Shown: one piece after another, positions 1 through 55,172 of the stretch
Layout of the letters: every line of letters starts with the position of its first letter
How positions within the stretch are numbered: position 1 is the first letter of the stretch
From: Desulfuromonadales bacterium
GTDB taxonomy: Bacteria > Desulfobacterota > Desulfuromonadia > Geobacterales > Pseudopelobacteraceae
Direction: 5' to 3'
Assembly (NCBI GenBank): GCA_013349405.1
Contig: DUZS01000024.1
Span: 1 to 55,172, forward strand
DNA length: 55,172 nt
Program-made: the position numbers and the translations under genes
The notes under the pieces: generated by a model
What the model saw: only the letters and a program-made list of their open reading frames with translations
Database searches by the model: none
What the model was told of the DNA's origin: nothing

Positions 1-151
1 ACATGAGCTTGCACCCCCATAAAGAGCAGTATTAACCGGTATTCTGGGGGGAGGCAAGAGTTAGATGGGTAATGCATTGAAAATAAAGCTTAAAAGCAAA
101 ATAAACGTCTAAAAGTTTGACACAACGATGAATTCCGCCGGGGGACACCGT
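1..151. other. Upstream flank of the glycosyltransferase island
   Basis: This leader is AT-rich and holds no convincing gene. A G-rich stretch at 46-54 could be a ribosome binding site, but the only ATG behind it (65) opens a 15-codon frame. The end of an upstream gene may lie in the first 35 bases, but no frame there is long enough to recognise. Confidence 0.4.
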
Positions 152-2563
152 ATGACATCACATACTATTGAGCTGACAATTTACATACCGACATTTAACC
201 GACATGAAAAATTAAAAAACAGCCTGGATATTATTTCAAAGGAGATACGTGGAGTAGAGGACAAAGTCCTGGTCTACGTGTCAAATAACGCATCACCTGA
301 CGGTACCCGCAACTACCTGGAATCTCTTGACTACCCGTGGCTGCACATCAGGCATAATCAGGAAAATGTTGGGTCCGCACTCAATATGCTTCACTGTTTT
401 GAATTGCCGGTCACAACTAAATTTGTCTGGGCGATGGGTGATGACGACTATTTGATGCCACATGCAATAACAGGCATTCTCTCCCTGATCAAAGAGTATC
501 CCGAAGCCGATTATATTTTTTGTAACACCAAGGCATTTTCCGAGCAACACTCTGCAGAAGTTCTGAAAAACTATTTTGAATCTGGAATCGTTGAAGGCGG
601 AACGTTAAAAAGTAAAAAGTACGTCGGAACTACGTTGGTGGATTTCGAACAGCTGATTGACCCTGATATTGCCGACACGCTGTTGGGCGAAGTGATGGTC
701 AGTTGTTTCAGGCAGTCCGCTGTTACATTAGATCCAAATGAAGCAATAGATTTTCACATTGATCGCGCTAACTGGGAACAGGTGGATTTCGTAACGGCTG
801 GAAAACTGTATCAACCGCATAATTTGCCATTTCTATGCAGCTTTAGTGGCAAAACCAAAGCTGTCTATTGCGATGTTCCCAGAACCTTTAATTTTTGGGG
901 TTCTGCAGAGTGGCTGGGCGATTATGATTATATATTTTCCGTAATAATCCTGTTTCTTATTTCTCAATACAAAGAACGCGGCTTCATCTCTGATGAGAAA
1001 TTCATCAAGCTGTTGGGCTATTATTATTCCATCATGGGAGACTCCCTCGCCAGATTGATTGACGGGAGCAGCACGGCACGACCATTCAATCCACTCATTA
1101 AAGCAAAAATGTTTGATTTTCTTTTTACCTACATGCGGGAATACCTGAAAGAATGTGGTGGAAGAACATTTCAAGAATACAGGGATAAGGAGGCATCACA
1201 TCCTTGCTGTGCGACATCTGGAACTATTCAAAAGACTGGCTCCTACACCACCTCCATCATCATCCTTAGCTGGAATCAACTGAAGCACACCAAGACCTGC
1301 CTGAATAGTATCCGCCAACATACCGATACCCCATACGAGATCATCTTTGTGGATAACGGATCTACTGACGGCACGCTGAAATGGCTGCGGGAGCAGACCG
1401 CACAGGATCCAAACTGCAGGTTGATTGAAAACGGCTCCAACCTGGGCTTTGCCAAAGGATGCAACCAGGGGATGCAGACTGCAAACGGCTCTCAGATTGT
1501 GCTGCTGAACAACGACACCGTTGTGACGCCCGGCTGGCTGACCGGTATGAGTGAACTGCTTGAGCGCTACCCGGATGCCGGGATCGTTGGCCCGATGACC
1601 AACAGTGCCAGCGGGGTGCAAGTGGTCGAGGATCCCGGTTATGGAACTCTCAATGAACTGCCTGCCTGGGCTGCTTCATTTCGCGAGAACAATCGCTACC
1701 GGGTTATCCGTCAGCGGCGCATTGTTGGTTTCTGTATGCTCTTCCGGCGCGAACTGGCCGAGAACATCGGTTTGCTGGATGAAAACTTCGGTACAGGAAA
1801 TTTCGAGGATGACGACTACTGTTTGAGAGCGGAGTTAGCTGGCTATCGCAACATGATCGCGGGCGATGTGTTTGTGCATCATGAGGGGGGAGCTACGTTC
1901 TCTGGTAACAAGGTGAACTTTGCAAATGCTATGATGAATAATCATCAGTTGTTTAATAATAAATGGGATCCTAAAAGTATGGATGAATCTACGCTGCGCC
2001 GCTGGTTGGTTCTTGTCGCAGTTGAAGAGGCTGAGCGGTGTTTTCGAAAGGGGCTTGTGGAGGAGGCAGTACAGATACTGATTCAACAAGGGATCAAAGC
2101 AGATTTATCGAGTAAAGCTCCCTATATTGCACTAACCGAAATTTTAATTGCTTCAGGGCGTTTTGAAGAAGCTCTTCAAGTCTTAGCCGAGTTGCCTGAT
2201 GGAGTCGCAGGTCTCAAAGCTGAATTTGAAGCGGTTTGTTATGCCGCACTTGGTGATGCTGTTGCGGCAACAGAAGCCGCAGAACGGGCACTCTCCGTGA
2301 GCGGGAAATATCCTCGGGCTCTGGTTATCCTTGGTACGTTAGCGGCACGTCGAGGAGAAACGGGGGAAGCTGAAGTTTTTTTCAGGCAAGCGATCGAGGC
2401 CGACCCATCCAGCGGCAGTGGTTGGCTGTCAGTGGGTATGCTCTTGTGGGGGAACGGGAATCTGGAGGGTGCATATCAGGCTGTTCGACAGGCGGTTGTG
2501 GTTGATCCGCTGAATGAAGAGGCTGTTAAAATTCTACGGGATATGGCTGAACGTCTTGTTTAG
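152..2563 (+). CDS. Double GT2 glycosyltransferase with C-terminal TPR repeats
   Basis: An 803-residue protein with two family 2 glycosyltransferase domains. The first (about residues 8-250) opens with YIPTFNR and has a GDDDYLM metal-binding motif near 95. The second (about 367-600) has the nucleotide-sugar fold start IIILSWNQ, the NNDTVV motif near 453 and FEDDDYC near 551. The tail (about 625-800) is Ala/Leu-rich TPR-like helices that probably mediate protein contacts. I chose the ATG at 152 rather than 128 because GGGGGA at 138-143 is correctly spaced for it. It is the first gene of a long same-strand glycosylation island that ends at a flagellin gene, so it may transfer sugars of the flagellin glycan in the cytoplasm. 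Its sugar donor and acceptor are unknown. A direct repeat begins immediately after the stop codon. Confidence 0.85.
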   Translation: MTSHTIELTIYIPTFNRHEKLKNSLDIISKEIRGVEDKVLVYVSNNASPDGTRNYLESLDYPWLHIRHNQENVGSALNMLHCFELPVTTKFVWAMGDDDYLMPHAITGILSLIKEYPEADYIFCNTKAFSEQHSAEVLKNYFESGIVEGGTLKSKKYVGTTLVDFEQLIDPDIADTLLGEVMVSCFRQSAVTLDPNEAIDFHIDRANWEQVDFVTAGKLYQPHNLPFLCSFSGKTKAVYCDVPRTFNFWGSAEWLGDYDYIFSVIILFLISQYKERGFISDEKFIKLLGYYYSIMGDSLARLIDGSSTARPFNPLIKAKMFDFLFTYMREYLKECGGRTFQEYRDKEASHPCCATSGTIQKTGSYTTSIIILSWNQLKHTKTCLNSIRQHTDTPYEIIFVDNGSTDGTLKWLREQTAQDPNCRLIENGSNLGFAKGCNQGMQTANGSQIVLLNNDTVVTPGWLTGMSELLERYPDAGIVGPMTNSASGVQVVEDPGYGTLNELPAWAASFRENNRYRVIRQRRIVGFCMLFRRELAENIGLLDENFGTGNFEDDDYCLRAELAGYRNMIAGDVFVHHEGGATFSGNKVNFANAMMNNHQLFNNKWDPKSMDESTLRRWLVLVAVEEAERCFRKGLVEEAVQILIQQGIKADLSSKAPYIALTEILIASGRFEEALQVLAELPDGVAGLKAEFEAVCYAALGDAVAATEAAERALSVSGKYPRALVILGTLAARRGETGEAEVFFRQAIEADPSSGSGWLSVGMLLWGNGNLEGAYQAVRQAVVVDPLNEEAVKILRDMAERLV

Positions 2564-2645
2564 CCTCGCGAAAAGGCCTCGATTTAGAATCTAAATCAAG
2601 AAGGACTTTTTGGTTTTAAATCGTGAAGTAATCGTGAAGCTAAAA
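2564..2645 (+). repeat. 80-bp direct repeat, copy R1
   Basis: The copy begins with CCTCGCGAAAAGGCCTCG directly after the stop of the first glycosyltransferase. It contains a 17-base palindrome, GATTTAGA-A-TCTAAATC, at 2581-2597. It ends with a short tandem duplication of an AATCGTGAAG element. It matches R4 (5303-5384) at roughly nine bases in ten by eye. A weak hairpin (2644-2661, AAAAGG/CCTTTT) follows. R1 is the left border of the hipBA module. Confidence 0.85.
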
Positions 2646-2675
2646 AAGGTTTGTGCCTTTTAGAAGCGCTGTAAT

Positions 2676-2733
2676 TGCATTGTATGTAATTCATTTTATC
2701 ATTGTTAAGTATGTATGATTTGTATATAATGCA
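2676..2733 (+). promoter_or_regulatory. hipBA promoter with flanking inverted-repeat operator
   Basis: A -35 TTGTTA (2702-2707) and a -10 TATAAT (2725-2730) are 17 bases apart. An imperfect inverted repeat brackets them: TGCATTGTATG at 2676-2686 and, on the other strand, TGCATTATATA at 2723-2733 (9 of 11 positions alike). HipB-type antitoxins bind such dyads over their own promoter, so this is a good autoregulatory operator candidate. The predicted transcript start falls at about 2737, the first base of the hipB start codon. Confidence 0.6.
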
Positions 2734-2736
2734 CTT

Positions 2737-2979
2737 ATGCTTATAGAAATAGGATCACAAATACGAAAAAACCGCGTAGATCGTCACATCACCCAGCAGC
2801 AGTTGGCGCAGGCACTGGGGATGAGTCGCACTACGATTGGGCAGATTGAAAACGGGATTATCCAGGAGATTGGGGTCCGAAAACTTATCCGAATACTGGA
2901 ATTCCTGGACCTGGAATTTCGTGTACGACCGGCAGGAAACCCGCCAACGCTTGACGAACTACATGAGGAGAACCTGTAA
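2737..2979 (+). CDS. hipB: HipB-like antitoxin, XRE-family helix-turn-helix regulator
   Basis: An 80-residue protein that is almost entirely one Cro/C1-type HTH domain (about residues 6-62, with QQQLAQALGMSRTTIGQIENG as the helix-turn-helix, split here as QQQLAQALGMS and RTTIGQIENG). HipB proteins bind DNA as dimers, repress their own operon and neutralise the HipA kinase. The stop codon overlaps the hipA start by one base (TAATG), as expected for a coupled toxin-antitoxin pair. No ribosome binding site is visible ahead of the ATG, and the predicted transcription start coincides with it, so the message may be leaderless. The gene sits between direct repeats R1 and R2 inside a glycosyltransferase island, which suggests insertion as a cassette. 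Confidence 0.85.
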   Translation: MLIEIGSQIRKNRVDRHITQQQLAQALGMSRTTIGQIENGIIQEIGVRKLIRILEFLDLEFRVRPAGNPPTLDELHEENL

Positions 2980-4172
2980 TGCCCGGAGTTGCAGAACTTG
3001 CGGTGTGGGCCGGTGCTGCCCGTTCAGGACTGCTGGCAAGAGAGGCACACAACAGGCATATATTTGCGTATTCTCAGGGCTATGCGGGGGATGTTGTATC
3101 TCTCACGATGCCGGTCAGGTTAGAGAGTTGGGCCTGCCGCGAACTTCACCCCGTTTTTCAGATGAATCTTCCGGAAGGGGCGCTCCTTGAAGCAATACGG
3201 AAGGCGATTGCGAAACTGATTGGCGATGATGATCTTTCACTGCTGCGCGTTACGGGTGGAAATCAGGTTGGAAGGAATCGCTTCTCTGTGGCAGAGGCCG
3301 ATTACCCGACAGCTGTTGAGACAATGGAGTCTCTGGAGGAACTTTTATCCTTTCCTGACACGGTCGAACTCTTCCAAGAACTGGTCAACCGCTACGCTCT
3401 CCGCTCCGGTGTTTCCGGTGTCCAGCCAAAAGTCCTGCTGGGTGCGACACAGCGTGGAACGCTCGCCTCTGCCCAATATATTGTTAAATCCTGGGGCAGC
3501 GAATATCCCCAATTGGCAGCAAATGAGTATTTCTGCATGACAGTGGCAAAAAGAGCCGGATTGCCAACCCCGGAATTTTATCTGGCGGAGAATGGCGGCC
3601 TGTTTGTCATGCGCCGATTTGATCGGGACGAAGATGGCACAGAGCTTGGATTTGAAGAGATTTGCGCTCTGCAGGGGCTCTCAACATCACGTAAATACAG
3701 CGGTAGCTACGAGCGGGTTGCCAGAAGCATCAAAGATTTTGTTTCAGGTGAGCATCTGATGGCCGCGAGAAAACAGTTTTTTGCCATGCTGGTATTGTCA
3801 GTAATGGTGAGAAATGGAGATGCCCATCTGAAAAACTTCGGTGTGCTGTATCGTTCCTCAAGAGACGTGGTGACACTAGCTCCGGTATACGATGTAGTAA
3901 CAACCGCAGCTTATATCCAAAAAGATGTCCCGGCATTAACGCTGGCGGGCACCAAGAAATGGTGGCATCGCAACGTGCTTGAACAGTTTGCCATGACCCA
4001 TCTTTCGCTTTCAGTCGGGATGATATCTGATATTTTTGAGCAAATGTCTACGGCAACCATGGAGGTTCGTGGAGAAATCGCGTCTTATTGTGGTGACCAT
4101 CCTGAGTTTACTGTTGTTGGTGAACGTATGATGGATATCTGGCAGGAAGGTGTTGAAGGGCTACGGAAATAA
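2979..4172 (+). CDS. hipA: HipA-like serine/threonine kinase toxin
   Basis: A 397-residue HipA-family kinase. The N-terminal HipA subdomain (about 1-100) is followed by the flexible loop GVSGVQPK near residue 146, the ATP-site lysine region IVKSW and the catalytic signature NGDAHLKN near residue 279, then LAPVYD with the metal-binding aspartate. All key motifs are intact, so the kinase is probably active. Known HipA proteins phosphorylate aminoacyl-tRNA synthetases (E. coli HipA modifies GltX) and slow growth; the target here is unknown. GAGGAG at 2965-2970 is the ribosome binding site, and the start overlaps the hipB stop. The protein is somewhat shorter than E. coli HipA (440 residues). Confidence 0.88.
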   Translation: MPGVAELAVWAGAARSGLLAREAHNRHIFAYSQGYAGDVVSLTMPVRLESWACRELHPVFQMNLPEGALLEAIRKAIAKLIGDDDLSLLRVTGGNQVGRNRFSVAEADYPTAVETMESLEELLSFPDTVELFQELVNRYALRSGVSGVQPKVLLGATQRGTLASAQYIVKSWGSEYPQLAANEYFCMTVAKRAGLPTPEFYLAENGGLFVMRRFDRDEDGTELGFEEICALQGLSTSRKYSGSYERVARSIKDFVSGEHLMAARKQFFAMLVLSVMVRNGDAHLKNFGVLYRSSRDVVTLAPVYDVVTTAAYIQKDVPALTLAGTKKWWHRNVLEQFAMTHLSLSVGMISDIFEQMSTATMEVRGEIASYCGDHPEFTVVGERMMDIWQEGVEGLRK

Positions 4173-4180
4173 ATTAGTAG

Positions 4181-4242
4181 CCTCGCGAAAAGGCCTCGAT
4201 TTTGAATCTAAACAAAAAGATTTTTCGGCTTTAAATTGTAAT
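4181..4242 (+). repeat. Direct repeat, copy R2 (3' end diverged)
   Basis: The first 18 bases are identical to R1 and R4, and similarity continues through GAATCTAAA. The copy then drifts, and the tandem AATCGTGAAG element of R1 is degraded. It separates the hipBA module from the AbiEii-type module. Confidence 0.8.
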
Positions 4243-4262
4243 TAGGCGAAGAGGTTTTTTCT

Positions 4263-4559
4263 ATGATTGATGGTAATAATAGCCTCTTTAAAGCCCTAGC
4301 AGCCAAATACATTTGGTGGGTGAAGCCGGAGGACGTACTGAAACGTCCGGAACGAGTGGTTATTCAGGTAATGAACATTGGAGATTTTACTGATACGGTC
4401 GCTGTTATAGAATCTATAGGCGAAGAGCGGGCAAGGGAACTTCTAACCAATGCCGAGGCTGGTCAGTTTTCCCCACGATCGTGGCACTATTGGCATTATC
4501 GTCTGGGGCTTGCCGAAGTGGGAAACGTTGCACCATTACCGAAGAGAAGAGTCATCTGA
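4263..4559 (+). CDS. Small putative antitoxin paired with an AbiEii-like toxin
   Basis: A 98-residue protein with no signal peptide. Its layout (a Trp-rich N-terminal segment KYIWWVKPED, a helical middle with a run of acidic residues, and a SWHYWHYRLG segment near residue 77) resembles the small proteins that often precede AbiEii/AbiGii nucleotidyltransferase toxins (DUF6922-like). I infer an antitoxin role from position: it lies directly upstream of the toxin and overlaps it by an ATGA-type junction at 4557-4561. GCGAAGAGG (4246-4254) is the ribosome binding site. It lacks the winged-helix DNA-binding domain of classic AbiEi antitoxins, so it would be a different antitoxin class. No separate promoter is obvious. 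Confidence 0.6.
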   Translation: MIDGNNSLFKALAAKYIWWVKPEDVLKRPERVVIQVMNIGDFTDTVAVIESIGEERARELLTNAEAGQFSPRSWHYWHYRLGLAEVGNVAPLPKRRVI

Positions 4560-5239
4560 TGAATATCTTTGAGCCACATACAGAAATCTTACCCGATTCT
4601 CAACAATATGTCTGGCCGCTTTTGACGCCATTACAAAAGAAGGGGTTTGTACTGTATGGAGGCACAGCGGTTGCACTGCGCCTCGGTCATCGACAATCCG
4701 TTGATTTTGATTTTTTCTCAGATCAGGCACTTGATAAATCAGCGCTTTACAATATACTTCCGATGCTTACTACTGCCACTGTTATACAGGATGCGCCTGA
4801 TTCTTTGAGTGTTCTTGTGCCGGTTGATGTCTCAGCTGCAACAGAATACGTCAAACTCTCTTTCTTTGGTAACATCAATAATGGTCGCGTTGGCGAACCT
4901 GATGCGACAACTGACGGGACATTGGTTGTTGCTTCACTTGCTGATATGATGGCGCACAAGCTGAAAGTTGTTTTGCAGCGGATTGAGGCTAAGGATTATC
5001 GTGATATTGCTGCTATGCTGAAATACGGTATGGCACTTGATGAAGGTATGGCGGGTGCATCTGCCCTATTTGGTAAAACTTTCCAGCCGAGCGAGAGCCT
5101 GAAAGCGCTGGTTTATTTTGAGGGGGGCGATCTTGACACACTTTCAGATGATGAACGGGCCGTTCTTGTTATTGCTGTGAAAAAGGTCATAAAAATACCG
5201 CCTTGTATGATTCGCTCAAAATTACTTGTTGTTGCTTAA
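4559..5239 (+). CDS. AbiEii/AbiGii-family nucleotidyltransferase toxin
   Basis: A 226-residue protein of the AbiEii nucleotidyltransferase family. The signature GGTAVALRLGHRQSVDFDFF lies near residues 34-53: GG-T begins the nucleotidyltransferase fold and the DFDFF aspartates bind metal. A second conserved block, DMMAHKLKVVLQR plus KDYRDI (about 137-158), supplies the downstream catalytic lysine region. Characterised relatives add nucleotides to tRNA ends or otherwise block translation and act in phage-defence abortive infection. I place the start at 4559, overlapping the upstream stop. A longer frame from 4481 would run through the antitoxin gene and is unlikely. The protein is shorter than lactococcal AbiEii (about 300 residues). 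It lies between repeats R2 and R3/R4. Confidence 0.8.
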   Translation: MNIFEPHTEILPDSQQYVWPLLTPLQKKGFVLYGGTAVALRLGHRQSVDFDFFSDQALDKSALYNILPMLTTATVIQDAPDSLSVLVPVDVSAATEYVKLSFFGNINNGRVGEPDATTDGTLVVASLADMMAHKLKVVLQRIEAKDYRDIAAMLKYGMALDEGMAGASALFGKTFQPSESLKALVYFEGGDLDTLSDDERAVLVIAVKKVIKIPPCMIRSKLLVVA

Positions 5240-5244
5240 TTTCA

Positions 5245-5291
5245 AAGAAGGACTTTTGGTTTTAAATCGTGAGTAATCGTGAAGCTGAAAG
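5245..5291 (+). repeat. Direct repeat, copy R3 (3' half only)
   Basis: Only the second half of the repeat is present (AAGAAGGACTTTTGG through the AATCGTGA tandem element and GAAGCTGAAA). It starts a few bases after the stop of the AbiEii-like gene and runs almost directly into the complete copy R4. Confidence 0.8.
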
Positions 5292-5302
5292 GCAGGTTTT
5301 AA

Positions 5303-5385
5303 CCTCGCGAAAAGGCCTCGCTTTTGAATCTAAACAAGAAAGACTTTTTTTGTTTTAAATCGTGAAGTAATCGTGAGGCTGAAAA
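5303..5385 (+). repeat. Direct repeat, copy R4 (complete)
   Basis: A full copy starting with CCTCGCGAAAAGGCCTCG at 5303-5320 and ending with the two AATCGTGA(A/G)G elements. It abuts the second glycosyltransferase gene exactly as R1 abuts the first. This is what one expects if an ancestral single repeat between the two genes was duplicated around the inserted modules. Confidence 0.85.
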
Positions 5386-5399
5386 CGGGAATTTTGACT

Positions 5400-6827
5400 A
5401 TGCAACCTTCGCAAAAAAACAGTCACCTTGATGATACTCTTTCAGTCATCTCTGCTGCCGCCCAACTGTACCCCGATAGTCTCAATATTGCGCGCCATCA
5501 CGCCGAACTTCTTGCGCAATGCGGGCGTGATGGGGAAGCGTTGAAAGCCTGTGAAGCATTTTTGACAGACTTCGGGGTAGATGGAGAACTTCTTAGCCTG
5601 GCACTGCGGCTGCGTCAACACATTGGCTGCTACGAACGTCCGGCGGAAGCGGGTTCGAAGTCCGTTTCGCTCTGCATGATTGTCAAGAATGAAGAGAAGT
5701 GTCTGGCCCGCTGTCTGGCCAGCCTCAAGCCGGTGGTTGATGAAATGATCGTTGTTGACACCGGATCATCAGATCGAACGGTTGACATCGCTGCCGCATT
5801 CGGTGCCCGGGTATTCGACTTTACCTGGAACGGTGATTTTTCTGCGGCGCGCAACTATTCGCTCTCAAAAGCGCTCGGCAGATGGATTCTGATAATGGAT
5901 GCCGACGAAGTACTGTCCGAGCGCGATTATCCACTTCTGCAACATCAGCTGCACAGTTCTGCTGATAAACTGGTCGCCTGGAGTGTTACTACCAGAAACT
6001 ACACCAACCGGACGGAGTGTGAGGGGTGGCATGCCAATGATGGCAGGTATCCGGAGCAGGAGCAGGGCGATGGCTGGTATCCTGGCAAAAAGGTGCGGCT
6101 GTTCCCGGCGTTGCAGAATGTCCGATTCCGCGGGGATGTTCATGAAATGGTCGAGGCAGACCTGAGAATAATGGGGACCCCTATCGAGCAGGCCGATTTT
6201 GTGGTGCATCATTACGGTGAACTTGCCGATGATGATCGAAGAGCAAAACAGGTGCGCTATTACAATATGGGTAAACAGAAGCTGCTTGAACGCCCTGATG
6301 ATATCATAGCTGCTGTAGAACTGGCGTTGCAGGCGGGTGAGTTGGAGCTGTTCGATGAGGCGCTGGTGCTGTGGGACAATTTACTCTCACGCGGAATTAC
6401 GTCGCGGGATGTATTTTTTAACCGCTCATACGTGTTGATGGGGCTGAAGCGTTTCAATGAGGCATCGGACATGGCCCTCAAAGCCATGGAGGTCGATCCG
6501 GACCATAAGGAATCGGCATATAACTACGGCATGTGCCTGCTAAACCTGGCCCGTCCCGGACAGGCGGTGGCGTTTATCGCTCAAGAATCCGCCAAACACC
6601 CTGACTATCCGCTTCTCATGGCGCTGTTATGTGTGCTATATCTCTGCACCGGAGAGTCTGCATCGGCACAGGCCATCTCTGAAAAATTAAGAGCGGGCAA
6701 CTACGCAGTGACGGGCTTTGTAAAGGAGCGAGTTGCAGTTTTGGAGCAACTTGGTCACTTGACAACAGCACTGCGGCTTCGACAAGCTGCTGCTAAAATT
6801 CCAGCGACTAATATGGGTATCCAATGA
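5400..6827 (+). CDS. GT2 glycosyltransferase with TPR segments on both sides
   Basis: A 475-residue protein. A short TPR-like segment (about 15-80) precedes a family 2 glycosyltransferase domain (about 90-270) with SLCMIVKNEE at the start, VDTGSSDRT, and the DxD-type metal motif MDADEVLS near 166. TPR helices fill the C-terminal 200 residues. The architecture resembles TPR-containing GT2 enzymes that glycosylate polypeptides or work with partner proteins. I prefer the ATG at 5400. An in-frame GTG at 5373 lies inside repeat R4, so it is probably not coding. The end overlaps the next gene by ATGA, which indicates translational coupling. Confidence 0.83.
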   Translation: MQPSQKNSHLDDTLSVISAAAQLYPDSLNIARHHAELLAQCGRDGEALKACEAFLTDFGVDGELLSLALRLRQHIGCYERPAEAGSKSVSLCMIVKNEEKCLARCLASLKPVVDEMIVVDTGSSDRTVDIAAAFGARVFDFTWNGDFSAARNYSLSKALGRWILIMDADEVLSERDYPLLQHQLHSSADKLVAWSVTTRNYTNRTECEGWHANDGRYPEQEQGDGWYPGKKVRLFPALQNVRFRGDVHEMVEADLRIMGTPIEQADFVVHHYGELADDDRRAKQVRYYNMGKQKLLERPDDIIAAVELALQAGELELFDEALVLWDNLLSRGITSRDVFFNRSYVLMGLKRFNEASDMALKAMEVDPDHKESAYNYGMCLLNLARPGQAVAFIAQESAKHPDYPLLMALLCVLYLCTGESASAQAISEKLRAGNYAVTGFVKERVAVLEQLGHLTTALRLRQAAAKIPATNMGIQ

Positions 6828-8731
6828 TAACTCCTGACACCAAGGGGGCAGGATCAGCTTTGATGTGGTTTCTTGAATGCGCCGATCAGGCATTTGACTC
6901 CGGAAATTTTACGGATGCACTCGGAGAGTTTGAGTGCGCTTTAAAAATATCTCCTGATGACATTCAGGCGAAGACAGGTGTGGCGCTCTGCCTGATACAT
7001 CTTCGCCGCTACGCCGAGGCCATACCATTACTTGTGCAACTTGAAGCGCTGATGCCGACGTCCCTTCAGTTACAGTTTTTGCTGGGAGAATCGCTATATT
7101 GCACCGGTCGACTTGATGAGGCGGAAGTCTGCCTGAGTAGACTTGTTACGCAAGCCCCTGATCACTTCGATGCGCAAAACCGTCTTGGCAGAGTCTACAT
7201 GGATCTGCACAGACATCCTGAAGCAAACCAATGTTTTTCTACAGCCCTGGTACTAAATCCGCGACACGTGGAGTCCCTCACGTACATGGGCATTATGATG
7301 ATTCAGTTTTGCCAGTTTGACAATGCTTTGATCGCACTGGGAAACGCCCTCGCAATTGAACCGAAGAATGTTCTGGCACTGAACAACCTTGGCCGTGCAT
7401 TCAAGATGATGGGGCGACCTGAAGAAGCCACACTCTGGTATCTGAGAGCACTAGAGATTGCTCCCCGTGATGTCGGCATCATAGGCAACTATTTATTTGC
7501 TCTCAATTACTGTGCAGATCTGAGCCCGGAATTCGTCGCACAAGAGCACTTTCGTCTTGCTCCGAGTGCACACCGTATTGATTTTGATGCTACTCCCGTC
7601 CCTCTGCAACGGAAAGAATCCGGTAAATTGCGCATTGGCTATGTTTCCGGCGATTTTTACACTCATTCAGTTGCATACTTTGTAGAACCGATTCTTATAC
7701 ATCATGATTATGATACTTTTTCCGTTGTTTGTTATTCTCTTGGGACTACCAGTGATGCGACCACTGATCGCATCAAGGATTTGCCGTGCCTCTGGCGCGA
7801 TATGGTTGGAGCCGCTCCGGACGCTCTGGCATACCAGATTCGCGAGGACAGGATCGATATTCTGGTAGACCTTGCCGGCTACACCGCTGATAATCGCATT
7901 GGTGCGTTTGCCAGTTGCCCTGCGCCTCTACAGGTAAGCTGGATCGGATATCCCAATACGAGCGGCCTCCCGCAAATTGATTACTTTCTAACCGACAGTG
8001 TCTGTGCTCCTCCGGGTATGACTGATCATCTCTTTAGTGAACGACTCTGGCGACTGCCGAGAATTTTTTGCTGCTACCTGCCACCCATGGAGTTCCCTAC
8101 CGTTGTACCATCGCCGTATCTTGTCAACAATTTTGTGACATTTGGCAGTTTCAATAACTTCGGCAAGGTGACTCCGCAGCAGATCATACTCTGGGCACGT
8201 ATTCTCCGTGCGGTGCCTGGTTCCCGGCTGTATCTGAAGAGCATGTCCCTCGGTGATCGATCAGTTAAGGAGTCTGTTCTGGCACAGTTTGATGCGGAAG
8301 GAGTTGATGGTGACCGCATCGACATGAGAACCGTAACTACTACACCGCTTGAACATCTGCACGAGTACTCACGGGTCGATATTGCCCTCGACACGTATCC
8401 CTATCATGGCACCACTACCACCTGTGAAGCCCTGTGGATGGGGATTCCGGTAATATCCCGGGCTGGAGTTACCCATGCTTCACGGGTCGGTGTGTCTCTG
8501 TTACAGCATGTCGGTTGCGCCGATTGCATTGCTGTCAATGCTGAAGATTACGTAGTTCGTGCGGTTGCTTTGGCGCAAGAACCGGCTCGGCTGACCGCAT
8601 TGAGAACACAGTTGCGCGGAATGATGGCAAGTTCGGCTCTGATGGATGTGGCTGGAGTAACCATTGAAGTTGAAGCAGCATTCGTTGCAATGTATGAGTT
8701 GAAGTGCCGGGAAGGAAAGGGTGCTCCATGA
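6824..8731 (+). CDS. TPR plus GT41 (O-GlcNAc-transferase/SPINDLY-like) glycosyltransferase
   Basis: A 635-residue protein. About 235 N-terminal residues form six or so TPR units, followed by a GT41 catalytic region. The region starts RIGYVSGDFYTH near 268-278; the final His matches the position of the catalytic-site His of O-GlcNAc transferase. It continues with DILVDLAGYT, APLQVSWIGYPNTSG, FNNFGK near 447 (the conserved UDP-binding lysine) and DTYPYHGTTTTCEALWMG. All these GT41 signatures are intact, so an active UDP-sugar-dependent protein O-glycosyltransferase is likely. In the cytoplasm upstream of flagellin, the most economical substrate is flagellin Ser/Thr residues. It overlaps its neighbours by ATGA on both sides. 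Confidence 0.87.
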   Translation: MITPDTKGAGSALMWFLECADQAFDSGNFTDALGEFECALKISPDDIQAKTGVALCLIHLRRYAEAIPLLVQLEALMPTSLQLQFLLGESLYCTGRLDEAEVCLSRLVTQAPDHFDAQNRLGRVYMDLHRHPEANQCFSTALVLNPRHVESLTYMGIMMIQFCQFDNALIALGNALAIEPKNVLALNNLGRAFKMMGRPEEATLWYLRALEIAPRDVGIIGNYLFALNYCADLSPEFVAQEHFRLAPSAHRIDFDATPVPLQRKESGKLRIGYVSGDFYTHSVAYFVEPILIHHDYDTFSVVCYSLGTTSDATTDRIKDLPCLWRDMVGAAPDALAYQIREDRIDILVDLAGYTADNRIGAFASCPAPLQVSWIGYPNTSGLPQIDYFLTDSVCAPPGMTDHLFSERLWRLPRIFCCYLPPMEFPTVVPSPYLVNNFVTFGSFNNFGKVTPQQIILWARILRAVPGSRLYLKSMSLGDRSVKESVLAQFDAEGVDGDRIDMRTVTTTPLEHLHEYSRVDIALDTYPYHGTTTTCEALWMGIPVISRAGVTHASRVGVSLLQHVGCADCIAVNAEDYVVRAVALAQEPARLTALRTQLRGMMASSALMDVAGVTIEVEAAFVAMYELKCREGKGAP

Positions 8732-11079
8732 ATCAGAGTGGGGACTTTACCCAGGGGTGTCAATTTTTTGCTGCTGGGAACTACTCCGCAGCGGAGATTC
8801 TCTTCAGACGTTGTCTCCAGACGACGCCTGATGATGCCGACGTTCTAAGTGCGTTGGGAAGTGCCCTTGCTGCGTTGGGATCTTTGGATGAGGCCGCACA
8901 CTACCTGAACCGGGCTTGCCAATTACAGCCGGAGAGTGCCCCGTTCCATTACAACCGTGCCAATCTGTTGCGCAGGTTCGGAGATAAACCTGGCGCTGAA
9001 CGTGCGTATCTGGAAGCACTGCAGTGCGACCCGGGTCTGGCGGAGGCGTATCATGGCCTTGGTAGTCTGCACCTTGAAGAAGGTAAACTTGGAGCTGCTG
9101 ATGTCTGCCTGAAGAAGGCAATCTACTTTAAGAATCACTTTGTTCCTGCCCTCCACGACCTTGGGCAACTTCGCCAGAGACAGGGGGCGGCTAAAGAGGC
9201 TGAGGAGTTTTACCGCCTGAGTATTGCTGGCGATGCTGCCTTTCTGCCTGCACTAAACTCGCTGGGAATGCTGCTGTGCAAAGGCCGGGTCGAAGAAGCA
9301 CGACACTGCTTTGAACAGGCAATCAAGGCAGATCAAAACTATCTATATGCTCGCTGCAATCTCGCTGTGCTTGATACATGGTGCGGCAATTTCGATGCTG
9401 CAATCGCTTCGTTGCGACAGGCTGTTATTGATGCCCCCAACGACGGTGATATCCATTTCAACCTGGCACTGGCTCTGCTTGCGGTCGGAAGGTTTAATGA
9501 GGGGTGGGGCGAGTACGAGTGGCGCTTTGGCAAAACAAACCCGGTGCCGATGCGCTATGTCGAAATACCTCGCTGGCATGGTGAATTGTTGGCCGGCAAG
9601 TCAATTCTGATTCATGCCGAACAGGGGTATGGAGACTCTCTCCAGTTCATCCGCTTTGCTTCGCTTCTGGCTTCTCAGGGCGCGACAGTGCTGGTTGAAG
9701 GGCAGGACCAGATCATTACGCCATTATTGGCGACAGTTCCGGGAGTTGCAGCCACATTTAGTTGTGGTGAAGAACTGCCTTTCAAGCCGGATTATCAGGT
9801 TCCGATGATGAGTCTGCCATTGGAATTAGGTGTTGATGGGGCATATCCACCGCTTGTCAGTTACTTGCGTCCCCCCGAAGAGAGGGTGCGCTTCTGGCGC
9901 GATACATTATCGAGACTGCCGGGGCTTAAAGTCGGAATAGCCTGGTCTGGGCGACCGGAGCAGGAAAACGACGCTAACCGTTCCATCTCTCCGGAGCAGC
10001 TTGGGCCGTTATGTGGACTGGATGGCATCACTTGGGTCAGTTTGCAGTTCGGTCCTCATAAACCATCGCCACCACCGATATCCTTGTTCGACCCGACGGA
10101 TAGAGTTGTTGATTTCTGCGACTCCGCAGCACTTGTCGCCGGGCTTGATCTGGTAATTACAGTGAACTCTGCAATCGCTCATCTGGCGGGCGGTTTGGGA
10201 AAGCCTGTCTGGTTGCTGCACCATTGGAATTACGATTGGCGCTGGATGCACGACCGCAGTGACTTACCGTGGTATCCATCGGTAAAAATTTTTCGACAAA
10301 CATTGCCAGGGGTTTGGTCTTTAGTAATGGCCGATCTAATTGAAAAGCTAATCGCGCAAGACGTTTTTAGGGTATCGAACATGAAATCTCGCCCAAATTT
10401 TCAGGACCTTGCTGTTCTGGTTTATACCACTCATAAGTATAGGGACCGTTGTAATCTAATCGAGAGCAGTTGGGGTAAAAATGTTGATACTATTTTTATG
10501 GTCACTGACCAAAGTGACCCAAGGCAAAATTATATAAAAGTAACCAACAACGACACCTATTCTTCCCAACTTGAAAAAACTTTGTATGCGATGCTGTTTG
10601 CTCATAATAATTTATTACATTTAAACTGGTTTTATTTCGTATGCGATGATCGTTATGTTTTTGTAGAAAATTTATTGAACAAGATTAGTGAGCTAAATCG
10701 CTTTGATTTTTCAGTATATGGTCAGATAGGAAATACTTGGCCCAAGGATAAAAATTTATTTTACCCTTTAGGTGGGGCAGGAATCCTGTTATCAAAAATT
10801 ACTTTAATATACATTATAAAGAACATTGATTTGGATATGAATAAATGGATGCGATATGAATATTGTGACGTGGCTATTGGTGCAATATGCCAGAAACTCG
10901 GTATAAATCTGGTCAATATAGAGGGTATGTTTAGTCAACCACCTGAATTTTATTCAATATCAAATCCTGGTCATCATATAAATTTTCACTACATAAGAAC
11001 AAAAGAGCAATTTGATGCTTTGAGTTCAGTTGACAGTTATAGCAACGGTATTTCAGCAACAAAAGGACGCATTTTCTAG
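8728..11079 (+). CDS. TPR - GT9-like - Fringe-like triple-domain glycosyltransferase
   Basis: A 783-residue fusion. TPR units fill residues 1-260. A GT9-like region (about 285-545) begins HAEQGYGDSLQF near 295 and ends with the NSAIAHLAGGLG / DWRWMHDRSDLPWYP blocks. This TPR plus GT9-like unit has two paralogues in the window (22655 and 27782), and both stop where it ends. Here an extra 230-residue AT-rich domain follows from about residue 552. It shows FVCDDRYVF near 637 (DxD-type), GGAGILLS near 683 and YEYCDVAIGAICQKLGI near 710, in the order seen in Fringe-like (GT31) transferases. I place the start at 8728, with AAGGAAAGG just upstream and an ATGA overlap with the previous stop. The in-frame ATG at 10381 marks the fusion point. 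Confidence 0.8.
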   Translation: MNQSGDFTQGCQFFAAGNYSAAEILFRRCLQTTPDDADVLSALGSALAALGSLDEAAHYLNRACQLQPESAPFHYNRANLLRRFGDKPGAERAYLEALQCDPGLAEAYHGLGSLHLEEGKLGAADVCLKKAIYFKNHFVPALHDLGQLRQRQGAAKEAEEFYRLSIAGDAAFLPALNSLGMLLCKGRVEEARHCFEQAIKADQNYLYARCNLAVLDTWCGNFDAAIASLRQAVIDAPNDGDIHFNLALALLAVGRFNEGWGEYEWRFGKTNPVPMRYVEIPRWHGELLAGKSILIHAEQGYGDSLQFIRFASLLASQGATVLVEGQDQIITPLLATVPGVAATFSCGEELPFKPDYQVPMMSLPLELGVDGAYPPLVSYLRPPEERVRFWRDTLSRLPGLKVGIAWSGRPEQENDANRSISPEQLGPLCGLDGITWVSLQFGPHKPSPPPISLFDPTDRVVDFCDSAALVAGLDLVITVNSAIAHLAGGLGKPVWLLHHWNYDWRWMHDRSDLPWYPSVKIFRQTLPGVWSLVMADLIEKLIAQDVFRVSNMKSRPNFQDLAVLVYTTHKYRDRCNLIESSWGKNVDTIFMVTDQSDPRQNYIKVTNNDTYSSQLEKTLYAMLFAHNNLLHLNWFYFVCDDRYVFVENLLNKISELNRFDFSVYGQIGNTWPKDKNLFYPLGGAGILLSKITLIYIIKNIDLDMNKWMRYEYCDVAIGAICQKLGINLVNIEGMFSQPPEFYSISNPGHHINFHYIRTKEQFDALSSVDSYSNGISATKGRIF

Positions 11080-11118
11080 CGGATCAGCCAAAAATGATAC
11101 GGAGTGGAGAAATCTCAA

Positions 11119-11946
11119 ATGCATTCGCCGGTAGCAGTGATTTTTATTCATAGTGGTGACAGCGATTATCTGCGTTACAGCTTGGCGCAAGCAAGGTACT
11201 CCAATCCAAAGTCCCCCATTTACCTGATCGGCGATGAAGCGACGACTAATAAGTACGCAGAAGTAGAGCACGTTATATATTCTGACTATGTAACCTCTGC
11301 CAGAAAATTTGCGAAAATATATCGACACTTTAACACGAACTCCCCCTCCTTTGAGCTTTTATGCATGATGCGCTGGTTTATCCTGCGGGACTTTATGCAA
11401 CTAAATAGCATAAATATGGCGGTGTATCTCGATTCCGATATAATGCTTTACGAAGAAATACACTATGAACACTACCGTTACTACGATTTTGATCTTGCTA
11501 TAACGGGTGTTGCACCGCCGATTTTAGTTAACAATATAAATATCTTGGAGGCATTTTGCTCTTTTCTGGAAAATAGCTATTCTGATAAGGTAACGTTGTC
11601 AAAACTTGAAAAGCGCTTTCGGGTAATGCAAGTCGAGGGACGTCCGGGAGGTATCTGCGACATGACATTCTGGGAATTGTTTGTTGCCGACACTGATTTC
11701 AAGGTGATCGATTGGTCTCTTCAGTTTGATGATGCCGTGTATGACCGTAATATTCATTTATCTGATGGATTCGAGCTGGAAAACGGATTAAAAAGAGTCG
11801 TGTGGTGCGGCAATAGACCCTGTGGCATCAGGGAAACAGATCGGAGTCTGGTTCGATTCAAGGGACTGCACTTTCATGGCTATGCAAAAGAAGTTATGGG
11901 CGCATACCTTGCCGCTTCGGGTTCGCTGGAGGTCGATACGCCATGA
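11119..11946 (+). CDS. Putative GT-A-fold glycosyltransferase with DSD motif
   Basis: A 275-residue cytoplasmic protein. It resembles nucleotide-diphospho-sugar transferases: an N-terminal VAVIFIHSGDSDYL strand-loop, a MMRWFILRDFM helix, and YLDSDIMLY near residue 103 as the likely metal-binding DxD motif. I cannot assign a CAZy family. The ATG at 11119 has GGAGTGGAG at 11101-11109 at normal spacing; an in-frame GTG at 11104 falls on that binding site and is unlikely. The codon use is more AT-rich than the island average, like the Fringe-like tail just upstream, so the two may have arrived together. It overlaps the next gene by ATGA. Confidence 0.7.
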   Translation: MHSPVAVIFIHSGDSDYLRYSLAQARYSNPKSPIYLIGDEATTNKYAEVEHVIYSDYVTSARKFAKIYRHFNTNSPSFELLCMMRWFILRDFMQLNSINMAVYLDSDIMLYEEIHYEHYRYYDFDLAITGVAPPILVNNINILEAFCSFLENSYSDKVTLSKLEKRFRVMQVEGRPGGICDMTFWELFVADTDFKVIDWSLQFDDAVYDRNIHLSDGFELENGLKRVVWCGNRPCGIRETDRSLVRFKGLHFHGYAKEVMGAYLAASGSLEVDTP

Positions 11947-14642
11947 TGCAAAGCCCCCTTGATCAAATCATTCCCCCCGAAATCCGTGATGACGAGTTCT
12001 ATCATCTCTTACGAGATCTGACCGCTCGCGAGCCGATCATAACGGCTTTGGAAATCGGTTCCTCCTCCGGGGACGGCAGTACGGCGGCGCTGGTGGATGG
12101 TTTGAGCAGAAACCGGACTCGACCGATGCTGTACTGTCTGGAGGCCTCCCAATCCCGCTTTTGTCAATTATCCGAACGCTATGCGCAGACACCTTTTGTG
12201 CGGTGCTTGAATGCTTCCTCGGTCACGGTTGATAAATTCCCATCTGAAAGCGCTGTTGAGTTCTTCTGGCACAACAGTAAAACCAATCTTAGCCTGTATC
12301 CTCTGGCAACGGTGCTTAACTGGCTGCGGGACGATATCCGCTATCTCAAAGAGAGTGGTGTGGAGCAGGGAGGCATTGCCGCTATAAAAATCAGCTACGG
12401 TATCGATCGGTTTGACCTGGTGCTGATTGACGGGTCTGAGTTCACTGGTGAAGCGGAATTAGATGAGTTGATCGGAGCCCGATGGATCGCGCTGGATGAC
12501 ATCAATGCGTATAAAAACTTGCGAAACTACCAGCGCCTGTCGAAAGATCCCGACTATAAACTGATCGCTGAAAACTGGCAGTTGAGAAACGGCTATGCGC
12601 TCTTTCGTCATATAGAAGCGCCCCTCCCTGTTCATTTTTTTACCATCGTACTGAACGGTATGCCCTTTATGCCCCATCATATCGAAGCATTTCGACATCT
12701 CCCTTTCCGTTGGCACTGGCACATAGTTGAAGGTGCTGCCGAACTGGTTGCCGATACCGCCTGGTCACGCCCCAACGGTGGGTATGTTCCGGATAGTTTC
12801 AACCGTGACGGCCTCAGCATTGATGGCACGGGCGAATATATCGATCAATTGAAACGGCTTTTTCCTGATAATGTCACTGTCTATCGCAAGCCTGCAGGAC
12901 AGTTGTGGCAGGGCAAGCTGACAATGGTCAACGCGCCGCTGGATTCCATTCAGGAGGAGTGTCTACTGTGGGAGATCGATGCTGACGAATGCTGGAGCCA
13001 CGTGCAACTCTGCGCCGGCTGGCGCTTGTTCAATGATGAACCTGAGCGGACTGCTGCATTCTACTGGTGCCATTTTTTTGTCGGCCCACACCTTGTGGTC
13101 AACAGCCGAAATTGCTATAGCCAGGTGGCCGGACATGAATGGCTGCGGACCTGGCGTTACCGCCCCGGTTACCGGTGGGTGGCCCATGAACCGCCTCGCC
13201 TTATGTGCCTCGGGCCAGATGGAGACCGAGACATCGCGCGTCAGGCGCCGTACTCTAATGATGAAACCGAGGCCAAGGGGCTGGTCTTCCAGCATTTTGC
13301 CTACGTGACTGCTGATCAGGTGCGCTTTAAGGAAAAATATTACGGTTATAGTCAGGCAACCTATCACTGGCTTCAGTTGCAGAAAGAAAGAAATTTTCCG
13401 GTTCGCCTGGGGGACTACCTTCCTTGGGTTACTGACAGAACAACCGTAGATACGGTGACTTCTCAAGGCATTATACCGTTCCCTGTAGTGGGTAATTCAT
13501 GCAGACAGAAACAGATCTCTGGTGGGCCAATCATTATTGATGGTGTGTTCTTTCAATACTATGCTACCGGGATAGCCCGGGTCTGGCTCGCGCTGTTAGA
13601 GGAGTTGAGCGGAACCGGTTTTGCTTCACAGGTGGTTATATTGGATCGCGGCAAGACTGTACCGAGGCTGCCAGGCTATTGCTACCTGGATATTCCCCTC
13701 CACAACGAGTCGGATATACCGGGGGAACGGGCAATGCTCCAGAGGGTTTGTGGTGATCTCTCGGCGGCTCTCTTCATATCGACGTGGCATACAAGCCCCC
13801 TCTCAACACCAACGCTGCTGATGGTTCACGATCTGCTGCCCGAAATTTTGTTGGGAGAAAAACGCTTTGATGCTGGAAGATGGCAAGAAAAAAAGTTGGC
13901 AATAGAACATGCTCAGGCATTTATTGCCGTCTCTGAAAACAGTGCCAAAGATCTGGTCACCTGGTATCCTGAAGCGGGGATGAGGCCTATCCATATTATA
14001 CATAATGGGGTGTCATCGGCATTCAGGCCTGCGACTCCAGAGCGGATAAAGCATTTTAAAGAATGGTACGGTATAACCAAACCATATTTTCTTTTCGTCG
14101 GCCCCAGAGTTTGGTACAAGAATTTCAGACTGCTGCTTGACGCCTTCCTGTTATTGCCGGAACCGGAGGTATATTGTATTGTCTCTCCACACAAAGATAC
14201 GTTGGAAGGAGAGTTTGCCGGGCATCCAGGCTCCGCTTTTGTTCGTCTTACCGGACGGTTATCGGATGAAGATCTGGTGGCCGCTTACAGTGGCGCTGTG
14301 GCGTTGGTATTTCCATCCCTCTACGAAGGCTTCGGATTGCCTCCTTTGGAAGCGATGGCTTGTGGCTGTCCGGTTATTATAAGTACGGCGCTGGCCCTGG
14401 TTGAGGTCTGCGGCGACGCAGCCATACAGGTCAAATCAAATGATTGTGAGGCATTGGCGTTGGCGATGGTTTCACTATTAAACCAAAGACACGTAGCTGA
14501 GAATATTCGCCGCGGTCTTGAACGTGCCGCTGTCTTTAGCTGGCACCGTTCGGCGTCACAGATTGTACGTGCGATATGCACTCAACTGGGTGGTTCGCCC
14601 GGTTTAGATAAGATAATGTTAGAGCGCAAGCGGCCAATCTGA
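11943..14642 (+). CDS. Methyltransferase-like / glycosyltransferase / GT4 triple fusion
   Basis: An 899-residue protein with three modules. Residues 1-215 look like a class I SAM methyltransferase fold (ALEIGSSSGDG near 35, DLVLIDGSEF near 159). Residues 225-510 form a glycosyltransferase-like domain that starts HFFTIVLNGMPF, has WHWHIVEG and the acidic motif WEIDADECW near 343, and is clearly paralogous to the first half of the gene at 15370. Residues 530-899 are a GT4 (GT-B) glycosyltransferase with FLFVGPRVWYKNF near 716 and LYEGFGLPPLEAMACG near 792. One chain could therefore carry two sugar transfers and one modification. The three modules and both ATGA junctions support a tightly coupled pathway. 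Confidence 0.78.
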   Translation: MMQSPLDQIIPPEIRDDEFYHLLRDLTAREPIITALEIGSSSGDGSTAALVDGLSRNRTRPMLYCLEASQSRFCQLSERYAQTPFVRCLNASSVTVDKFPSESAVEFFWHNSKTNLSLYPLATVLNWLRDDIRYLKESGVEQGGIAAIKISYGIDRFDLVLIDGSEFTGEAELDELIGARWIALDDINAYKNLRNYQRLSKDPDYKLIAENWQLRNGYALFRHIEAPLPVHFFTIVLNGMPFMPHHIEAFRHLPFRWHWHIVEGAAELVADTAWSRPNGGYVPDSFNRDGLSIDGTGEYIDQLKRLFPDNVTVYRKPAGQLWQGKLTMVNAPLDSIQEECLLWEIDADECWSHVQLCAGWRLFNDEPERTAAFYWCHFFVGPHLVVNSRNCYSQVAGHEWLRTWRYRPGYRWVAHEPPRLMCLGPDGDRDIARQAPYSNDETEAKGLVFQHFAYVTADQVRFKEKYYGYSQATYHWLQLQKERNFPVRLGDYLPWVTDRTTVDTVTSQGIIPFPVVGNSCRQKQISGGPIIIDGVFFQYYATGIARVWLALLEELSGTGFASQVVILDRGKTVPRLPGYCYLDIPLHNESDIPGERAMLQRVCGDLSAALFISTWHTSPLSTPTLLMVHDLLPEILLGEKRFDAGRWQEKKLAIEHAQAFIAVSENSAKDLVTWYPEAGMRPIHIIHNGVSSAFRPATPERIKHFKEWYGITKPYFLFVGPRVWYKNFRLLLDAFLLLPEPEVYCIVSPHKDTLEGEFAGHPGSAFVRLTGRLSDEDLVAAYSGAVALVFPSLYEGFGLPPLEAMACGCPVIISTALALVEVCGDAAIQVKSNDCEALALAMVSLLNQRHVAENIRRGLERAAVFSWHRSASQIVRAICTQLGGSPGLDKIMLERKRPI

Positions 14643-14665
14643 TATTTCTGAAAAGAGACTACGAC

Positions 14666-15373
14666 ATGGGAATGATTAAGGAAACCTGGGGTGCTCTTTA
14701 CATGGTGTGGGGTGATTCCCATGATCAGTTGCTCGAACGCTCCATAAATTCTCTAAAATTATATCATCCCGATCTGCCTATACATGTCCACAGGGTTGAA
14801 GATACTAATAATGACAGTGCTTCGGCAGTTATGTTTCTCGTCAAAGCAGCCATGGCCAAACTTTCTCCTTTTGAAAATACATTGTATCTTGATGCGGATA
14901 CTATTGTTATGGGGCCATTGGACTATGGTTTCGCGAAAGCCGAGCAATTCGGAATTGCCTGTTGTATCTGCGAATGCCCGTGGGCACAACGCTATACAGG
15001 GCTCAAGCATATGGACGGTCTGGTGGAATATAATACCGGTGTCCTCTTTTTTACCAAAAAAGCGCAACCTTCATTGTATTTGTGGGAACAGTTAGCACGA
15101 GTGACCGATTCTTCCGTCCGCTATAACGACGAACAGGGAGAGAATGTTATGGATCATAACGATCAGGCAGCCTTTGCCAGGGCAATAGAGATGACTGGTT
15201 TTAACCCGTATGTGTTGCCGATTAACTGGAATCTCCGCCCCAGATGGCAGCGGTCCTTTTTCGGCCCGCTCCGGATCTGGCATGATGTTGCGCCTCCTCC
15301 TCCAGAATTAGCTTCCGTGAACTCATATTATGATAAAGAAGATCCCATCTTCTTTGAATTGAGAATGACATGA
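14666..15373 (+). CDS. GT8-like glycosyltransferase
   Basis: A 235-residue protein with a GT-A fold. ALYMVWGDSH opens the nucleotide-binding strand, and LYLDADTIVMG near residue 74 carries the DxD metal site. YNTGVLFF and a DHNDQAAFA segment match the downstream catalytic region of GT8-like and related nucleotide-sugar transferases. AAGAG at 14652-14656 may be the ribosome binding site. It is followed by an ATGA overlap with the next gene. The sugar is unknown. Confidence 0.7.
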   Translation: MGMIKETWGALYMVWGDSHDQLLERSINSLKLYHPDLPIHVHRVEDTNNDSASAVMFLVKAAMAKLSPFENTLYLDADTIVMGPLDYGFAKAEQFGIACCICECPWAQRYTGLKHMDGLVEYNTGVLFFTKKAQPSLYLWEQLARVTDSSVRYNDEQGENVMDHNDQAAFARAIEMTGFNPYVLPINWNLRPRWQRSFFGPLRIWHDVAPPPPELASVNSYYDKEDPIFFELRMT

Positions 15374-16899
15374 CCATTACTCCAGACCTGCCGGTGCACT
15401 TCTTAACCATAGTCCACAACGGCGAACCGTTTATCAGGTACCACATAAACGTGCTCAATCAACTGCCATTTCAGTGGCACTGGCACGTGGTGGAAGGTGT
15501 GGCGGAGCTTCGGCACGACACGGCCTGGGCGCTTGCCAATGGCGGATCTGTGCCGGAGGCGTGCCATGAAAACGGCCTCAGCAATGACGGAACGACTCAT
15601 TATCTTGACCGTCTGTCGGCTCTCTTCCCTGATAATGTGTCTGTTTATCGGCCAGAACTGGGAAAAATGTGGGAAGGCAAGCGGGAAATGATAACGGCTC
15701 CCTTGAAATATATCAGTGAAGAGAGCCTGCTGTGGCAGATAGATGTTGATGAGTTCTGGACAGCAGATCAGCTCTGTAGTGGACGAGAGCTCTTTCTTCG
15801 GAATACTGAGAAAACGGCGGCTTGGTACGACTGTCACTTTTTCGTCGGCCCCAATCTTGTCGTCGACGATACTAAGGCCGATGGGCACCGTTTGAGCACG
15901 AACTGGTTGCGCACATGGCGTTATACACCGGGATGCCGGTGGGAATCACATGAGCCCCCCGTCCTGGTGAAATCGGGTGAGAATGGCGCACCACGTGATA
16001 TTGGGCGTGAGAATCCATTTTTACCTGTCGAGACCCGTCATGAGGGTCTCGTTTTCCAACACAAGGCATATATTCTGCAGAAACAGCTCCGCTTTAAGGA
16101 GGTTTATTACGGCTACCGGGGGGCTACCATGAACTGGCTGCTCCTGCAAAAGCAGCGTGATTTCCCTCTGCAATTGAAGGAATTTTTCCCGTGGCCTTTT
16201 GTGGCAAACGGGACGCAGGTGATACGCGACATCCAGGCAGGAGTACACGCTCTACCGCTGCCGGAAGAAGGTGAACATGTACTCGAGACACCTCAAGACC
16301 TTAATCTGTTGAGTCGCTTTATAAATCGTATGGCATTGGATGCTTATCCGGAAACACCGAGCCTCACGCATTCTGAGACAACAAACAAGGCATTGGCAAC
16401 GCTTGAAGAATTGTTCCCCCTGCTGCCCGGTATGCGTGTACTTGATGTGGGGTGCGGCCAGGGCCCTGCCTTGGAGCATTTCAGCTCCCGCAAACTCGAA
16501 TACCTGGGAATCACTCTGAGTGAGGATGATATTGCAGAGTGTCGGGCCAAGGGGTATCGAGTCGAGAAGATGGACCAGTCTTTTCTTACTCTGCCCGAAG
16601 GCAGCCAAGACCTTGTTTGGGCCCGACATGTGATCGAACACAGTCTTTTTCCGCTTTTCACCCTTGGAGGCTTCAGCAGGATTCTACGGCCCGGAGGATT
16701 TCTCTATCTGGAAGTACCTGCGCCAGAGACGTCCTGCCACCATGAGCGAAATCCCAATCACTACAGTGTCCTTTCGAAGGGGTGCTGGCGTGCACTCCTT
16801 GAACGGTGTGGATTCAGGATATTTGGTGATGTAGATTATTCTTTTGAAGTGCCTGCCGGGCCGGATATGTATTGGGGTTTTTATTGCCGGAAAAATTAG
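15370..16899 (+). CDS. Glycosyltransferase-like domain fused to SAM methyltransferase
   Basis: A 509-residue protein with two modules. Residues 1-285 are a paralogue of the middle domain of the gene at 11943: HFLTIVHNGEPF, WHWHVVEG, LFPDNVSVYR and WQIDVDEFW near 122 line up block by block. Residues 345-509 are a class I methyltransferase: LDVGCGQGPALEHF near 358 is the SAM-binding loop, followed by LVWARHVIEHS and RILRPGGFLYLEVP. A glycan-transfer step and a methylation step are thus fused. Bacterial flagellin glycans often carry O- or N-methyl groups, which would fit; the assignment to flagellin is inferred from context only. Confidence 0.78.
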   Translation: MTITPDLPVHFLTIVHNGEPFIRYHINVLNQLPFQWHWHVVEGVAELRHDTAWALANGGSVPEACHENGLSNDGTTHYLDRLSALFPDNVSVYRPELGKMWEGKREMITAPLKYISEESLLWQIDVDEFWTADQLCSGRELFLRNTEKTAAWYDCHFFVGPNLVVDDTKADGHRLSTNWLRTWRYTPGCRWESHEPPVLVKSGENGAPRDIGRENPFLPVETRHEGLVFQHKAYILQKQLRFKEVYYGYRGATMNWLLLQKQRDFPLQLKEFFPWPFVANGTQVIRDIQAGVHALPLPEEGEHVLETPQDLNLLSRFINRMALDAYPETPSLTHSETTNKALATLEELFPLLPGMRVLDVGCGQGPALEHFSSRKLEYLGITLSEDDIAECRAKGYRVEKMDQSFLTLPEGSQDLVWARHVIEHSLFPLFTLGGFSRILRPGGFLYLEVPAPETSCHHERNPNHYSVLSKGCWRALLERCGFRIFGDVDYSFEVPAGPDMYWGFYCRKN

Positions 16900-16953
16900 T
16901 AATTCAATTCCGTAGTCACCTTTAAATAGAGAATTATACAGGATAGGTGCGCA

Positions 16954-17565
16954 TTGAATATTCAAGATATTATAAAGCTGGAACGTAATAGAAGTTGCTG
17001 CAACTGGATTCCAACATATGGTTTTGTTGCGCATTTGGCAAATTCTATTTGTGCCGCAAAGGTGTGTGAAGTTGGCGTCGCGTATGGCTATCATGCGGAA
17101 CACATTTTAGACACTATGGTGAACGTTGAATACCAAGGCATTGATCCTTATCTGGCCGGTTATGATCCGGAAGACTGCTTTGTATCTGATGTTGCAGCCC
17201 TGTTTACAGATGAACCTCAAAAAGCAATGGATCGGCTGTTCACCGCAGTAAGCTGCAAACTTAACTTTTATAACGGCAGAGCAAACCTTATTCGGAAGCC
17301 AGGCAACGTCGGCGCAGCCCAGTTCGTAGACGGATATTTTGATCTTGTCTATATTGATGGCAATCATACCTTCGCTGGTGTTTGGTCAGATCTTCACGCG
17401 TGGTATGGCAAGGTAAGGAAAGGCGGAATTTTATGTGGAGATGACTTTACCTGGAAAGGTGTTAACCAGGCAGTATTAAGTTTTATGGCCGAAAGGGAAC
17501 AAACGGTGACAGGTCATAGCACTTCTACGGATACGTATCCGACTAAGTGGTCGGTTGTGATTTGA
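16954..17565 (+). CDS. Class I SAM-dependent methyltransferase (Methyltransf_24-like)
   Basis: A 203-residue protein. KVCEVGVAYGYHAEHIL near residues 31-47 is the SAM-binding motif I, YQGIDPY is motif II, and FDLVYIDGNHTFAGVWSDLHAWY (split as FDLVYIDGNHTF and AGVWSDLHAWY) is the acidic region typical of sugar methyltransferases of this class. GGILCGDDF follows. The likely start is a TTG at 16954, with AGGATAGG at 16940-16947 as its ribosome binding site; no in-frame ATG fits. It begins an AT-rich stretch (16900-19420) unlike the flanking genes. Confidence 0.75.
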   Translation: MNIQDIIKLERNRSCCNWIPTYGFVAHLANSICAAKVCEVGVAYGYHAEHILDTMVNVEYQGIDPYLAGYDPEDCFVSDVAALFTDEPQKAMDRLFTAVSCKLNFYNGRANLIRKPGNVGAAQFVDGYFDLVYIDGNHTFAGVWSDLHAWYGKVRKGGILCGDDFTWKGVNQAVLSFMAEREQTVTGHSTSTDTYPTKWSVVI

Positions 17566-17590
17566 TTTTATTCGCTGACGAGGGTGAATT

Positions 17591-18181
17591 ATGTTGGGAA
17601 GTTCGTCGGATATTTACAATGCGTGTATTCAACAGGTTGTGCGTCTGGTGTCGCCCGGAAGCATTTTCGAGTTGGGGTGCGGGAAAGGGAAGTTTGGAGA
17701 GTTGTTAATGCAGGCAGGGCATTTTGCCAATCTGACTGCGGTCCAGAAAGTTTTTTCAAGTACAGATCTTCCATTGTTGGCAGGCAAGGGATACCGGCAA
17801 ATTATTGATCGGGACATACTTGACTATTACAGGGAAGGGTTTGACGAAAACTACGATTTGATTGTTGCGCTTGATGTGGTAGAGCACTTCCTTATATCTG
17901 ATGTTATGTCAATCATTCACTTTTCGCTGTATCGGGCTAATTACCTTTTACTGGTATGGCCATCGCAACATCCCCAGACGGCAGTGACAAATCTCTTTGA
18001 TAGGCACAGATCTTCTTTTGATTTAAGGGATCTGACGGAGAAATATGATGTTGTGTTTTATTCTCAGACCGGATTTGCACAAATGCATTATCTGCATCGC
18101 TATCACATAGCTTTATTAAGAGGGTTTATGAATTCTAATGTGCTCCCGCCCTTTATCACTTCGGTGACATTTACAAGATGA
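17591..18181 (+). CDS. Class I SAM-dependent methyltransferase
   Basis: A 196-residue protein. FELGCGKGKFGELLM near residue 27 is the glycine-rich SAM loop, and DLIVALDVVEHF is the post-motif acidic strand. The C-terminal half is short for the family, and a clear substrate domain is absent, so the acceptor cannot be guessed. GAGGGTG at 17580-17586 precedes the ATG. It lies between another methyltransferase and a GT4 enzyme, so it probably methylates the same glycan or its precursor. Confidence 0.72.
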   Translation: MLGSSSDIYNACIQQVVRLVSPGSIFELGCGKGKFGELLMQAGHFANLTAVQKVFSSTDLPLLAGKGYRQIIDRDILDYYREGFDENYDLIVALDVVEHFLISDVMSIIHFSLYRANYLLLVWPSQHPQTAVTNLFDRHRSSFDLRDLTEKYDVVFYSQTGFAQMHYLHRYHIALLRGFMNSNVLPPFITSVTFTR

Positions 18182-18232
18182 ATGCACGCTGGTTTATAGC
18201 GTTGCGGAGTATCATCGGGAAAAAGGAAATCT

Positions 18233-19264
18233 ATGCAAGAAAAAATGCTTTTTTATTATGATGGCCTCCATAATATCGGCACACCTTTCGCTGGCGCAAG
18301 TACTGCGATCCTTGGCCTTTCTGAAAAGCTTGTCCAGATACAAAATAACTTTAGCATAGATATTACCGGTGATTATATAACAAAAGATGAATATTATAAG
18401 GGTCTTAGGATCCTTACTCTGCCTATACCCGATCAGCGCGACTGGTTTTTATCATGCTATGACATTGTGGTTTTCTCAATTCACCTTGTCTTTTTCAGCA
18501 CAACTAAAAAAAAATCAGGAGCAAACTGGGTTCTATATCAGCACTGTTGGGGTATGGAGCCGCGAGAGCTTTCTCGGTTAGATGATTTTGATCTAATCAT
18601 CTGCCTTTCACAGCAGCAGGCAAAGCACATTATTACGCAAGGGGTACCTCCATCAAAGCTTGCAATTCTTCCAAATGCCGTTGATACAGAACGTTTTCGT
18701 CCTATAGATATTACTAGAAAAGCACATTCAATTTTATTTGCGGGAGCAGTGGTACCACACAAGGCTTTACACATACTTATTGAAGCATTTGAGTCGTTAA
18801 GGCGACAAATTTTTTATGCTGAATTGCATATATACGGAAATGCGGGTCTGTGGTTTGATAATGGTGCATATGAAAGCAATCTAAAAAAAATGTGTATAGA
18901 CGGAGTTTTTTTTCACGAACCTGTACAACACGAGGATATGCCTGCAATTTATTCTCGTCACAGCGTACTTTGCCTGCCGTCAACAATGGAAAGCTTTGGG
19001 CTTGTTACTGTTGAAGCACAAGCTTGCGGTTGCATTCCAATTATCCACGATGTGGGCGGAACACCGTCAACGCTAGACAATGGGAAAACTGGTTTTCTGT
19101 ATTCACCCAATAACTCTCAAGTGCTTGAACAAGCACTCCTCCGAGCATTAGAGACAATCGAAGTGGACCCGCAGATACGGAACCGTGCAATGGAATTTGT
19201 AAGAAACAATTTTTGCATAGAAACACTTGCACATAATTTTATAAAATGTGTTCAGAATAAATGA
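18233..19264 (+). CDS. GT4 family glycosyltransferase
   Basis: A 343-residue GT-B-fold enzyme. Residues 1-170 form the acceptor-side domain, and ILFAGAVVPHKALHILIEAF near 164-183 starts the donor-side domain. LCLPSTMESFGLVTVEAQACG near 243-263 contains the conserved EX7E motif of GT4 retaining transferases. AAAAGGAAA lies just upstream of the ATG at 18233. It ends in an ATGA overlap with a 54-codon frame. The gene is AT-rich compared with the island average. Confidence 0.82.
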   Translation: MQEKMLFYYDGLHNIGTPFAGASTAILGLSEKLVQIQNNFSIDITGDYITKDEYYKGLRILTLPIPDQRDWFLSCYDIVVFSIHLVFFSTTKKKSGANWVLYQHCWGMEPRELSRLDDFDLIICLSQQQAKHIITQGVPPSKLAILPNAVDTERFRPIDITRKAHSILFAGAVVPHKALHILIEAFESLRRQIFYAELHIYGNAGLWFDNGAYESNLKKMCIDGVFFHEPVQHEDMPAIYSRHSVLCLPSTMESFGLVTVEAQACGCIPIIHDVGGTPSTLDNGKTGFLYSPNNSQVLEQALLRALETIEVDPQIRNRAMEFVRNNFCIETLAHNFIKCVQNK

Positions 19265-19425
19265 CAATACAGACATATTTGAGAATTAGCGGGTCACAGG
19301 GCTATCTGATTAACAGGCAGAGCAGATCTCAAGTGTCGGGATGTCTTGCCTGTAATCACTGGCTCAACTTTCAAGCCGAAAGCCGCTTGTCTGATGCTCC
19401 TGAGTGGTCGCAGTACATAAAATGA
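19261..19425 (+). CDS. Tiny unrecognised ORF (54 residues) in the coupled gene chain
   Basis: This frame starts on the ATGA overlap with the GT4 stop and ends on another ATGA overlap with the next fragment, the same coupling seen between real genes in this island. The 54 residues include a CLAC pair and an aromatic-rich tail (HWLNF, EWSQYIK). I recognise no family. It may be a true small protein or what is left of a larger gene that decayed together with the fragment behind it. Confidence 0.35.
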   Translation: MTIQTYLRISGSQGYLINRQSRSQVSGCLACNHWLNFQAESRLSDAPEWSQYIK

Positions 19426-19514
19426 AAAATTCCATGCAAATACTCTTCACCATTCCTCATTATTATGGTCCCGGTCCGGCACATTACGGATCCAGTGTCA
19501 CCAGAGATTTGTGA
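19422..19514 (+). pseudogene. N-terminal stub of a glycosyltransferase
   Basis: Thirty codons from an ATG that overlaps the previous stop. They read MKNSMQILFTIPHYYG then PGPAHYGSS before a TGA. The ILFTIPHYYGPG start followed by a YGS element is typical of the first residues of a family of bacterial GT-B glycosyltransferases (usually about 400 residues). The rest of the gene is absent before the next start at 19540, so I read it as a truncated relic. Confidence 0.55.
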
Positions 19515-19539
19515 GCAATAATCACCGGAGGAGGCTGAT

Positions 19540-21492
19540 TTGAATGAAATAAATGTCACGAATGGAGCCGCTTCTCCAACAATCTGGCTTTCCTACGCTG
19601 GCTGTCCGATAGCTACGGTCGCTTATTTCGAGCGGGCGCTGCGTGAACTCTGCAATACTGTTACGGTAGGTCCACCAATGCCAAGGGAATTTGTCGAACA
19701 ATGGCAACTTCAAAACATGAAGCAGTCTCCGATCCAACACGACATCATGACTGATTTTACGCCTGACATGGGAACCGTATTTCAGCAGCATGCCGATAAA
19801 CCGAGGCCGGATCTCTATCTGTGGGTGGAATCAATGCCGGACCACGTCCCTTTCAACCTGCCTGCCCTCGGCTGTCCCACAGCCTGCTATTTGATAAACA
19901 GTCACCTCGATTTGGAGCGCCATCTGGAAGTGGCGCTCGGATTTGATTATGTTTTCGTTGCCCAGCGAGCCTATCTGGATTCCTTCCGTAAGGTATCCCC
20001 TCGCACGTTCTGGTTGCCACTTGCCTGCGATCCTGAGGTTCACCAACGTTGGCAGGGTCACAAACTCTATGATGTCGGTTTCGTCGGAAGCGTGTCACAC
20101 GGTTCAGAGCGTCAGGAACTCCTGAGCCGACTGAACGAAGCTATCCCGGTTCATTATGAGCGCTGCTTCTGGGATGAAATGGCCCAGGTTTTTTCAGAAT
20201 CACGAATGGTGTTTAACAGTGCGGTCAACGATGATCTGAACATGCGTTTTTTTGAGGTGCTCTCCACCGGGACTATGCTGCTTTCTGATGCGACTCCGGG
20301 TAGTGGCCAGTTAGAATTGTTTATGGACGGGGAGGATTTTGCATGTTATCAAGAACACAACCTGATTGAAACGGCTCGTTTCTACCTGGAAAACGATGAG
20401 TTGAGAGAGCGCATTGCTGCCCGCGGGCAGCGTTTAGTACACAATGCTCATACCTACCGGCATCGTGTTGAAGATCTACTCGCCGTTATCTGTGACGGTA
20501 AGCCGGATACGTTCTCGGCCGCAGAGCTACGGGAGCGCTCTTTGAACGGGTTACCTGAACCGATGGAGGAATTACGGAGCCGGATTGAGATCCATTCACC
20601 GGTCAGGAGTTTTGTCATTCCGGTACTCGACTATTCTCCCGCCAGTGAATACAACATCGTAACGTTACTAAACGACCTTGAGAATATTGATGGCGAGGTA
20701 ATCGTTGTTTTTAACGGAGCAGCAATTGGTGAAGAATTGAAAGGGCATCCACGCATCACACGCTATGCCGCCATGAAACAGAATGTCGGTGTGGCGAGAG
20801 GGTGGAATGTGGGTCTTGACATGGCTGAGGGTAAATCGGTCTTCATTGTTAATGCCGATGCTCATATTTCATCTGATGCCGTCGTCACCATCGAGCAGGG
20901 ATTGCATACACTCCCCGGTGCCGGCTGTGTTGGCCCTCAGGGGTCGTTCTTCAATTTTTCGCTCTGTACGGATTACTGTTACTTTGACAAGGGCAGTTTC
21001 AACCAGTCCATGGAAGTCGATGCGGTCTCCGGGTTCTTTTTTGCGGTAAACCGCAGTCTTTTCTCGGAAAGCGGACTACACTTCGAGTCCGCGTACAGCC
21101 CCTGTTATTTTGAAGAGTGGGATCTGGGGCTTCAGGCAAAGCGAGTTGGCCTCAAGAGTTACATTGTGCCGACGGAAGCGTACGATCACCACTGGAGCGG
21201 CTCTATAAGAGCCCTGCGGACCATACCCTATCTCGGTCGGGAGGAGGAGGTCGGCGACATCCTCAAGCGCAACCGCCAGCTCTTTTTGGCCAAGTGGCGG
21301 GAAATAGCACGCAAGGGACATAACCCGCAGTTGCTGGAGAGTGGCTGGAAAAGGTATGTGCTTACTACTGTGAGAGAATGTATGGTTACAGGGAGGTATG
21401 GTCACGCCCAGGAAGCTATTCGGCATCTGTCGAAGGTATACCCGGAGGATTTTGAAGTCGCATCACTCCATAAGTTTGTTTCGCTTGTGTAA
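19540..21492 (+). CDS. CgeB-like glycosyltransferase fused to a GT2 domain
   Basis: A 650-residue protein. The N-terminal half (about 1-330) resembles CgeB / Glyco_trans_1_2-type enzymes: DLYLWVESMPDH, LINSHLDLERHLEVALGFDYV, VGFVGSVSHGSERQELL and RFFEVLSTGTMLLSD. The C-terminal half (about 355-600) is a GT2 domain: SFVIPVLDYSPAS, QNVGVARGWNVGL, the acidic motif VNADAHIS, and CYFEEWDLGLQAKR as the acceptor-site block. The start is a TTG at 19540, five bases behind an ideal GGAGGAGG (19527-19534); no in-frame ATG is near. Another two-activity fusion of this island. Confidence 0.8.
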   Translation: MNEINVTNGAASPTIWLSYAGCPIATVAYFERALRELCNTVTVGPPMPREFVEQWQLQNMKQSPIQHDIMTDFTPDMGTVFQQHADKPRPDLYLWVESMPDHVPFNLPALGCPTACYLINSHLDLERHLEVALGFDYVFVAQRAYLDSFRKVSPRTFWLPLACDPEVHQRWQGHKLYDVGFVGSVSHGSERQELLSRLNEAIPVHYERCFWDEMAQVFSESRMVFNSAVNDDLNMRFFEVLSTGTMLLSDATPGSGQLELFMDGEDFACYQEHNLIETARFYLENDELRERIAARGQRLVHNAHTYRHRVEDLLAVICDGKPDTFSAAELRERSLNGLPEPMEELRSRIEIHSPVRSFVIPVLDYSPASEYNIVTLLNDLENIDGEVIVVFNGAAIGEELKGHPRITRYAAMKQNVGVARGWNVGLDMAEGKSVFIVNADAHISSDAVVTIEQGLHTLPGAGCVGPQGSFFNFSLCTDYCYFDKGSFNQSMEVDAVSGFFFAVNRSLFSESGLHFESAYSPCYFEEWDLGLQAKRVGLKSYIVPTEAYDHHWSGSIRALRTIPYLGREEEVGDILKRNRQLFLAKWREIARKGHNPQLLESGWKRYVLTTVRECMVTGRYGHAQEAIRHLSKVYPEDFEVASLHKFVSLV

Positions 21493-21512
21493 ATTTTGTG
21501 GGAGGCCGAAAA

Positions 21513-22658
21513 ATGGAACATTTACATAGAATTGAGGAGAACTTCCATCGCACCCTTAACTCGATTCAAGCGACGGTAAATGAGGGTAACAGTGCTTGGA
21601 TGAATGGTTGCATGGGACTTCTCGGCGATATGCTGTTATTCTACCGTAGTAACTGGAATCTTTCCGAAGATTGGGCCTACGAAGAGATGATTAAAATCCT
21701 CAAGGAACCGGCTGACTTACTGATTGCTGCCGCCATGGATTGTGAACAGCGATTATGGAGTGAAGCTGCGGCTCAATTTGCTAATGCGGCAGCCCTTATC
21801 AACACAGGAAGTCAGTATCAAATCATGGCAGCCAGCTATTATCGAAAGAACGGTAATATAAAAAACGCTCGCGAGGTCTGCCTTGGGTTAAGTATGCAAC
21901 AACCGGAAAATCAGGGTGCCTTGTGCGAATTGTTTTCATGCGATGTTGCCGAACGATTCTGGCCGCTCGACTACTATGAACTATTGGCGGAAATTCATCA
22001 CAAATCGCCACCACGCGTTTATATTGAAATCGGTGTAGCCTCAGGAAAATCGCTTGCGCTGGCAAGATCACAGACTCGTTCGCTTGGCATCGATCCTGCT
22101 ACGGCGGCTCAGGAACATCTCTGCTATAACTCTCCCGAAAATAATCCACAGCTCTATAAAATAACCAGCGATGATTTCTTTGCAAGCCGTGATGTTATTA
22201 AGGAGATGGGGCGGCTTCACTTCGATGTTGCCTTCATTGACGGACTTCATCACTTTGACCAGGTGTTACGCGACTTCATCAACCTTGAAAAATACGCAGG
22301 GCCAGACTCCATAATTCTGATTCATGACGGTCTTCCGATTAATGCCCGCGTTGCAGTCCGTGATCGCTCCACATGGTTCTGGACTGGAGACGTCTGGAAG
22401 GTAATACCTTGTCTGTTGGCTGTCAGACCTGACCTGGAGATTATTACGCTCCCGTTTTTCCCTTCGGGCATTGCTCTGATTCGCCGTCTGGATCCATCTT
22501 CACATATTCTCGAGCGTCAGTACGATAGCCTGGCTCAGCACTTCGCTACCCTTGAATTTCCGGATGATTGGAAAGAGCGCTGCACCATGCTGAATGTTCA
22601 CATGGATCAGGCCGCCTTTAATCTGGCGGACTATCTACCGTCGAAAGGATGGTCATGA
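21513..22658 (+). CDS. TPR-like domain plus class I methyltransferase
   Basis: A 381-residue protein. Residues 1-150 are helical with TPR character (repeated AAAQFANAA and MAASYYRKNGNIKNAREV units). Residues 155-330 are a class I methyltransferase: YIEIGVASGKSLALA near 170 binds SAM, SLGIDPA is motif II, and FDVAFIDGLHHFDQVLRD carries the catalytic-region acidic and histidine residues. ATG 21513 has GGGAGG at 21500-21505 at proper spacing; the in-frame GTG at 21498 is less likely. It overlaps the next start by ATGA at 22655. Confidence 0.78.
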   Translation: MEHLHRIEENFHRTLNSIQATVNEGNSAWMNGCMGLLGDMLLFYRSNWNLSEDWAYEEMIKILKEPADLLIAAAMDCEQRLWSEAAAQFANAAALINTGSQYQIMAASYYRKNGNIKNAREVCLGLSMQQPENQGALCELFSCDVAERFWPLDYYELLAEIHHKSPPRVYIEIGVASGKSLALARSQTRSLGIDPATAAQEHLCYNSPENNPQLYKITSDDFFASRDVIKEMGRLHFDVAFIDGLHHFDQVLRDFINLEKYAGPDSIILIHDGLPINARVAVRDRSTWFWTGDVWKVIPCLLAVRPDLEIITLPFFPSGIALIRRLDPSSHILERQYDSLAQHFATLEFPDDWKERCTMLNVHMDQAAFNLADYLPSKGWS

Positions 22659-25348
22659 ACGTTGCGATGCCTCATGGCACCACCCATGGTTGGGGAATTG
22701 CCGGAAACTATCTGACGGCAGAGATTGCAAAGTTGCCACTGATTCCGGAAGTAACCCTGCACTGTGTGGCCGGACACCATTTTGCTGCATGTGACGAGGA
22801 ACGATGGAACCGCTTCAATATCGGTTACTGTTTCTTCGAGCATGAAATTCTTGCCTATCACTTCATTCCGGAAGCGGCCAAACGCTGGGATCATATTGTG
22901 GCCGGCTCTAGCTGGTGTGAGCACCACCTGCGTATTGCGGGGATGGAGCGTACCTCAACAATTCTGCAAGGGGTTGATCCGACACTGTTCCATTCTGTAC
23001 CACCCCGCCAGGATGATGGTCGCTTTATCGTGTTTTCGGGAGGGAAGTTCGAGTTCCGCAAAGGGCATGATCTGGTCATGGCTGCCATGAAGATATTCAT
23101 GGCCAGGCACCCGGATGTCTGGCTGGCCTGCGCCTGGCACAATGGTTGGCCGAATTCAATCAAGACAATGGAGCAATCACGCTATATCGATTTTCAGTAT
23201 CGGGATCTCCCGTACGACCAACTTTACTCCGACCTGCTTTCCGCGCATAGTATCGATTCGGCCCGTATAATACTCTACCCTTTGATGGAAAACCACATGA
23301 TGAAGTCAGCATACGCCAACAGCGACGTCGGTCTTTTTCCCAATCGCTGCGAAGGTGGCAATAACATGGTGATGTGCGAGTACATGGCCTGCGGCAGGCC
23401 GGTCATTGCCTCGACCATGACCGGGCATCGCGATGTCGTTGCGCCTGAATATGTCTTGTGTCTAGAGAGTTACGAGCCGGTTATGGCGCGTATGGGTGCT
23501 GAAATTACCGGCGTCTGGTTTGAGCCGAATCTGGAGGAAATGGTCGCACTTCTGGAACAGGCGTATTGTGACCGGCAGATGCTGCGCAGTGTCGGAGAGG
23601 TTGCGGGTCTGGCCATGATGCGGCTCTCCTGGGCTGAAGCCGCCCGGAGTTTTCATACTCTGGCTTGTCAACTGGCTCAGCCACATGGCACTGTTACCGT
23701 TTCACCTGTGCCGGAGAACCCAGAGTTTCTGTTTGCTGACGGACGTTTCGCAGAGGCCGAAAAAGGGTTCCGCGCCATGCTGGAGAAGGCTCCCCTTGAC
23801 CCGGAACTGTACAACAGCCTGGCGACAACCCTTGATCGCCTCGGAAGGTATGGCGAAGCGGTTTGGTATTATGAGAAAGCTCTTGCTTTACGCCCGCGTT
23901 TTTTTATTGCCCGGTTTAATCTGGCCAATACGTTGAAACGGCTTGAAGACGGTAGTGGTGCCATAGACCATCTTGAACAGGTAGTCGCAGCAGAACCCGA
24001 ATTTGTGGCCGCCTGGCAGAATCTTGCCCTCTGCTGTTTTGATGGGGGGAACGTGCAGCGTGCCACGGAATGCTTGGAGCGGGCAGTGATTTTGGAGCCA
24101 ACCTGTACGAAAAGCAAAATAGATCTGGGCGACATGCTTATAGAGCTGGGACGCTATCAGGATGCTGTGAACTGTTTTGACGAAGCTCTGGTTTCAATTC
24201 CTGATAATGCCGGCGTTCTTAATTCCAAGGGGATCGCCTTACAGGAGCTTGATGATCTTGACGGCGCTGAGGTCTGTTACCGGCGGATACTGGAGGACGA
24301 TCCTGACAATACTCTGGCGCTCAACAACCTGGGTACCATTCTCCGGTCGAACGCCTTACCACTCGAGGCTATCGACTGCTTTGACCGTGCCTTGAAGACG
24401 GCGCCCGGTGACGGGCAACTGATTTTCAACCGCTCTCTGGCAAGACTCGCCCTGGGAGATTTTGAATCCGGATGGCCGGACTATGAAAACAGATTTACAA
24501 AGGCTGAACCGGTTATGTTGAACCATTTGAACCTGCCGCGATGGGATGGTGGACCGCTGAGGGGCAAATGCCTCCTGGTGCAGTCCGAGCAGGGGTACGG
24601 AGACACACTGCTGTTTGCCCGATATCTGCCGTTGCTGTACCGTTTTGGCGGTTCTGTACTGTTTGAAGTGCAGGATCGTTCCATAAAATCGGCTGTAGAT
24701 CGTATAGACCCGGCAGTAACCGTCATTGCCAGAGGAGAACAGCTCCCGGCAGTGGACTGTCAGGTGCCATTACTGAGTCTACCGTTGCTATTTAAAACTG
24801 ATTTCTCTACTATCCCCTTCCCTGGTGGTTATCTGTTACCGGATCCTGACAGAAAAAATGCATGGGAGCAGTATCTGGGATCATCACACGGACGGAAGAA
24901 AGTCGGCCTCGTGTGGGGTGGCAGAAAACCCCGACTGAATGCAAACCGCTCCATGCGGTTACATGATCTGCGGCCGATACTGCAGGTTGAAGGTCTGCGC
25001 TTTATCAGCCTTCAGGTCGGTGAAGATGCTGCACAGGTGTCGGAATTTGGGGGACATGTTGAGGATGTCATGCACAAGGTTAGCAGCTTTGCCGATACTG
25101 CGGCACTGGTTGCAACGCTGGATCTGGTCATATCGGTAGACACTGCCGTAGCACATCTGGCCGGTGCACTCGGGGTGAATACCTGGGTTCTGCTGAAATA
25201 TGCTCCTGACTGGCGCTGGTTTCTGGAGCGCGGCGACAACCCGTGGTACGCCTCAATGAGGCTCTTCCGCCAGCAGGAGACGGGAGAGTGGGGCGTGCCT
25301 GTTACCCGGATTTCAGAAGCTTTAAAAACGCAGTTAAAAAAAGACTAA
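22655..25348 (+). CDS. GT4 - TPR - GT9-like fusion glycosyltransferase
   Basis: An 897-residue protein with three parts. Residues 1-335 are a GT4-like domain (IVFSGGKFEFRKGHDLVMAA, GLFPNRCEGGNNMVMCEYMA). Residues 350-590 are about seven TPR units. Residues 600-897 are the GT9-like module with SEQGYGDTLLFARY near 645, NRSMRLHDL, VDTAVAHLAGALG and DWRWFLERGDNPWY. The last two parts are paralogous to the genes at 8728 and 27782. I prefer the ATG at 22655 (ATGA overlap, GAAAGG upstream) over 22649. It is the last gene of the island: its TAA stop forms the first bases of the flagellin promoter. Confidence 0.82.
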   Translation: MNVAMPHGTTHGWGIAGNYLTAEIAKLPLIPEVTLHCVAGHHFAACDEERWNRFNIGYCFFEHEILAYHFIPEAAKRWDHIVAGSSWCEHHLRIAGMERTSTILQGVDPTLFHSVPPRQDDGRFIVFSGGKFEFRKGHDLVMAAMKIFMARHPDVWLACAWHNGWPNSIKTMEQSRYIDFQYRDLPYDQLYSDLLSAHSIDSARIILYPLMENHMMKSAYANSDVGLFPNRCEGGNNMVMCEYMACGRPVIASTMTGHRDVVAPEYVLCLESYEPVMARMGAEITGVWFEPNLEEMVALLEQAYCDRQMLRSVGEVAGLAMMRLSWAEAARSFHTLACQLAQPHGTVTVSPVPENPEFLFADGRFAEAEKGFRAMLEKAPLDPELYNSLATTLDRLGRYGEAVWYYEKALALRPRFFIARFNLANTLKRLEDGSGAIDHLEQVVAAEPEFVAAWQNLALCCFDGGNVQRATECLERAVILEPTCTKSKIDLGDMLIELGRYQDAVNCFDEALVSIPDNAGVLNSKGIALQELDDLDGAEVCYRRILEDDPDNTLALNNLGTILRSNALPLEAIDCFDRALKTAPGDGQLIFNRSLARLALGDFESGWPDYENRFTKAEPVMLNHLNLPRWDGGPLRGKCLLVQSEQGYGDTLLFARYLPLLYRFGGSVLFEVQDRSIKSAVDRIDPAVTVIARGEQLPAVDCQVPLLSLPLLFKTDFSTIPFPGGYLLPDPDRKNAWEQYLGSSHGRKKVGLVWGGRKPRLNANRSMRLHDLRPILQVEGLRFISLQVGEDAAQVSEFGGHVEDVMHKVSSFADTAALVATLDLVISVDTAVAHLAGALGVNTWVLLKYAPDWRWFLERGDNPWYASMRLFRQQETGEWGVPVTRISEALKTQLKKD

Positions 25349-25372
25349 AGTTTACGAGACGGCCGCCGATAA
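25346..25372 (+). promoter_or_regulatory. FliA (sigma-28) promoter of the flagellin operon
   Basis: TAAAGTTT at 25346-25353, an 11-base spacer and GCCGATAA at 25365-25372 match the sigma-28 consensus at every position. The -35 element overlaps the TAA stop of the preceding glycosyltransferase. Transcription should start near 25380, leaving a leader of about 65 bases. Confidence 0.9.
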
Positions 25373-25398
25373 TCAAAATACTCGAGTAAATAATAACA

Positions 25399-25416
25399 TA
25401 TGGTCAGAAGACCATA
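25399..25416 (+). promoter_or_regulatory. Hairpin in the flagellin mRNA leader
   Basis: TATGGTC and GACCATA pair perfectly over seven bases around an AGAA loop, 28 bases ahead of the flagellin start and upstream of its GAAAGGGG ribosome binding site (25428-25435). FlbT acts on the flagellin mRNA 5' leader in Caulobacter, and flbT is encoded in this operon, so this is a reasonable target candidate. Confidence 0.5.
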
Positions 25417-25444
25417 AATTAACCTAAGAAAGGGGTATCACGTC

Positions 25445-26266
25445 ATGGCAATCTCAGACATCTCATTAACATCAGGAATGCGCAACAATCTCATGCAGTT
25501 GCAGAATACCAGCACGCTTGTCGCCCGCACACAGGAGCGTCTTGCTACCGGTCGAAAGGTCAACACTGCTCTCGACAATCCGACCAACTACTTTGCCGCA
25601 CAGTCCGCAAATAATAGAGCGGGCGACCTGGGCATCCGTAAAGACGGGATGGCAGAGGCAATACAGACCGTAAAGGCTTCTGATGCAGGCGTGTCCGCCA
25701 TTACATCATTGGTCGAAGCGGCCAAAGGTCTCGCGGCTGCAGCTCTCGGAACCAGTAGCACTATCGATCGTGCTGCCTTCGCGGGTCAGTTTGCGACTCT
25801 GCTGACACAAATCAACTCCCTTGGCAGCGATTCCGGCTATAGAGGCACCAATCTGCTGGGCGGTGCCACCATGACGGTAACCTTCAACGAGAATGCCTCT
25901 TCAACCCTGAAAGTGAATGGATTCACCGCAAGTAATATTGGCCTGTCGATCGCTGCTCCTGTTGCATCTTGGTCCAATGCCGGTGACGGAGACATCACCA
26001 TGTCTCAGGCCAATTTGGCAACTGCCACCAATGAGTTACGCAACCAGTCCAAAAATCTGGCTAACAACCTGAACATCATTACCAGCCGTCAAACGTTCAC
26101 CGATAATATGATTTCAACGCTGCAAACCGGTGCCAATAACCTGACCCTGGCCGATATGAACGAGGAAGGCGCTAATATGCTGATGTTGCAGACCCGTCAG
26201 TCCCTGGGTACCACAGCATTGAGCCTCTCTTCGCAGGCTGCCCAGTCAGTCCTCAGACTCTTCTAG
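25445..26266 (+). CDS. Flagellin
   Basis: A 273-residue flagellin, short because the variable central region is small. The N-terminal D0/D1 helix region (about 1-100) reads SLTSGMRNNLMQLQNTSTLV, RTQERLATGRKVNTALDNP and AIQTVKASDAGVSAI. The C-terminal D1/D0 region (about 190-273) reads NELRNQSKNLANNLNII and ends AAQSVLRLF. The N-terminal wording and the neighbouring flbT/flaF genes are the type seen in alphaproteobacterial flagellins. The surface-exposed middle (about 110-185) is rich in Ser, Thr and Asn and would hold glycosylation sites for the enzymes encoded upstream. It has a consensus FliA promoter and a strong ribosome binding site. Confidence 0.93.
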   Translation: MAISDISLTSGMRNNLMQLQNTSTLVARTQERLATGRKVNTALDNPTNYFAAQSANNRAGDLGIRKDGMAEAIQTVKASDAGVSAITSLVEAAKGLAAAALGTSSTIDRAAFAGQFATLLTQINSLGSDSGYRGTNLLGGATMTVTFNENASSTLKVNGFTASNIGLSIAAPVASWSNAGDGDITMSQANLATATNELRNQSKNLANNLNIITSRQTFTDNMISTLQTGANNLTLADMNEEGANMLMLQTRQSLGTTALSLSSQAAQSVLRLF

Positions 26267-26302
26267 TCGTAAACGAAGAGGCCGTATCATTAACAACCTG
26301 AG

Positions 26303-26329
26303 CGGGGAGAGGGCAACCTCTTCCCGTTT
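26303..26329 (+). terminator. Hairpin after flagellin, probable partial terminator
   Basis: A 10-bp stem (CGGGGAGAGG / CCTCTTCCCG, one G-U pair) closes a GCAA loop and is followed by only three T residues. The short T run suggests partial termination or 3'-end protection, so that flagellin message exceeds the downstream flbT and flaF message. Confidence 0.55.
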
Positions 26330-26358
26330 GCCTATTTCAGCCTTGAGAGGTGATTGCC

Positions 26359-26991
26359 ATGAGAATCGAAGGTAACGATCAGAGATTGGCGGCGGTAACA
26401 GCCACCCAGATGCAGAACAGTGGAACCCAGCAGATGCTGGCTGCAAAAAACGTGCAGCAGCAGGATGCTCAAAAGGCGGGTAAAGAAAATACCGTACAGT
26501 CCATAACGGGAGACAAAGTTTCTATTACGGTCGAAATCCCTAAAAACACTGCTGATGCGCTGCAAAAAATGGGCAGCATCTCAGATTTTCTCAATTCCAC
26601 CGCCACCAATCTTCGCCAGACAAATGAAGGACTGAAAGAGACCTCTCGTATCGTTACCGATATGAAGAGCTCTTTAGACAAGATCATCAAAAACTATCCC
26701 CCGTATTCCATTCAGAGCCAGGAGCGCATAGATGAGCTGATGAATTTTTCATCTCTGAAAAAACAAATCCTGAGCCTCGAGTTTCCTACACCGCCCCCCC
26801 CGGCTTATGAAAGTGTCAAACATCTCTGGGAAGACCTCTTCAGCGGGCCGGAAAAGACACTCCAGACTCCTACCCTGCCGAAAGATGCTCCGGATACTCA
26901 TGTTGCTGCTGCCGCTAAGCAGTTGGACGTAATTGGCAGTCAGATCGGCTTGATTCAAGAGACTATGAGTAATGCTGTGATGAAGGGTTGA
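26359..26991 (+). CDS. Unrecognised protein in the flagellin-flbT-flaF operon
   Basis: A 210-residue cytoplasmic protein with no signal peptide or membrane segment. The first 60 residues are Gln/Ala-rich and low in complexity, like a disordered tail. Residues 60-110 look like coiled-coil helix (DFLNSTATNLRQTNEGLKET). A proline run (TPPPPAY) follows near 140, then a helical C-terminus. I cannot name a family. Its place between flagellin and flbT suggests a role in flagellin export, chaperoning or glycosylation. ATG 26359 has GAGAGG at 26345-26350; an upstream GTG at 26350 overlaps that site. It lies five bases from flbT. Confidence 0.6.
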   Translation: MRIEGNDQRLAAVTATQMQNSGTQQMLAAKNVQQQDAQKAGKENTVQSITGDKVSITVEIPKNTADALQKMGSISDFLNSTATNLRQTNEGLKETSRIVTDMKSSLDKIIKNYPPYSIQSQERIDELMNFSSLKKQILSLEFPTPPPPAYESVKHLWEDLFSGPEKTLQTPTLPKDAPDTHVAAAAKQLDVIGSQIGLIQETMSNAVMKG

Positions 26992-26996
26992 TTTTT

Positions 26997-27395
26997 ATGC
27001 CACTCACTCTGACCTTAAAGCCGGGAGAGCGGGTAATTGTGGCCGGAGCGGTGATAAAAAACGGCTCGTCAGTTGCTCATCTGCAGATAGAAAACCATGT
27101 GACGCTCCTTCGGCAGAAGGATGTTCTGACGGAAGCGGAGGCGAATTCTCCCTGTAAAAAAATTTACTTTGCTGTTCAGTTGATGTACATCGGCAATGGC
27201 TTGACGCCCGAATTTGCTCAGGTATACTGGGATCTGGTTCGGGATGTTCTTGTTGCCGCTCCGAGTACAAAAGACTTGATTTCTCAGATAAGCGCGTATA
27301 TTGTCGGGGCTGATTTTTATCCGGCTCTTAAGGTGGCCAAAAAACTTATTTCCTACGAAGAGGAGCTTATTAGCCATGTCCCAAAACCAGGTTAA
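26997..27395 (+). CDS. flbT: FlbT, post-transcriptional regulator of flagellin
   Basis: A 132-residue protein with the FlbT N-terminus PLTLTLKPGERVIVAGAVIKNG, split as PLTLTLKPGERV and IVAGAVIKNG, then LRQKDVLTEAEANSPCKKIY. It matches the family in length and in its order of conserved blocks. In Caulobacter FlbT binds the flagellin mRNA leader and promotes its decay; in some other bacteria it activates flagellin synthesis. The ATG at 26997 follows AAGGG at 26983-26987. The gene overlaps flaF by 20 bases. Confidence 0.85.
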   Translation: MPLTLTLKPGERVIVAGAVIKNGSSVAHLQIENHVTLLRQKDVLTEAEANSPCKKIYFAVQLMYIGNGLTPEFAQVYWDLVRDVLVAAPSTKDLISQISAYIVGADFYPALKVAKKLISYEEELISHVPKPG

Positions 27396-27753
27396 TGCCT
27401 ATACGTCCGTGCAGAAAGAAACTTTGAGTGGAAGGGAGTTGGAGGCTTCCGTACTTTCCCGGGCTGGTCTCATGCTGAAGAGTGTCAAAGAAAACTGGGG
27501 TGCGCCTGATAGAGATCATAAACTGCTGGAAGCGGTTAAGTTTAATCAGAAGGTCTGGAGTTTTTTTCAGGCGGAGTTGTCTGACCCGGAAAATCCTCTT
27601 CCCAGTAATCTGCGTGAAGACATTCTGAATCTGAGTATCTTTATCGACAAGCGCCTCTTTGAAGTCCTGGCGTACCCGAACCCTGAAAAACTTGCTATCA
27701 TCATCGATATCGATTTCAACATTGCTGCCGGTTTGAGGACAACTCCCGGGTAA
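27376..27753 (+). CDS. flaF: FlaF, flagellin synthesis/secretion regulator
   Basis: A 125-residue protein: NAYTSVQKETLSGRELEASVL at the N-terminus, W-FFQAEL in the middle, and the characteristic LPSNLREDILNLSIFIDKR block (residues about 75-93). FlaF works with FlbT; in Caulobacter it is needed for flagellin translation and secretion. GAGGAGC (27360-27366) supplies the ribosome binding site inside flbT, so translation is coupled. The terminator at 27784 ends the operon. Confidence 0.85.
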   Translation: MSQNQVNAYTSVQKETLSGRELEASVLSRAGLMLKSVKENWGAPDRDHKLLEAVKFNQKVWSFFQAELSDPENPLPSNLREDILNLSIFIDKRLFEVLAYPNPEKLAIIIDIDFNIAAGLRTTPG

Positions 27754-27781
27754 TGAACGGAGCTGACATCCAGATGCAAAA

Positions 27782-29188
27782 TTAATCCTTTGGGGCGAAC
27801 TCAAAGGATTTTTTTTTCGAGCATAAATATTCAAGAGCCGATTGCGCTCTGGATATAACATCATCCCAATCTCCTGGCTGCTTCTGTCGAAAAATTTGAG
27901 TGTTCGGGTACCATGGTGAGTCAGTTCGCTCAAGCAGCCAGCGCCAGTCCGGGGCGAACGGGAGCAGAAGATATACCTGTTTGCCCATCGCCCCGGCCAG
28001 GTGGGCAACTGCCGTGTCAATGCTGATTACCAGATCAAGCTGTTCTATCAGCGCTGCAGTGTCGGCAAAGTCTTCTATCTGGATGGTAAGATCTACAAGA
28101 TTACAAGCCGATTGCTGAGCATTAACGTGCCCTGCCTCTTCTCCGAGTTGCAGAGAAAAAAAGGTGACGTTCTTTACTGAGAGGAGCGGGGCAAGTTCCG
28201 GCAAATGACAGGAACGGAGTGGATCCGGATACTTTTTGCCGGCCCAGACCAGGCCTATTCTGGGATTCATCGGATAATTAGACATGAGCGCTGACCATTT
28301 CTGCTGCTGCACGGCGCTTACACACAGGTACGGGGATGTTGAAGGGATGTATTGCAGCGTGGTGCCGAAAATTCCAGGTAATGTGAGCAGCGGGGCCTGA
28401 CAGCTGAATGGTGGAAGAGCTGCTCCGAAAGGGACAACGGAGTGAATTCCAGACACACTCTGAAAGAGTCGCACGAGTTGGGGGTGACATTCGATGATAA
28501 CCGTACCGCCACGCTCGGCTACCAGCGAAGCATAACGTATAAACTGGATGGCGTCGCCGAACCCCTGCTCGGCATGGAGCAGAATGGTTCTCCCTTCCAG
28601 AGGAGAGCCATCCCAGAGCGGGATATCGGTATGACGGCATGGAGAGGTGAAATCAGGCTTGCGCCAGCGCCAATCGTATTCCGGCCATCCTTCCTCATAG
28701 CGTCCCTGCAGCAGCAGGTTCAAGGCGAGATTCCAATGGGCTGCAGCAAAAGAGGGATCGAGCTGGATCGCCTTACGGCACGCTGCTTCTGCTTCAGAAA
28801 TCTTTCCCAGTGCCTGCAGCGCCGTGGCACCGGTGGCAAGTGGAACGGGAGATGTTGCCAGAAACCCTGCTGCGCGGGAAAAACAGTCGGCCGCTTCTGC
28901 AAAACGGCCAAGCGCCAGCAGAGAATTTCCCAGGTTGTTGTGGATTTCACCTGTTTCCGGTGCACAGTTAAGAGCCTTTTGATAGCTGGCAACAGCCTCT
29001 TCATAGCGTCCCAGATCATGCAATGCCGCGCCGGCATAGAGGTGAAGTGTCCCATTTGACCGGTCAAGATCTAAAGCGGACTGGAAGCGCACGAGCGCCT
29101 CGTCTGCATTTCCCCGTTGCAATAACGTAGCGCCTTCGCTGAACAGCTGCTGTAGCTGATTGCTCCGCTGGTTGTATTGTTGGTTCAT
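27782..29188 (-). CDS. TPR plus GT9-like glycosyltransferase
   Basis: A 468-residue protein. TPR units occupy residues 10-180. The GT9-like module follows with HAEQGFGDAIQFIRY near 222, LRSCHLPELAPLL, IDTAVAHLAGAMG and DWRWLLERTDSPWYP. It is the simple two-domain form of the modules found in the larger fusions at 8728 and 22655 and lacks any added domain. It is convergent to the flagellin operon and lies on the opposite strand from the rest of the island. It probably uses an ADP- or UDP-activated sugar, but the donor is unknown. The start has no strong Shine-Dalgarno sequence. Confidence 0.82.
   Translation of the reverse strand: MNQQYNQRSNQLQQLFSEGATLLQRGNADEALVRFQSALDLDRSNGTLHLYAGAALHDLGRYEEAVASYQKALNCAPETGEIHNNLGNSLLALGRFAEAADCFSRAAGFLATSPVPLATGATALQALGKISEAEAACRKAIQLDPSFAAAHWNLALNLLLQGRYEEGWPEYDWRWRKPDFTSPCRHTDIPLWDGSPLEGRTILLHAEQGFGDAIQFIRYASLVAERGGTVIIECHPQLVRLFQSVSGIHSVVPFGAALPPFSCQAPLLTLPGIFGTTLQYIPSTSPYLCVSAVQQQKWSALMSNYPMNPRIGLVWAGKKYPDPLRSCHLPELAPLLSVKNVTFFSLQLGEEAGHVNAQQSACNLVDLTIQIEDFADTAALIEQLDLVISIDTAVAHLAGAMGKQVYLLLPFAPDWRWLLERTDSPWYPNTQIFRQKQPGDWDDVISRAQSALEYLCSKKKSFEFAPKD
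27784..27817 (+). terminator. Terminator of the flagellin operon, inside the convergent gene
   Basis: AATCCTTTG (27784-27792) pairs perfectly with CAAAGGATT (27802-27810), followed by seven T residues. On the other strand the same bases encode the last dozen codons, including the KKK run, of the convergent TPR-glycosyltransferase. One stretch thus serves as + strand terminator and as - strand coding sequence. Confidence 0.8.
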
Positions 29189-29201
29189 ATTCTACGGCAC
29201 G

Positions 29202-31481
<2,280 letters not shown>

Positions 31482-31483
31482 TT

Positions 31484-31672
31484 ATGGCGGTTGTTGATCA
31501 AGCACCGAACGAATTGGAACAACTGCTGGCCGACGTGCAGCGCACTATCCGCGAAAATGATCTGTTCATCCGCTCCCTTAAGAAAGAAGCGGTTGATGCC
31601 GCTACGGACGACAGTGATGAGGAAAGCGATTATGATAGTGCCGTAGATAAAGATGATTACGAGGAGTTGTAG
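31484..31672 (+). CDS. Small acidic protein downstream of trxB
   Basis: A 62-residue protein two bases after the trxB stop. The first 37 residues look like one amphipathic helix (LEQLLADVQRTIRENDLFI), and the last 24 are almost all Asp, Glu, Ser and Tyr, so they are probably disordered. I recognise no family. The tight spacing implies co-transcription with trxB, and the terminator at 31701 ends both. Confidence 0.65.
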   Translation: MAVVDQAPNELEQLLADVQRTIRENDLFIRSLKKEAVDAATDDSDEESDYDSAVDKDDYEEL

Positions 31673-31700
31673 CGGTTGGTAGTTGTGGTTTTCTGAATAT

Positions 31701-31735
31701 ATAAAGGCCCCAATCAGTGAGATCGGGGCCTTTAT
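31701..31735. terminator. Bidirectional terminator between trxB operon and imcH
   Basis: ATAAAGGCCCC (31701-31711) and GGGGCCTTTAT (31725-31735) form a perfect 11-bp stem around a 13-base loop, with A-rich and T-rich ends on both sides. It can serve both converging operons. Confidence 0.8.
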
Positions 31736-31765
31736 ATGTTCAACTGTCAGAGAATGTAACTACGG

Positions 31766-33370
31766 TCAGTGTTTCTTCTTCTCCCCACCGGTGACATCAA
31801 TGCCGGCAGCGGCATGGCAGTCACTGCAGTTTGTTGTCTTCATCTCATCACCGATATCGACAGGATGCACAAAGTCCTTAACCTGTGTCCCCCTGGGGAT
31901 GTTTTCCTGAGTCTGGCTTAAGACGTTGTGACAGAGGTTGCAGTCCTTGGAGATGATCTTGCCGGCGGCATTCTTGTGTTTACCGTCGTGGCAGCGGAAA
32001 CAGCCCGGAAAGTAGAAGTGCCCCATATGTGACGGATAGGCGCTCCAGACGACCTTCATCTTGGGGAAGAAGTTTCTGGAGTAAATACGCTGAACCTCTT
32101 CAGATGCCTGTTTGATAGATGCTGCCTTGGCGGTAACGAGCGTCGGGTAATTCTTTGCGTAATACTCCTTCAGCCCCTTGTCGATAGCTGCAACGGCTTC
32201 TTCATTGCTCTTGTATGTCTCTTCCAATAGTTCACTGCTTATTTTTTTCAGGAACGGGAGCGTCGGGTCAAGCCGCTTCGCCTCAAAACCATGATCCAGC
32301 TCGTCACTCGGGGGATTATAGGCATGAGCCGGCCTGTTGTGGCAGTCGATGCAATCCATGACACGTTTTTCACGCTTGGCTATTTCTTCTTTTGTGATCG
32401 GCTTTTCCGTACTTATGTACTCTTCAAGGGTACCGTCACTTTTTTTGAACGCAACATATGGGATGTCCATGCGTTTTTCATCGGTCGCGACATAGGCAAC
32501 TTCCTTGCCGATGTGCCAATGGATTCCTGATGTGTTAGGCGCTCCGGGCGTACCGCCGATTTTTATCAGCATCTGCAACTCACGCTTGGTATTCTCCTCA
32601 TTGGGGGCGTTATGAGAAAAGATCTTGTGACGCGCCGAAATGAATTTTTCCGGCCAGTGGCAGCGCTCACAGGTTCCTCGTGCCGGGCGCAGGTTGTGAA
32701 CGGGCGTTGGAATAGGTGTCGGAAACGTTCCGGTCAGTACTGAGTAAAGCTGCCGGGTGCCGTTAATCTTGGCTTTGACGTAGTAATCGAGTCCGGATCC
32801 GACATGACATTCGACACAGCGAACCCGAGCGTGAGGTGATTGCATCCAGGCGGTATGCTCCGGTTCCATCGGTACGTGACAGACTTCGCCGCAGAACGTT
32901 GTGGATTCAGTAAATTCGAACCCCTTGATAGTCGTGACACCGATTACTGCAAAAAAAACCACCGTGACCAGAGCGAAAAAACCGGCAAGGCGGAGCTTTT
33001 TCGGGTCATTGAAATCCAGGCGCGGCAGTGGCGGCAGTCCCAATTCAGGCCTCCTGCGGTGTCTGCTGCGCGTACGCCAGGCACCGTAGTAGGTCATTAC
33101 TCCACCGAGCAGAATTCCGCCGGGCAGGATAAAGAAGGTCACTATTTCGAGGTACGGGTTTTCAAAACCTCTGAAAGCCTGCAAGGCCAGAAACATAACA
33201 ATCACCACGGCCGAGATCGCTGAGGTGAGCATTCCCAGAAGGCTGATAACATTAAAGTAATATTTTTCCGCCGAAATTATTTTGCGTGAGTCTACTTTGC
33301 GAGTCTGTTCCTTACGTCGATCCTCCTTACGTGTATCTTCAAAATCGGTATTATTTTCCGGTGTCTCCAT
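31766..33370 (-). CDS. imcH: ImcH-like seven-heme inner-membrane c-type cytochrome (NapC/NirT family)
   Basis: A 534-residue cytochrome. A charged, Arg/Lys-rich cytoplasmic N-terminus is followed by three membrane helices at about 40-64, 72-96 and 128-150. The heme sites are a CX3CH (CGEVCH near 158) followed by six CXXCH motifs: CVECH, CERCH, CIDCH, CFRCH, CNLCH and CSDCH. Seven hemes and this layout match ImcH of Geobacter, the quinol oxidase needed for high-potential extracellular acceptors; the identity is inferred from architecture. I place the start at 33370 because GGAGG (33375-33379) lies five bases ahead; an ATG at 33382 is poorly supported. It is convergent to trxB and divergent from the DUF2339-like gene. 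Confidence 0.8.
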   Translation of the reverse strand: METPENNTDFEDTRKEDRRKEQTRKVDSRKIISAEKYYFNVISLLGMLTSAISAVVIVMFLALQAFRGFENPYLEIVTFFILPGGILLGGVMTYYGAWRTRSRHRRRPELGLPPLPRLDFNDPKKLRLAGFFALVTVVFFAVIGVTTIKGFEFTESTTFCGEVCHVPMEPEHTAWMQSPHARVRCVECHVGSGLDYYVKAKINGTRQLYSVLTGTFPTPIPTPVHNLRPARGTCERCHWPEKFISARHKIFSHNAPNEENTKRELQMLIKIGGTPGAPNTSGIHWHIGKEVAYVATDEKRMDIPYVAFKKSDGTLEEYISTEKPITKEEIAKREKRVMDCIDCHNRPAHAYNPPSDELDHGFEAKRLDPTLPFLKKISSELLEETYKSNEEAVAAIDKGLKEYYAKNYPTLVTAKAASIKQASEEVQRIYSRNFFPKMKVVWSAYPSHMGHFYFPGCFRCHDGKHKNAAGKIISKDCNLCHNVLSQTQENIPRGTQVKDFVHPVDIGDEMKTTNCSDCHAAAGIDVTGGEKKKH

Positions 33371-33679
33371 TGTTTCCTCCATCCTGATTTGTAAATTTGA
33401 GATATATGCTGTGATGTACCCGTGTATAGATACATGGCAGGACGCTACCCATTAAGGCAATGGCTCTGATAACATGGCAACCCAAGATATTCAAGATGAT
33501 AATGATTATATAATTCAAACAAAACTGCTGGTTACAAGTACAGTGTGATTTTTTTAACTGAAAATTCAGGCGTATACACTATCGAATGCGGCAATCTGTC
33601 TGTTGACAGCATCAACAAAAAATATTACTTTGAAAAAAATAACGCAGTTTAAATTGTATGAACATCGGGAGATTTCAAA
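33371..33679. other. Divergent intergenic region, imcH / DUF2339-like gene
   Basis: This AT-rich 309-base stretch has no gene. On the + strand TTGACA (33603-33608), a 17-base spacer and TACTTT (33626-33631) make a reasonable promoter for the gene at 33680. I found no equally good promoter for imcH on the other strand. Confidence 0.5.
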
Positions 33680-35488
33680 ATGACAGAATCAGAACTGACT
33701 GCTGAAGAGCGAGAAAAAGAACTGACTTCGCGCCTGAAGGCTATGGAACAGCAGTTAGAGCGACTGACAACGCATCTCGGCGGGGAAGGCAAGGCCGGAC
33801 ATGTCGCGGGTGAAAGTAAAGCCCCGGTCAGAGTCAGCACTCCGGCACGCGACGATGACTATCCTCCTGATAACATCGCCGGTGTTTCTGAAGATCTCCT
33901 CAACTGGGCCAACCGCACATCCCTGCTTCCGCGTCTTGCAACAATCTGCTTCCTGCTTGTTTTTGCGCTGGTACTGCGTACCATAACTGACAGCGGCATG
34001 ATTGATAAACTTATCGGTTCTGGCATAGGAATGTGCTATGCGGCCATCCTGATGTTTGCAGGATGGTACAAATTTAGAGAAAACAGTCCACTCGCCCCAA
34101 TTATTGCGGCCAGTGGTGCGCTACTGATGTCGGCCATCGTGGTTGAGACACATACACACTTCAATGCTCTTCCGTTGGTTCCCGCGTATCTGACACTGAT
34201 AGCCACCGGGATCGTCATGGCGTTGATAAGCCGCCAGTTCAACGCTTTTACCCCTGTTTCGGTTGGAATCCTCGGGATGTGTTTTGCCGGCGCAGCCATC
34301 GATTATCCGCATCCCTTTTTCCCGTATCTTGCGCTGGTGCTTTTTACCGCGAACCTGCTTGGATATTTTGCCTCGCAACTGAAGCGTTGTACCTGGCTGC
34401 GCTGGTCGGCGCTTTTTGTCACCATTATTATGTTACAGTTATGGCAGGCACAGATCGTAGCGGCAGTAAAACAAAATAGCATAACTCCTGAAATGGCAAT
34501 TTCCTGGTTTCTGCCGGTTATTGCTGTTTTTGCGATCACCTACATGTCGCTGGCTCTGTTCGGTATAGTCCGGAGAGGGTCTGAGAAGCTATCCATATAC
34601 ATTACGAGCCTTCCTACAATCAATACGTTATGGGCGTTTTCTGCGGCGAGTTCTGTATTAGGTGCGCAAGGCGGGAACATTCAGCTGCTGGGCATCATAG
34701 GCATTTTGGCAGCAATGTGCCATTTTGGTGCCGCAATCTGGCTTGCCAGGCGTAAACTTGAAGGTGCCCCCGGAAGCAGTGCTTTTACCTTGGGCGGTGG
34801 CGCACTTCTGGCCCTGGCTCTGCCGGCAGCAACCGGTTCGTTTGCCCTATCACTGCCGGTTATTTCGGCCGTGGCAATTTTCATGGCAATTATGTCCCGC
34901 TCCTGGGGTAGCGGACATTTGAGATTGACTACCTATCTGTTTCATCTCTACAGCAGCGTAGCCCTCGCTGTTGTACTCAGCGGCAGTAGCCCTGCCGCTC
35001 TGGATGTCATAAACATACTCCCTGCCGGCTTGCTGGCCTTCATCATACTATACCAGTACCTCTGGTGCCGCTGGTGCCCACCAACCGAAGACTATGCTTT
35101 TTTTGGCAGATTTGACCCGCATGATCGAAGCGCTGTCATGTTATTGCTGGCTGGACTGCTCAGCGGATTCTTTATGATGCGCTCTGCTATTTACCAAACT
35201 ATGCACATGATAAATGCATCACTGCCGCCGGATGCCTTCGGGTGTGCTCAATCGGTGCTTGTCAACAGTGCGGCGATAGTCCTGATCGTACTCGCGTATC
35301 TGCGCCATGACAAAGAGATCAGAAACGTTGCCATTTTTGTTACAGTCGTGGGCGGAATCAAGGTGTTTGCCTATGACCTGCTCGGTTCTCATGGTTTACC
35401 GCTGGTTTTCAGCGTGTTCTCATTCGGTGTGGCGGCGGCAATCGAGTCTGTTGTGCTTGGCAAATGGACGACGAATAAGCCTGTTTAA
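33680..35488 (+). CDS. Polytopic membrane protein, DUF2339-like
   Basis: A 602-residue protein. An N-terminal coiled coil (residues about 5-38, EEREKELTSRLKAMEQQLERL in two parts, EEREKELTS and RLKAMEQQLERL) precedes a soluble linker. From residue 88 on it is almost continuous hydrophobic helices, roughly 16-18 of them. This layout fits the DUF2339 family of unknown function. A GGGAG site lies just ahead of the ATG. It sits between imcH and cbcL on the opposite strand, so it is not co-transcribed with either, and a link to electron transfer is only positional. Confidence 0.65.
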   Translation: MTESELTAEEREKELTSRLKAMEQQLERLTTHLGGEGKAGHVAGESKAPVRVSTPARDDDYPPDNIAGVSEDLLNWANRTSLLPRLATICFLLVFALVLRTITDSGMIDKLIGSGIGMCYAAILMFAGWYKFRENSPLAPIIAASGALLMSAIVVETHTHFNALPLVPAYLTLIATGIVMALISRQFNAFTPVSVGILGMCFAGAAIDYPHPFFPYLALVLFTANLLGYFASQLKRCTWLRWSALFVTIIMLQLWQAQIVAAVKQNSITPEMAISWFLPVIAVFAITYMSLALFGIVRRGSEKLSIYITSLPTINTLWAFSAASSVLGAQGGNIQLLGIIGILAAMCHFGAAIWLARRKLEGAPGSSAFTLGGGALLALALPAATGSFALSLPVISAVAIFMAIMSRSWGSGHLRLTTYLFHLYSSVALAVVLSGSSPAALDVINILPAGLLAFIILYQYLWCRWCPPTEDYAFFGRFDPHDRSAVMLLLAGLLSGFFMMRSAIYQTMHMINASLPPDAFGCAQSVLVNSAAIVLIVLAYLRHDKEIRNVAIFVTVVGGIKVFAYDLLGSHGLPLVFSVFSFGVAAAIESVVLGKWTTNKPV

Positions 35489-35548
35489 ATTTCGTCACGG
35501 AGAAGCAGCAAGAGGATGTCTTTGGTGCGTAAATCATAGATAGTATTG

Positions 35549-35585
35549 ACAAAAGGGGGCGCCGCATCGGCACCCCCTTTTGTTC
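35549..35585. terminator. Terminator between the convergent DUF2339-like and cbcL genes
   Basis: ACAAAAGGGGG (35549-35559) and CCCCCTTTTGT (35573-35583) form a perfect 11-bp stem with a GC-rich loop. A/T flanks on both strands suggest use by both converging genes. Confidence 0.8.
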
Positions 35586-35628
35586 CAAACATGAATAAGT
35601 CCTTCTTATTCGCCATTTTGTAGAGATT

Positions 35629-37512
35629 TTATGAGTGCCCGCCTCCACTCAGGAATGCCAGTATCATGAGCACCAGCAGCCCGATTCCAATCATAACGGC
35701 GGTAAAGCCGAAGCCTTTTAACAGGAAGTCGTAGACGACACCGCTGGTTTTCTTACAGGCAAACTGCTCGGTAATGCCTTCTGCTTCATAGCGTTTCCAC
35801 TGATCGCCACGCTCTTCAATCATCTCTTCTTTCGCGATCTGGCCATTGAAAATAACGAAGTCCATCGGGAATTTCTCCGGTCGCCCGTGGGTGTTGAAGA
35901 AATGGACGGTAAAGATGAAGCCGGTAGCCAGGAGGGCCTCGTCAGAATGGACAATCGTTGCGACGTTAAACGCCCACCCCGGGAGGAACAGCCCGAAAAA
36001 TTCCGGGAACCAGAGCATCAGTCCTGATCCGCCGATAGCGAACATACCCCAGAAGACCGCAACAAAATCGAATTTTTCCCAGTAGGTCCACCGCTCAAAA
36101 GTCGGTTTTGGCCCCTTGAAAAAGAACCATCTTACCATGAAGTAGACATCCTTGATATCACGGAGGTTAAAGCAGAGAGAATCCGGGCCGAACAGGCGCT
36201 GCAGCGGATTGCCTTTGATGTCTTTTCTGATGAAGAGGAAGTTGATGCTCATCGCCATGGCAGAACCAAAATAGACAAATGTGATGACAGCACCGACACG
36301 ATGCAGCAGCGCTGCATTTGCGGCCCCGCCGTAGAAATGCATCATGAAGTCTGCCCACTGCTGACCGCTGAATTTAAGCGGCAGGCCGGTTAGCGAAAGC
36401 AGCAGGAAGCTGGTGATAACAAGAATATGGAGGAAAATGTGCAGCCCGTTAAAACGGCGATACTGTTTGTGTGCGTCCGGAATGACATGGACATGGGCAC
36501 CTGCGGCGGTAACATGCACATGATGGTGCGAGTCTGCGGCCAGTTTTGCAGCTTTTTCACGGCTTTCAACAAACCCGCGGAACATCCAGAGCAGGGTGTG
36601 AATCCAGAAAACAGCAAAAGTAGAAAGGAGCAGGCCGGTCATTGCGACAAACGTATAGAACAGAATCGGATATTTTTTGCGATCGGTCATTTCGCCATGG
36701 GCGTAAAACTTGGCGAAGTTCGGCGTTGCTTTTGGATGGCACGTCGCACATTGCTTTACCATATTTGCCGGGTTGACGCTCGATGTCGGATCGCTCTTTG
36801 GCAGCACCGAATGAGCGGTGTGACAGTCGGCACACCCGGCGACCTTATCGGGGTTGCCAAGTCGGTAGTTTTTACCGTGATAGCTCTCCATGTACGACTT
36901 AACCGCGACGTTGGTGACCTTGTTCCTGGCCATTAATTTCGCGTCGCTGTGGCACTTCATGCAGACTTTGGTATGGAATTCACGCCCTTTGTGATCGGTC
37001 GCTCCAGCGAGTTTATCGATGGCATGAAGATTATGGCAGTCATGGCAGGCCGCTGAATCCATGTTGCCGGCCGCGATACCCTTGCCGTGGACCGACTTCT
37101 GATAGACAGCTTCTTTGTCATGGCATTGGACGCATTTGGCCACCGCGATGCGTTTGTCATTTTTCCAGTAATTATGGGTATGGATGTCAGTATGGCACTG
37201 GGCGCATGTTACCCCTTTTTCCGCATGAACACTGGCGTAGTGTTCGGAATTCTGCTTTTTGTGGCAGCGCTCGCACTGCACCTTCTGGACTTTGATCTCC
37301 TTTCTCATATGTTTGGCGAGATCAGTAATATCCACGTGGCAGCTTGTGCAGGCATTTTTACCATGGACTGAAGCAGCAAATGAACTAATGGAAATTTTTT
37401 CGCTGTGGCAACCGAGGCAGGTGGCCGGATCGATGGCCATCCCCTGTTCGGCGGAGACAGGCGCTGTCGTCAGTAATAACAGAAACAACAGCGCAGCAAT
37501 TCGAATGTACAT
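35629..37512 (-). CDS. cbcL: CbcL-like nine-heme c-type cytochrome fused to diheme cytochrome b
   Basis: A 627-residue inner-membrane protein. A signal sequence (1-21) leads into a periplasmic domain with nine CXXCH motifs: CLGCH, CTSCH, CERCH, CAQCH, CVQCH, CHDCH, CMKCH, CADCH and CATCH, all before residue 265. A membrane helix at 282-310 and a cytochrome b561/FdnI-type domain (about 350-575) with conserved histidines (FLHILVITSF, LLHRVGAV, IVHSDEALL, FTVHFFNTHG) follow. This is the architecture of Geobacter CbcL, the quinol oxidase for low-potential acceptors. A His-rich loop (HHHVHV and AHVHV near 327-340) is on the cytoplasmic side. GGAGG precedes the ATG, and it is 62 bases behind the triheme cytochrome gene, probably co-transcribed. 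Confidence 0.82.
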   Translation of the reverse strand: MYIRIAALLFLLLLTTAPVSAEQGMAIDPATCLGCHSEKISISSFAASVHGKNACTSCHVDITDLAKHMRKEIKVQKVQCERCHKKQNSEHYASVHAEKGVTCAQCHTDIHTHNYWKNDKRIAVAKCVQCHDKEAVYQKSVHGKGIAAGNMDSAACHDCHNLHAIDKLAGATDHKGREFHTKVCMKCHSDAKLMARNKVTNVAVKSYMESYHGKNYRLGNPDKVAGCADCHTAHSVLPKSDPTSSVNPANMVKQCATCHPKATPNFAKFYAHGEMTDRKKYPILFYTFVAMTGLLLSTFAVFWIHTLLWMFRGFVESREKAAKLAADSHHHVHVTAAGAHVHVIPDAHKQYRRFNGLHIFLHILVITSFLLLSLTGLPLKFSGQQWADFMMHFYGGAANAALLHRVGAVITFVYFGSAMAMSINFLFIRKDIKGNPLQRLFGPDSLCFNLRDIKDVYFMVRWFFFKGPKPTFERWTYWEKFDFVAVFWGMFAIGGSGLMLWFPEFFGLFLPGWAFNVATIVHSDEALLATGFIFTVHFFNTHGRPEKFPMDFVIFNGQIAKEEMIEERGDQWKRYEAEGITEQFACKKTSGVVYDFLLKGFGFTAVMIGIGLLVLMILAFLSGGGHS

Positions 37513-37574
37513 TTCTAATCCTCCAGGCGGAATATTTGATCATTCAATCCGTGCGTCAAGACGAGGCATGCACA

Positions 37575-37841
37575 CTACTTGGTATGACATTCTTTACATT
37601 TAGTGGGGCCCTTTTTCATTTCTTTATGGCAATCCATACAGACTTTGTGAGCAATATCCTTGCCGAAACCGTTAATCTTGCCACCTTCGGCTTTTGCATG
37701 GCACTTCGTACACTCTTTCACGGCTTCTGCGTGGGCTTTGTGATTGAAGACGACTCCTTTTTTCATCTCAATCACATCAGCGGCTAATGCTGATCCGGTA
37801 AAAGCGGTTACTGCAAATAGTGTGATAATAATCTTTTTCAT
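37575..37841 (-). CDS. PpcA-like triheme periplasmic cytochrome c7
   Basis: An 88-residue precursor. A signal peptide (1-20, ending SALA) is followed by a 68-residue mature protein with the three CXXCH motifs CTKCH, CMDCH and CKECH, spaced as in the cytochrome c7 family, and lysine-rich surfaces. PpcA-type cytochromes shuttle electrons across the periplasm from inner-membrane quinol oxidases to outer-membrane conduits. AAGGAGAT stands just before the ATG. It is directly upstream of cbcL on the same strand, a natural donor/acceptor pair. Confidence 0.9.
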   Translation of the reverse strand: MKKIIITLFAVTAFTGSALAADVIEMKKGVVFNHKAHAEAVKECTKCHAKAEGGKINGFGKDIAHKVCMDCHKEMKKGPTKCKECHTK

Positions 37842-37885
37842 TATTCATCTCCTTTGTTGGGTTGTCCGCACAGAGCGGCGTGCTA

Positions 37886-37913
37886 ATAATACCAGCTGAA
37901 TTTAAAAGTGCAA
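37886..37913 (-). promoter_or_regulatory. Promoter of the triheme cytochrome / cbcL transcript
   Basis: On the minus strand TTGCAC (37913-37908), a 16-base spacer and TATTAT (37891-37886) lie 44 bases ahead of the triheme cytochrome start and just after the upstream terminator. Confidence 0.55.
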
Positions 37914-37925
37914 CCTCTCAACATT

Positions 37926-37965
37926 AAAAAAAATGGGACGGCAGAATAGTGTCTGCCGTCCCATT
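37926..37965 (-). terminator. Terminator of the dodecaheme cytochrome gene
   Basis: On the minus strand a perfect 13-bp stem (AATGGGACGGCAG at 37965-37953 with its complement at 37944-37932) is followed by eight T residues. It separates this transcript from the triheme cytochrome and cbcL. Confidence 0.88.
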
Positions 37966-38006
37966 ATGCACCGTGCTGCCGTTGCGTCGCGAAAACTGAA
38001 TAATAT

Positions 38007-39032
38007 CTACATCTTGTGGCACTTACCACAATCATCCTGGACCGAAAAAGCGTCCTTGCCTTTGTTATGGCAGGCGCCGCATGATTTTCCAGCTTCCATG
38101 CTTCTCATCGTTGTTTTCACTGCTCCGGCCTTGTACGGGAAAATTCCGGTGTGACAATCGGCGCATTTGTAACTTTGCAGATGGAATTCGTGACTGAATG
38201 TCGCTTCACCGGCAGAGGTCTTGAACGTGACAATGCCAGGCTTCAGCCCTTTATGGCATTTTCCGCAATCACCTGATGATGCAAAGGCGTCCTTGCCGTT
38301 ATGGCAGATGCCACACGATTTCCCTTTGGCCATATCCGCCATGGTGGCCTTGCCGACAACCGTTTTGTAGGGGAAGGTTTTGGTGTGGCACTCTTTACAG
38401 CTATACGCCTGGGTATGGAACTCGTGGCTGAACGTCGCCGGCGCGACACCCTTCAGCGTGAATGTGATCTCTTTCGGCTTGAGTCCTTTATGGCAGCGGT
38501 CGCAGTTTGCCGTTACGGAAAAAACACGTTTGCCGTTGTGGCATGCGCCGCAGGTACGCCCTTTTTCCATTTCCGCCATAGTCACCGCTTTCTCCTTGCC
38601 GGTGATGACGCTGCCGTTATGGCATCCTTTGCAGGCGCCGCCTGTTTTGGCAATGTGGGTGGCATGGCTGAATACGGCGCTGCCCAGGCCTTTTACGACA
38701 TAGGTGATGTCCCGGGGCTTGCCGCTATGACAGCGGGAACAGTCTTTCTCTGTGGCGACACTGAATGCCCGCACACCGCTATGGCAGGCACCGCAGGATT
38801 TGGTTTTCTCCATTTCCGCCATGGTGTAGCGTTTCTTGTTCTTCAAGCTGTAGATCGCATCGTGACACATTTTGCAGTTATTCTTGTACTTTTTCAGATG
38901 CAGATCATGGCTGAAAACCACCGGCCCGGCATCTTTAAAAGCAAAGGTGATGTCCTTGTACTCGGCCGCGCCGCAGACGGCAGCCGTCAGAAGTAAAAGC
39001 ATGAGAGATGTAAGTACCACTGATTTTTGCAT
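38007..39032 (-). CDS. Dodecaheme c-type cytochrome built of four triheme c7-type domains
   Basis: A 341-residue exported protein with a signal peptide (1-23, ending CGAA; no proper lipobox). Four tandem units of about 78 residues each carry three CXXCH motifs, twelve in total. Each unit reads roughly FSHxxH, a first CXXCH, TMAxMExGKSCGACHNG with the second, and a DCxKCHKG-type third. This is the triheme c7 'nanowire' domain arrangement known from Geobacter GSU1996-like proteins, in which strings of hemes carry charge through the periplasm. The start at 39032 has GAGGAGA upstream, and a good promoter lies at 39078. It is monocistronic, with a strong terminator. Confidence 0.88.
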   Translation of the reverse strand: MQKSVVLTSLMLLLLTAAVCGAAEYKDITFAFKDAGPVVFSHDLHLKKYKNNCKMCHDAIYSLKNKKRYTMAEMEKTKSCGACHSGVRAFSVATEKDCSRCHSGKPRDITYVVKGLGSAVFSHATHIAKTGGACKGCHNGSVITGKEKAVTMAEMEKGRTCGACHNGKRVFSVTANCDRCHKGLKPKEITFTLKGVAPATFSHEFHTQAYSCKECHTKTFPYKTVVGKATMADMAKGKSCGICHNGKDAFASSGDCGKCHKGLKPGIVTFKTSAGEATFSHEFHLQSYKCADCHTGIFPYKAGAVKTTMRSMEAGKSCGACHNKGKDAFSVQDDCGKCHKM

Positions 39033-39077
39033 TGCCCCGTCTCCTCTTTTAAGACAAATAACGTTCACAAGCGGCAG

Positions 39078-39106
39078 ACTATACATATCAGGTTGGAAAT
39101 CGTCAA
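39078..39106 (-). promoter_or_regulatory. Sigma-70-type promoter of the dodecaheme cytochrome
   Basis: On the minus strand TTGACG (39106-39101), a 17-base spacer and TATAGT (39083-39078) give five of six matches at each element. Confidence 0.75.
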
Positions 39107-39203
39107 TTGTAAATTAATGAATAAATTGGTGAAACTGATATTCGTGAAGCCCTTTGGCCGGACTGTCCTGATGCTGCAAACCATCTGACAGGGCAGCAAA
39201 ATT

Positions 39204-41150
39204 TCAGCCGGACAGCTCTTCCCAATCGCCGTACAGCTCTGCCAAACGTTCATTGAGGGTGGCATGGCGCTCACCACCCCGTACGCCCCGCTCCGGGTCA
39301 TCGAAGAAGCCGGGTGCATTCATCTCGACCTCCAGTATCGCCAGCTCCTGTTCAACGCCGGCAATGAAAGACTCAATCTCGCCCAACCGTTTCTGGCGCG
39401 ATTGATCCTCCCTTTTGCGCCGTTTTTCCTCTTCACGGTCTTTTAAGCGCAGATCCTTGTTAAGAGGCGGCAATGGTGCCGGCGCTGTGTCGCGAGAAAC
39501 GCCTGCGGCTGCAGACGGGGTTGCGGCTGTCGCTCCGACCGGAGCAGATGCTCCCGCTTTCTTCCCGAGATAGTATTCATAGTCGCCAAAATAATTTTCG
39601 ACGCATCCCCCCTCTACCTCAACGACCCGCGTTGCCAGGGCATTAACAAAGTAGCGATCGTGCGAAACGAACACGACCGTGCCGTCGAAACCTTTGAGAG
39701 CATCAAGCAATACCTCTTTACTGTTCAGGTCGAGGTGGTTGGTCGGCTCGTCCATCAGCAGCAGATTGGAGGGGCGCAGCAGCATCTTGGCCAGTGCCAG
39801 ACGATTGCGCTCGCCGCCCGAGAGGACGCTGACCGGTTTGTGAATGTCATCACCGCTAAAGAGAAATGCGCCGAGTATGTCGCGCAAGCGGGGCACCATG
39901 TCATACGGTGCATCAGCGTACAGTTCATCATAGGCCGAACGGCTCTGTTCAAGAACATTGGCCTGATCCTGGGCAAAATAATCCATGCTGACATTATGCC
40001 CGATGATCCGTTCCCCCCCCTGGATTTCACCACCCGCCAGCACCGCCATCAATGTTGATTTACCGGCACCGTTATGCCCCACCAAGGCAACCCGTTCGCC
40101 CTTTTCAATGGTCAGGTCAATGCGGTTCAGTACCACATGGGCGCCGAATGATCGGGTCAATCCCTTTAATTCGACCACGCTTTTACCGCTTTTCGGTGCT
40201 TCCGGAAACTGGAAGCGGATTTTTTTCCGCTCGGGGGGGATGATGATGCGCTCAACCTTCTCCAACTGCTTAACCCGGGACTGCACCTGCGACGCTTTGT
40301 TGGCCTGATAGCGGAAGCGCTTGATGAAATCCTCAGTTTTTTCGATCTCTTCATCCTGAATGCGTTTGGCACTGCGCAAGGCGGTCACCCGCTCCTCGCG
40401 TTGATTGAGGTAGGTGGAATAGCGGCAGTGATAATCCGTCATCGTGTGGTTCCAGACTTCGGCAATGCGACTGCAGACACTGTCCATGAAGAAACGGTCG
40501 TGGGAAACGAGGATCACGGAACCGGGGTAGGCGCAGAGATACTCCTCCAGCCAGTTGCGTGCCTCGATATCGAGGTGGTTGGTCGGCTCGTCAAGCAGCA
40601 GCACGTCAGGCTTCTGCAGCAGCAGACAGGCAAGAGCAATACGCATCTGCCAGCCGCCGGAAAACTCGCCGCAGTCGCGGTGCCAGTCTGTTTGGGCAAA
40701 GCCGAGGCCTTTCAGCACGGTGCCGATTTCGGCCTCCATCGTGTAGCCGCCGCCATGACGGAACTGCTCCTGCAGCTCCCCGTATCTCATCAGGATCTGA
40801 TCGTGGTCGGGGGAATCATGGGGGAGTCGTTCCAGGTCGATCCCGATCCGGTGCAGCTCTTCCTCCATCGCCAGCAGCTCTTTCAGCGCGGCGCGCGCCT
40901 CATGAAACAGTGACTGGCCGGTGGTGACAATGCCGTCCTGCGGCAGATACGCGGCCCTGGCGCCCCGGGCGAACTGAATTTCTCCCGAGGAAGGTTCGGT
41001 CAAGCCGGCGATGATTTTCATCAGTGTCGATTTGCCGGCGCCGTTCTCTCCGACCAGCGCCACCCGTTCGCCCTTTTTCAGGTGCCAGGAGATGGTGGTG
41101 AAGAGCGGTGTGCCGGCGAAATTTTTTGACAGGTTTATGAGCTGGAGCAT
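39204..41150 (-). CDS. ABC-F family ATPase (ribosome-associated)
   Basis: A 648-residue protein with two ATP-binding cassettes and no membrane segment. Walker A motifs are GENGAGKST near 36 and GHNGAGKST near 360; signature motifs are FSGGWQMR and LSGGERNR; Walker B regions read LLLDEPTNHLD and LLMDEPTNHLD. A charged linker joins the cassettes, and residues 565-648 form a C-terminal coiled coil (RLKDREEEKRRKRED), a layout like YheS/Uup. ABC-F proteins bind the ribosomal E site and rescue stalled or drug-bound ribosomes. It is a single gene, unrelated in role to its neighbours. Confidence 0.9.
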   Translation of the reverse strand: MLQLINLSKNFAGTPLFTTISWHLKKGERVALVGENGAGKSTLMKIIAGLTEPSSGEIQFARGARAAYLPQDGIVTTGQSLFHEARAALKELLAMEEELHRIGIDLERLPHDSPDHDQILMRYGELQEQFRHGGGYTMEAEIGTVLKGLGFAQTDWHRDCGEFSGGWQMRIALACLLLQKPDVLLLDEPTNHLDIEARNWLEEYLCAYPGSVILVSHDRFFMDSVCSRIAEVWNHTMTDYHCRYSTYLNQREERVTALRSAKRIQDEEIEKTEDFIKRFRYQANKASQVQSRVKQLEKVERIIIPPERKKIRFQFPEAPKSGKSVVELKGLTRSFGAHVVLNRIDLTIEKGERVALVGHNGAGKSTLMAVLAGGEIQGGERIIGHNVSMDYFAQDQANVLEQSRSAYDELYADAPYDMVPRLRDILGAFLFSGDDIHKPVSVLSGGERNRLALAKMLLRPSNLLLMDEPTNHLDLNSKEVLLDALKGFDGTVVFVSHDRYFVNALATRVVEVEGGCVENYFGDYEYYLGKKAGASAPVGATAATPSAAAGVSRDTAPAPLPPLNKDLRLKDREEEKRRKREDQSRQKRLGEIESFIAGVEQELAILEVEMNAPGFFDDPERGVRGGERHATLNERLAELYGDWEELSG

Positions 41151-41268
41151 GGGAGGTGTTGTAGCATATTAATTGGGGTTACAGCAAGAGGAGGGGAAAC
41201 GGCAGGTGACATCGGTCAATCAGTTTGCGGGCAACGGTGATATTCATCCCCTTGAGTACCGGGGTACG

Positions 41269-42588
41269 TCATTCCTCCCAAAACAGTCTCTTGGCCTTGT
41301 GTTCAAAGCGCGGCAGTTGCTGGCACCCGACGACTTCAACATCCGGGGTGACCGTTATCCGGTAGCGGAAGGTCTCGATGAACCGCTCTACCGCCTGGTC
41401 GACATGAGCAGCCGGCATGCCGGCACAAGCTGGCTCGACACGAATCTTCAGATGCCGCCCGCTCCCCATTTTAGGAACGATGATCTGATACTCGCTTGCA
41501 AACTCAGGCACTTCCCGAATAAGATTTTCCACCCCGGACGGAAATATATTCACCCCGGCGTACTGAAACATATCGTCGGAACGCCCTAGTATACCGCCAT
41601 CAAGACGGAGAAAAGTTCGGCCACAGGCACACGGCTCAACATTGAACCGCACCAGGTCCTTGGTGCGCCAGCGCAACAGCGGCATGGTCTCGGTGCAGAG
41701 GTTCGAGAGCACCAGTTCGCCCACCTGGCCGGGTGCTACCGGTTCCAGAGTGTCCGGATCAAGGCATTCGGCATAGAACATACTCTCGATAACGTGAGTA
41801 CCGGCGTGGGCCATACATTCGAAACCAAAGTTGGTAATTTCACTGGAGCCGATATCGTCAAAACATTCCGCCCCCCACAACTCGCTCAGGGCTTTTTTAG
41901 TGGACGGCACATTGGCTCCCGGTTCTCCGGCGGCCACTATTTTACGTACTGACGAACCGGCCAGGTCGAGACCCATCTGGCGGGCTGTTTCCCCCAGATA
42001 GAGGAGGTAGGTGGGGGTGCCGCATACCACGGTTGCCCCCCAGTCAAAGATGTTGCGCACCCGCAATTCGGTGGATTGACCGCCTCCCGGCACTATCATC
42101 ACTCCCGCCTGCTCCAGCGCCGCCTGGAGCCCCCACCAGGCAATGTAGAGACCATAGTTGAACGGCACAAAGAGGATATCCGATGACGTTATGCCATAGC
42201 CCGTCATGAAATGCATGAACTGCTCATAGTAATGGACGTTCCAGTCGGTCCTGTTTAACGCCACTTTCACCGGAATGCCGGTTGTGCCCGTTGTCTGAAA
42301 AACCCGCACCGCCTGCTCGGGTGGCACACACATGAAGTCACCCCAGGGTGGTTTCGCAGCCTGGCTTTCGCGCAGTTCCTCTTTGACCGTGAGGGGTATG
42401 GTACTGATATCCGCCAGGGTGGTTATATCCCGGGGATGTACTCCGGCGATGTCGTATTTTCGTTTATAAAAAGGGCTGTGATCGTAGACGTACTGCATCC
42501 GCTCACGAAAGCGGTCAAGCTGGAGTTTCTCCAGCTCACACCTGTCGAGCGTCTCAAATTCCTTCCTCCAGAAGAGAGCAGCTTCCAT
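41269..42588 (-). CDS. Phenylacetate-CoA ligase-like aryl-CoA ligase
   Basis: A 439-residue member of the adenylate-forming PaaK family. The phosphate loop TTGTTGIPVKV is near residue 96, the aromatic pocket region YGLYIAWWG near 147, the adenylate motif DDIGSSEI near 244, and the hinge/C-terminal RSDDMFQYAGVNIFPS near 340 with a late lysine (KAKRLF) at the end. It would activate an aromatic or related carboxylic acid to its CoA thioester. It is the last gene of the operon with the HcrABC-like reductase, which suggests it makes that enzyme's substrate, perhaps a hydroxybenzoyl-CoA. PaaK family members vary in substrate, so the acid is uncertain. Confidence 0.82.
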   Translation of the reverse strand: MEAALFWRKEFETLDRCELEKLQLDRFRERMQYVYDHSPFYKRKYDIAGVHPRDITTLADISTIPLTVKEELRESQAAKPPWGDFMCVPPEQAVRVFQTTGTTGIPVKVALNRTDWNVHYYEQFMHFMTGYGITSSDILFVPFNYGLYIAWWGLQAALEQAGVMIVPGGGQSTELRVRNIFDWGATVVCGTPTYLLYLGETARQMGLDLAGSSVRKIVAAGEPGANVPSTKKALSELWGAECFDDIGSSEITNFGFECMAHAGTHVIESMFYAECLDPDTLEPVAPGQVGELVLSNLCTETMPLLRWRTKDLVRFNVEPCACGRTFLRLDGGILGRSDDMFQYAGVNIFPSGVENLIREVPEFASEYQIIVPKMGSGRHLKIRVEPACAGMPAAHVDQAVERFIETFRYRITVTPDVEVVGCQQLPRFEHKAKRLFWEE

Positions 42589-42640
42589 GTCAGGCTCCTT
42601 GCCCTAGCGGCTTTGTCGTTATAAATGTCGACTAATCGCA

Positions 42641-44995
42641 CTACGCATTGCCGGAATCAGCCTGCGCCTTTTCTTTAAGCGCCTTCAATATCCGTTCAGG
42701 GGTGAAAGGGGTGGTATACAGCCGGACTCCGACGGCATCGTAAAGAGCGTTGGCAATTGCCGCAAGGATGGCCGACACATACCCCTCACCCACCTCCTTG
42801 GTTCGATACGGCTGTCCCACCACGTAGCTCTCGGTGATAACGTCTATTGACTCGGAAAGGGCCATCTCCCCGATAGTGGGCATACGATACTCAAGCCAGC
42901 TCGGGTTGAGGGTGCGTCCGTTCTCCATCATGACCTCTTCAAGAAACGCATGGCCGAGGGCCATAGAGACCTGCCCGTCGATCTGTCCGTCAACATTGAG
43001 CGGATTGATGGGAAATCCGCAGTCATGGGCGGTCACCGCTCTCACGAGCCGTGCTTTGCCGGTTTCGATATCCACCTCGACTTCGGCAGCCTGGGCGTCA
43101 AAGGCATAGTTCTCCGTCCAGCGCCCCTTCGCCGTGGCAAGACTGGGATGGGTAGGCACATCACGCATGGTGCGCCAATGCCCTTCCCCTATAATCGGGT
43201 CGCCCCTCCGGCTCCTGACGCTTGCTTCATATATTTCGGCGTAGCTCATCCGCCGCTCCGGCGCACCGGTAACGCTGACCGCTTTTTCAGAAAGTACCAG
43301 CTGGCAGGTTTCCGTTTCCAGTTCCTGTGCGGCAATCTCCAGAATTTTATGCCGCACCGCCATGGCCGCTTCACGCGCGGCGTTGCCGGTCACATACGCG
43401 TTGCCGCTTATCCACACACCAATATCCACCGGCGTGGTTTCAGTATCAGCCGCCATGATGCTTATCTGGGAAATCGGCACCTGCAGCTCTTCGGCAACAA
43501 TCTGGGTGAGAATGGTCTCGGCACCCTGACCAATATCCAGCGAGCCTGTCAGGATGATGAGGGATCCATCATCGTTGAGCTTCACAATGACCGAAGAGCT
43601 GTTGGGATATATCAGTGAACCGCCAAAATAGGCGCTCACCCCGATGCCGACCCCCCGGCGCAAACTTCCCCCTTCAGCCGCTTTGTTACGGGAACTGCCG
43701 TACCGCTCGCGCAGGTTGATACGTTCGGCGGCTTTCTCAATACATTCCACCAGGCCGCAATTGTGAACGTTATCGCCATTGGGCAGTTGCTCGTCAGGCA
43801 GGCGCGCGTTTACCAGGCGGATCGCCACCGGATCCAGTCCGATTTCCTCGGCGATCATATCCATCTGGGACTCAATGGCGAAGCGCATCTGCGGGGCGCC
43901 ATGTCCTCTCTGCGGGCAGCGCACCGTGTTGTTGGTATATACGGCGAAACCTTCGTACGCCATATTGGGAATGCGGTAGGTCGCCATTGCAAAGCCCCAG
44001 GAGAGGAAGATCACGACCACGCCGCTGCCTTTATAGGCCCCGCAGTTGTTGATGGTGCGAATACGCTGCGCAACGATGGAGCCGTCTTTTTTCACCCCGG
44101 TTGTCAGCTCCACTATCAGCGGCTGACCATGCCGATAGGCGGCAAAAATCTCCTCACGGCTGACCACCACCTTCACGGGACGGCCGGTTTTCATGGAGAG
44201 CAGGGCGGCGCAGAATTCGTGAGAGAACAGATCTATCTTGCCGCCAAAAGCACCGCCTACATACGACTTGTGCACGCGAACCGCTGACAGGGGTAAGCCG
44301 AGGGTCTGCGCCAGCTTCTTTCTCTTGATGAAAGGCCCCATGCTCGATGTCCAGACGTTGAGCTTGCCATCCTCCCAGCTGGCGACAGTCGCTTGCGGCT
44401 CCAGATAACCATGGGTACGCAGATGGCTTTCAAAGCGGTCCGTACGGACATAATCCGATTCAGCCAGCCCCTGATCCACATCGCCCCACCCGGTTTCGGT
44501 CTTCCCGGCGATGTTCCTGAATGGCTCCGTAACCTTCGGGTGACTGGGGTGAACTTCGGGAGCGTCTGCTTTCATGGCCTCTTCGGGGTCGAAGACAGCC
44601 GGCAGTATTTCATATTCGACTTTGATCAGCTTCAATGCTGCTTCCGCGGTATGTTCATCAACAGCGGCAACGGCAGCAATTTCTTCTCCGACATGGCGCA
44701 CGACACCCACCGCCAACGGGTATTGATCAGCCGGATAGCGCGGTGTCTCCACAAAACCATGCTTTATTTTCAGAGTATCGTCTGCCGTCACCACGGCCTT
44801 GACGCCCGGCAGTTTCTGCGCCGCGGAGATGTCTATGCCGAGAATTCTCGCATGGGGGTGAGGGCTGCGCAGGATTCTGCAGACAAGGGTTCCGGGCGGC
44901 TGCACATCAACGGTAAACCTCGCCTTGCCGGTCACCTTGGCCGGGCCGTCAACGCGTGCTATTGGCTGGCCGACATATTTCAGGGGGTCTGACAT
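42641..44995 (-). CDS. Molybdopterin large subunit, 4-hydroxybenzoyl-CoA reductase-like (HcrA type)
   Basis: A 784-residue subunit of the xanthine dehydrogenase family. The N-terminal ald_xan_dh_C-type domain (about 20-130) is followed by molybdopterin-binding regions: SYVGGAFGGKIDLFSHEFC near 250, the RCPQRGHGAPQMRF block near 360 and GSLDIGQGAET near 475, with GEGYVSAILAAIANA containing the catalytic-site Glu near 741. It would hold the Mo cofactor and the substrate site. It overlaps the 2Fe-2S subunit gene by 16 bases. It is likely a CoA-ester reductase because the partner FAD subunit has the Hcr-specific cluster loop; other hydroxylases of this family remain possible. Confidence 0.83.
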   Translation of the reverse strand: MSDPLKYVGQPIARVDGPAKVTGKARFTVDVQPPGTLVCRILRSPHPHARILGIDISAAQKLPGVKAVVTADDTLKIKHGFVETPRYPADQYPLAVGVVRHVGEEIAAVAAVDEHTAEAALKLIKVEYEILPAVFDPEEAMKADAPEVHPSHPKVTEPFRNIAGKTETGWGDVDQGLAESDYVRTDRFESHLRTHGYLEPQATVASWEDGKLNVWTSSMGPFIKRKKLAQTLGLPLSAVRVHKSYVGGAFGGKIDLFSHEFCAALLSMKTGRPVKVVVSREEIFAAYRHGQPLIVELTTGVKKDGSIVAQRIRTINNCGAYKGSGVVVIFLSWGFAMATYRIPNMAYEGFAVYTNNTVRCPQRGHGAPQMRFAIESQMDMIAEEIGLDPVAIRLVNARLPDEQLPNGDNVHNCGLVECIEKAAERINLRERYGSSRNKAAEGGSLRRGVGIGVSAYFGGSLIYPNSSSVIVKLNDDGSLIILTGSLDIGQGAETILTQIVAEELQVPISQISIMAADTETTPVDIGVWISGNAYVTGNAAREAAMAVRHKILEIAAQELETETCQLVLSEKAVSVTGAPERRMSYAEIYEASVRSRRGDPIIGEGHWRTMRDVPTHPSLATAKGRWTENYAFDAQAAEVEVDIETGKARLVRAVTAHDCGFPINPLNVDGQIDGQVSMALGHAFLEEVMMENGRTLNPSWLEYRMPTIGEMALSESIDVITESYVVGQPYRTKEVGEGYVSAILAAIANALYDAVGVRLYTTPFTPERILKALKEKAQADSGNA

Positions 44996-45492
44996 GACGT
45001 GCCTCCCTTCAGCCGGGCAGCGATGGCTTCTGCGGCGCGGTTAACGGCCTCGACTATTTTGTTGTAACCGGTGCAGCGGCAGAGAACACCCTCAAGCGCT
45101 TTCTCTATTTCAGCAAAGGATGGGTGCGGCGTTTCGTTGAGAAGGGCTATTGTCGCCAGCACCATGCCGGGCGTACAGAAACCGCACTGGATGGCACCGG
45201 CATCGATGAAAGCCTGCTGCACCGGATTCAGCTCACCATTGCAGGCCACCCCTTCGATCGTCGTTATTTCCCGCCCCTGGCATTCGAACGCCAGGGTCAG
45301 GCATGAGAGAATCGGCCTGCCGTCTGCCAGAACCGTACAGGCACCGCACTCGCCGGTCCCGCACCCATCTTTGGTGCCGGTCAGGCCCAGTTGGCCCCGT
45401 AACACCTCAGAAAGAGTGGCTTCAGGGGCGATAGCCAGATCATGAGCGTCGCCGTTAATAAGAAGGTGTACCACTACCTTTATATGTTCCAC
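44980..45492 (-). CDS. [2Fe-2S] small subunit of the HcrABC-like reductase (HcrC type)
   Basis: A 170-residue iron-sulfur subunit. The plant-ferredoxin-type cluster is held by CGTGECGAC plus the Cys in LSC (about residues 44-64). The second cluster domain has CGFC and CRCTG (about 103-140). Both are complete. The best start is a GTG at 45492, seven bases behind AGGAG; a longer ATG start at 45525 would add 11 residues and touch the upstream gene's stop. The order medium, small, large subunit matches other molybdenum hydroxylase operons. Confidence 0.85.
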   Translation of the reverse strand: MEHIKVVVHLLINGDAHDLAIAPEATLSEVLRGQLGLTGTKDGCGTGECGACTVLADGRPILSCLTLAFECQGREITTIEGVACNGELNPVQQAFIDAGAIQCGFCTPGMVLATIALLNETPHPSFAEIEKALEGVLCRCTGYNKIVEAVNRAAEAIAARLKGGTSCQTP

Positions 45493-45524
45493 ATCACCAC
45501 TCCTGATTTGATTTGAAATTTGCA

Positions 45525-46532
45525 TTACACATCTGCCAGCGGGGCCGGGCCGGCAGCTTCAGTCAAGGCCCGCAGCACTTCAACCTCAAGGCAGTGGCGC
45601 AAGTGTGCCGCCTGATAGCCGTGATGGGCGATCGGCCGTATTTCTTGTGCAGCGGTCGCCGCAGCGGACCTTACGGTTTCACTGTTCGAGAGGTCCTGCC
45701 CCGGAAGACCGGCTTCGGCCGCTGCTGCTCGCACCGGTCCGCCGGCAACCGAGCCGACCGCAATGCGCGCGTCCCGGCACGTCCTGCCATCGTCAGCAAC
45801 CTGCAGCGCCACCGCCACGGAAAGCCCCGCAAATTCATACCCTTTTCGCCGGCTGAATTTTCTGAAGGAATGTCTGCCCGTGCCAAAAGCGGAAGGTACG
45901 ATGATTTCCGTGATGATCTCGGAAGGCAGAAGAGTCAGTGGACTGAGTGCGTCTCCCGTGTACAGCTCCGCGACAGGAAAGCGCCTCTGTTTTCCCGGAC
46001 CTCCGGTAACGCAAATGACAGTATCCAGGCTAAGAAGCGCCGGCGCCACGTCCGAAGCAAAGATGGCCCAGCATCTGTTTCCTTTGGGCGCAAAATAGCA
46101 AAGGTCTCCGCCAAGTTTGAAACATGGTTCCACAAACTGGAACGTGTGGCTCTGGTTGTAATACAGGCATCGGCACTCCAGGCAGAGGTTGCCTCCCAGC
46201 GTGGCAGCATTCCGTATCTGGCCTGAGGCGACGCATGTGGCAGCTTGAGAAACAAGCGGAGCGTGAGTGCGCACTATGGGTGAACGCGACAGATCGCCCA
46301 GTGACATCAAAGCGTCAATCCGTAAAGCGCCGTCTTCATCGAGGGCAGGTAAAAAGCGCGTAACTCCGCTCAGGCTGACAAGATACTCAGGTGTTGATAT
46401 TCGATACTTCATGCGCGGAAAAAGATCCGTGCCGCCGGCCACCAGAACCGCCGCTTTGCCAAATGTATCCAAAAGCCCGGCAGCCTCATCTCTGGAGCCG
46501 GGGCGCACATACGTGAATCGTGGAAGATGCAT
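45525..46532 (-). CDS. FAD medium subunit with 4Fe-4S loop, HcrB type
   Basis: A 335-residue FAD-binding subunit (VAGGTDLFPRM near 32-42, ATLGGNLCLECRC near 110). Between residues about 116 and 160 it has an insertion with four Cys-containing points: LECRCLYYNQ, EPCFK, LCYF and NRCWA. This matches the loop that carries the extra [4Fe-4S] cluster of 4-hydroxybenzoyl-CoA reductase beta subunits, which share the C-x-YYNQ element. Ordinary xanthine dehydrogenases lack it. The cluster is thought to run the electron flow in reverse, toward reductive dehydroxylation. ATG 46532 follows a GAGGAG site. First gene of the operon. Confidence 0.85.
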   Translation of the reverse strand: MHLPRFTYVRPGSRDEAAGLLDTFGKAAVLVAGGTDLFPRMKYRISTPEYLVSLSGVTRFLPALDEDGALRIDALMSLGDLSRSPIVRTHAPLVSQAATCVASGQIRNAATLGGNLCLECRCLYYNQSHTFQFVEPCFKLGGDLCYFAPKGNRCWAIFASDVAPALLSLDTVICVTGGPGKQRRFPVAELYTGDALSPLTLLPSEIITEIIVPSAFGTGRHSFRKFSRRKGYEFAGLSVAVALQVADDGRTCRDARIAVGSVAGGPVRAAAAEAGLPGQDLSNSETVRSAAATAAQEIRPIAHHGYQAAHLRHCLEVEVLRALTEAAGPAPLADV

Positions 46533-46549
46533 CACTCTCTCCTCTGTGT

Positions 46550-46599
46550 CGCGGTGTCAGCGGCCATTGTCCATTTTTTCATGAAACGATAACACCGCG
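46550..46599. promoter_or_regulatory. Inverted repeat upstream of the Hcr-like operon
   Basis: CGCGGTGT (46550-46557) and ACACCGCG (46592-46599) are perfect 8-base inverted arms 34 bases apart, just upstream of the first gene of the operon. They could be a two-half-site operator or the foot of a leader hairpin. Confidence 0.35.
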
Positions 46600-46829
46600 T
46601 TCTATTTTATGTCAACGCATTTCAGGCCATACTGCCCTGCATCATATTTGCAGTATTCTTACCATCGGACACGATCCAAAGGTATGTCGAGGGGGAGTTT
46701 GTCTCTATCGCCCCGCTTCCGGGAAAGCCTGGGACGCTTTTCGTTCAGCGGGGTGTTCAGGTCAAGGAGGGTGAGCCGCTTTTTGCGCCGGTCATCGGGA
46801 TTAAACGCTATCGGAGAACGCTGGATTGA
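46593..46829 (+). pseudogene. Remnant of an HlyD-family membrane fusion protein
   Basis: This open frame after a stop at 46590 has no obvious start. It encodes a hydrophobic segment (FQAILPCIIFAVFLPS) and then RYVEGEFVSIAPLPG, LFVQRGVQVKEGEPLFAP before a TGA at 46827. The transmembrane helix followed by the VEGEFV / RGVQVKEGEPLF wording is the N-terminal part of HlyD-type periplasmic adaptors, normally more than 300 residues. The start and the rest of the gene are missing, so it is a relic. Confidence 0.55.
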
Positions 46830-46834
46830 ACTTA

Positions 46835-47362
46835 TCAGCTATGTACTATCCCCAAACGCTCAGCGGCGTCGAGATAGACCTGCTGTGCCCCCTCGCTGAA
46901 CTGAACGAAGATAATTCGCTCCAGCTCAGGATATTCCCCGCGAGCAGCCACTGCTTCGGAGAGCGCAATAACAACCGACTCCCGCATCGGATAGCCATAA
47001 ACCCCTGAACTGATGGCGGGAAAGGCAATGCTCTGCAAACCATACTGATGCGCCACGGCAAAACAGCGGCGGTATGCGGATTTCAGCAGGCCCGGCTCCC
47101 CGTGGCTGCCGTCTTTCCAGACCGGTCCGACGGTATGGATAACATGTTTCGCCGGAAGATTGCCTCCGCCGGTAATTTTTGCATCCCCGGTCTCACACCC
47201 CATAAGAGCAGCGCACTCCTGCAGCAACCCCGGACCGGCAGCCCGATGGATGGCACCGTCAACGCCACCGCCGCCCAGCAGGGTGTTGTTTGCGGCGTTA
47301 ACAATAGCGTCTACTTCAAGTGTCGTGATGTCGGCCTGAATTATTTCGATGATTGCTGGCAT
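46835..47362 (-). CDS. Macrodomain protein (ADP-ribose-processing)
   Basis: A 175-residue protein that is a single macrodomain. [22 protein letters not shown] (in parts, DAIVNAANN and [12 protein letters not shown]) near 18-39 is the catalytic loop of the MacroD/YmdB class, and [15 protein letters not shown] near 118 is the second ADP-ribose loop. Such enzymes hydrolyse O-acetyl-ADP-ribose or remove ADP-ribose from proteins. ATG 47362 has TTGGAGGAG just upstream. It faces the S4 gene divergently. Confidence 0.88.
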
Positions 47363-47434
47363 GGGCTCCTCCAATTTTTCCTTTGTTTCCGGATAACAGA
47401 TAGTGATACAAGCAACAACAGGAGTACATTATTT

Positions 47435-47638
47435 ATGCAGATAACGACACCATATATAAAACTGGACAGCTTTTTAAAAGCAGAAAATGCCGTATCTTCA
47501 GGTGGCGAGGCAAAGATGATGATTGCCGAAGGCTATATTACGGTAAATGGCGAGGTTGAGCTTCGCCGTGGCCGTAAATTGTATCCTGGCGACCTGGTTG
47601 TGTATGGAAAAAGAAAATTTACGATTGAGTCCGCATGA
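47435..47638 (+). CDS. Small S4-domain RNA-binding protein (YaaA/RlbA type)
   Basis: A 67-residue protein made of one S4 RNA-binding motif: IKLDSFLKAENAVSSGGEAK, MIAEGYITVNGEVELRRGRKL. This matches the short S4 proteins often found near dnaA or recF in other bacteria; here it stands alone. AGGAG at 47420-47424 is 10 bases from the ATG. A much longer open frame upstream overlaps the macrodomain gene and is not coding. Confidence 0.82.
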   Translation: MQITTPYIKLDSFLKAENAVSSGGEAKMMIAEGYITVNGEVELRRGRKLYPGDLVVYGKRKFTIESA

Positions 47639-47668
47639 ATTAAGTGCAGCCGCCACACGCAAATTAAT

Positions 47669-47698
47669 TTGACATATCACGCTGATTAAAATTAGAAT
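47669..47698 (+). promoter_or_regulatory. Sigma-70-type promoter of hemE
   Basis: A perfect -35 TTGACA (47669-47674), an 18-base spacer and TAGAAT (47693-47698) lie about 56 bases ahead of hemE. Confidence 0.75.
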
Positions 47699-47754
47699 GT
47701 CCCGCTTATCTGTGCAAATACCTGCGCTTTTGTGCGCTATTGAGGAGAGTTGTA

Positions 47755-48777
47755 ATGAATACGAGATTTCTTGATGCCTGTTGGGGTAAACCGGTCGACC
47801 GGACTCCTGTGTGGCTTATGCGTCAGGCCGGTCGCTATCTGCCCGAGTATATGGCGGTTCGCTCTAAATGTACCTTTCTTGAACTGTGTAAAACCCCGGA
47901 ACTGGCTGCTGAAGTCTCTATTCAGCCGGTTGATTATCTCGGAGTTGATGCCGCGATCATGTTCTCGGATATTCTGACTCCTGTTGAGCCGATGGGTATG
48001 AAGCTTGATTTTGTTCCCGGTCCGGTCTTTGAAAACCCGATCCGCAGTATGGCGGATGTTGAAAAGCTGCGCATTCCGCAGATGGAGCAGGATGTCCCGT
48101 ACGTACTTGAAACGATTAAAATACTGCGCCGGGAGCTGGCCGGAAAAGTGCCGCTGATCGGTTTTGGCGGAGCACCCTTTACGTTGGCCTGCTATATGGT
48201 CGAAGGGAAAGGCTCCAAGGATTTTGCCCAGATCAAGCGGATGATGTATGCCGCACCAGAAGTCTATACCGCACTGATGGAAAAAATTACCACCATGAGT
48301 ATGGAATATCTCAACGCCCAGATTGCTGCCGGAGCTCAATGTATCCAGATATTTGATACCTGGGGCGGCATTCTTTCTCCCGCCGATTATGAACGCTACG
48401 TGCTGCCTCACACCGTCAGGTTGATCAACGGGCTCAACCGTATGGAAACTCCGATTATCCACTTTGTCAAAGGCTCCGGTGCAATGCTGAATACGGTTAA
48501 GAAAGCGGGCGGGGACGTGATGGGTCTTGACTGGCACGTGAATCTTGGCGCTGCCCGGGATCTTATCGGACCACAGATGGCTGTTCAGGGCAATCTTGAT
48601 CCGACCGTATTATATGCAACACCGGAAATTATCGAGCGCGAAGTCAAGCGGGTGTTGGCTGAGAATGCCGATCGCCCCGGGCATATTTTTAACCTCGGCC
48701 ATGGCATCCTGCCAACGGTTCCCCCGGCACATGCCAAATTCATGGTTGAGTGTGTTCATCGTCTGTCGCAGAAATAG
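47755..48777 (+). CDS. hemE: Uroporphyrinogen decarboxylase
   Basis: A 340-residue enzyme that decarboxylates the four acetate side chains of uroporphyrinogen III to give coproporphyrinogen III. The N-terminal signature PVWLMRQAGRYLPEY is near 16-30, the substrate-aspartate region IMFSDIL near 71, GGAPFTLACYMVEG near 135, and the C-terminal GHGILP with the catalytic-region His near 320. GAGGAGAG precedes the ATG at ideal spacing. Heme demand of the multiheme cytochromes makes it a key gene here. It starts an apparent operon of four genes. Confidence 0.95.
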   Translation: MNTRFLDACWGKPVDRTPVWLMRQAGRYLPEYMAVRSKCTFLELCKTPELAAEVSIQPVDYLGVDAAIMFSDILTPVEPMGMKLDFVPGPVFENPIRSMADVEKLRIPQMEQDVPYVLETIKILRRELAGKVPLIGFGGAPFTLACYMVEGKGSKDFAQIKRMMYAAPEVYTALMEKITTMSMEYLNAQIAAGAQCIQIFDTWGGILSPADYERYVLPHTVRLINGLNRMETPIIHFVKGSGAMLNTVKKAGGDVMGLDWHVNLGAARDLIGPQMAVQGNLDPTVLYATPEIIEREVKRVLAENADRPGHIFNLGHGILPTVPPAHAKFMVECVHRLSQK

Positions 48778-48788
48778 CAGGGGTTGGC

Positions 48789-49142
48789 GTGTCAATTACA
48801 CTAAAAAATATCGTAATTTTTGTTACCGATCTTGCCAAAGCGAAAACGTTCTATGCGGACCTGCTCGGACTGCCGGTGGCGGGTCAGAGCGAGATGCTGA
48901 TAGAGTTCTTTCCCGGAGCGGTTTCAACATTGGGAGTTTCACTAGCCCTGCATGAAGATGCCCGCAGTCTGATCGGAAGACACACCGGCATCACGCTTAC
49001 AGTAGAGAATATTGGTGCGGTATGTGACGCACTGAAACATGGCGGAGCCCATTTTGTGGAGCCGCTGGAATCGAGCCCGTGGGGCAAGATGGCGGTGGTC
49101 CAGGACTTTGACGGCAACATGATTGCACTGGTGGACCGTTAG
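48789..49142 (+). CDS. VOC-superfamily (glyoxalase/dioxygenase-fold) protein
   Basis: A 117-residue protein of two paired beta-alpha-beta-beta-beta units: ITLKNIVIFVTDLAKAKTFY and, later, PWGKMAVVQDFDGNMIALV. The DFDGNMIAL end is typical of VOC proteins, where a Glu or similar residue binds metal; the normal metal His near the N-terminus is replaced by a Val/Phe segment, so metal binding is uncertain. The GTG at 48789 has AGGGG upstream and lies 11 bases behind hemE, so it is co-transcribed. Confidence 0.75.
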   Translation: MSITLKNIVIFVTDLAKAKTFYADLLGLPVAGQSEMLIEFFPGAVSTLGVSLALHEDARSLIGRHTGITLTVENIGAVCDALKHGGAHFVEPLESSPWGKMAVVQDFDGNMIALVDR

Positions 49143-49205
49143 GTGAGTATTCTTGCTGAGAGCCCCTGTTCAGGCGCTTTGTGCAAATCCCAGGAGTATC
49201 ATTGA

Positions 49206-49811
49206 TTGATGTATGGCCGCAGCCTTGTCATGGTTCTGCTGATATCTGTTCTGGGAATAACCTCTTCTGCCGTTTTTGCAGCGCCTCTTCCGCCGATGCG
49301 CCCATACGCCGGCATTGGTCTGTTGGTTTTTTACGCGGTTGACTCCCCCCGGAAACAAGATATGCAGTTACCGTTGTACGAGGAGCCGGGGCTTGCACGG
49401 ATTATGCTCCTGAACGACTCCTCCTTGCCGGGGAATGAACCGGTCTTTGGTCCGCAGGAAGGGGCACCGCTGATTGTTTCTGCCCGCAAGGGGGAGTGGT
49501 TGCGGGTTTTTTTCGATGATGCCGGACGAGAAGCCTGGATTAATCCTCAGAATAAAGGATCTTTTCTGTCGTGGGAGCAGTATTTGAAGCTGCATACCGC
49601 CCGGATGCTCCCCGCTCTGCAATCACAGTATTACCAGCTGCTTCAGCAGCCGAACGGAAAACAGCTCGCACTATTGACCCCCAGGCAGGTGTTCAAGGTA
49701 TTGAAGCTTGAAAATTCATGGGGGATGGTGTTGACAGACAAAGGCCAGCTTGGGTGGCTGCGCTGGCGTGACAGTGATGGTCGTCTGACGGTCGGTATGG
49801 GGAAAAATTAA
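49206..49811 (+). CDS. Secreted protein with SH3-like character
   Basis: A 201-residue exported protein. A signal peptide (1-25, VLLISVLGITSSAVFA) ends before APLPPM. The mature part has beta-rich SH3-like stretches (GEWLRVFFDDAGREAWI and SWGMVLTDKGQLGWLRW), like cell-wall or scaffold-binding modules. I name no family. The start could be the TTG at 49206 or the ATG at 49209; AGGAG at 49192-49196 fits the former better. It lies between the VOC gene and the aminotransferase, on the same strand. Confidence 0.6.
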   Translation: MMYGRSLVMVLLISVLGITSSAVFAAPLPPMRPYAGIGLLVFYAVDSPRKQDMQLPLYEEPGLARIMLLNDSSLPGNEPVFGPQEGAPLIVSARKGEWLRVFFDDAGREAWINPQNKGSFLSWEQYLKLHTARMLPALQSQYYQLLQQPNGKQLALLTPRQVFKVLKLENSWGMVLTDKGQLGWLRWRDSDGRLTVGMGKN

Positions 49812-49864
49812 GAATAATTACGGTTTTGTTGAGAATATCGATCTGTTTTTTAATGAGGTGAGTG

Positions 49865-51169
49865 ATGAGAATTGAACTGGTGCCACCGGGAACCGGCGAA
49901 CTGACGTATGAAATCAGAAATATTGTCAACGTCGCGGAAAAACTCCAGAAGCATGGTGTCAAAATCAACTGGGAAAACATCGGCGACCCGATTGTCAAGG
50001 GTGAGGTAATTCCCCTGTGGATGAAGGAAATCGTTGCCAAAGCGGTCATGGACAATCGTACCTGGGGGTACTGTCATACCCGTGGCGTCCTTGAAACACG
50101 CGAATTCATTTGTGAGACGACCAACAGCCGTGGTGGCGCCCAAATCACTCCTGACGACATTATTTTCTTTAACGGCCTGGGCGATGCCATTGCAAAAATT
50201 TACGGATGCCTCCGCCCGGAGGCGCGGGTGCTGATGCCGTCGCCTTCCTACACTACCCATACGCTTGGTGAAATAGGCCATGCGCATGCGGCACCCTCGC
50301 TCTTCCGTCTGAAGCCGGACAATAACTGGTATCCGGACATGGAGGACCTCCGCAATAATGTCCGCTACAATCCGAATATCTGCGCAATAATGCTGATCAA
50401 CCCGGATAATCCGACCGGCATGGTTTATACGAAGGAGCTGCTGGAGGAGATTGTTGCCGTAGCCCGTGAAAACGACCTGTTTATAATTTCCGATGAGGTC
50501 TACATCAACGTCGTGTACAACGGTAAAACCACTGTGCCGATCAGTGACGTTATCGGTGATGTACCTGCGCTGTCATTAAAAGGGATCTCCAAAGAATTCC
50601 CGTGGCCCGGTTCACGCTGCGGCTGGATCGAAGTGTACAACGGGCAGAAGGACGAACGCTTCCAGAAATATATCAATCTTATCCTTACCGGAAAAATGAA
50701 TGAGGTCTGCTCTACCACTCTCCCGCAGACGGTCATACCAGAAGTTGCCCGTCATCCGGAATATACGGCCTATCTGGCGCAACGGATTGCGAGCTATGAG
50801 AAGATGAGCAACATCACCTATGATTGTCTCAGCAAGGTTCCCGCGCTGCAGGTAAACCGGACCAATGGTGCTTTTTACATGGCTGTGGCCTTTAAGGATG
50901 GACTGTTGAACCATCGGCAGACGATTCAGATTTCCAACCCGGAAGTCAAAGGGCTTGTTGAGGGGCTGATAAACCAACCGGGAGTTTCACCTGATAAGCG
51001 CTTCGTCTACCAGATTCTGGCGTCTACCGGTATCTGCGTTGTGCCGCTTTCTTCGTTTTCTACACCGCTGCAGGGTTTTCGTGTGACGCTGCTGGAGAAA
51101 GATGAACATGAGTGCCGCCGCATATACAGCACCCTGGCGGAGAAGATCGGGGAGTATCTGAATTCCTGA
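49865..51169 (+). CDS. PLP-dependent class I/II aminotransferase
   Basis: A 434-residue fold-type I aminotransferase. The PLP-binding signature blocks are INPDNPTGMVYTKELL near 180, ISDEVYINVVY near 211, and SLKGISKEFPWPGSRCGWIEV near 240, where the Lys of SKEFPWPG is the Schiff-base residue. The substrate cannot be read with certainty, but the family includes alanine- and aspartate-type enzymes. GAGGTG at 49855-49860 is close to the ATG at 49865. It closes the hemE operon and is followed by a strong terminator. Confidence 0.85.
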   Translation: MRIELVPPGTGELTYEIRNIVNVAEKLQKHGVKINWENIGDPIVKGEVIPLWMKEIVAKAVMDNRTWGYCHTRGVLETREFICETTNSRGGAQITPDDIIFFNGLGDAIAKIYGCLRPEARVLMPSPSYTTHTLGEIGHAHAAPSLFRLKPDNNWYPDMEDLRNNVRYNPNICAIMLINPDNPTGMVYTKELLEEIVAVARENDLFIISDEVYINVVYNGKTTVPISDVIGDVPALSLKGISKEFPWPGSRCGWIEVYNGQKDERFQKYINLILTGKMNEVCSTTLPQTVIPEVARHPEYTAYLAQRIASYEKMSNITYDCLSKVPALQVNRTNGAFYMAVAFKDGLLNHRQTIQISNPEVKGLVEGLINQPGVSPDKRFVYQILASTGICVVPLSSFSTPLQGFRVTLLEKDEHECRRIYSTLAEKIGEYLNS

Positions 51170-51190
51170 AAAAGAGGCATAGAACGTGCG

Positions 51191-51225
51191 AAGGGGGAAA
51201 GGCGAAAGCCTTTCCCCCTTTTTTT
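51191..51225 (+). terminator. Terminator of the hemE operon
   Basis: A perfect 13-bp stem (AAGGGGGAAAGGC / GCCTTTCCCCCTT) closes a GAAA tetraloop and is followed by five further T residues. It lies between the aminotransferase and the convergent tatA. Confidence 0.9.
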
Positions 51226-51248
51226 CCGGGAGCCGCAGTAATAGATGG

Positions 51249-51425
51249 TCACTCTTTTTTATCGCTCGGTTTTATTTCTATCTCATCCTTGCCATCAGCA
51301 GCTTTTTTAAAGTTACGTATACTTTTACCAAGAGCTCCGCCGATTTCCGGAAGTTTTCCCGCTCCGAAAACGACCAGAACAATAACCAGTATGATGATCA
51401 TTTCCGGCATGCCAAAACCAAACAT
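51249..51425 (-). CDS. tatA: TatA, twin-arginine translocase subunit
   Basis: A 58-residue protein. The N-terminal membrane helix (about 6-22, [13 protein letters not shown]) is followed by the hinge [21 protein letters not shown], split as [10 protein letters not shown] and [11 protein letters not shown], and a charged tail. Size and motif order match TatA. The start at 51425 has GAGGGGGG upstream; longer open frames ahead of it are not supported. It is a single gene without tatB or tatC here; those must be elsewhere. Confidence 0.92.
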
Positions 51426-51587
51426 TGTGCCCCCTCTGTTGCAAGTTTGTACTGTTAACGGTACTATCGCATTGCCGAACAAAAAAATCAAGTGCTGTTG
51501 CACTGGATTTATATCAACGCTCATTGACACCTTTGTTATCGCATGATACAAAGTATGCCAACTATTTCAGTAACATAAGGGTGGCAC

Positions 51588-52604
51588 ATGTCCGGCATGC
51601 CGATTAGGTCAACGCTCTTTTTTCTCACTCTGCTCTGTCACTTTGGCGTTGCTTCCGCAGCGGAAATGGAGATAACCCCCTTCACTACCTCCAACCAAAG
51701 CCCATTACTGCAAATTTACGGATTGCCGCGCGATACCGGAGCTGACATTGTCCCCCCCGGCTTATTTCGTATCGGCCTGAGCATGGATACCTCCAGTAAC
51801 TATACTGTTGCCAAGGGCCTGCGCGAGCAGATTACGCTTGATGGTGAAACCTGCCGAATGGCTTTTACAACCCGTTTCGGAGTTACTCCGAGCTTTGAGG
51901 CCGGAGTTGAGATTCCCTATTACCTGCAGGGGGGCGGATTCCTTGATGGTTTTATTATTGACTGGCACAATACCTTTGGCTTACCGCAGGGCGGTCGTGA
52001 CACTGCCCCGAAAAACCGGATAAACTACAGCTATCGCACAGGCGGTGTCCAAAAACTGCAGGTAGAGCGTTCTTCATCCGGAATTGGTGACATCTCCCTG
52101 ACAGGCGGCTTCCGTCTCTATGACCTTCGAGACACAGTTCATCATGACAGGCTCTCGCTTAAAGGGTCGGTAAAACTGCCTACCGGAGACAGCTCCCTGC
52201 TGTTTGGCAGCGGCAGTACTGATATGGCGCTTCAACTCTGCGGCAGCATGATAAATTTCAGCGAATGGGGCTCACTCGGCGTGTTCGGCTCTGTTGGTGC
52301 TCTGGCGATGACACGAAGCGATGTTCTGCGTGATCAGCATAAGTCGCTTGCCGGGACCGGAACGGTGGGCATTGGCTGGGGGCCGGCATCATGGCTATCC
52401 TTCAAAGCCCAACTGAACGGCAATACTCCGTTGTATAGTGATAGTTCACTCGTTGAAATTTCAAATAACGCCGTGATGATTTTGTTTGGCGGAGCACTGA
52501 AGTTCCCGGGGGAATACCTGCTGGATATTGGTGTTGCTGAAGATATATCGGTGGGTACCGCGCCGGATGTGAGCTTTCATCTGAACTTAAGCAAGCAGTT
52601 CTGA
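51588..52604 (+). CDS. DUF3187-like outer-membrane beta-barrel protein
   Basis: A 338-residue exported protein. A signal peptide (1-24, LFFLTLLCHFGVASA) is followed by alternating beta-strand pattern throughout, ending in F (LNLSKQF), the usual C-terminal signature of an outer-membrane barrel. GGDLSxxG-like turns and SGIGDISLTGGFR near 164 suit the DUF3187 family. Its function is unknown. AAGGGTGG lies just before the ATG. Confidence 0.7.
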   Translation: MSGMPIRSTLFFLTLLCHFGVASAAEMEITPFTTSNQSPLLQIYGLPRDTGADIVPPGLFRIGLSMDTSSNYTVAKGLREQITLDGETCRMAFTTRFGVTPSFEAGVEIPYYLQGGGFLDGFIIDWHNTFGLPQGGRDTAPKNRINYSYRTGGVQKLQVERSSSGIGDISLTGGFRLYDLRDTVHHDRLSLKGSVKLPTGDSSLLFGSGSTDMALQLCGSMINFSEWGSLGVFGSVGALAMTRSDVLRDQHKSLAGTGTVGIGWGPASWLSFKAQLNGNTPLYSDSSLVEISNNAVMILFGGALKFPGEYLLDIGVAEDISVGTAPDVSFHLNLSKQF

Positions 52605-52805
52605 TTTGCAGATGAACTGTAAAATAAGTCGACGAATGTGAAGTTGAATCTGTCGAAATATTTTACACAAGGTTAGTGCCACTTTTCCCAGCCATATTTT
52701 CCCCTTTAGTTATGGTAACTTATGGATATGGCGCAGATTTTGCTTCAATACATCTGGTCTTTTTAATGTTACGCCAGACGAATTATGTGTATGGGAGAAC
52801 TCGAA

Positions 52806-53159
52806 ATGGACAACAGGAATTTCACCCGGGTTACCTGTTCTGCAAATGCTTCTATCAGATATGGTGCCGAGGTTGTTCTATGTGATATTGATAATATGAG
52901 TCTTCACGGAATGCACCTGAAGACCGATCATGACATCCCGCTGAACGTCCCCGTTAATGTTACGGTGTACCATTCAAGCCAGGCCCCCTTGAAGGTAAGT
53001 GCCAAGGCGGTCCGGAAAGAAGCGAATGGGGTCGGGCTGCAGATAAGCAACCTGAACGTTAATTCATTCGTGCAACTGCGTAACCTCATCACCGAGCACT
53101 GCAGCGATAAGGGTGCTGTTATGCAGGAGACTTTTAAAATGCTCAAGTGTATTTACTGA
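52806..53159 (+). CDS. PilZ-domain protein (c-di-GMP receptor)
   Basis: A 117-residue protein with one PilZ domain. The RNFTRV element near residue 3-8 gives the arginine pair of the RxxxR-type motif, and DIDNMSLHGMHL near 31-42 contains the [D/N]xSxxG motif. The rest forms the expected beta barrel. It likely binds cyclic di-GMP to adjust motility or adhesion, which would suit a flagellated cell. GGGAG at 52793-52797 fits ATG 52806. Its stop TGA abuts the stop of the convergent CYTH-Nudix gene. Confidence 0.8.
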   Translation: MDNRNFTRVTCSANASIRYGAEVVLCDIDNMSLHGMHLKTDHDIPLNVPVNVTVYHSSQAPLKVSAKAVRKEANGVGLQISNLNVNSFVQLRNLITEHCSDKGAVMQETFKMLKCIY

Positions 53160-54017
53160 TCAGGCAAGCAACCGGGAAGTCAATTGCTTGATGCATTCTG
53201 AAAGTTCCGGGTCACTGATCATCTTCAAGGCTTTATCAACCGGCAGTACTGCCCGCTTACGCCACTCCATCTCAGGCCATTTTTTCAGCACGGTTGTTAC
53301 TTTAAGCGGATAAATAGTCAGGGTTTTTTCGCCCTTGCGATGGCAGGATGAGCGAAGACCGGGAACGCAACTCCCGATTACTCCGGCTTCCTCCAGAGCT
53401 TCCATTACCGCTACGTCCTGCCGGGGCATATCAGCTTCCGGCTGCCCCTTGGGAATAATCCAGCGGGACTGGGCAGAATTAGTGACAATCACAATATGCA
53501 GACGCCCTTCGCGGAACAGGTAGGGGAGCGCCCCGATCTGGTACGTCAGAGCGGCGCCGTCCGGAATCCCGTGAATTGCAAGAGCACGGTTCTTGTAAGA
53601 CTCCTCACCCGTCACTTCCCGTCCAAAATAGCCCGGCCTGGTAAACGTCTTGCTCTCCTCAAGCGAAGAAAACTCCACCTCCGCAACGAGGAGCGGCTCG
53701 AGCTCCCCCGTATACCGGTCCACTTCTACCCGATAAGCACCATGTTCTACCAGTGACCGAACCTTTTCCAGCCGCCGTCCTTCGGTCGAAGGCCACAGTG
53801 CGTGGAACTGTTCAGACGATATCTCAATTTCGGTTTCACGTCGCCTGAGTCCGGCCCCCTCCTTGACGGTGAGAAAACAGGTGCCGCCGTACTGCCGGAT
53901 ACGCACTTCCATCTGCTCGTCACAGGCAAGGTATCCCTGAAGAATCCGGGTCCCCTCCGGCATATGAGCCGGAAGATGCCGGACTAAAAACTTTCGTTCA
54001 ATTTCGAGTTTGGTCAT
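53160..54017 (-). CDS. CYTH domain fused to Nudix hydrolase-like domain
   Basis: A 285-residue fusion. The CYTH domain (about 1-150) starts EIERKFLV, the triphosphate-tunnel signature, with VRIRQYGG and further charged strands. The C-terminal Nudix domain (about 165-285) has WIIPKGQPEADMP and VMEALEEAGV near 202; the Nudix box keeps EExGV but has Met at two usually conserved positions (first Glu and the Arg). CYTH proteins act on triphosphates or polyphosphate, and the partner CHAD protein in this operon binds polyphosphate. The start overlaps the stop of a ParA remnant. Confidence 0.82.
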   Translation of the reverse strand: MTKLEIERKFLVRHLPAHMPEGTRILQGYLACDEQMEVRIRQYGGTCFLTVKEGAGLRRRETEIEISSEQFHALWPSTEGRRLEKVRSLVEHGAYRVEVDRYTGELEPLLVAEVEFSSLEESKTFTRPGYFGREVTGEESYKNRALAIHGIPDGAALTYQIGALPYLFREGRLHIVIVTNSAQSRWIIPKGQPEADMPRQDVAVMEALEEAGVIGSCVPGLRSSCHRKGEKTLTIYPLKVTTVLKKWPEMEWRKRAVLPVDKALKMISDPELSECIKQLTSRLLA

Positions 54018-54196
54018 GGAGCTGTCAGGGAAATGATTTCGTCACTCAGGGCACGATATGCACGGGACGCCGCACAGGTGTGCGCATACGCAAGAAGAGA
54101 GCGCTGTCCCGCCTCACAAAAAGCGAACGCCATATTGACAGCGAGTGCCGTTTTCCCCACGCCCCCCTTGATGCTGTATGAAGAGATAATTTTCAT
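54014..54196 (-). pseudogene. ParA-like ATPase with internal deletion
   Basis: Sixty codons. Residues 1-35 are a normal ParA/MinD-type start (SYSIKGGVGKTALAVNMAF with the deviant Walker A KGGVGKT). They join directly to a tail (ASRAYRALSDEI) that looks like the C-terminal helix of the same family. The central 180 or so residues, including Walker A', Walker B and the dimer surface, are missing. The ATGA overlap with the CYTH-Nudix gene is kept. An in-frame internal deletion is the simplest origin; a bespoke small protein is possible. Confidence 0.6.
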
Positions 54197-54206
54197 GGCG
54201 AATTAC

Positions 54207-55172
54207 CTATGGAGCCGTTGTTTCAGAAGCGTCCGCCCGAAGTTTAAAGGTACGCTTAAACGTTGCAGCGGTCAATTTGCCGCAGAACGCCGCCAATTCC
54301 TGTTCAATAAGTCCTCGGGTCTGCTGCTGCCGGTGGTAGAGAATGGCGATGAGCCCTCCCACCCCGAGGGCGGCGTCTGAACTCGCTTTCTTCTGTTGCC
54401 AATAGTGCCACAGTGACTTTCGCTGCACCGAGGCATCGTTGAAATCGCCGAGACGCCCTTGCAGCTTGCGCAGCAATTTCAGGAGTGCATCGCCATCTTC
54501 ACGGGGAATGAGTTCGTCGAAAAACTCCATGAGATAGCGGAGCTTTTTGCATTCAATACGGATCTGGTGGATTACCTCATCAGGCGTTTCAGCTCCTACC
54601 CCATCGGCAATCTTACGGATTTTCCGGTATCTCTTATAGATACCTTGAAATACAAGCGGTCCGACAGGCAGGTCAGAAGCCGGTGCAGCTTTGTGACGGG
54701 TCTCTTCCGAAAAATAGCCTTCAATCTTCCGGAACCGTTGGCTGGCCGGATGCGCACGCATCTGCGCCGTGGTCCGCTTTACCTCGATCTCCCTCTCAGC
54801 CGAAAAATCCTCGAACATCCCCTCAAGGTGCTGGCGAAGTTCCGGGGCTAACAGTCCCAGGTATTCATCACGGGCTAACAGGTAGACATCCAGGTCGCGA
54901 AGCCGGTTGGTATTTCTGGCGATATCTCCGAGAACAGTACGTATGCGCCGAGTTTCTGCGGCGGGGAAGACATCCTTCACCAAACTGAGCAGTGAGCGGA
55001 TTTTACGGAGGCAAATCCGGTAATCGTGGAGATATTCTGTGTCGAGATCCTGTAATATGCCGGGGATGTTGTGGACGGCAATCTCCAGAATGCTCCGCAC
55101 TATCCGCCCCACGGCCTCGCGGGCGGGAGTATCGGCATTCAGGCCGCATGAAGGTCGCAGGGTGTACTTCTG
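54207..55172 (-). CDS. CHAD-domain protein, partial (runs off the right edge)
   Basis: At least 321 residues; the frame stays open to the window edge, so the start lies beyond it. A GTG at 55112 is possible, but residues ahead of it (LRPSCGLNADTPAREAVG) already look like the beginning of the CHAD fold. Two conserved His/Arg-rich helical repeats are visible: LHDYRICLRKIRSLL near the start and IHQIRIECKKLRYLMEF in the second half. CHAD domains bind inorganic polyphosphate. It is first in an operon with a ParA remnant and CYTH-Nudix fusion. Confidence 0.85.
   Translation of the reverse strand, partial: QKYTLRPSCGLNADTPAREAVGRIVRSILEIAVHNIPGILQDLDTEYLHDYRICLRKIRSLLSLVKDVFPAAETRRIRTVLGDIARNTNRLRDLDVYLLARDEYLGLLAPELRQHLEGMFEDFSAEREIEVKRTTAQMRAHPASQRFRKIEGYFSEETRHKAAPASDLPVGPLVFQGIYKRYRKIRKIADGVGAETPDEVIHQIRIECKKLRYLMEFFDELIPREDGDALLKLLRKLQGRLGDFNDASVQRKSLWHYWQQKKASSDAALGVGGLIAILYHRQQQTRGLIEQELAAFCGKLTAATFKRTFKLRADASETTAP

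Follow-up and report, generated by a model that had tools for sequence, protein, structure and literature searches.

MITEs and ERIC-like imperfect palindromes are non-coding, dispersed sequences with inverted ends, and the cassette arrays of integrons and superintegrons are rich in toxin–antitoxin (TA) modules. To our knowledge, it is poorly understood how chromosomal TA modules spread when they encode neither a transposase nor an integrase. For the genus Geobacter, the available parts of two accounts describe 'multicopy nucleotide sequences' that are intergenic and dispersed, frequently more than one to an intergenic region, some of them palindromic and some located inside genes (G. metallireducens, PMC2700814; G. 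bemidjiensis, PMC2996986).

The locus described here lies in a 55,172 nt stretch of DNA (the window) and resembles each of these systems in part. As with the Geobacter sequences, its repeat is dispersed, intergenic and palindromic; the palindrome family itself and its alternation with TA modules are absent from the available parts of those accounts, a comparison made by description only (PMC2700814, PMC2996986). REP/BIME sequences and those mobilized by TnpA-REP (RAYT) are likewise extragenic imperfect palindromes, which lie near gene ends in either orientation and can form tandems, as the portions at hand describe them (PMC8266576, PMC3733652), but the present unit is ~85 nt long as opposed to the 20–40 nt given there for REP, carries no constant GTAG or CGTC tag, and has only ~20 copies (PMC8266576). 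In length, inverted ends, non-coding nature and dispersal the repeat matches MITEs and ERIC, whereas a target-site duplication, as expected of a MITE, was not seen at the single site compared. Modules in the same orientation separated by palindromic sites are also characteristic of integron and superintegron arrays (compare PMC11551772, PMC3948777); here, however, no integrase is adjacent, and the sites elsewhere are single and dispersed. No arrangement of alternating repeats and TA modules was found in the literature searched (titles and abstract openings). The features of the locus are as follows.

128..2563, + strand: first (upstream) half of the interrupted gene; 811 aa with two GT2-type domains and a TPR tail (Pfam Glycos_transf_2 in two stretches, TPR)
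2559..5423: inserted segment; 2,865 bp in place of 2 nt of the fused gene in related genome G123
2559..2651, + strand: R1, full copy of the repeat, ~85-nt imperfect palindrome
2737..2979, + strand: hipB-like antitoxin; HTH_3, 80 aa
2979..4172, + strand: hipA-like kinase toxin; 397 aa; HipA_C 162 bits, Couple_hipA 55 bits
4176..4242, + strand: R2, left half intact, right half degraded; model positions 2–66
4263..4559, + strand: AbiEii partner ORF; 98 aa, no known family
4559..5239, + strand: AbiEii-like nucleotidyltransferase; 226 aa; shares one base of its start with the partner stop
5243..5298, + strand: R3, lone right half, model positions 27–84; immediately 3′ of the AbiEii stop; forms a tandem with R4
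5299..5393, + strand: R4, full palindrome copy
5400..6827, + strand: second (downstream) half of the interrupted gene; Pfam domains TPR-GT2-TPR; 475 aa, counted from ATG 5400

A dispersed family of imperfect palindromes

A pattern search of the window located the 18-mer CCTCGCGAAAAGGCCTCG as exact + strand matches at 2564, 4181 and 5303, confirming the positions at module borders given in a preliminary description of this DNA, and at no further site with up to 3 mismatches allowed. By chance 0.08 sites are expected, and none of 100 shuffles reached three. The 18-mers are embedded in imperfect palindromes of ~85 nt, of which only R1 and R4 are full copies (~82–85% identical; 85% over 91 nt, 2559–2649 versus 5298–5388). 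R3 is a half, and R2 agrees with the left-half consensus at 35 of 35 positions and retains a degraded right-half match of 24 nt (p = 0.008). Terminal inverted arms, AGCCTCRCGA...TCGTGAGGCT, are paired in most predicted folds and unpaired in R2, and the left ends of the copies vary (CTTAG, TTTAG, TAAG, GTAG and others). When folded as DNA, 4 of the 8 copies folded give z < −3, and the window copies fold slightly better than their shuffles (z of −1.7 for R1, −1.2 for R4 and −0.6 for R2). Because just 1 of the 14 pairs in the consensus RNA fold shows a compensatory change, an RNA role is unsupported, and the second repeat model was accordingly based on sequence only. Rfam and tRNA scans of the window returned zero matches, and thus both a known RNA family and insertion at a tRNA site were dismissed.

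In the source genome of the window (G000; other G numbers denote related genomes and C numbers contigs), the 18-mer occurs at 15 places with ≤2 mismatches, 12 of them outside the window, versus one for a reversed control pattern. The full-length model gives 19 matches, by which the family is extragenic, dispersed and imperfectly palindromic, as REP sequences are; 16 lie outside the window at 15 intergenic loci. None of the 28 proteins scanned beside these loci matches a TA family (5 have no Pfam match at all). One repeat resides between a tetR gene and uvrA, a setting in which G018 has a corresponding copy, and another adjoins a GDP-mannose dehydratase/epimerase-like gene. The preliminary description had tied the repeat to the modules and had itself named a common genome-wide intergenic element as evidence to the contrary; such an element is what G000 carries. 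A module-specific border repeat is ruled out by this genome-wide occurrence.

If 18 copies are placed randomly in simulation, three fall within 2.83 kb with p = 0.0017, and the cluster in the window therefore exceeds chance. We consider it very improbable that a REP-like family and common TA genes simply met here with no process linking them. Both are frequent, and on C5 of G000 two repeats lie 1.6 kb apart with ordinary genes and no TA module between them, a closeness with a chance probability of 0.13; coincidence nonetheless leaves unexplained the simulated p-value, the near-exact breakpoint and the second array with a single-unit counterpart that are described below.

No transposase or integrase was identified for the array, nor was a cognate enzyme for the palindrome found. 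We know of no cognate transposase for this palindrome. The sole Y1_Tnp match in G000 (C9:99599) has no repeat in the surrounding 4.2 kb, unlike RAYT genes associated with REP, and a RAYT-driven REP is thus unsupported; a Y1_Tnp gene inside the TA region of G013 likewise sits in a 3.9-kb stretch with no repeat match. An integron-like array, in which the palindromes would be attC-type sites and an integrase would string TA cassettes together, could account for the uniform module orientation and for the presence, after each module, of an imperfect palindrome whose spacers are symmetric, and true integron integrases are present in G013 and G018. In G000, however, the integrase family TIGR02249 gives only sub-cut-off matches, the best of them partial (123.8 of 265 bits) and on a different contig from the window, and 14 control genomes also give matches of this kind. 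Around the integrase genes of G013 and G018 there is no array of the repeat (the R1 model has 0 matches in one, 14 kb, and one locus in the other, 13.8 kb), and the other G000 copies are scattered beside ordinary genes. The integrase search and these two intI loci effectively rule out an attC array, which we regard as extremely improbable.

Two toxin–antitoxin modules within a split glycosyltransferase gene

The first module has the architecture of hipBA, with an HTH antitoxin gene followed by a HipA protein carrying N- and C-terminal HipA domains, and the latter can be aligned to solved HipT/HipA kinases. As read from its genes, the HTH_3/HipA-like pair is a predicted hipBA module of the type II kind. 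The product of the second toxin gene matches AbiEii (PF08843) at 53 bits against a cut-off of 22.5 and the PADLOC AbiEii model at E = 1.1e-6; no solved relative was found at E ≤ 1 and no NCBIfam match at E ≤ 0.1. Upstream of it no AbiEi antitoxin was found, its place being taken by the 98-aa ORF, which has zero matches in Pfam at E ≤ 10 and zero in NCBIfam or PADLOC at E ≤ 0.1. A similar small ORF is located directly 5′ of the AbiEii gene in G008. The two genes constitute a second predicted TA module, which by gene content resembles the two-gene type IV AbiE unit with its AbiEii nucleotidyltransferase but differs from it in the partner. This module shares the orientation of hipBA and is flanked by the left half of the repeat (R2) and the right half (R3), although the degraded right half of R2 means that the order left half, cargo, right half is not clean. 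For hipBA, which lies between R1 and R2, a position inside a repeat is not visible.

The array interrupts what in most relatives is one gene. In G123, the closest genome homologue found, the protein matches aa 375–810 of the upstream half at 77% and is fused with the downstream half in one ORF. The DNA alignment with G123 runs through the left flank up to 2558 (142 of 178 positions identical) and, after 2 nt, resumes in the right flank from 5424 (74 of 117). In G006 the picture is the same, with slightly shorter flanks and 13 nt separating the counterparts of 2553 and 5430. The left homology boundary falls ≤4 nt from the left end of R1. No target-site duplication was seen at this single empty site, where flank identities of 80% and 63% could hide a short one. 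Of the 33 relatives examined, 32 (9/9 and 23/24) have the joined GT-TPR-GT gene as a single ORF, and the repeat is absent from all 27 loci compared at this site. The lone intergenic repeat that had been anticipated between the same two genes is consequently not found at this locus in relatives. A fission unique to the window is also weakened: among the 119 other homologues of the upstream half listed, 13 end at the same joint, one of them a protein with 83% identity, so that a gene boundary there is not exclusive to this insertion.

Both R1 and R4 had been described as abutting the glycosyltransferase genes. R1 does touch the upstream ORF, since the TAG in its left end (2561–2563) is the stop codon of that ORF. 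On the other side, ~30 nt separate R4 from the resumption of gene homology, and the frame of the downstream half is open from a GTG at 5373, within R4.

Repeats and toxin–antitoxin modules in related genomes

In G013, arrays adjoining wzz contain repeat units that alternate with other TA modules; on contigs C48 and C176 these are ParE, UPF0175-DUF3368, NTase and PIN modules. In G044, wzz is followed by one repeat unit and zero modules. Both patterns, repeat-bounded units with different cargo and a single copy between the same genes with no cargo, had been proposed as tests in the preliminary description, and both are found behind wzz. The C48 units are 88–96% identical to one another and 79–84% identical to the G044 unit, which indicates that the copies were amplified in G013 or became homogenised there. 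This genome also has an AAA_14/DUF4143 gene between left and right repeat halves.

TA-like genes are close by at 4 of 21 repeat loci inspected in relatives and at none of the other 17, most of them judged by eye; 3 of the 4 TA-bearing clusters belong to G013, where they may all derive from a single TA-rich region. Conversely, among 23 loci of HipA or AbiEii homologues in relatives, the fetched flanks contain no clear repeat (one match, E = 0.41).

One alternative is that the TA genes were inserted first, by illegitimate recombination, and that mobile palindromes settled later in the new gaps. Repeats do lie close to stop codons elsewhere in G000 (for example, 1–2 nt 3′ of the gene end at C5 and C2), and Geobacter genomes are described, in the part of the account available, as having multicopy sequences that cluster non-randomly in shared intergenic regions (PMC2996986). 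Later settling accords poorly with an insertion breakpoint ≤4 nt from the left end of R1 and with the placement of AbiEii, like the AAA gene of G013, between two repeat halves, and we judge this order of events rather unlikely.

Alternatively, the array R-hipBA-R-AbiEii-R could have formed elsewhere and been imported whole, either by homologous exchange with a single resident linker repeat or as a composite element with R1 and R4 at its ends. These two copies are direct repeats near the edges of the insertion, the left edge lies ≤4 nt from the left end of R1, and the best match of R1 among the copies compared is on C35 (86%), above R4 in the window (82%). However, a search of 39 genomes for AbiEii, which besides G000 gave matches in G008, G013 and G014 only, revealed no potential donor in which this order recurs, and repeat matches at the AbiEii loci of these three genomes are no better than E = 0.41; one weak match in G013 (35% identity) does lie on contig C167, ~2.9 kb from the nearest repeat. 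Target duplication was not seen either. Import of a finished array is in our estimation unlikely, though not strongly so.

A possible role for the repeats in module accumulation

The explanation to which we give slightly better than an even chance is that REP/MITE-like palindromes split the GT-TPR-GT gene and that their copies, used for landing or as recombination homology, allow TA modules to accumulate. A genus-wide family of ~85-nt palindromes of the REP/MITE type would have supplied one copy, or a tandem run, whose insertion into the TPR linker broke a single gene in two. The stop codon of the upstream part would come from the left end of R1, with the start of the downstream part lying past the last repeat. 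The hipBA and AbiEii pairs would afterwards have lodged between or inside repeat copies, with the repeats used either as recombination homology or as preferred insertion points, and addiction together with a harmless location at a domain joint may have retained them. A more specific version, which we hold to be quite unlikely, is that the palindromes are integrase-free docking sites: modules would enter at the centre, the split or duplicated copies would serve the next entry, and the growing same-orientation array would load into joints of modular surface-glycan genes while leaving the domains intact.

The preliminary interpretation is partly supported. Its cassette-like duplication agrees with the empty site, the wzz arrays and the clustering of copies, and sits less well with the dispersal of the repeat and with TA homologues that have no repeat. 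The surface-glycan neighbourhood it stressed applies to the window and to the wzz locus but to few other copies in G000.

In general, the locus presents a modular glycosyltransferase gene that has been split at a domain joint by a repeat–TA array. Given a nearly exact empty site for this array, together with loaded (G013) and unloaded (G044) versions of another repeat site, the role of the repeats is directly testable. The similar array of repeats and toxin genes elsewhere in a related genome suggests that repeats of this palindrome family may be collecting places for TA modules.

Repeat copies and modules in the window

The preliminary description had placed three exact copies of an 18-mer in the window, and all three positions were confirmed. 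Each of them forms the left arm of a roughly 85-nt imperfect palindrome (AGCCTCRCGA ... TCGTGAGGCT), which carries a second, inner pair of arms (TCGATTTTAAA and TTTAAATCG) with 8-nt loops between. All repeat copies (R1-R4) lie on the same strand as the genes.

Repeat copies and modules of the window, in order
2559-2651, + strand: R1, full palindrome copy
2737-4172, + strand: hipBA module (ORF calls and Pfam)
4176-4242, + strand: R2, left half perfect (35/35), right half degraded (24 nt, p=0.008)
4263-5239, + strand: 98-aa ORF plus AbiEii (ORF calls and Pfam)
5243-5298, + strand: R3, right half alone, in tandem with and ahead of R4
5299-5393, + strand: R4, full palindrome copy

The second module had been described as an AbiEii pair. 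AbiEii itself was borne out; its 98-aa partner has no Pfam match, even with the cut-off relaxed to E<=10, and AbiEii is therefore accompanied by a non-canonical partner rather than forming a standard AbiE pair. The 98-aa protein (window 4263-4559), which is encoded directly 5′ of AbiEii in two genomes, that of the window and that of the relative G008, is a candidate antitoxin unlike AbiEi. In G008, the pair lies 3′ of an ORF that resembles an ATPase. Elsewhere in the window, TPR, glycosyltransferase and methyltransferase genes follow one another at 8704-25348 (five proteins scanned), and this stretch is a surface-glycan island. From 31766 on, multihaem cytochromes are encoded, at 31766-33382 and 35629-37512.

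A glycosyltransferase gene probably interrupted by the modules

Homologues of the two ORFs that flank R1-R4 are joined in one stop-free ORF in all nine relatives that match the downstream half over nearly its full length; the other 29 relatives have short domain matches alone to this half. An order-wide search matched 43 other genomes, and loci were covered for 29 of them, five overlapping the earlier set. The joined ORF recurs at 23 of 24 further loci, the exception being G088, where the second part is in another frame. The closest relative, G123 (glycosyltransferase domain 82%, TPR tail 72%, downstream half 53%), shows the empty site almost exactly: up to window position 2558, 142 of 178 bases are identical, two bases follow, and homology begins again from 5424 (74/117). 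G006 concurs: there, 13 bases separate the sequences that match the window up to 2553 and from 5430. The repeat search puts the start of R1 at 2559 and the model at 2560, and its well-conserved AG is at 2562; the insertion therefore has its left edge within about 1-4 nt of the left end of R1. With the two bases of G123 between the flanks the reading frame closes; the TAG stop codon (2561-2563) that ends the upstream ORF of the window comes from the left end of the repeat.

The gene boundary may alternatively be older than the insertion. A search with the upstream-half protein gave 518 homologues at E<=1e-60, and among the best 120, which were classified, 14 (one of them the window's own) stop at the same joint, making it a natural protein boundary too in this modular family. 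A further 92 are fused (91 by a stricter criterion), two continue with something else and 12 have no tail. Against an older boundary stands the fused gene of the close relative G123, which favours a reading in which the window's gene was probably split.

The repeat is absent from the joint position at 27 order-wide loci and six larger relatives' loci. The expectation that relatives would keep one copy between the same two genes, free of modules, thus failed at the window's own site, where relatives have the fused gene and no repeat; a single copy of this kind does occur behind wzz in G044.

Distribution of the repeat family

The repeat had been proposed as a border specific to the modules; it is instead a genome-wide family. 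In the 3.43-Mb draft genome of the window (G000), the 18-mer occurs at 15 places with up to two mismatches (reversed control, 1) and a right-arm 22-mer at 16 places with up to three (control, 0). A repeat model with 17 copies as input matched 19 times, three times in the window and 16 times at 15 loci elsewhere, a tandem pair on contig C2 counting as one locus. Among 28 proteins flanking these outside loci, there was no serious match to a TA family, and five lacked any Pfam match; the scan took one side at two contig-end loci and passed over the repeat-nearest 131-aa ORF of contig C3. The flanking genes encode ALAD, UvrA, ClpB, DAP epimerase, an ABC transporter, a phosphorylase and similar proteins. 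TA-worded P-loop labels (AAA_21 'AbiEii' on the ABC transporter and UvrA; Zeta_toxin on ClpB) were weak and were set aside as name artefacts. Two contigs (L042:1-240, L044:1-240) share their first ~110 nt, which end in a terminator-like hairpin and are followed by a repeat copy; these starts are perhaps rRNA operon ends.

The modules are likewise found apart from the repeat. AbiEii is present in 3 of 38 relatives and HipA in 19 (60% or more), and the fetched flanks of 23 relatives' TA loci contained no clear repeat (one match, E=0.41), which indicates that the modules are independent units. One contig of the relative G013 (C167) has a weak AbiEii-like match (35%), with repeats ~2.9 and ~4.3 kb further along.

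The first model detected the family in 8 of 38 sampled relatives; a sequence-only model (E<=0.01) detected it in 11 of 38 other genomes of the genus. An exact 26-mer search, which may omit the window's own genome, returned Pelotalea chapellei as the sole record in the named collection; there, a copy (L046:1640-1850) sits within another repeat-like stretch, of the TCTGCGTTACTCTGCGACTCCGCGTGAG kind, and the two repeats may be nested. On the strength of this match, the bacterium of the window is probably related to P. chapellei, within the Geobacterales. A palindrome variant of several TTCACGATTAC-like direct units occurs beside ordinary-looking neighbours in G018 and G015 (L138, L139, L140, L147, L149). 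One G000 copy, flanked by a tetR gene and uvrA, has a counterpart in G018 in the same neighbourhood, to judge from the appearance of the adjacent genes, and some copies are therefore old. At 21 relatives' loci inspected (14 + 7; two of the 14 probably both ends of one copy), TA-like genes lie near the repeat at four: G013 C48, C167 and C176, and G008 C221, with a HepT-like gene 0.7 kb away. The remaining 17 have neighbours of ordinary appearance on visual inspection (tgt, uvrA, alaS, dapA/dapB and others).

According to published accounts, Geobacter genomes contain multicopy intergenic sequences, some of them palindromic and clustered non-randomly (PMC2700814, PMC2996986). Among open-access titles and abstract beginnings, none was found that links such repeats with TA modules.

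Repeat arrays in G013

Repeat-bounded units with other cargo, which the preliminary description had named as a sign in its favour, were found on G013 contigs C48 and C176. Behind wzz (Wzz/GNVR), C48 has three copies of a ~200-300-nt unit, composed of the palindrome and the 3′ part of a small ORF, interleaved with PDDEXK_2, Unstab_antitox/ParE and UPF0175-DUF3368 genes; ORF6N, ParE and PIN genes and a Y1 transposase lie further on. C176 carries unit pieces (1-99, 138-327, 1987-2162, 4492-4622) in alternation with one NTase gene and one PIN gene. An AAA_14/DUF4143 gene on C167, adjoining an ORF that resembles HepT, is flanked by a palindrome left half (21-nt match) and right half (45 columns). 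All three contigs possibly belong to a single region. The long TA-dense stretch of C48 and C176 (L134, L175, L208; ParE, PIN, UPF0175-DUF3368, NTase, RAYT-like Y1 transposase) also contains recurring motifs, among them AAAAGGTGCCTGTCCCC and GGTCTGACCCC.

Unit U2 lacks the palindrome and has the small ORF whole, so the repeated matter is partly a gene remnant. This 74-aa ORF (L134:7072-7296) has no Pfam match. In other units the palindrome is attached to its 3′ part, which gives the impression that a palindrome once inserted into the gene and that the resulting hybrid was copied afterwards.

Five clusters (at least two copies with genes between, within ~6 kb) were seen: the window, G000 C5, and G013 C48, C167 and C176. 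All except G000 C5 have TA or TA-like genes, a share (4/5, three from one genome) that is suggestive and is not an enrichment test.

As had been noted for the window, no transposase or integrase is visible at the array, and no enzyme acting on the palindrome was identified. Integron and RAYT explanations failed their tests. Integron integrase genes above the curated cut-off are present at G013 C17:1167-2105 and G018 C25:15103-16041, and a partial match alone, possibly a truncated copy, at G000 C4:93217-93627 (loci among L165-L167). When folded as DNA and compared with shuffles, four of eight copies formed hairpins well beyond expectation (z -4.4, -4.6, -3.2, -3.3); the window copies fold weakly (R1 -1.7, R4 -1.2, R2 -0.6), and the G044 copy not significantly (-0.45). 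Insertion of a module at the palindrome centre would leave left half, cargo and right half, an arrangement seen twice, though not cleanly in one instance. Local multiplication and constant orientation would follow from homologous recombination of direct copies with one another. Either process may have been at work.

The G044 counterpart of the C48 array consists of a wzz-like gene at the contig end (47% across the 99 residues that the contig includes), one unit, and after it the polysaccharide genes Polysacc_synt_2 and DegT, with no module in between. Pairwise identity is 88-96% among the C48 units and 82 to 98% across C48 and C176, against 78-84% between G013 units and that of G044 (one 34-nt piece, 85%). 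The G013 units were thus multiplied, or homogenised, within G013.
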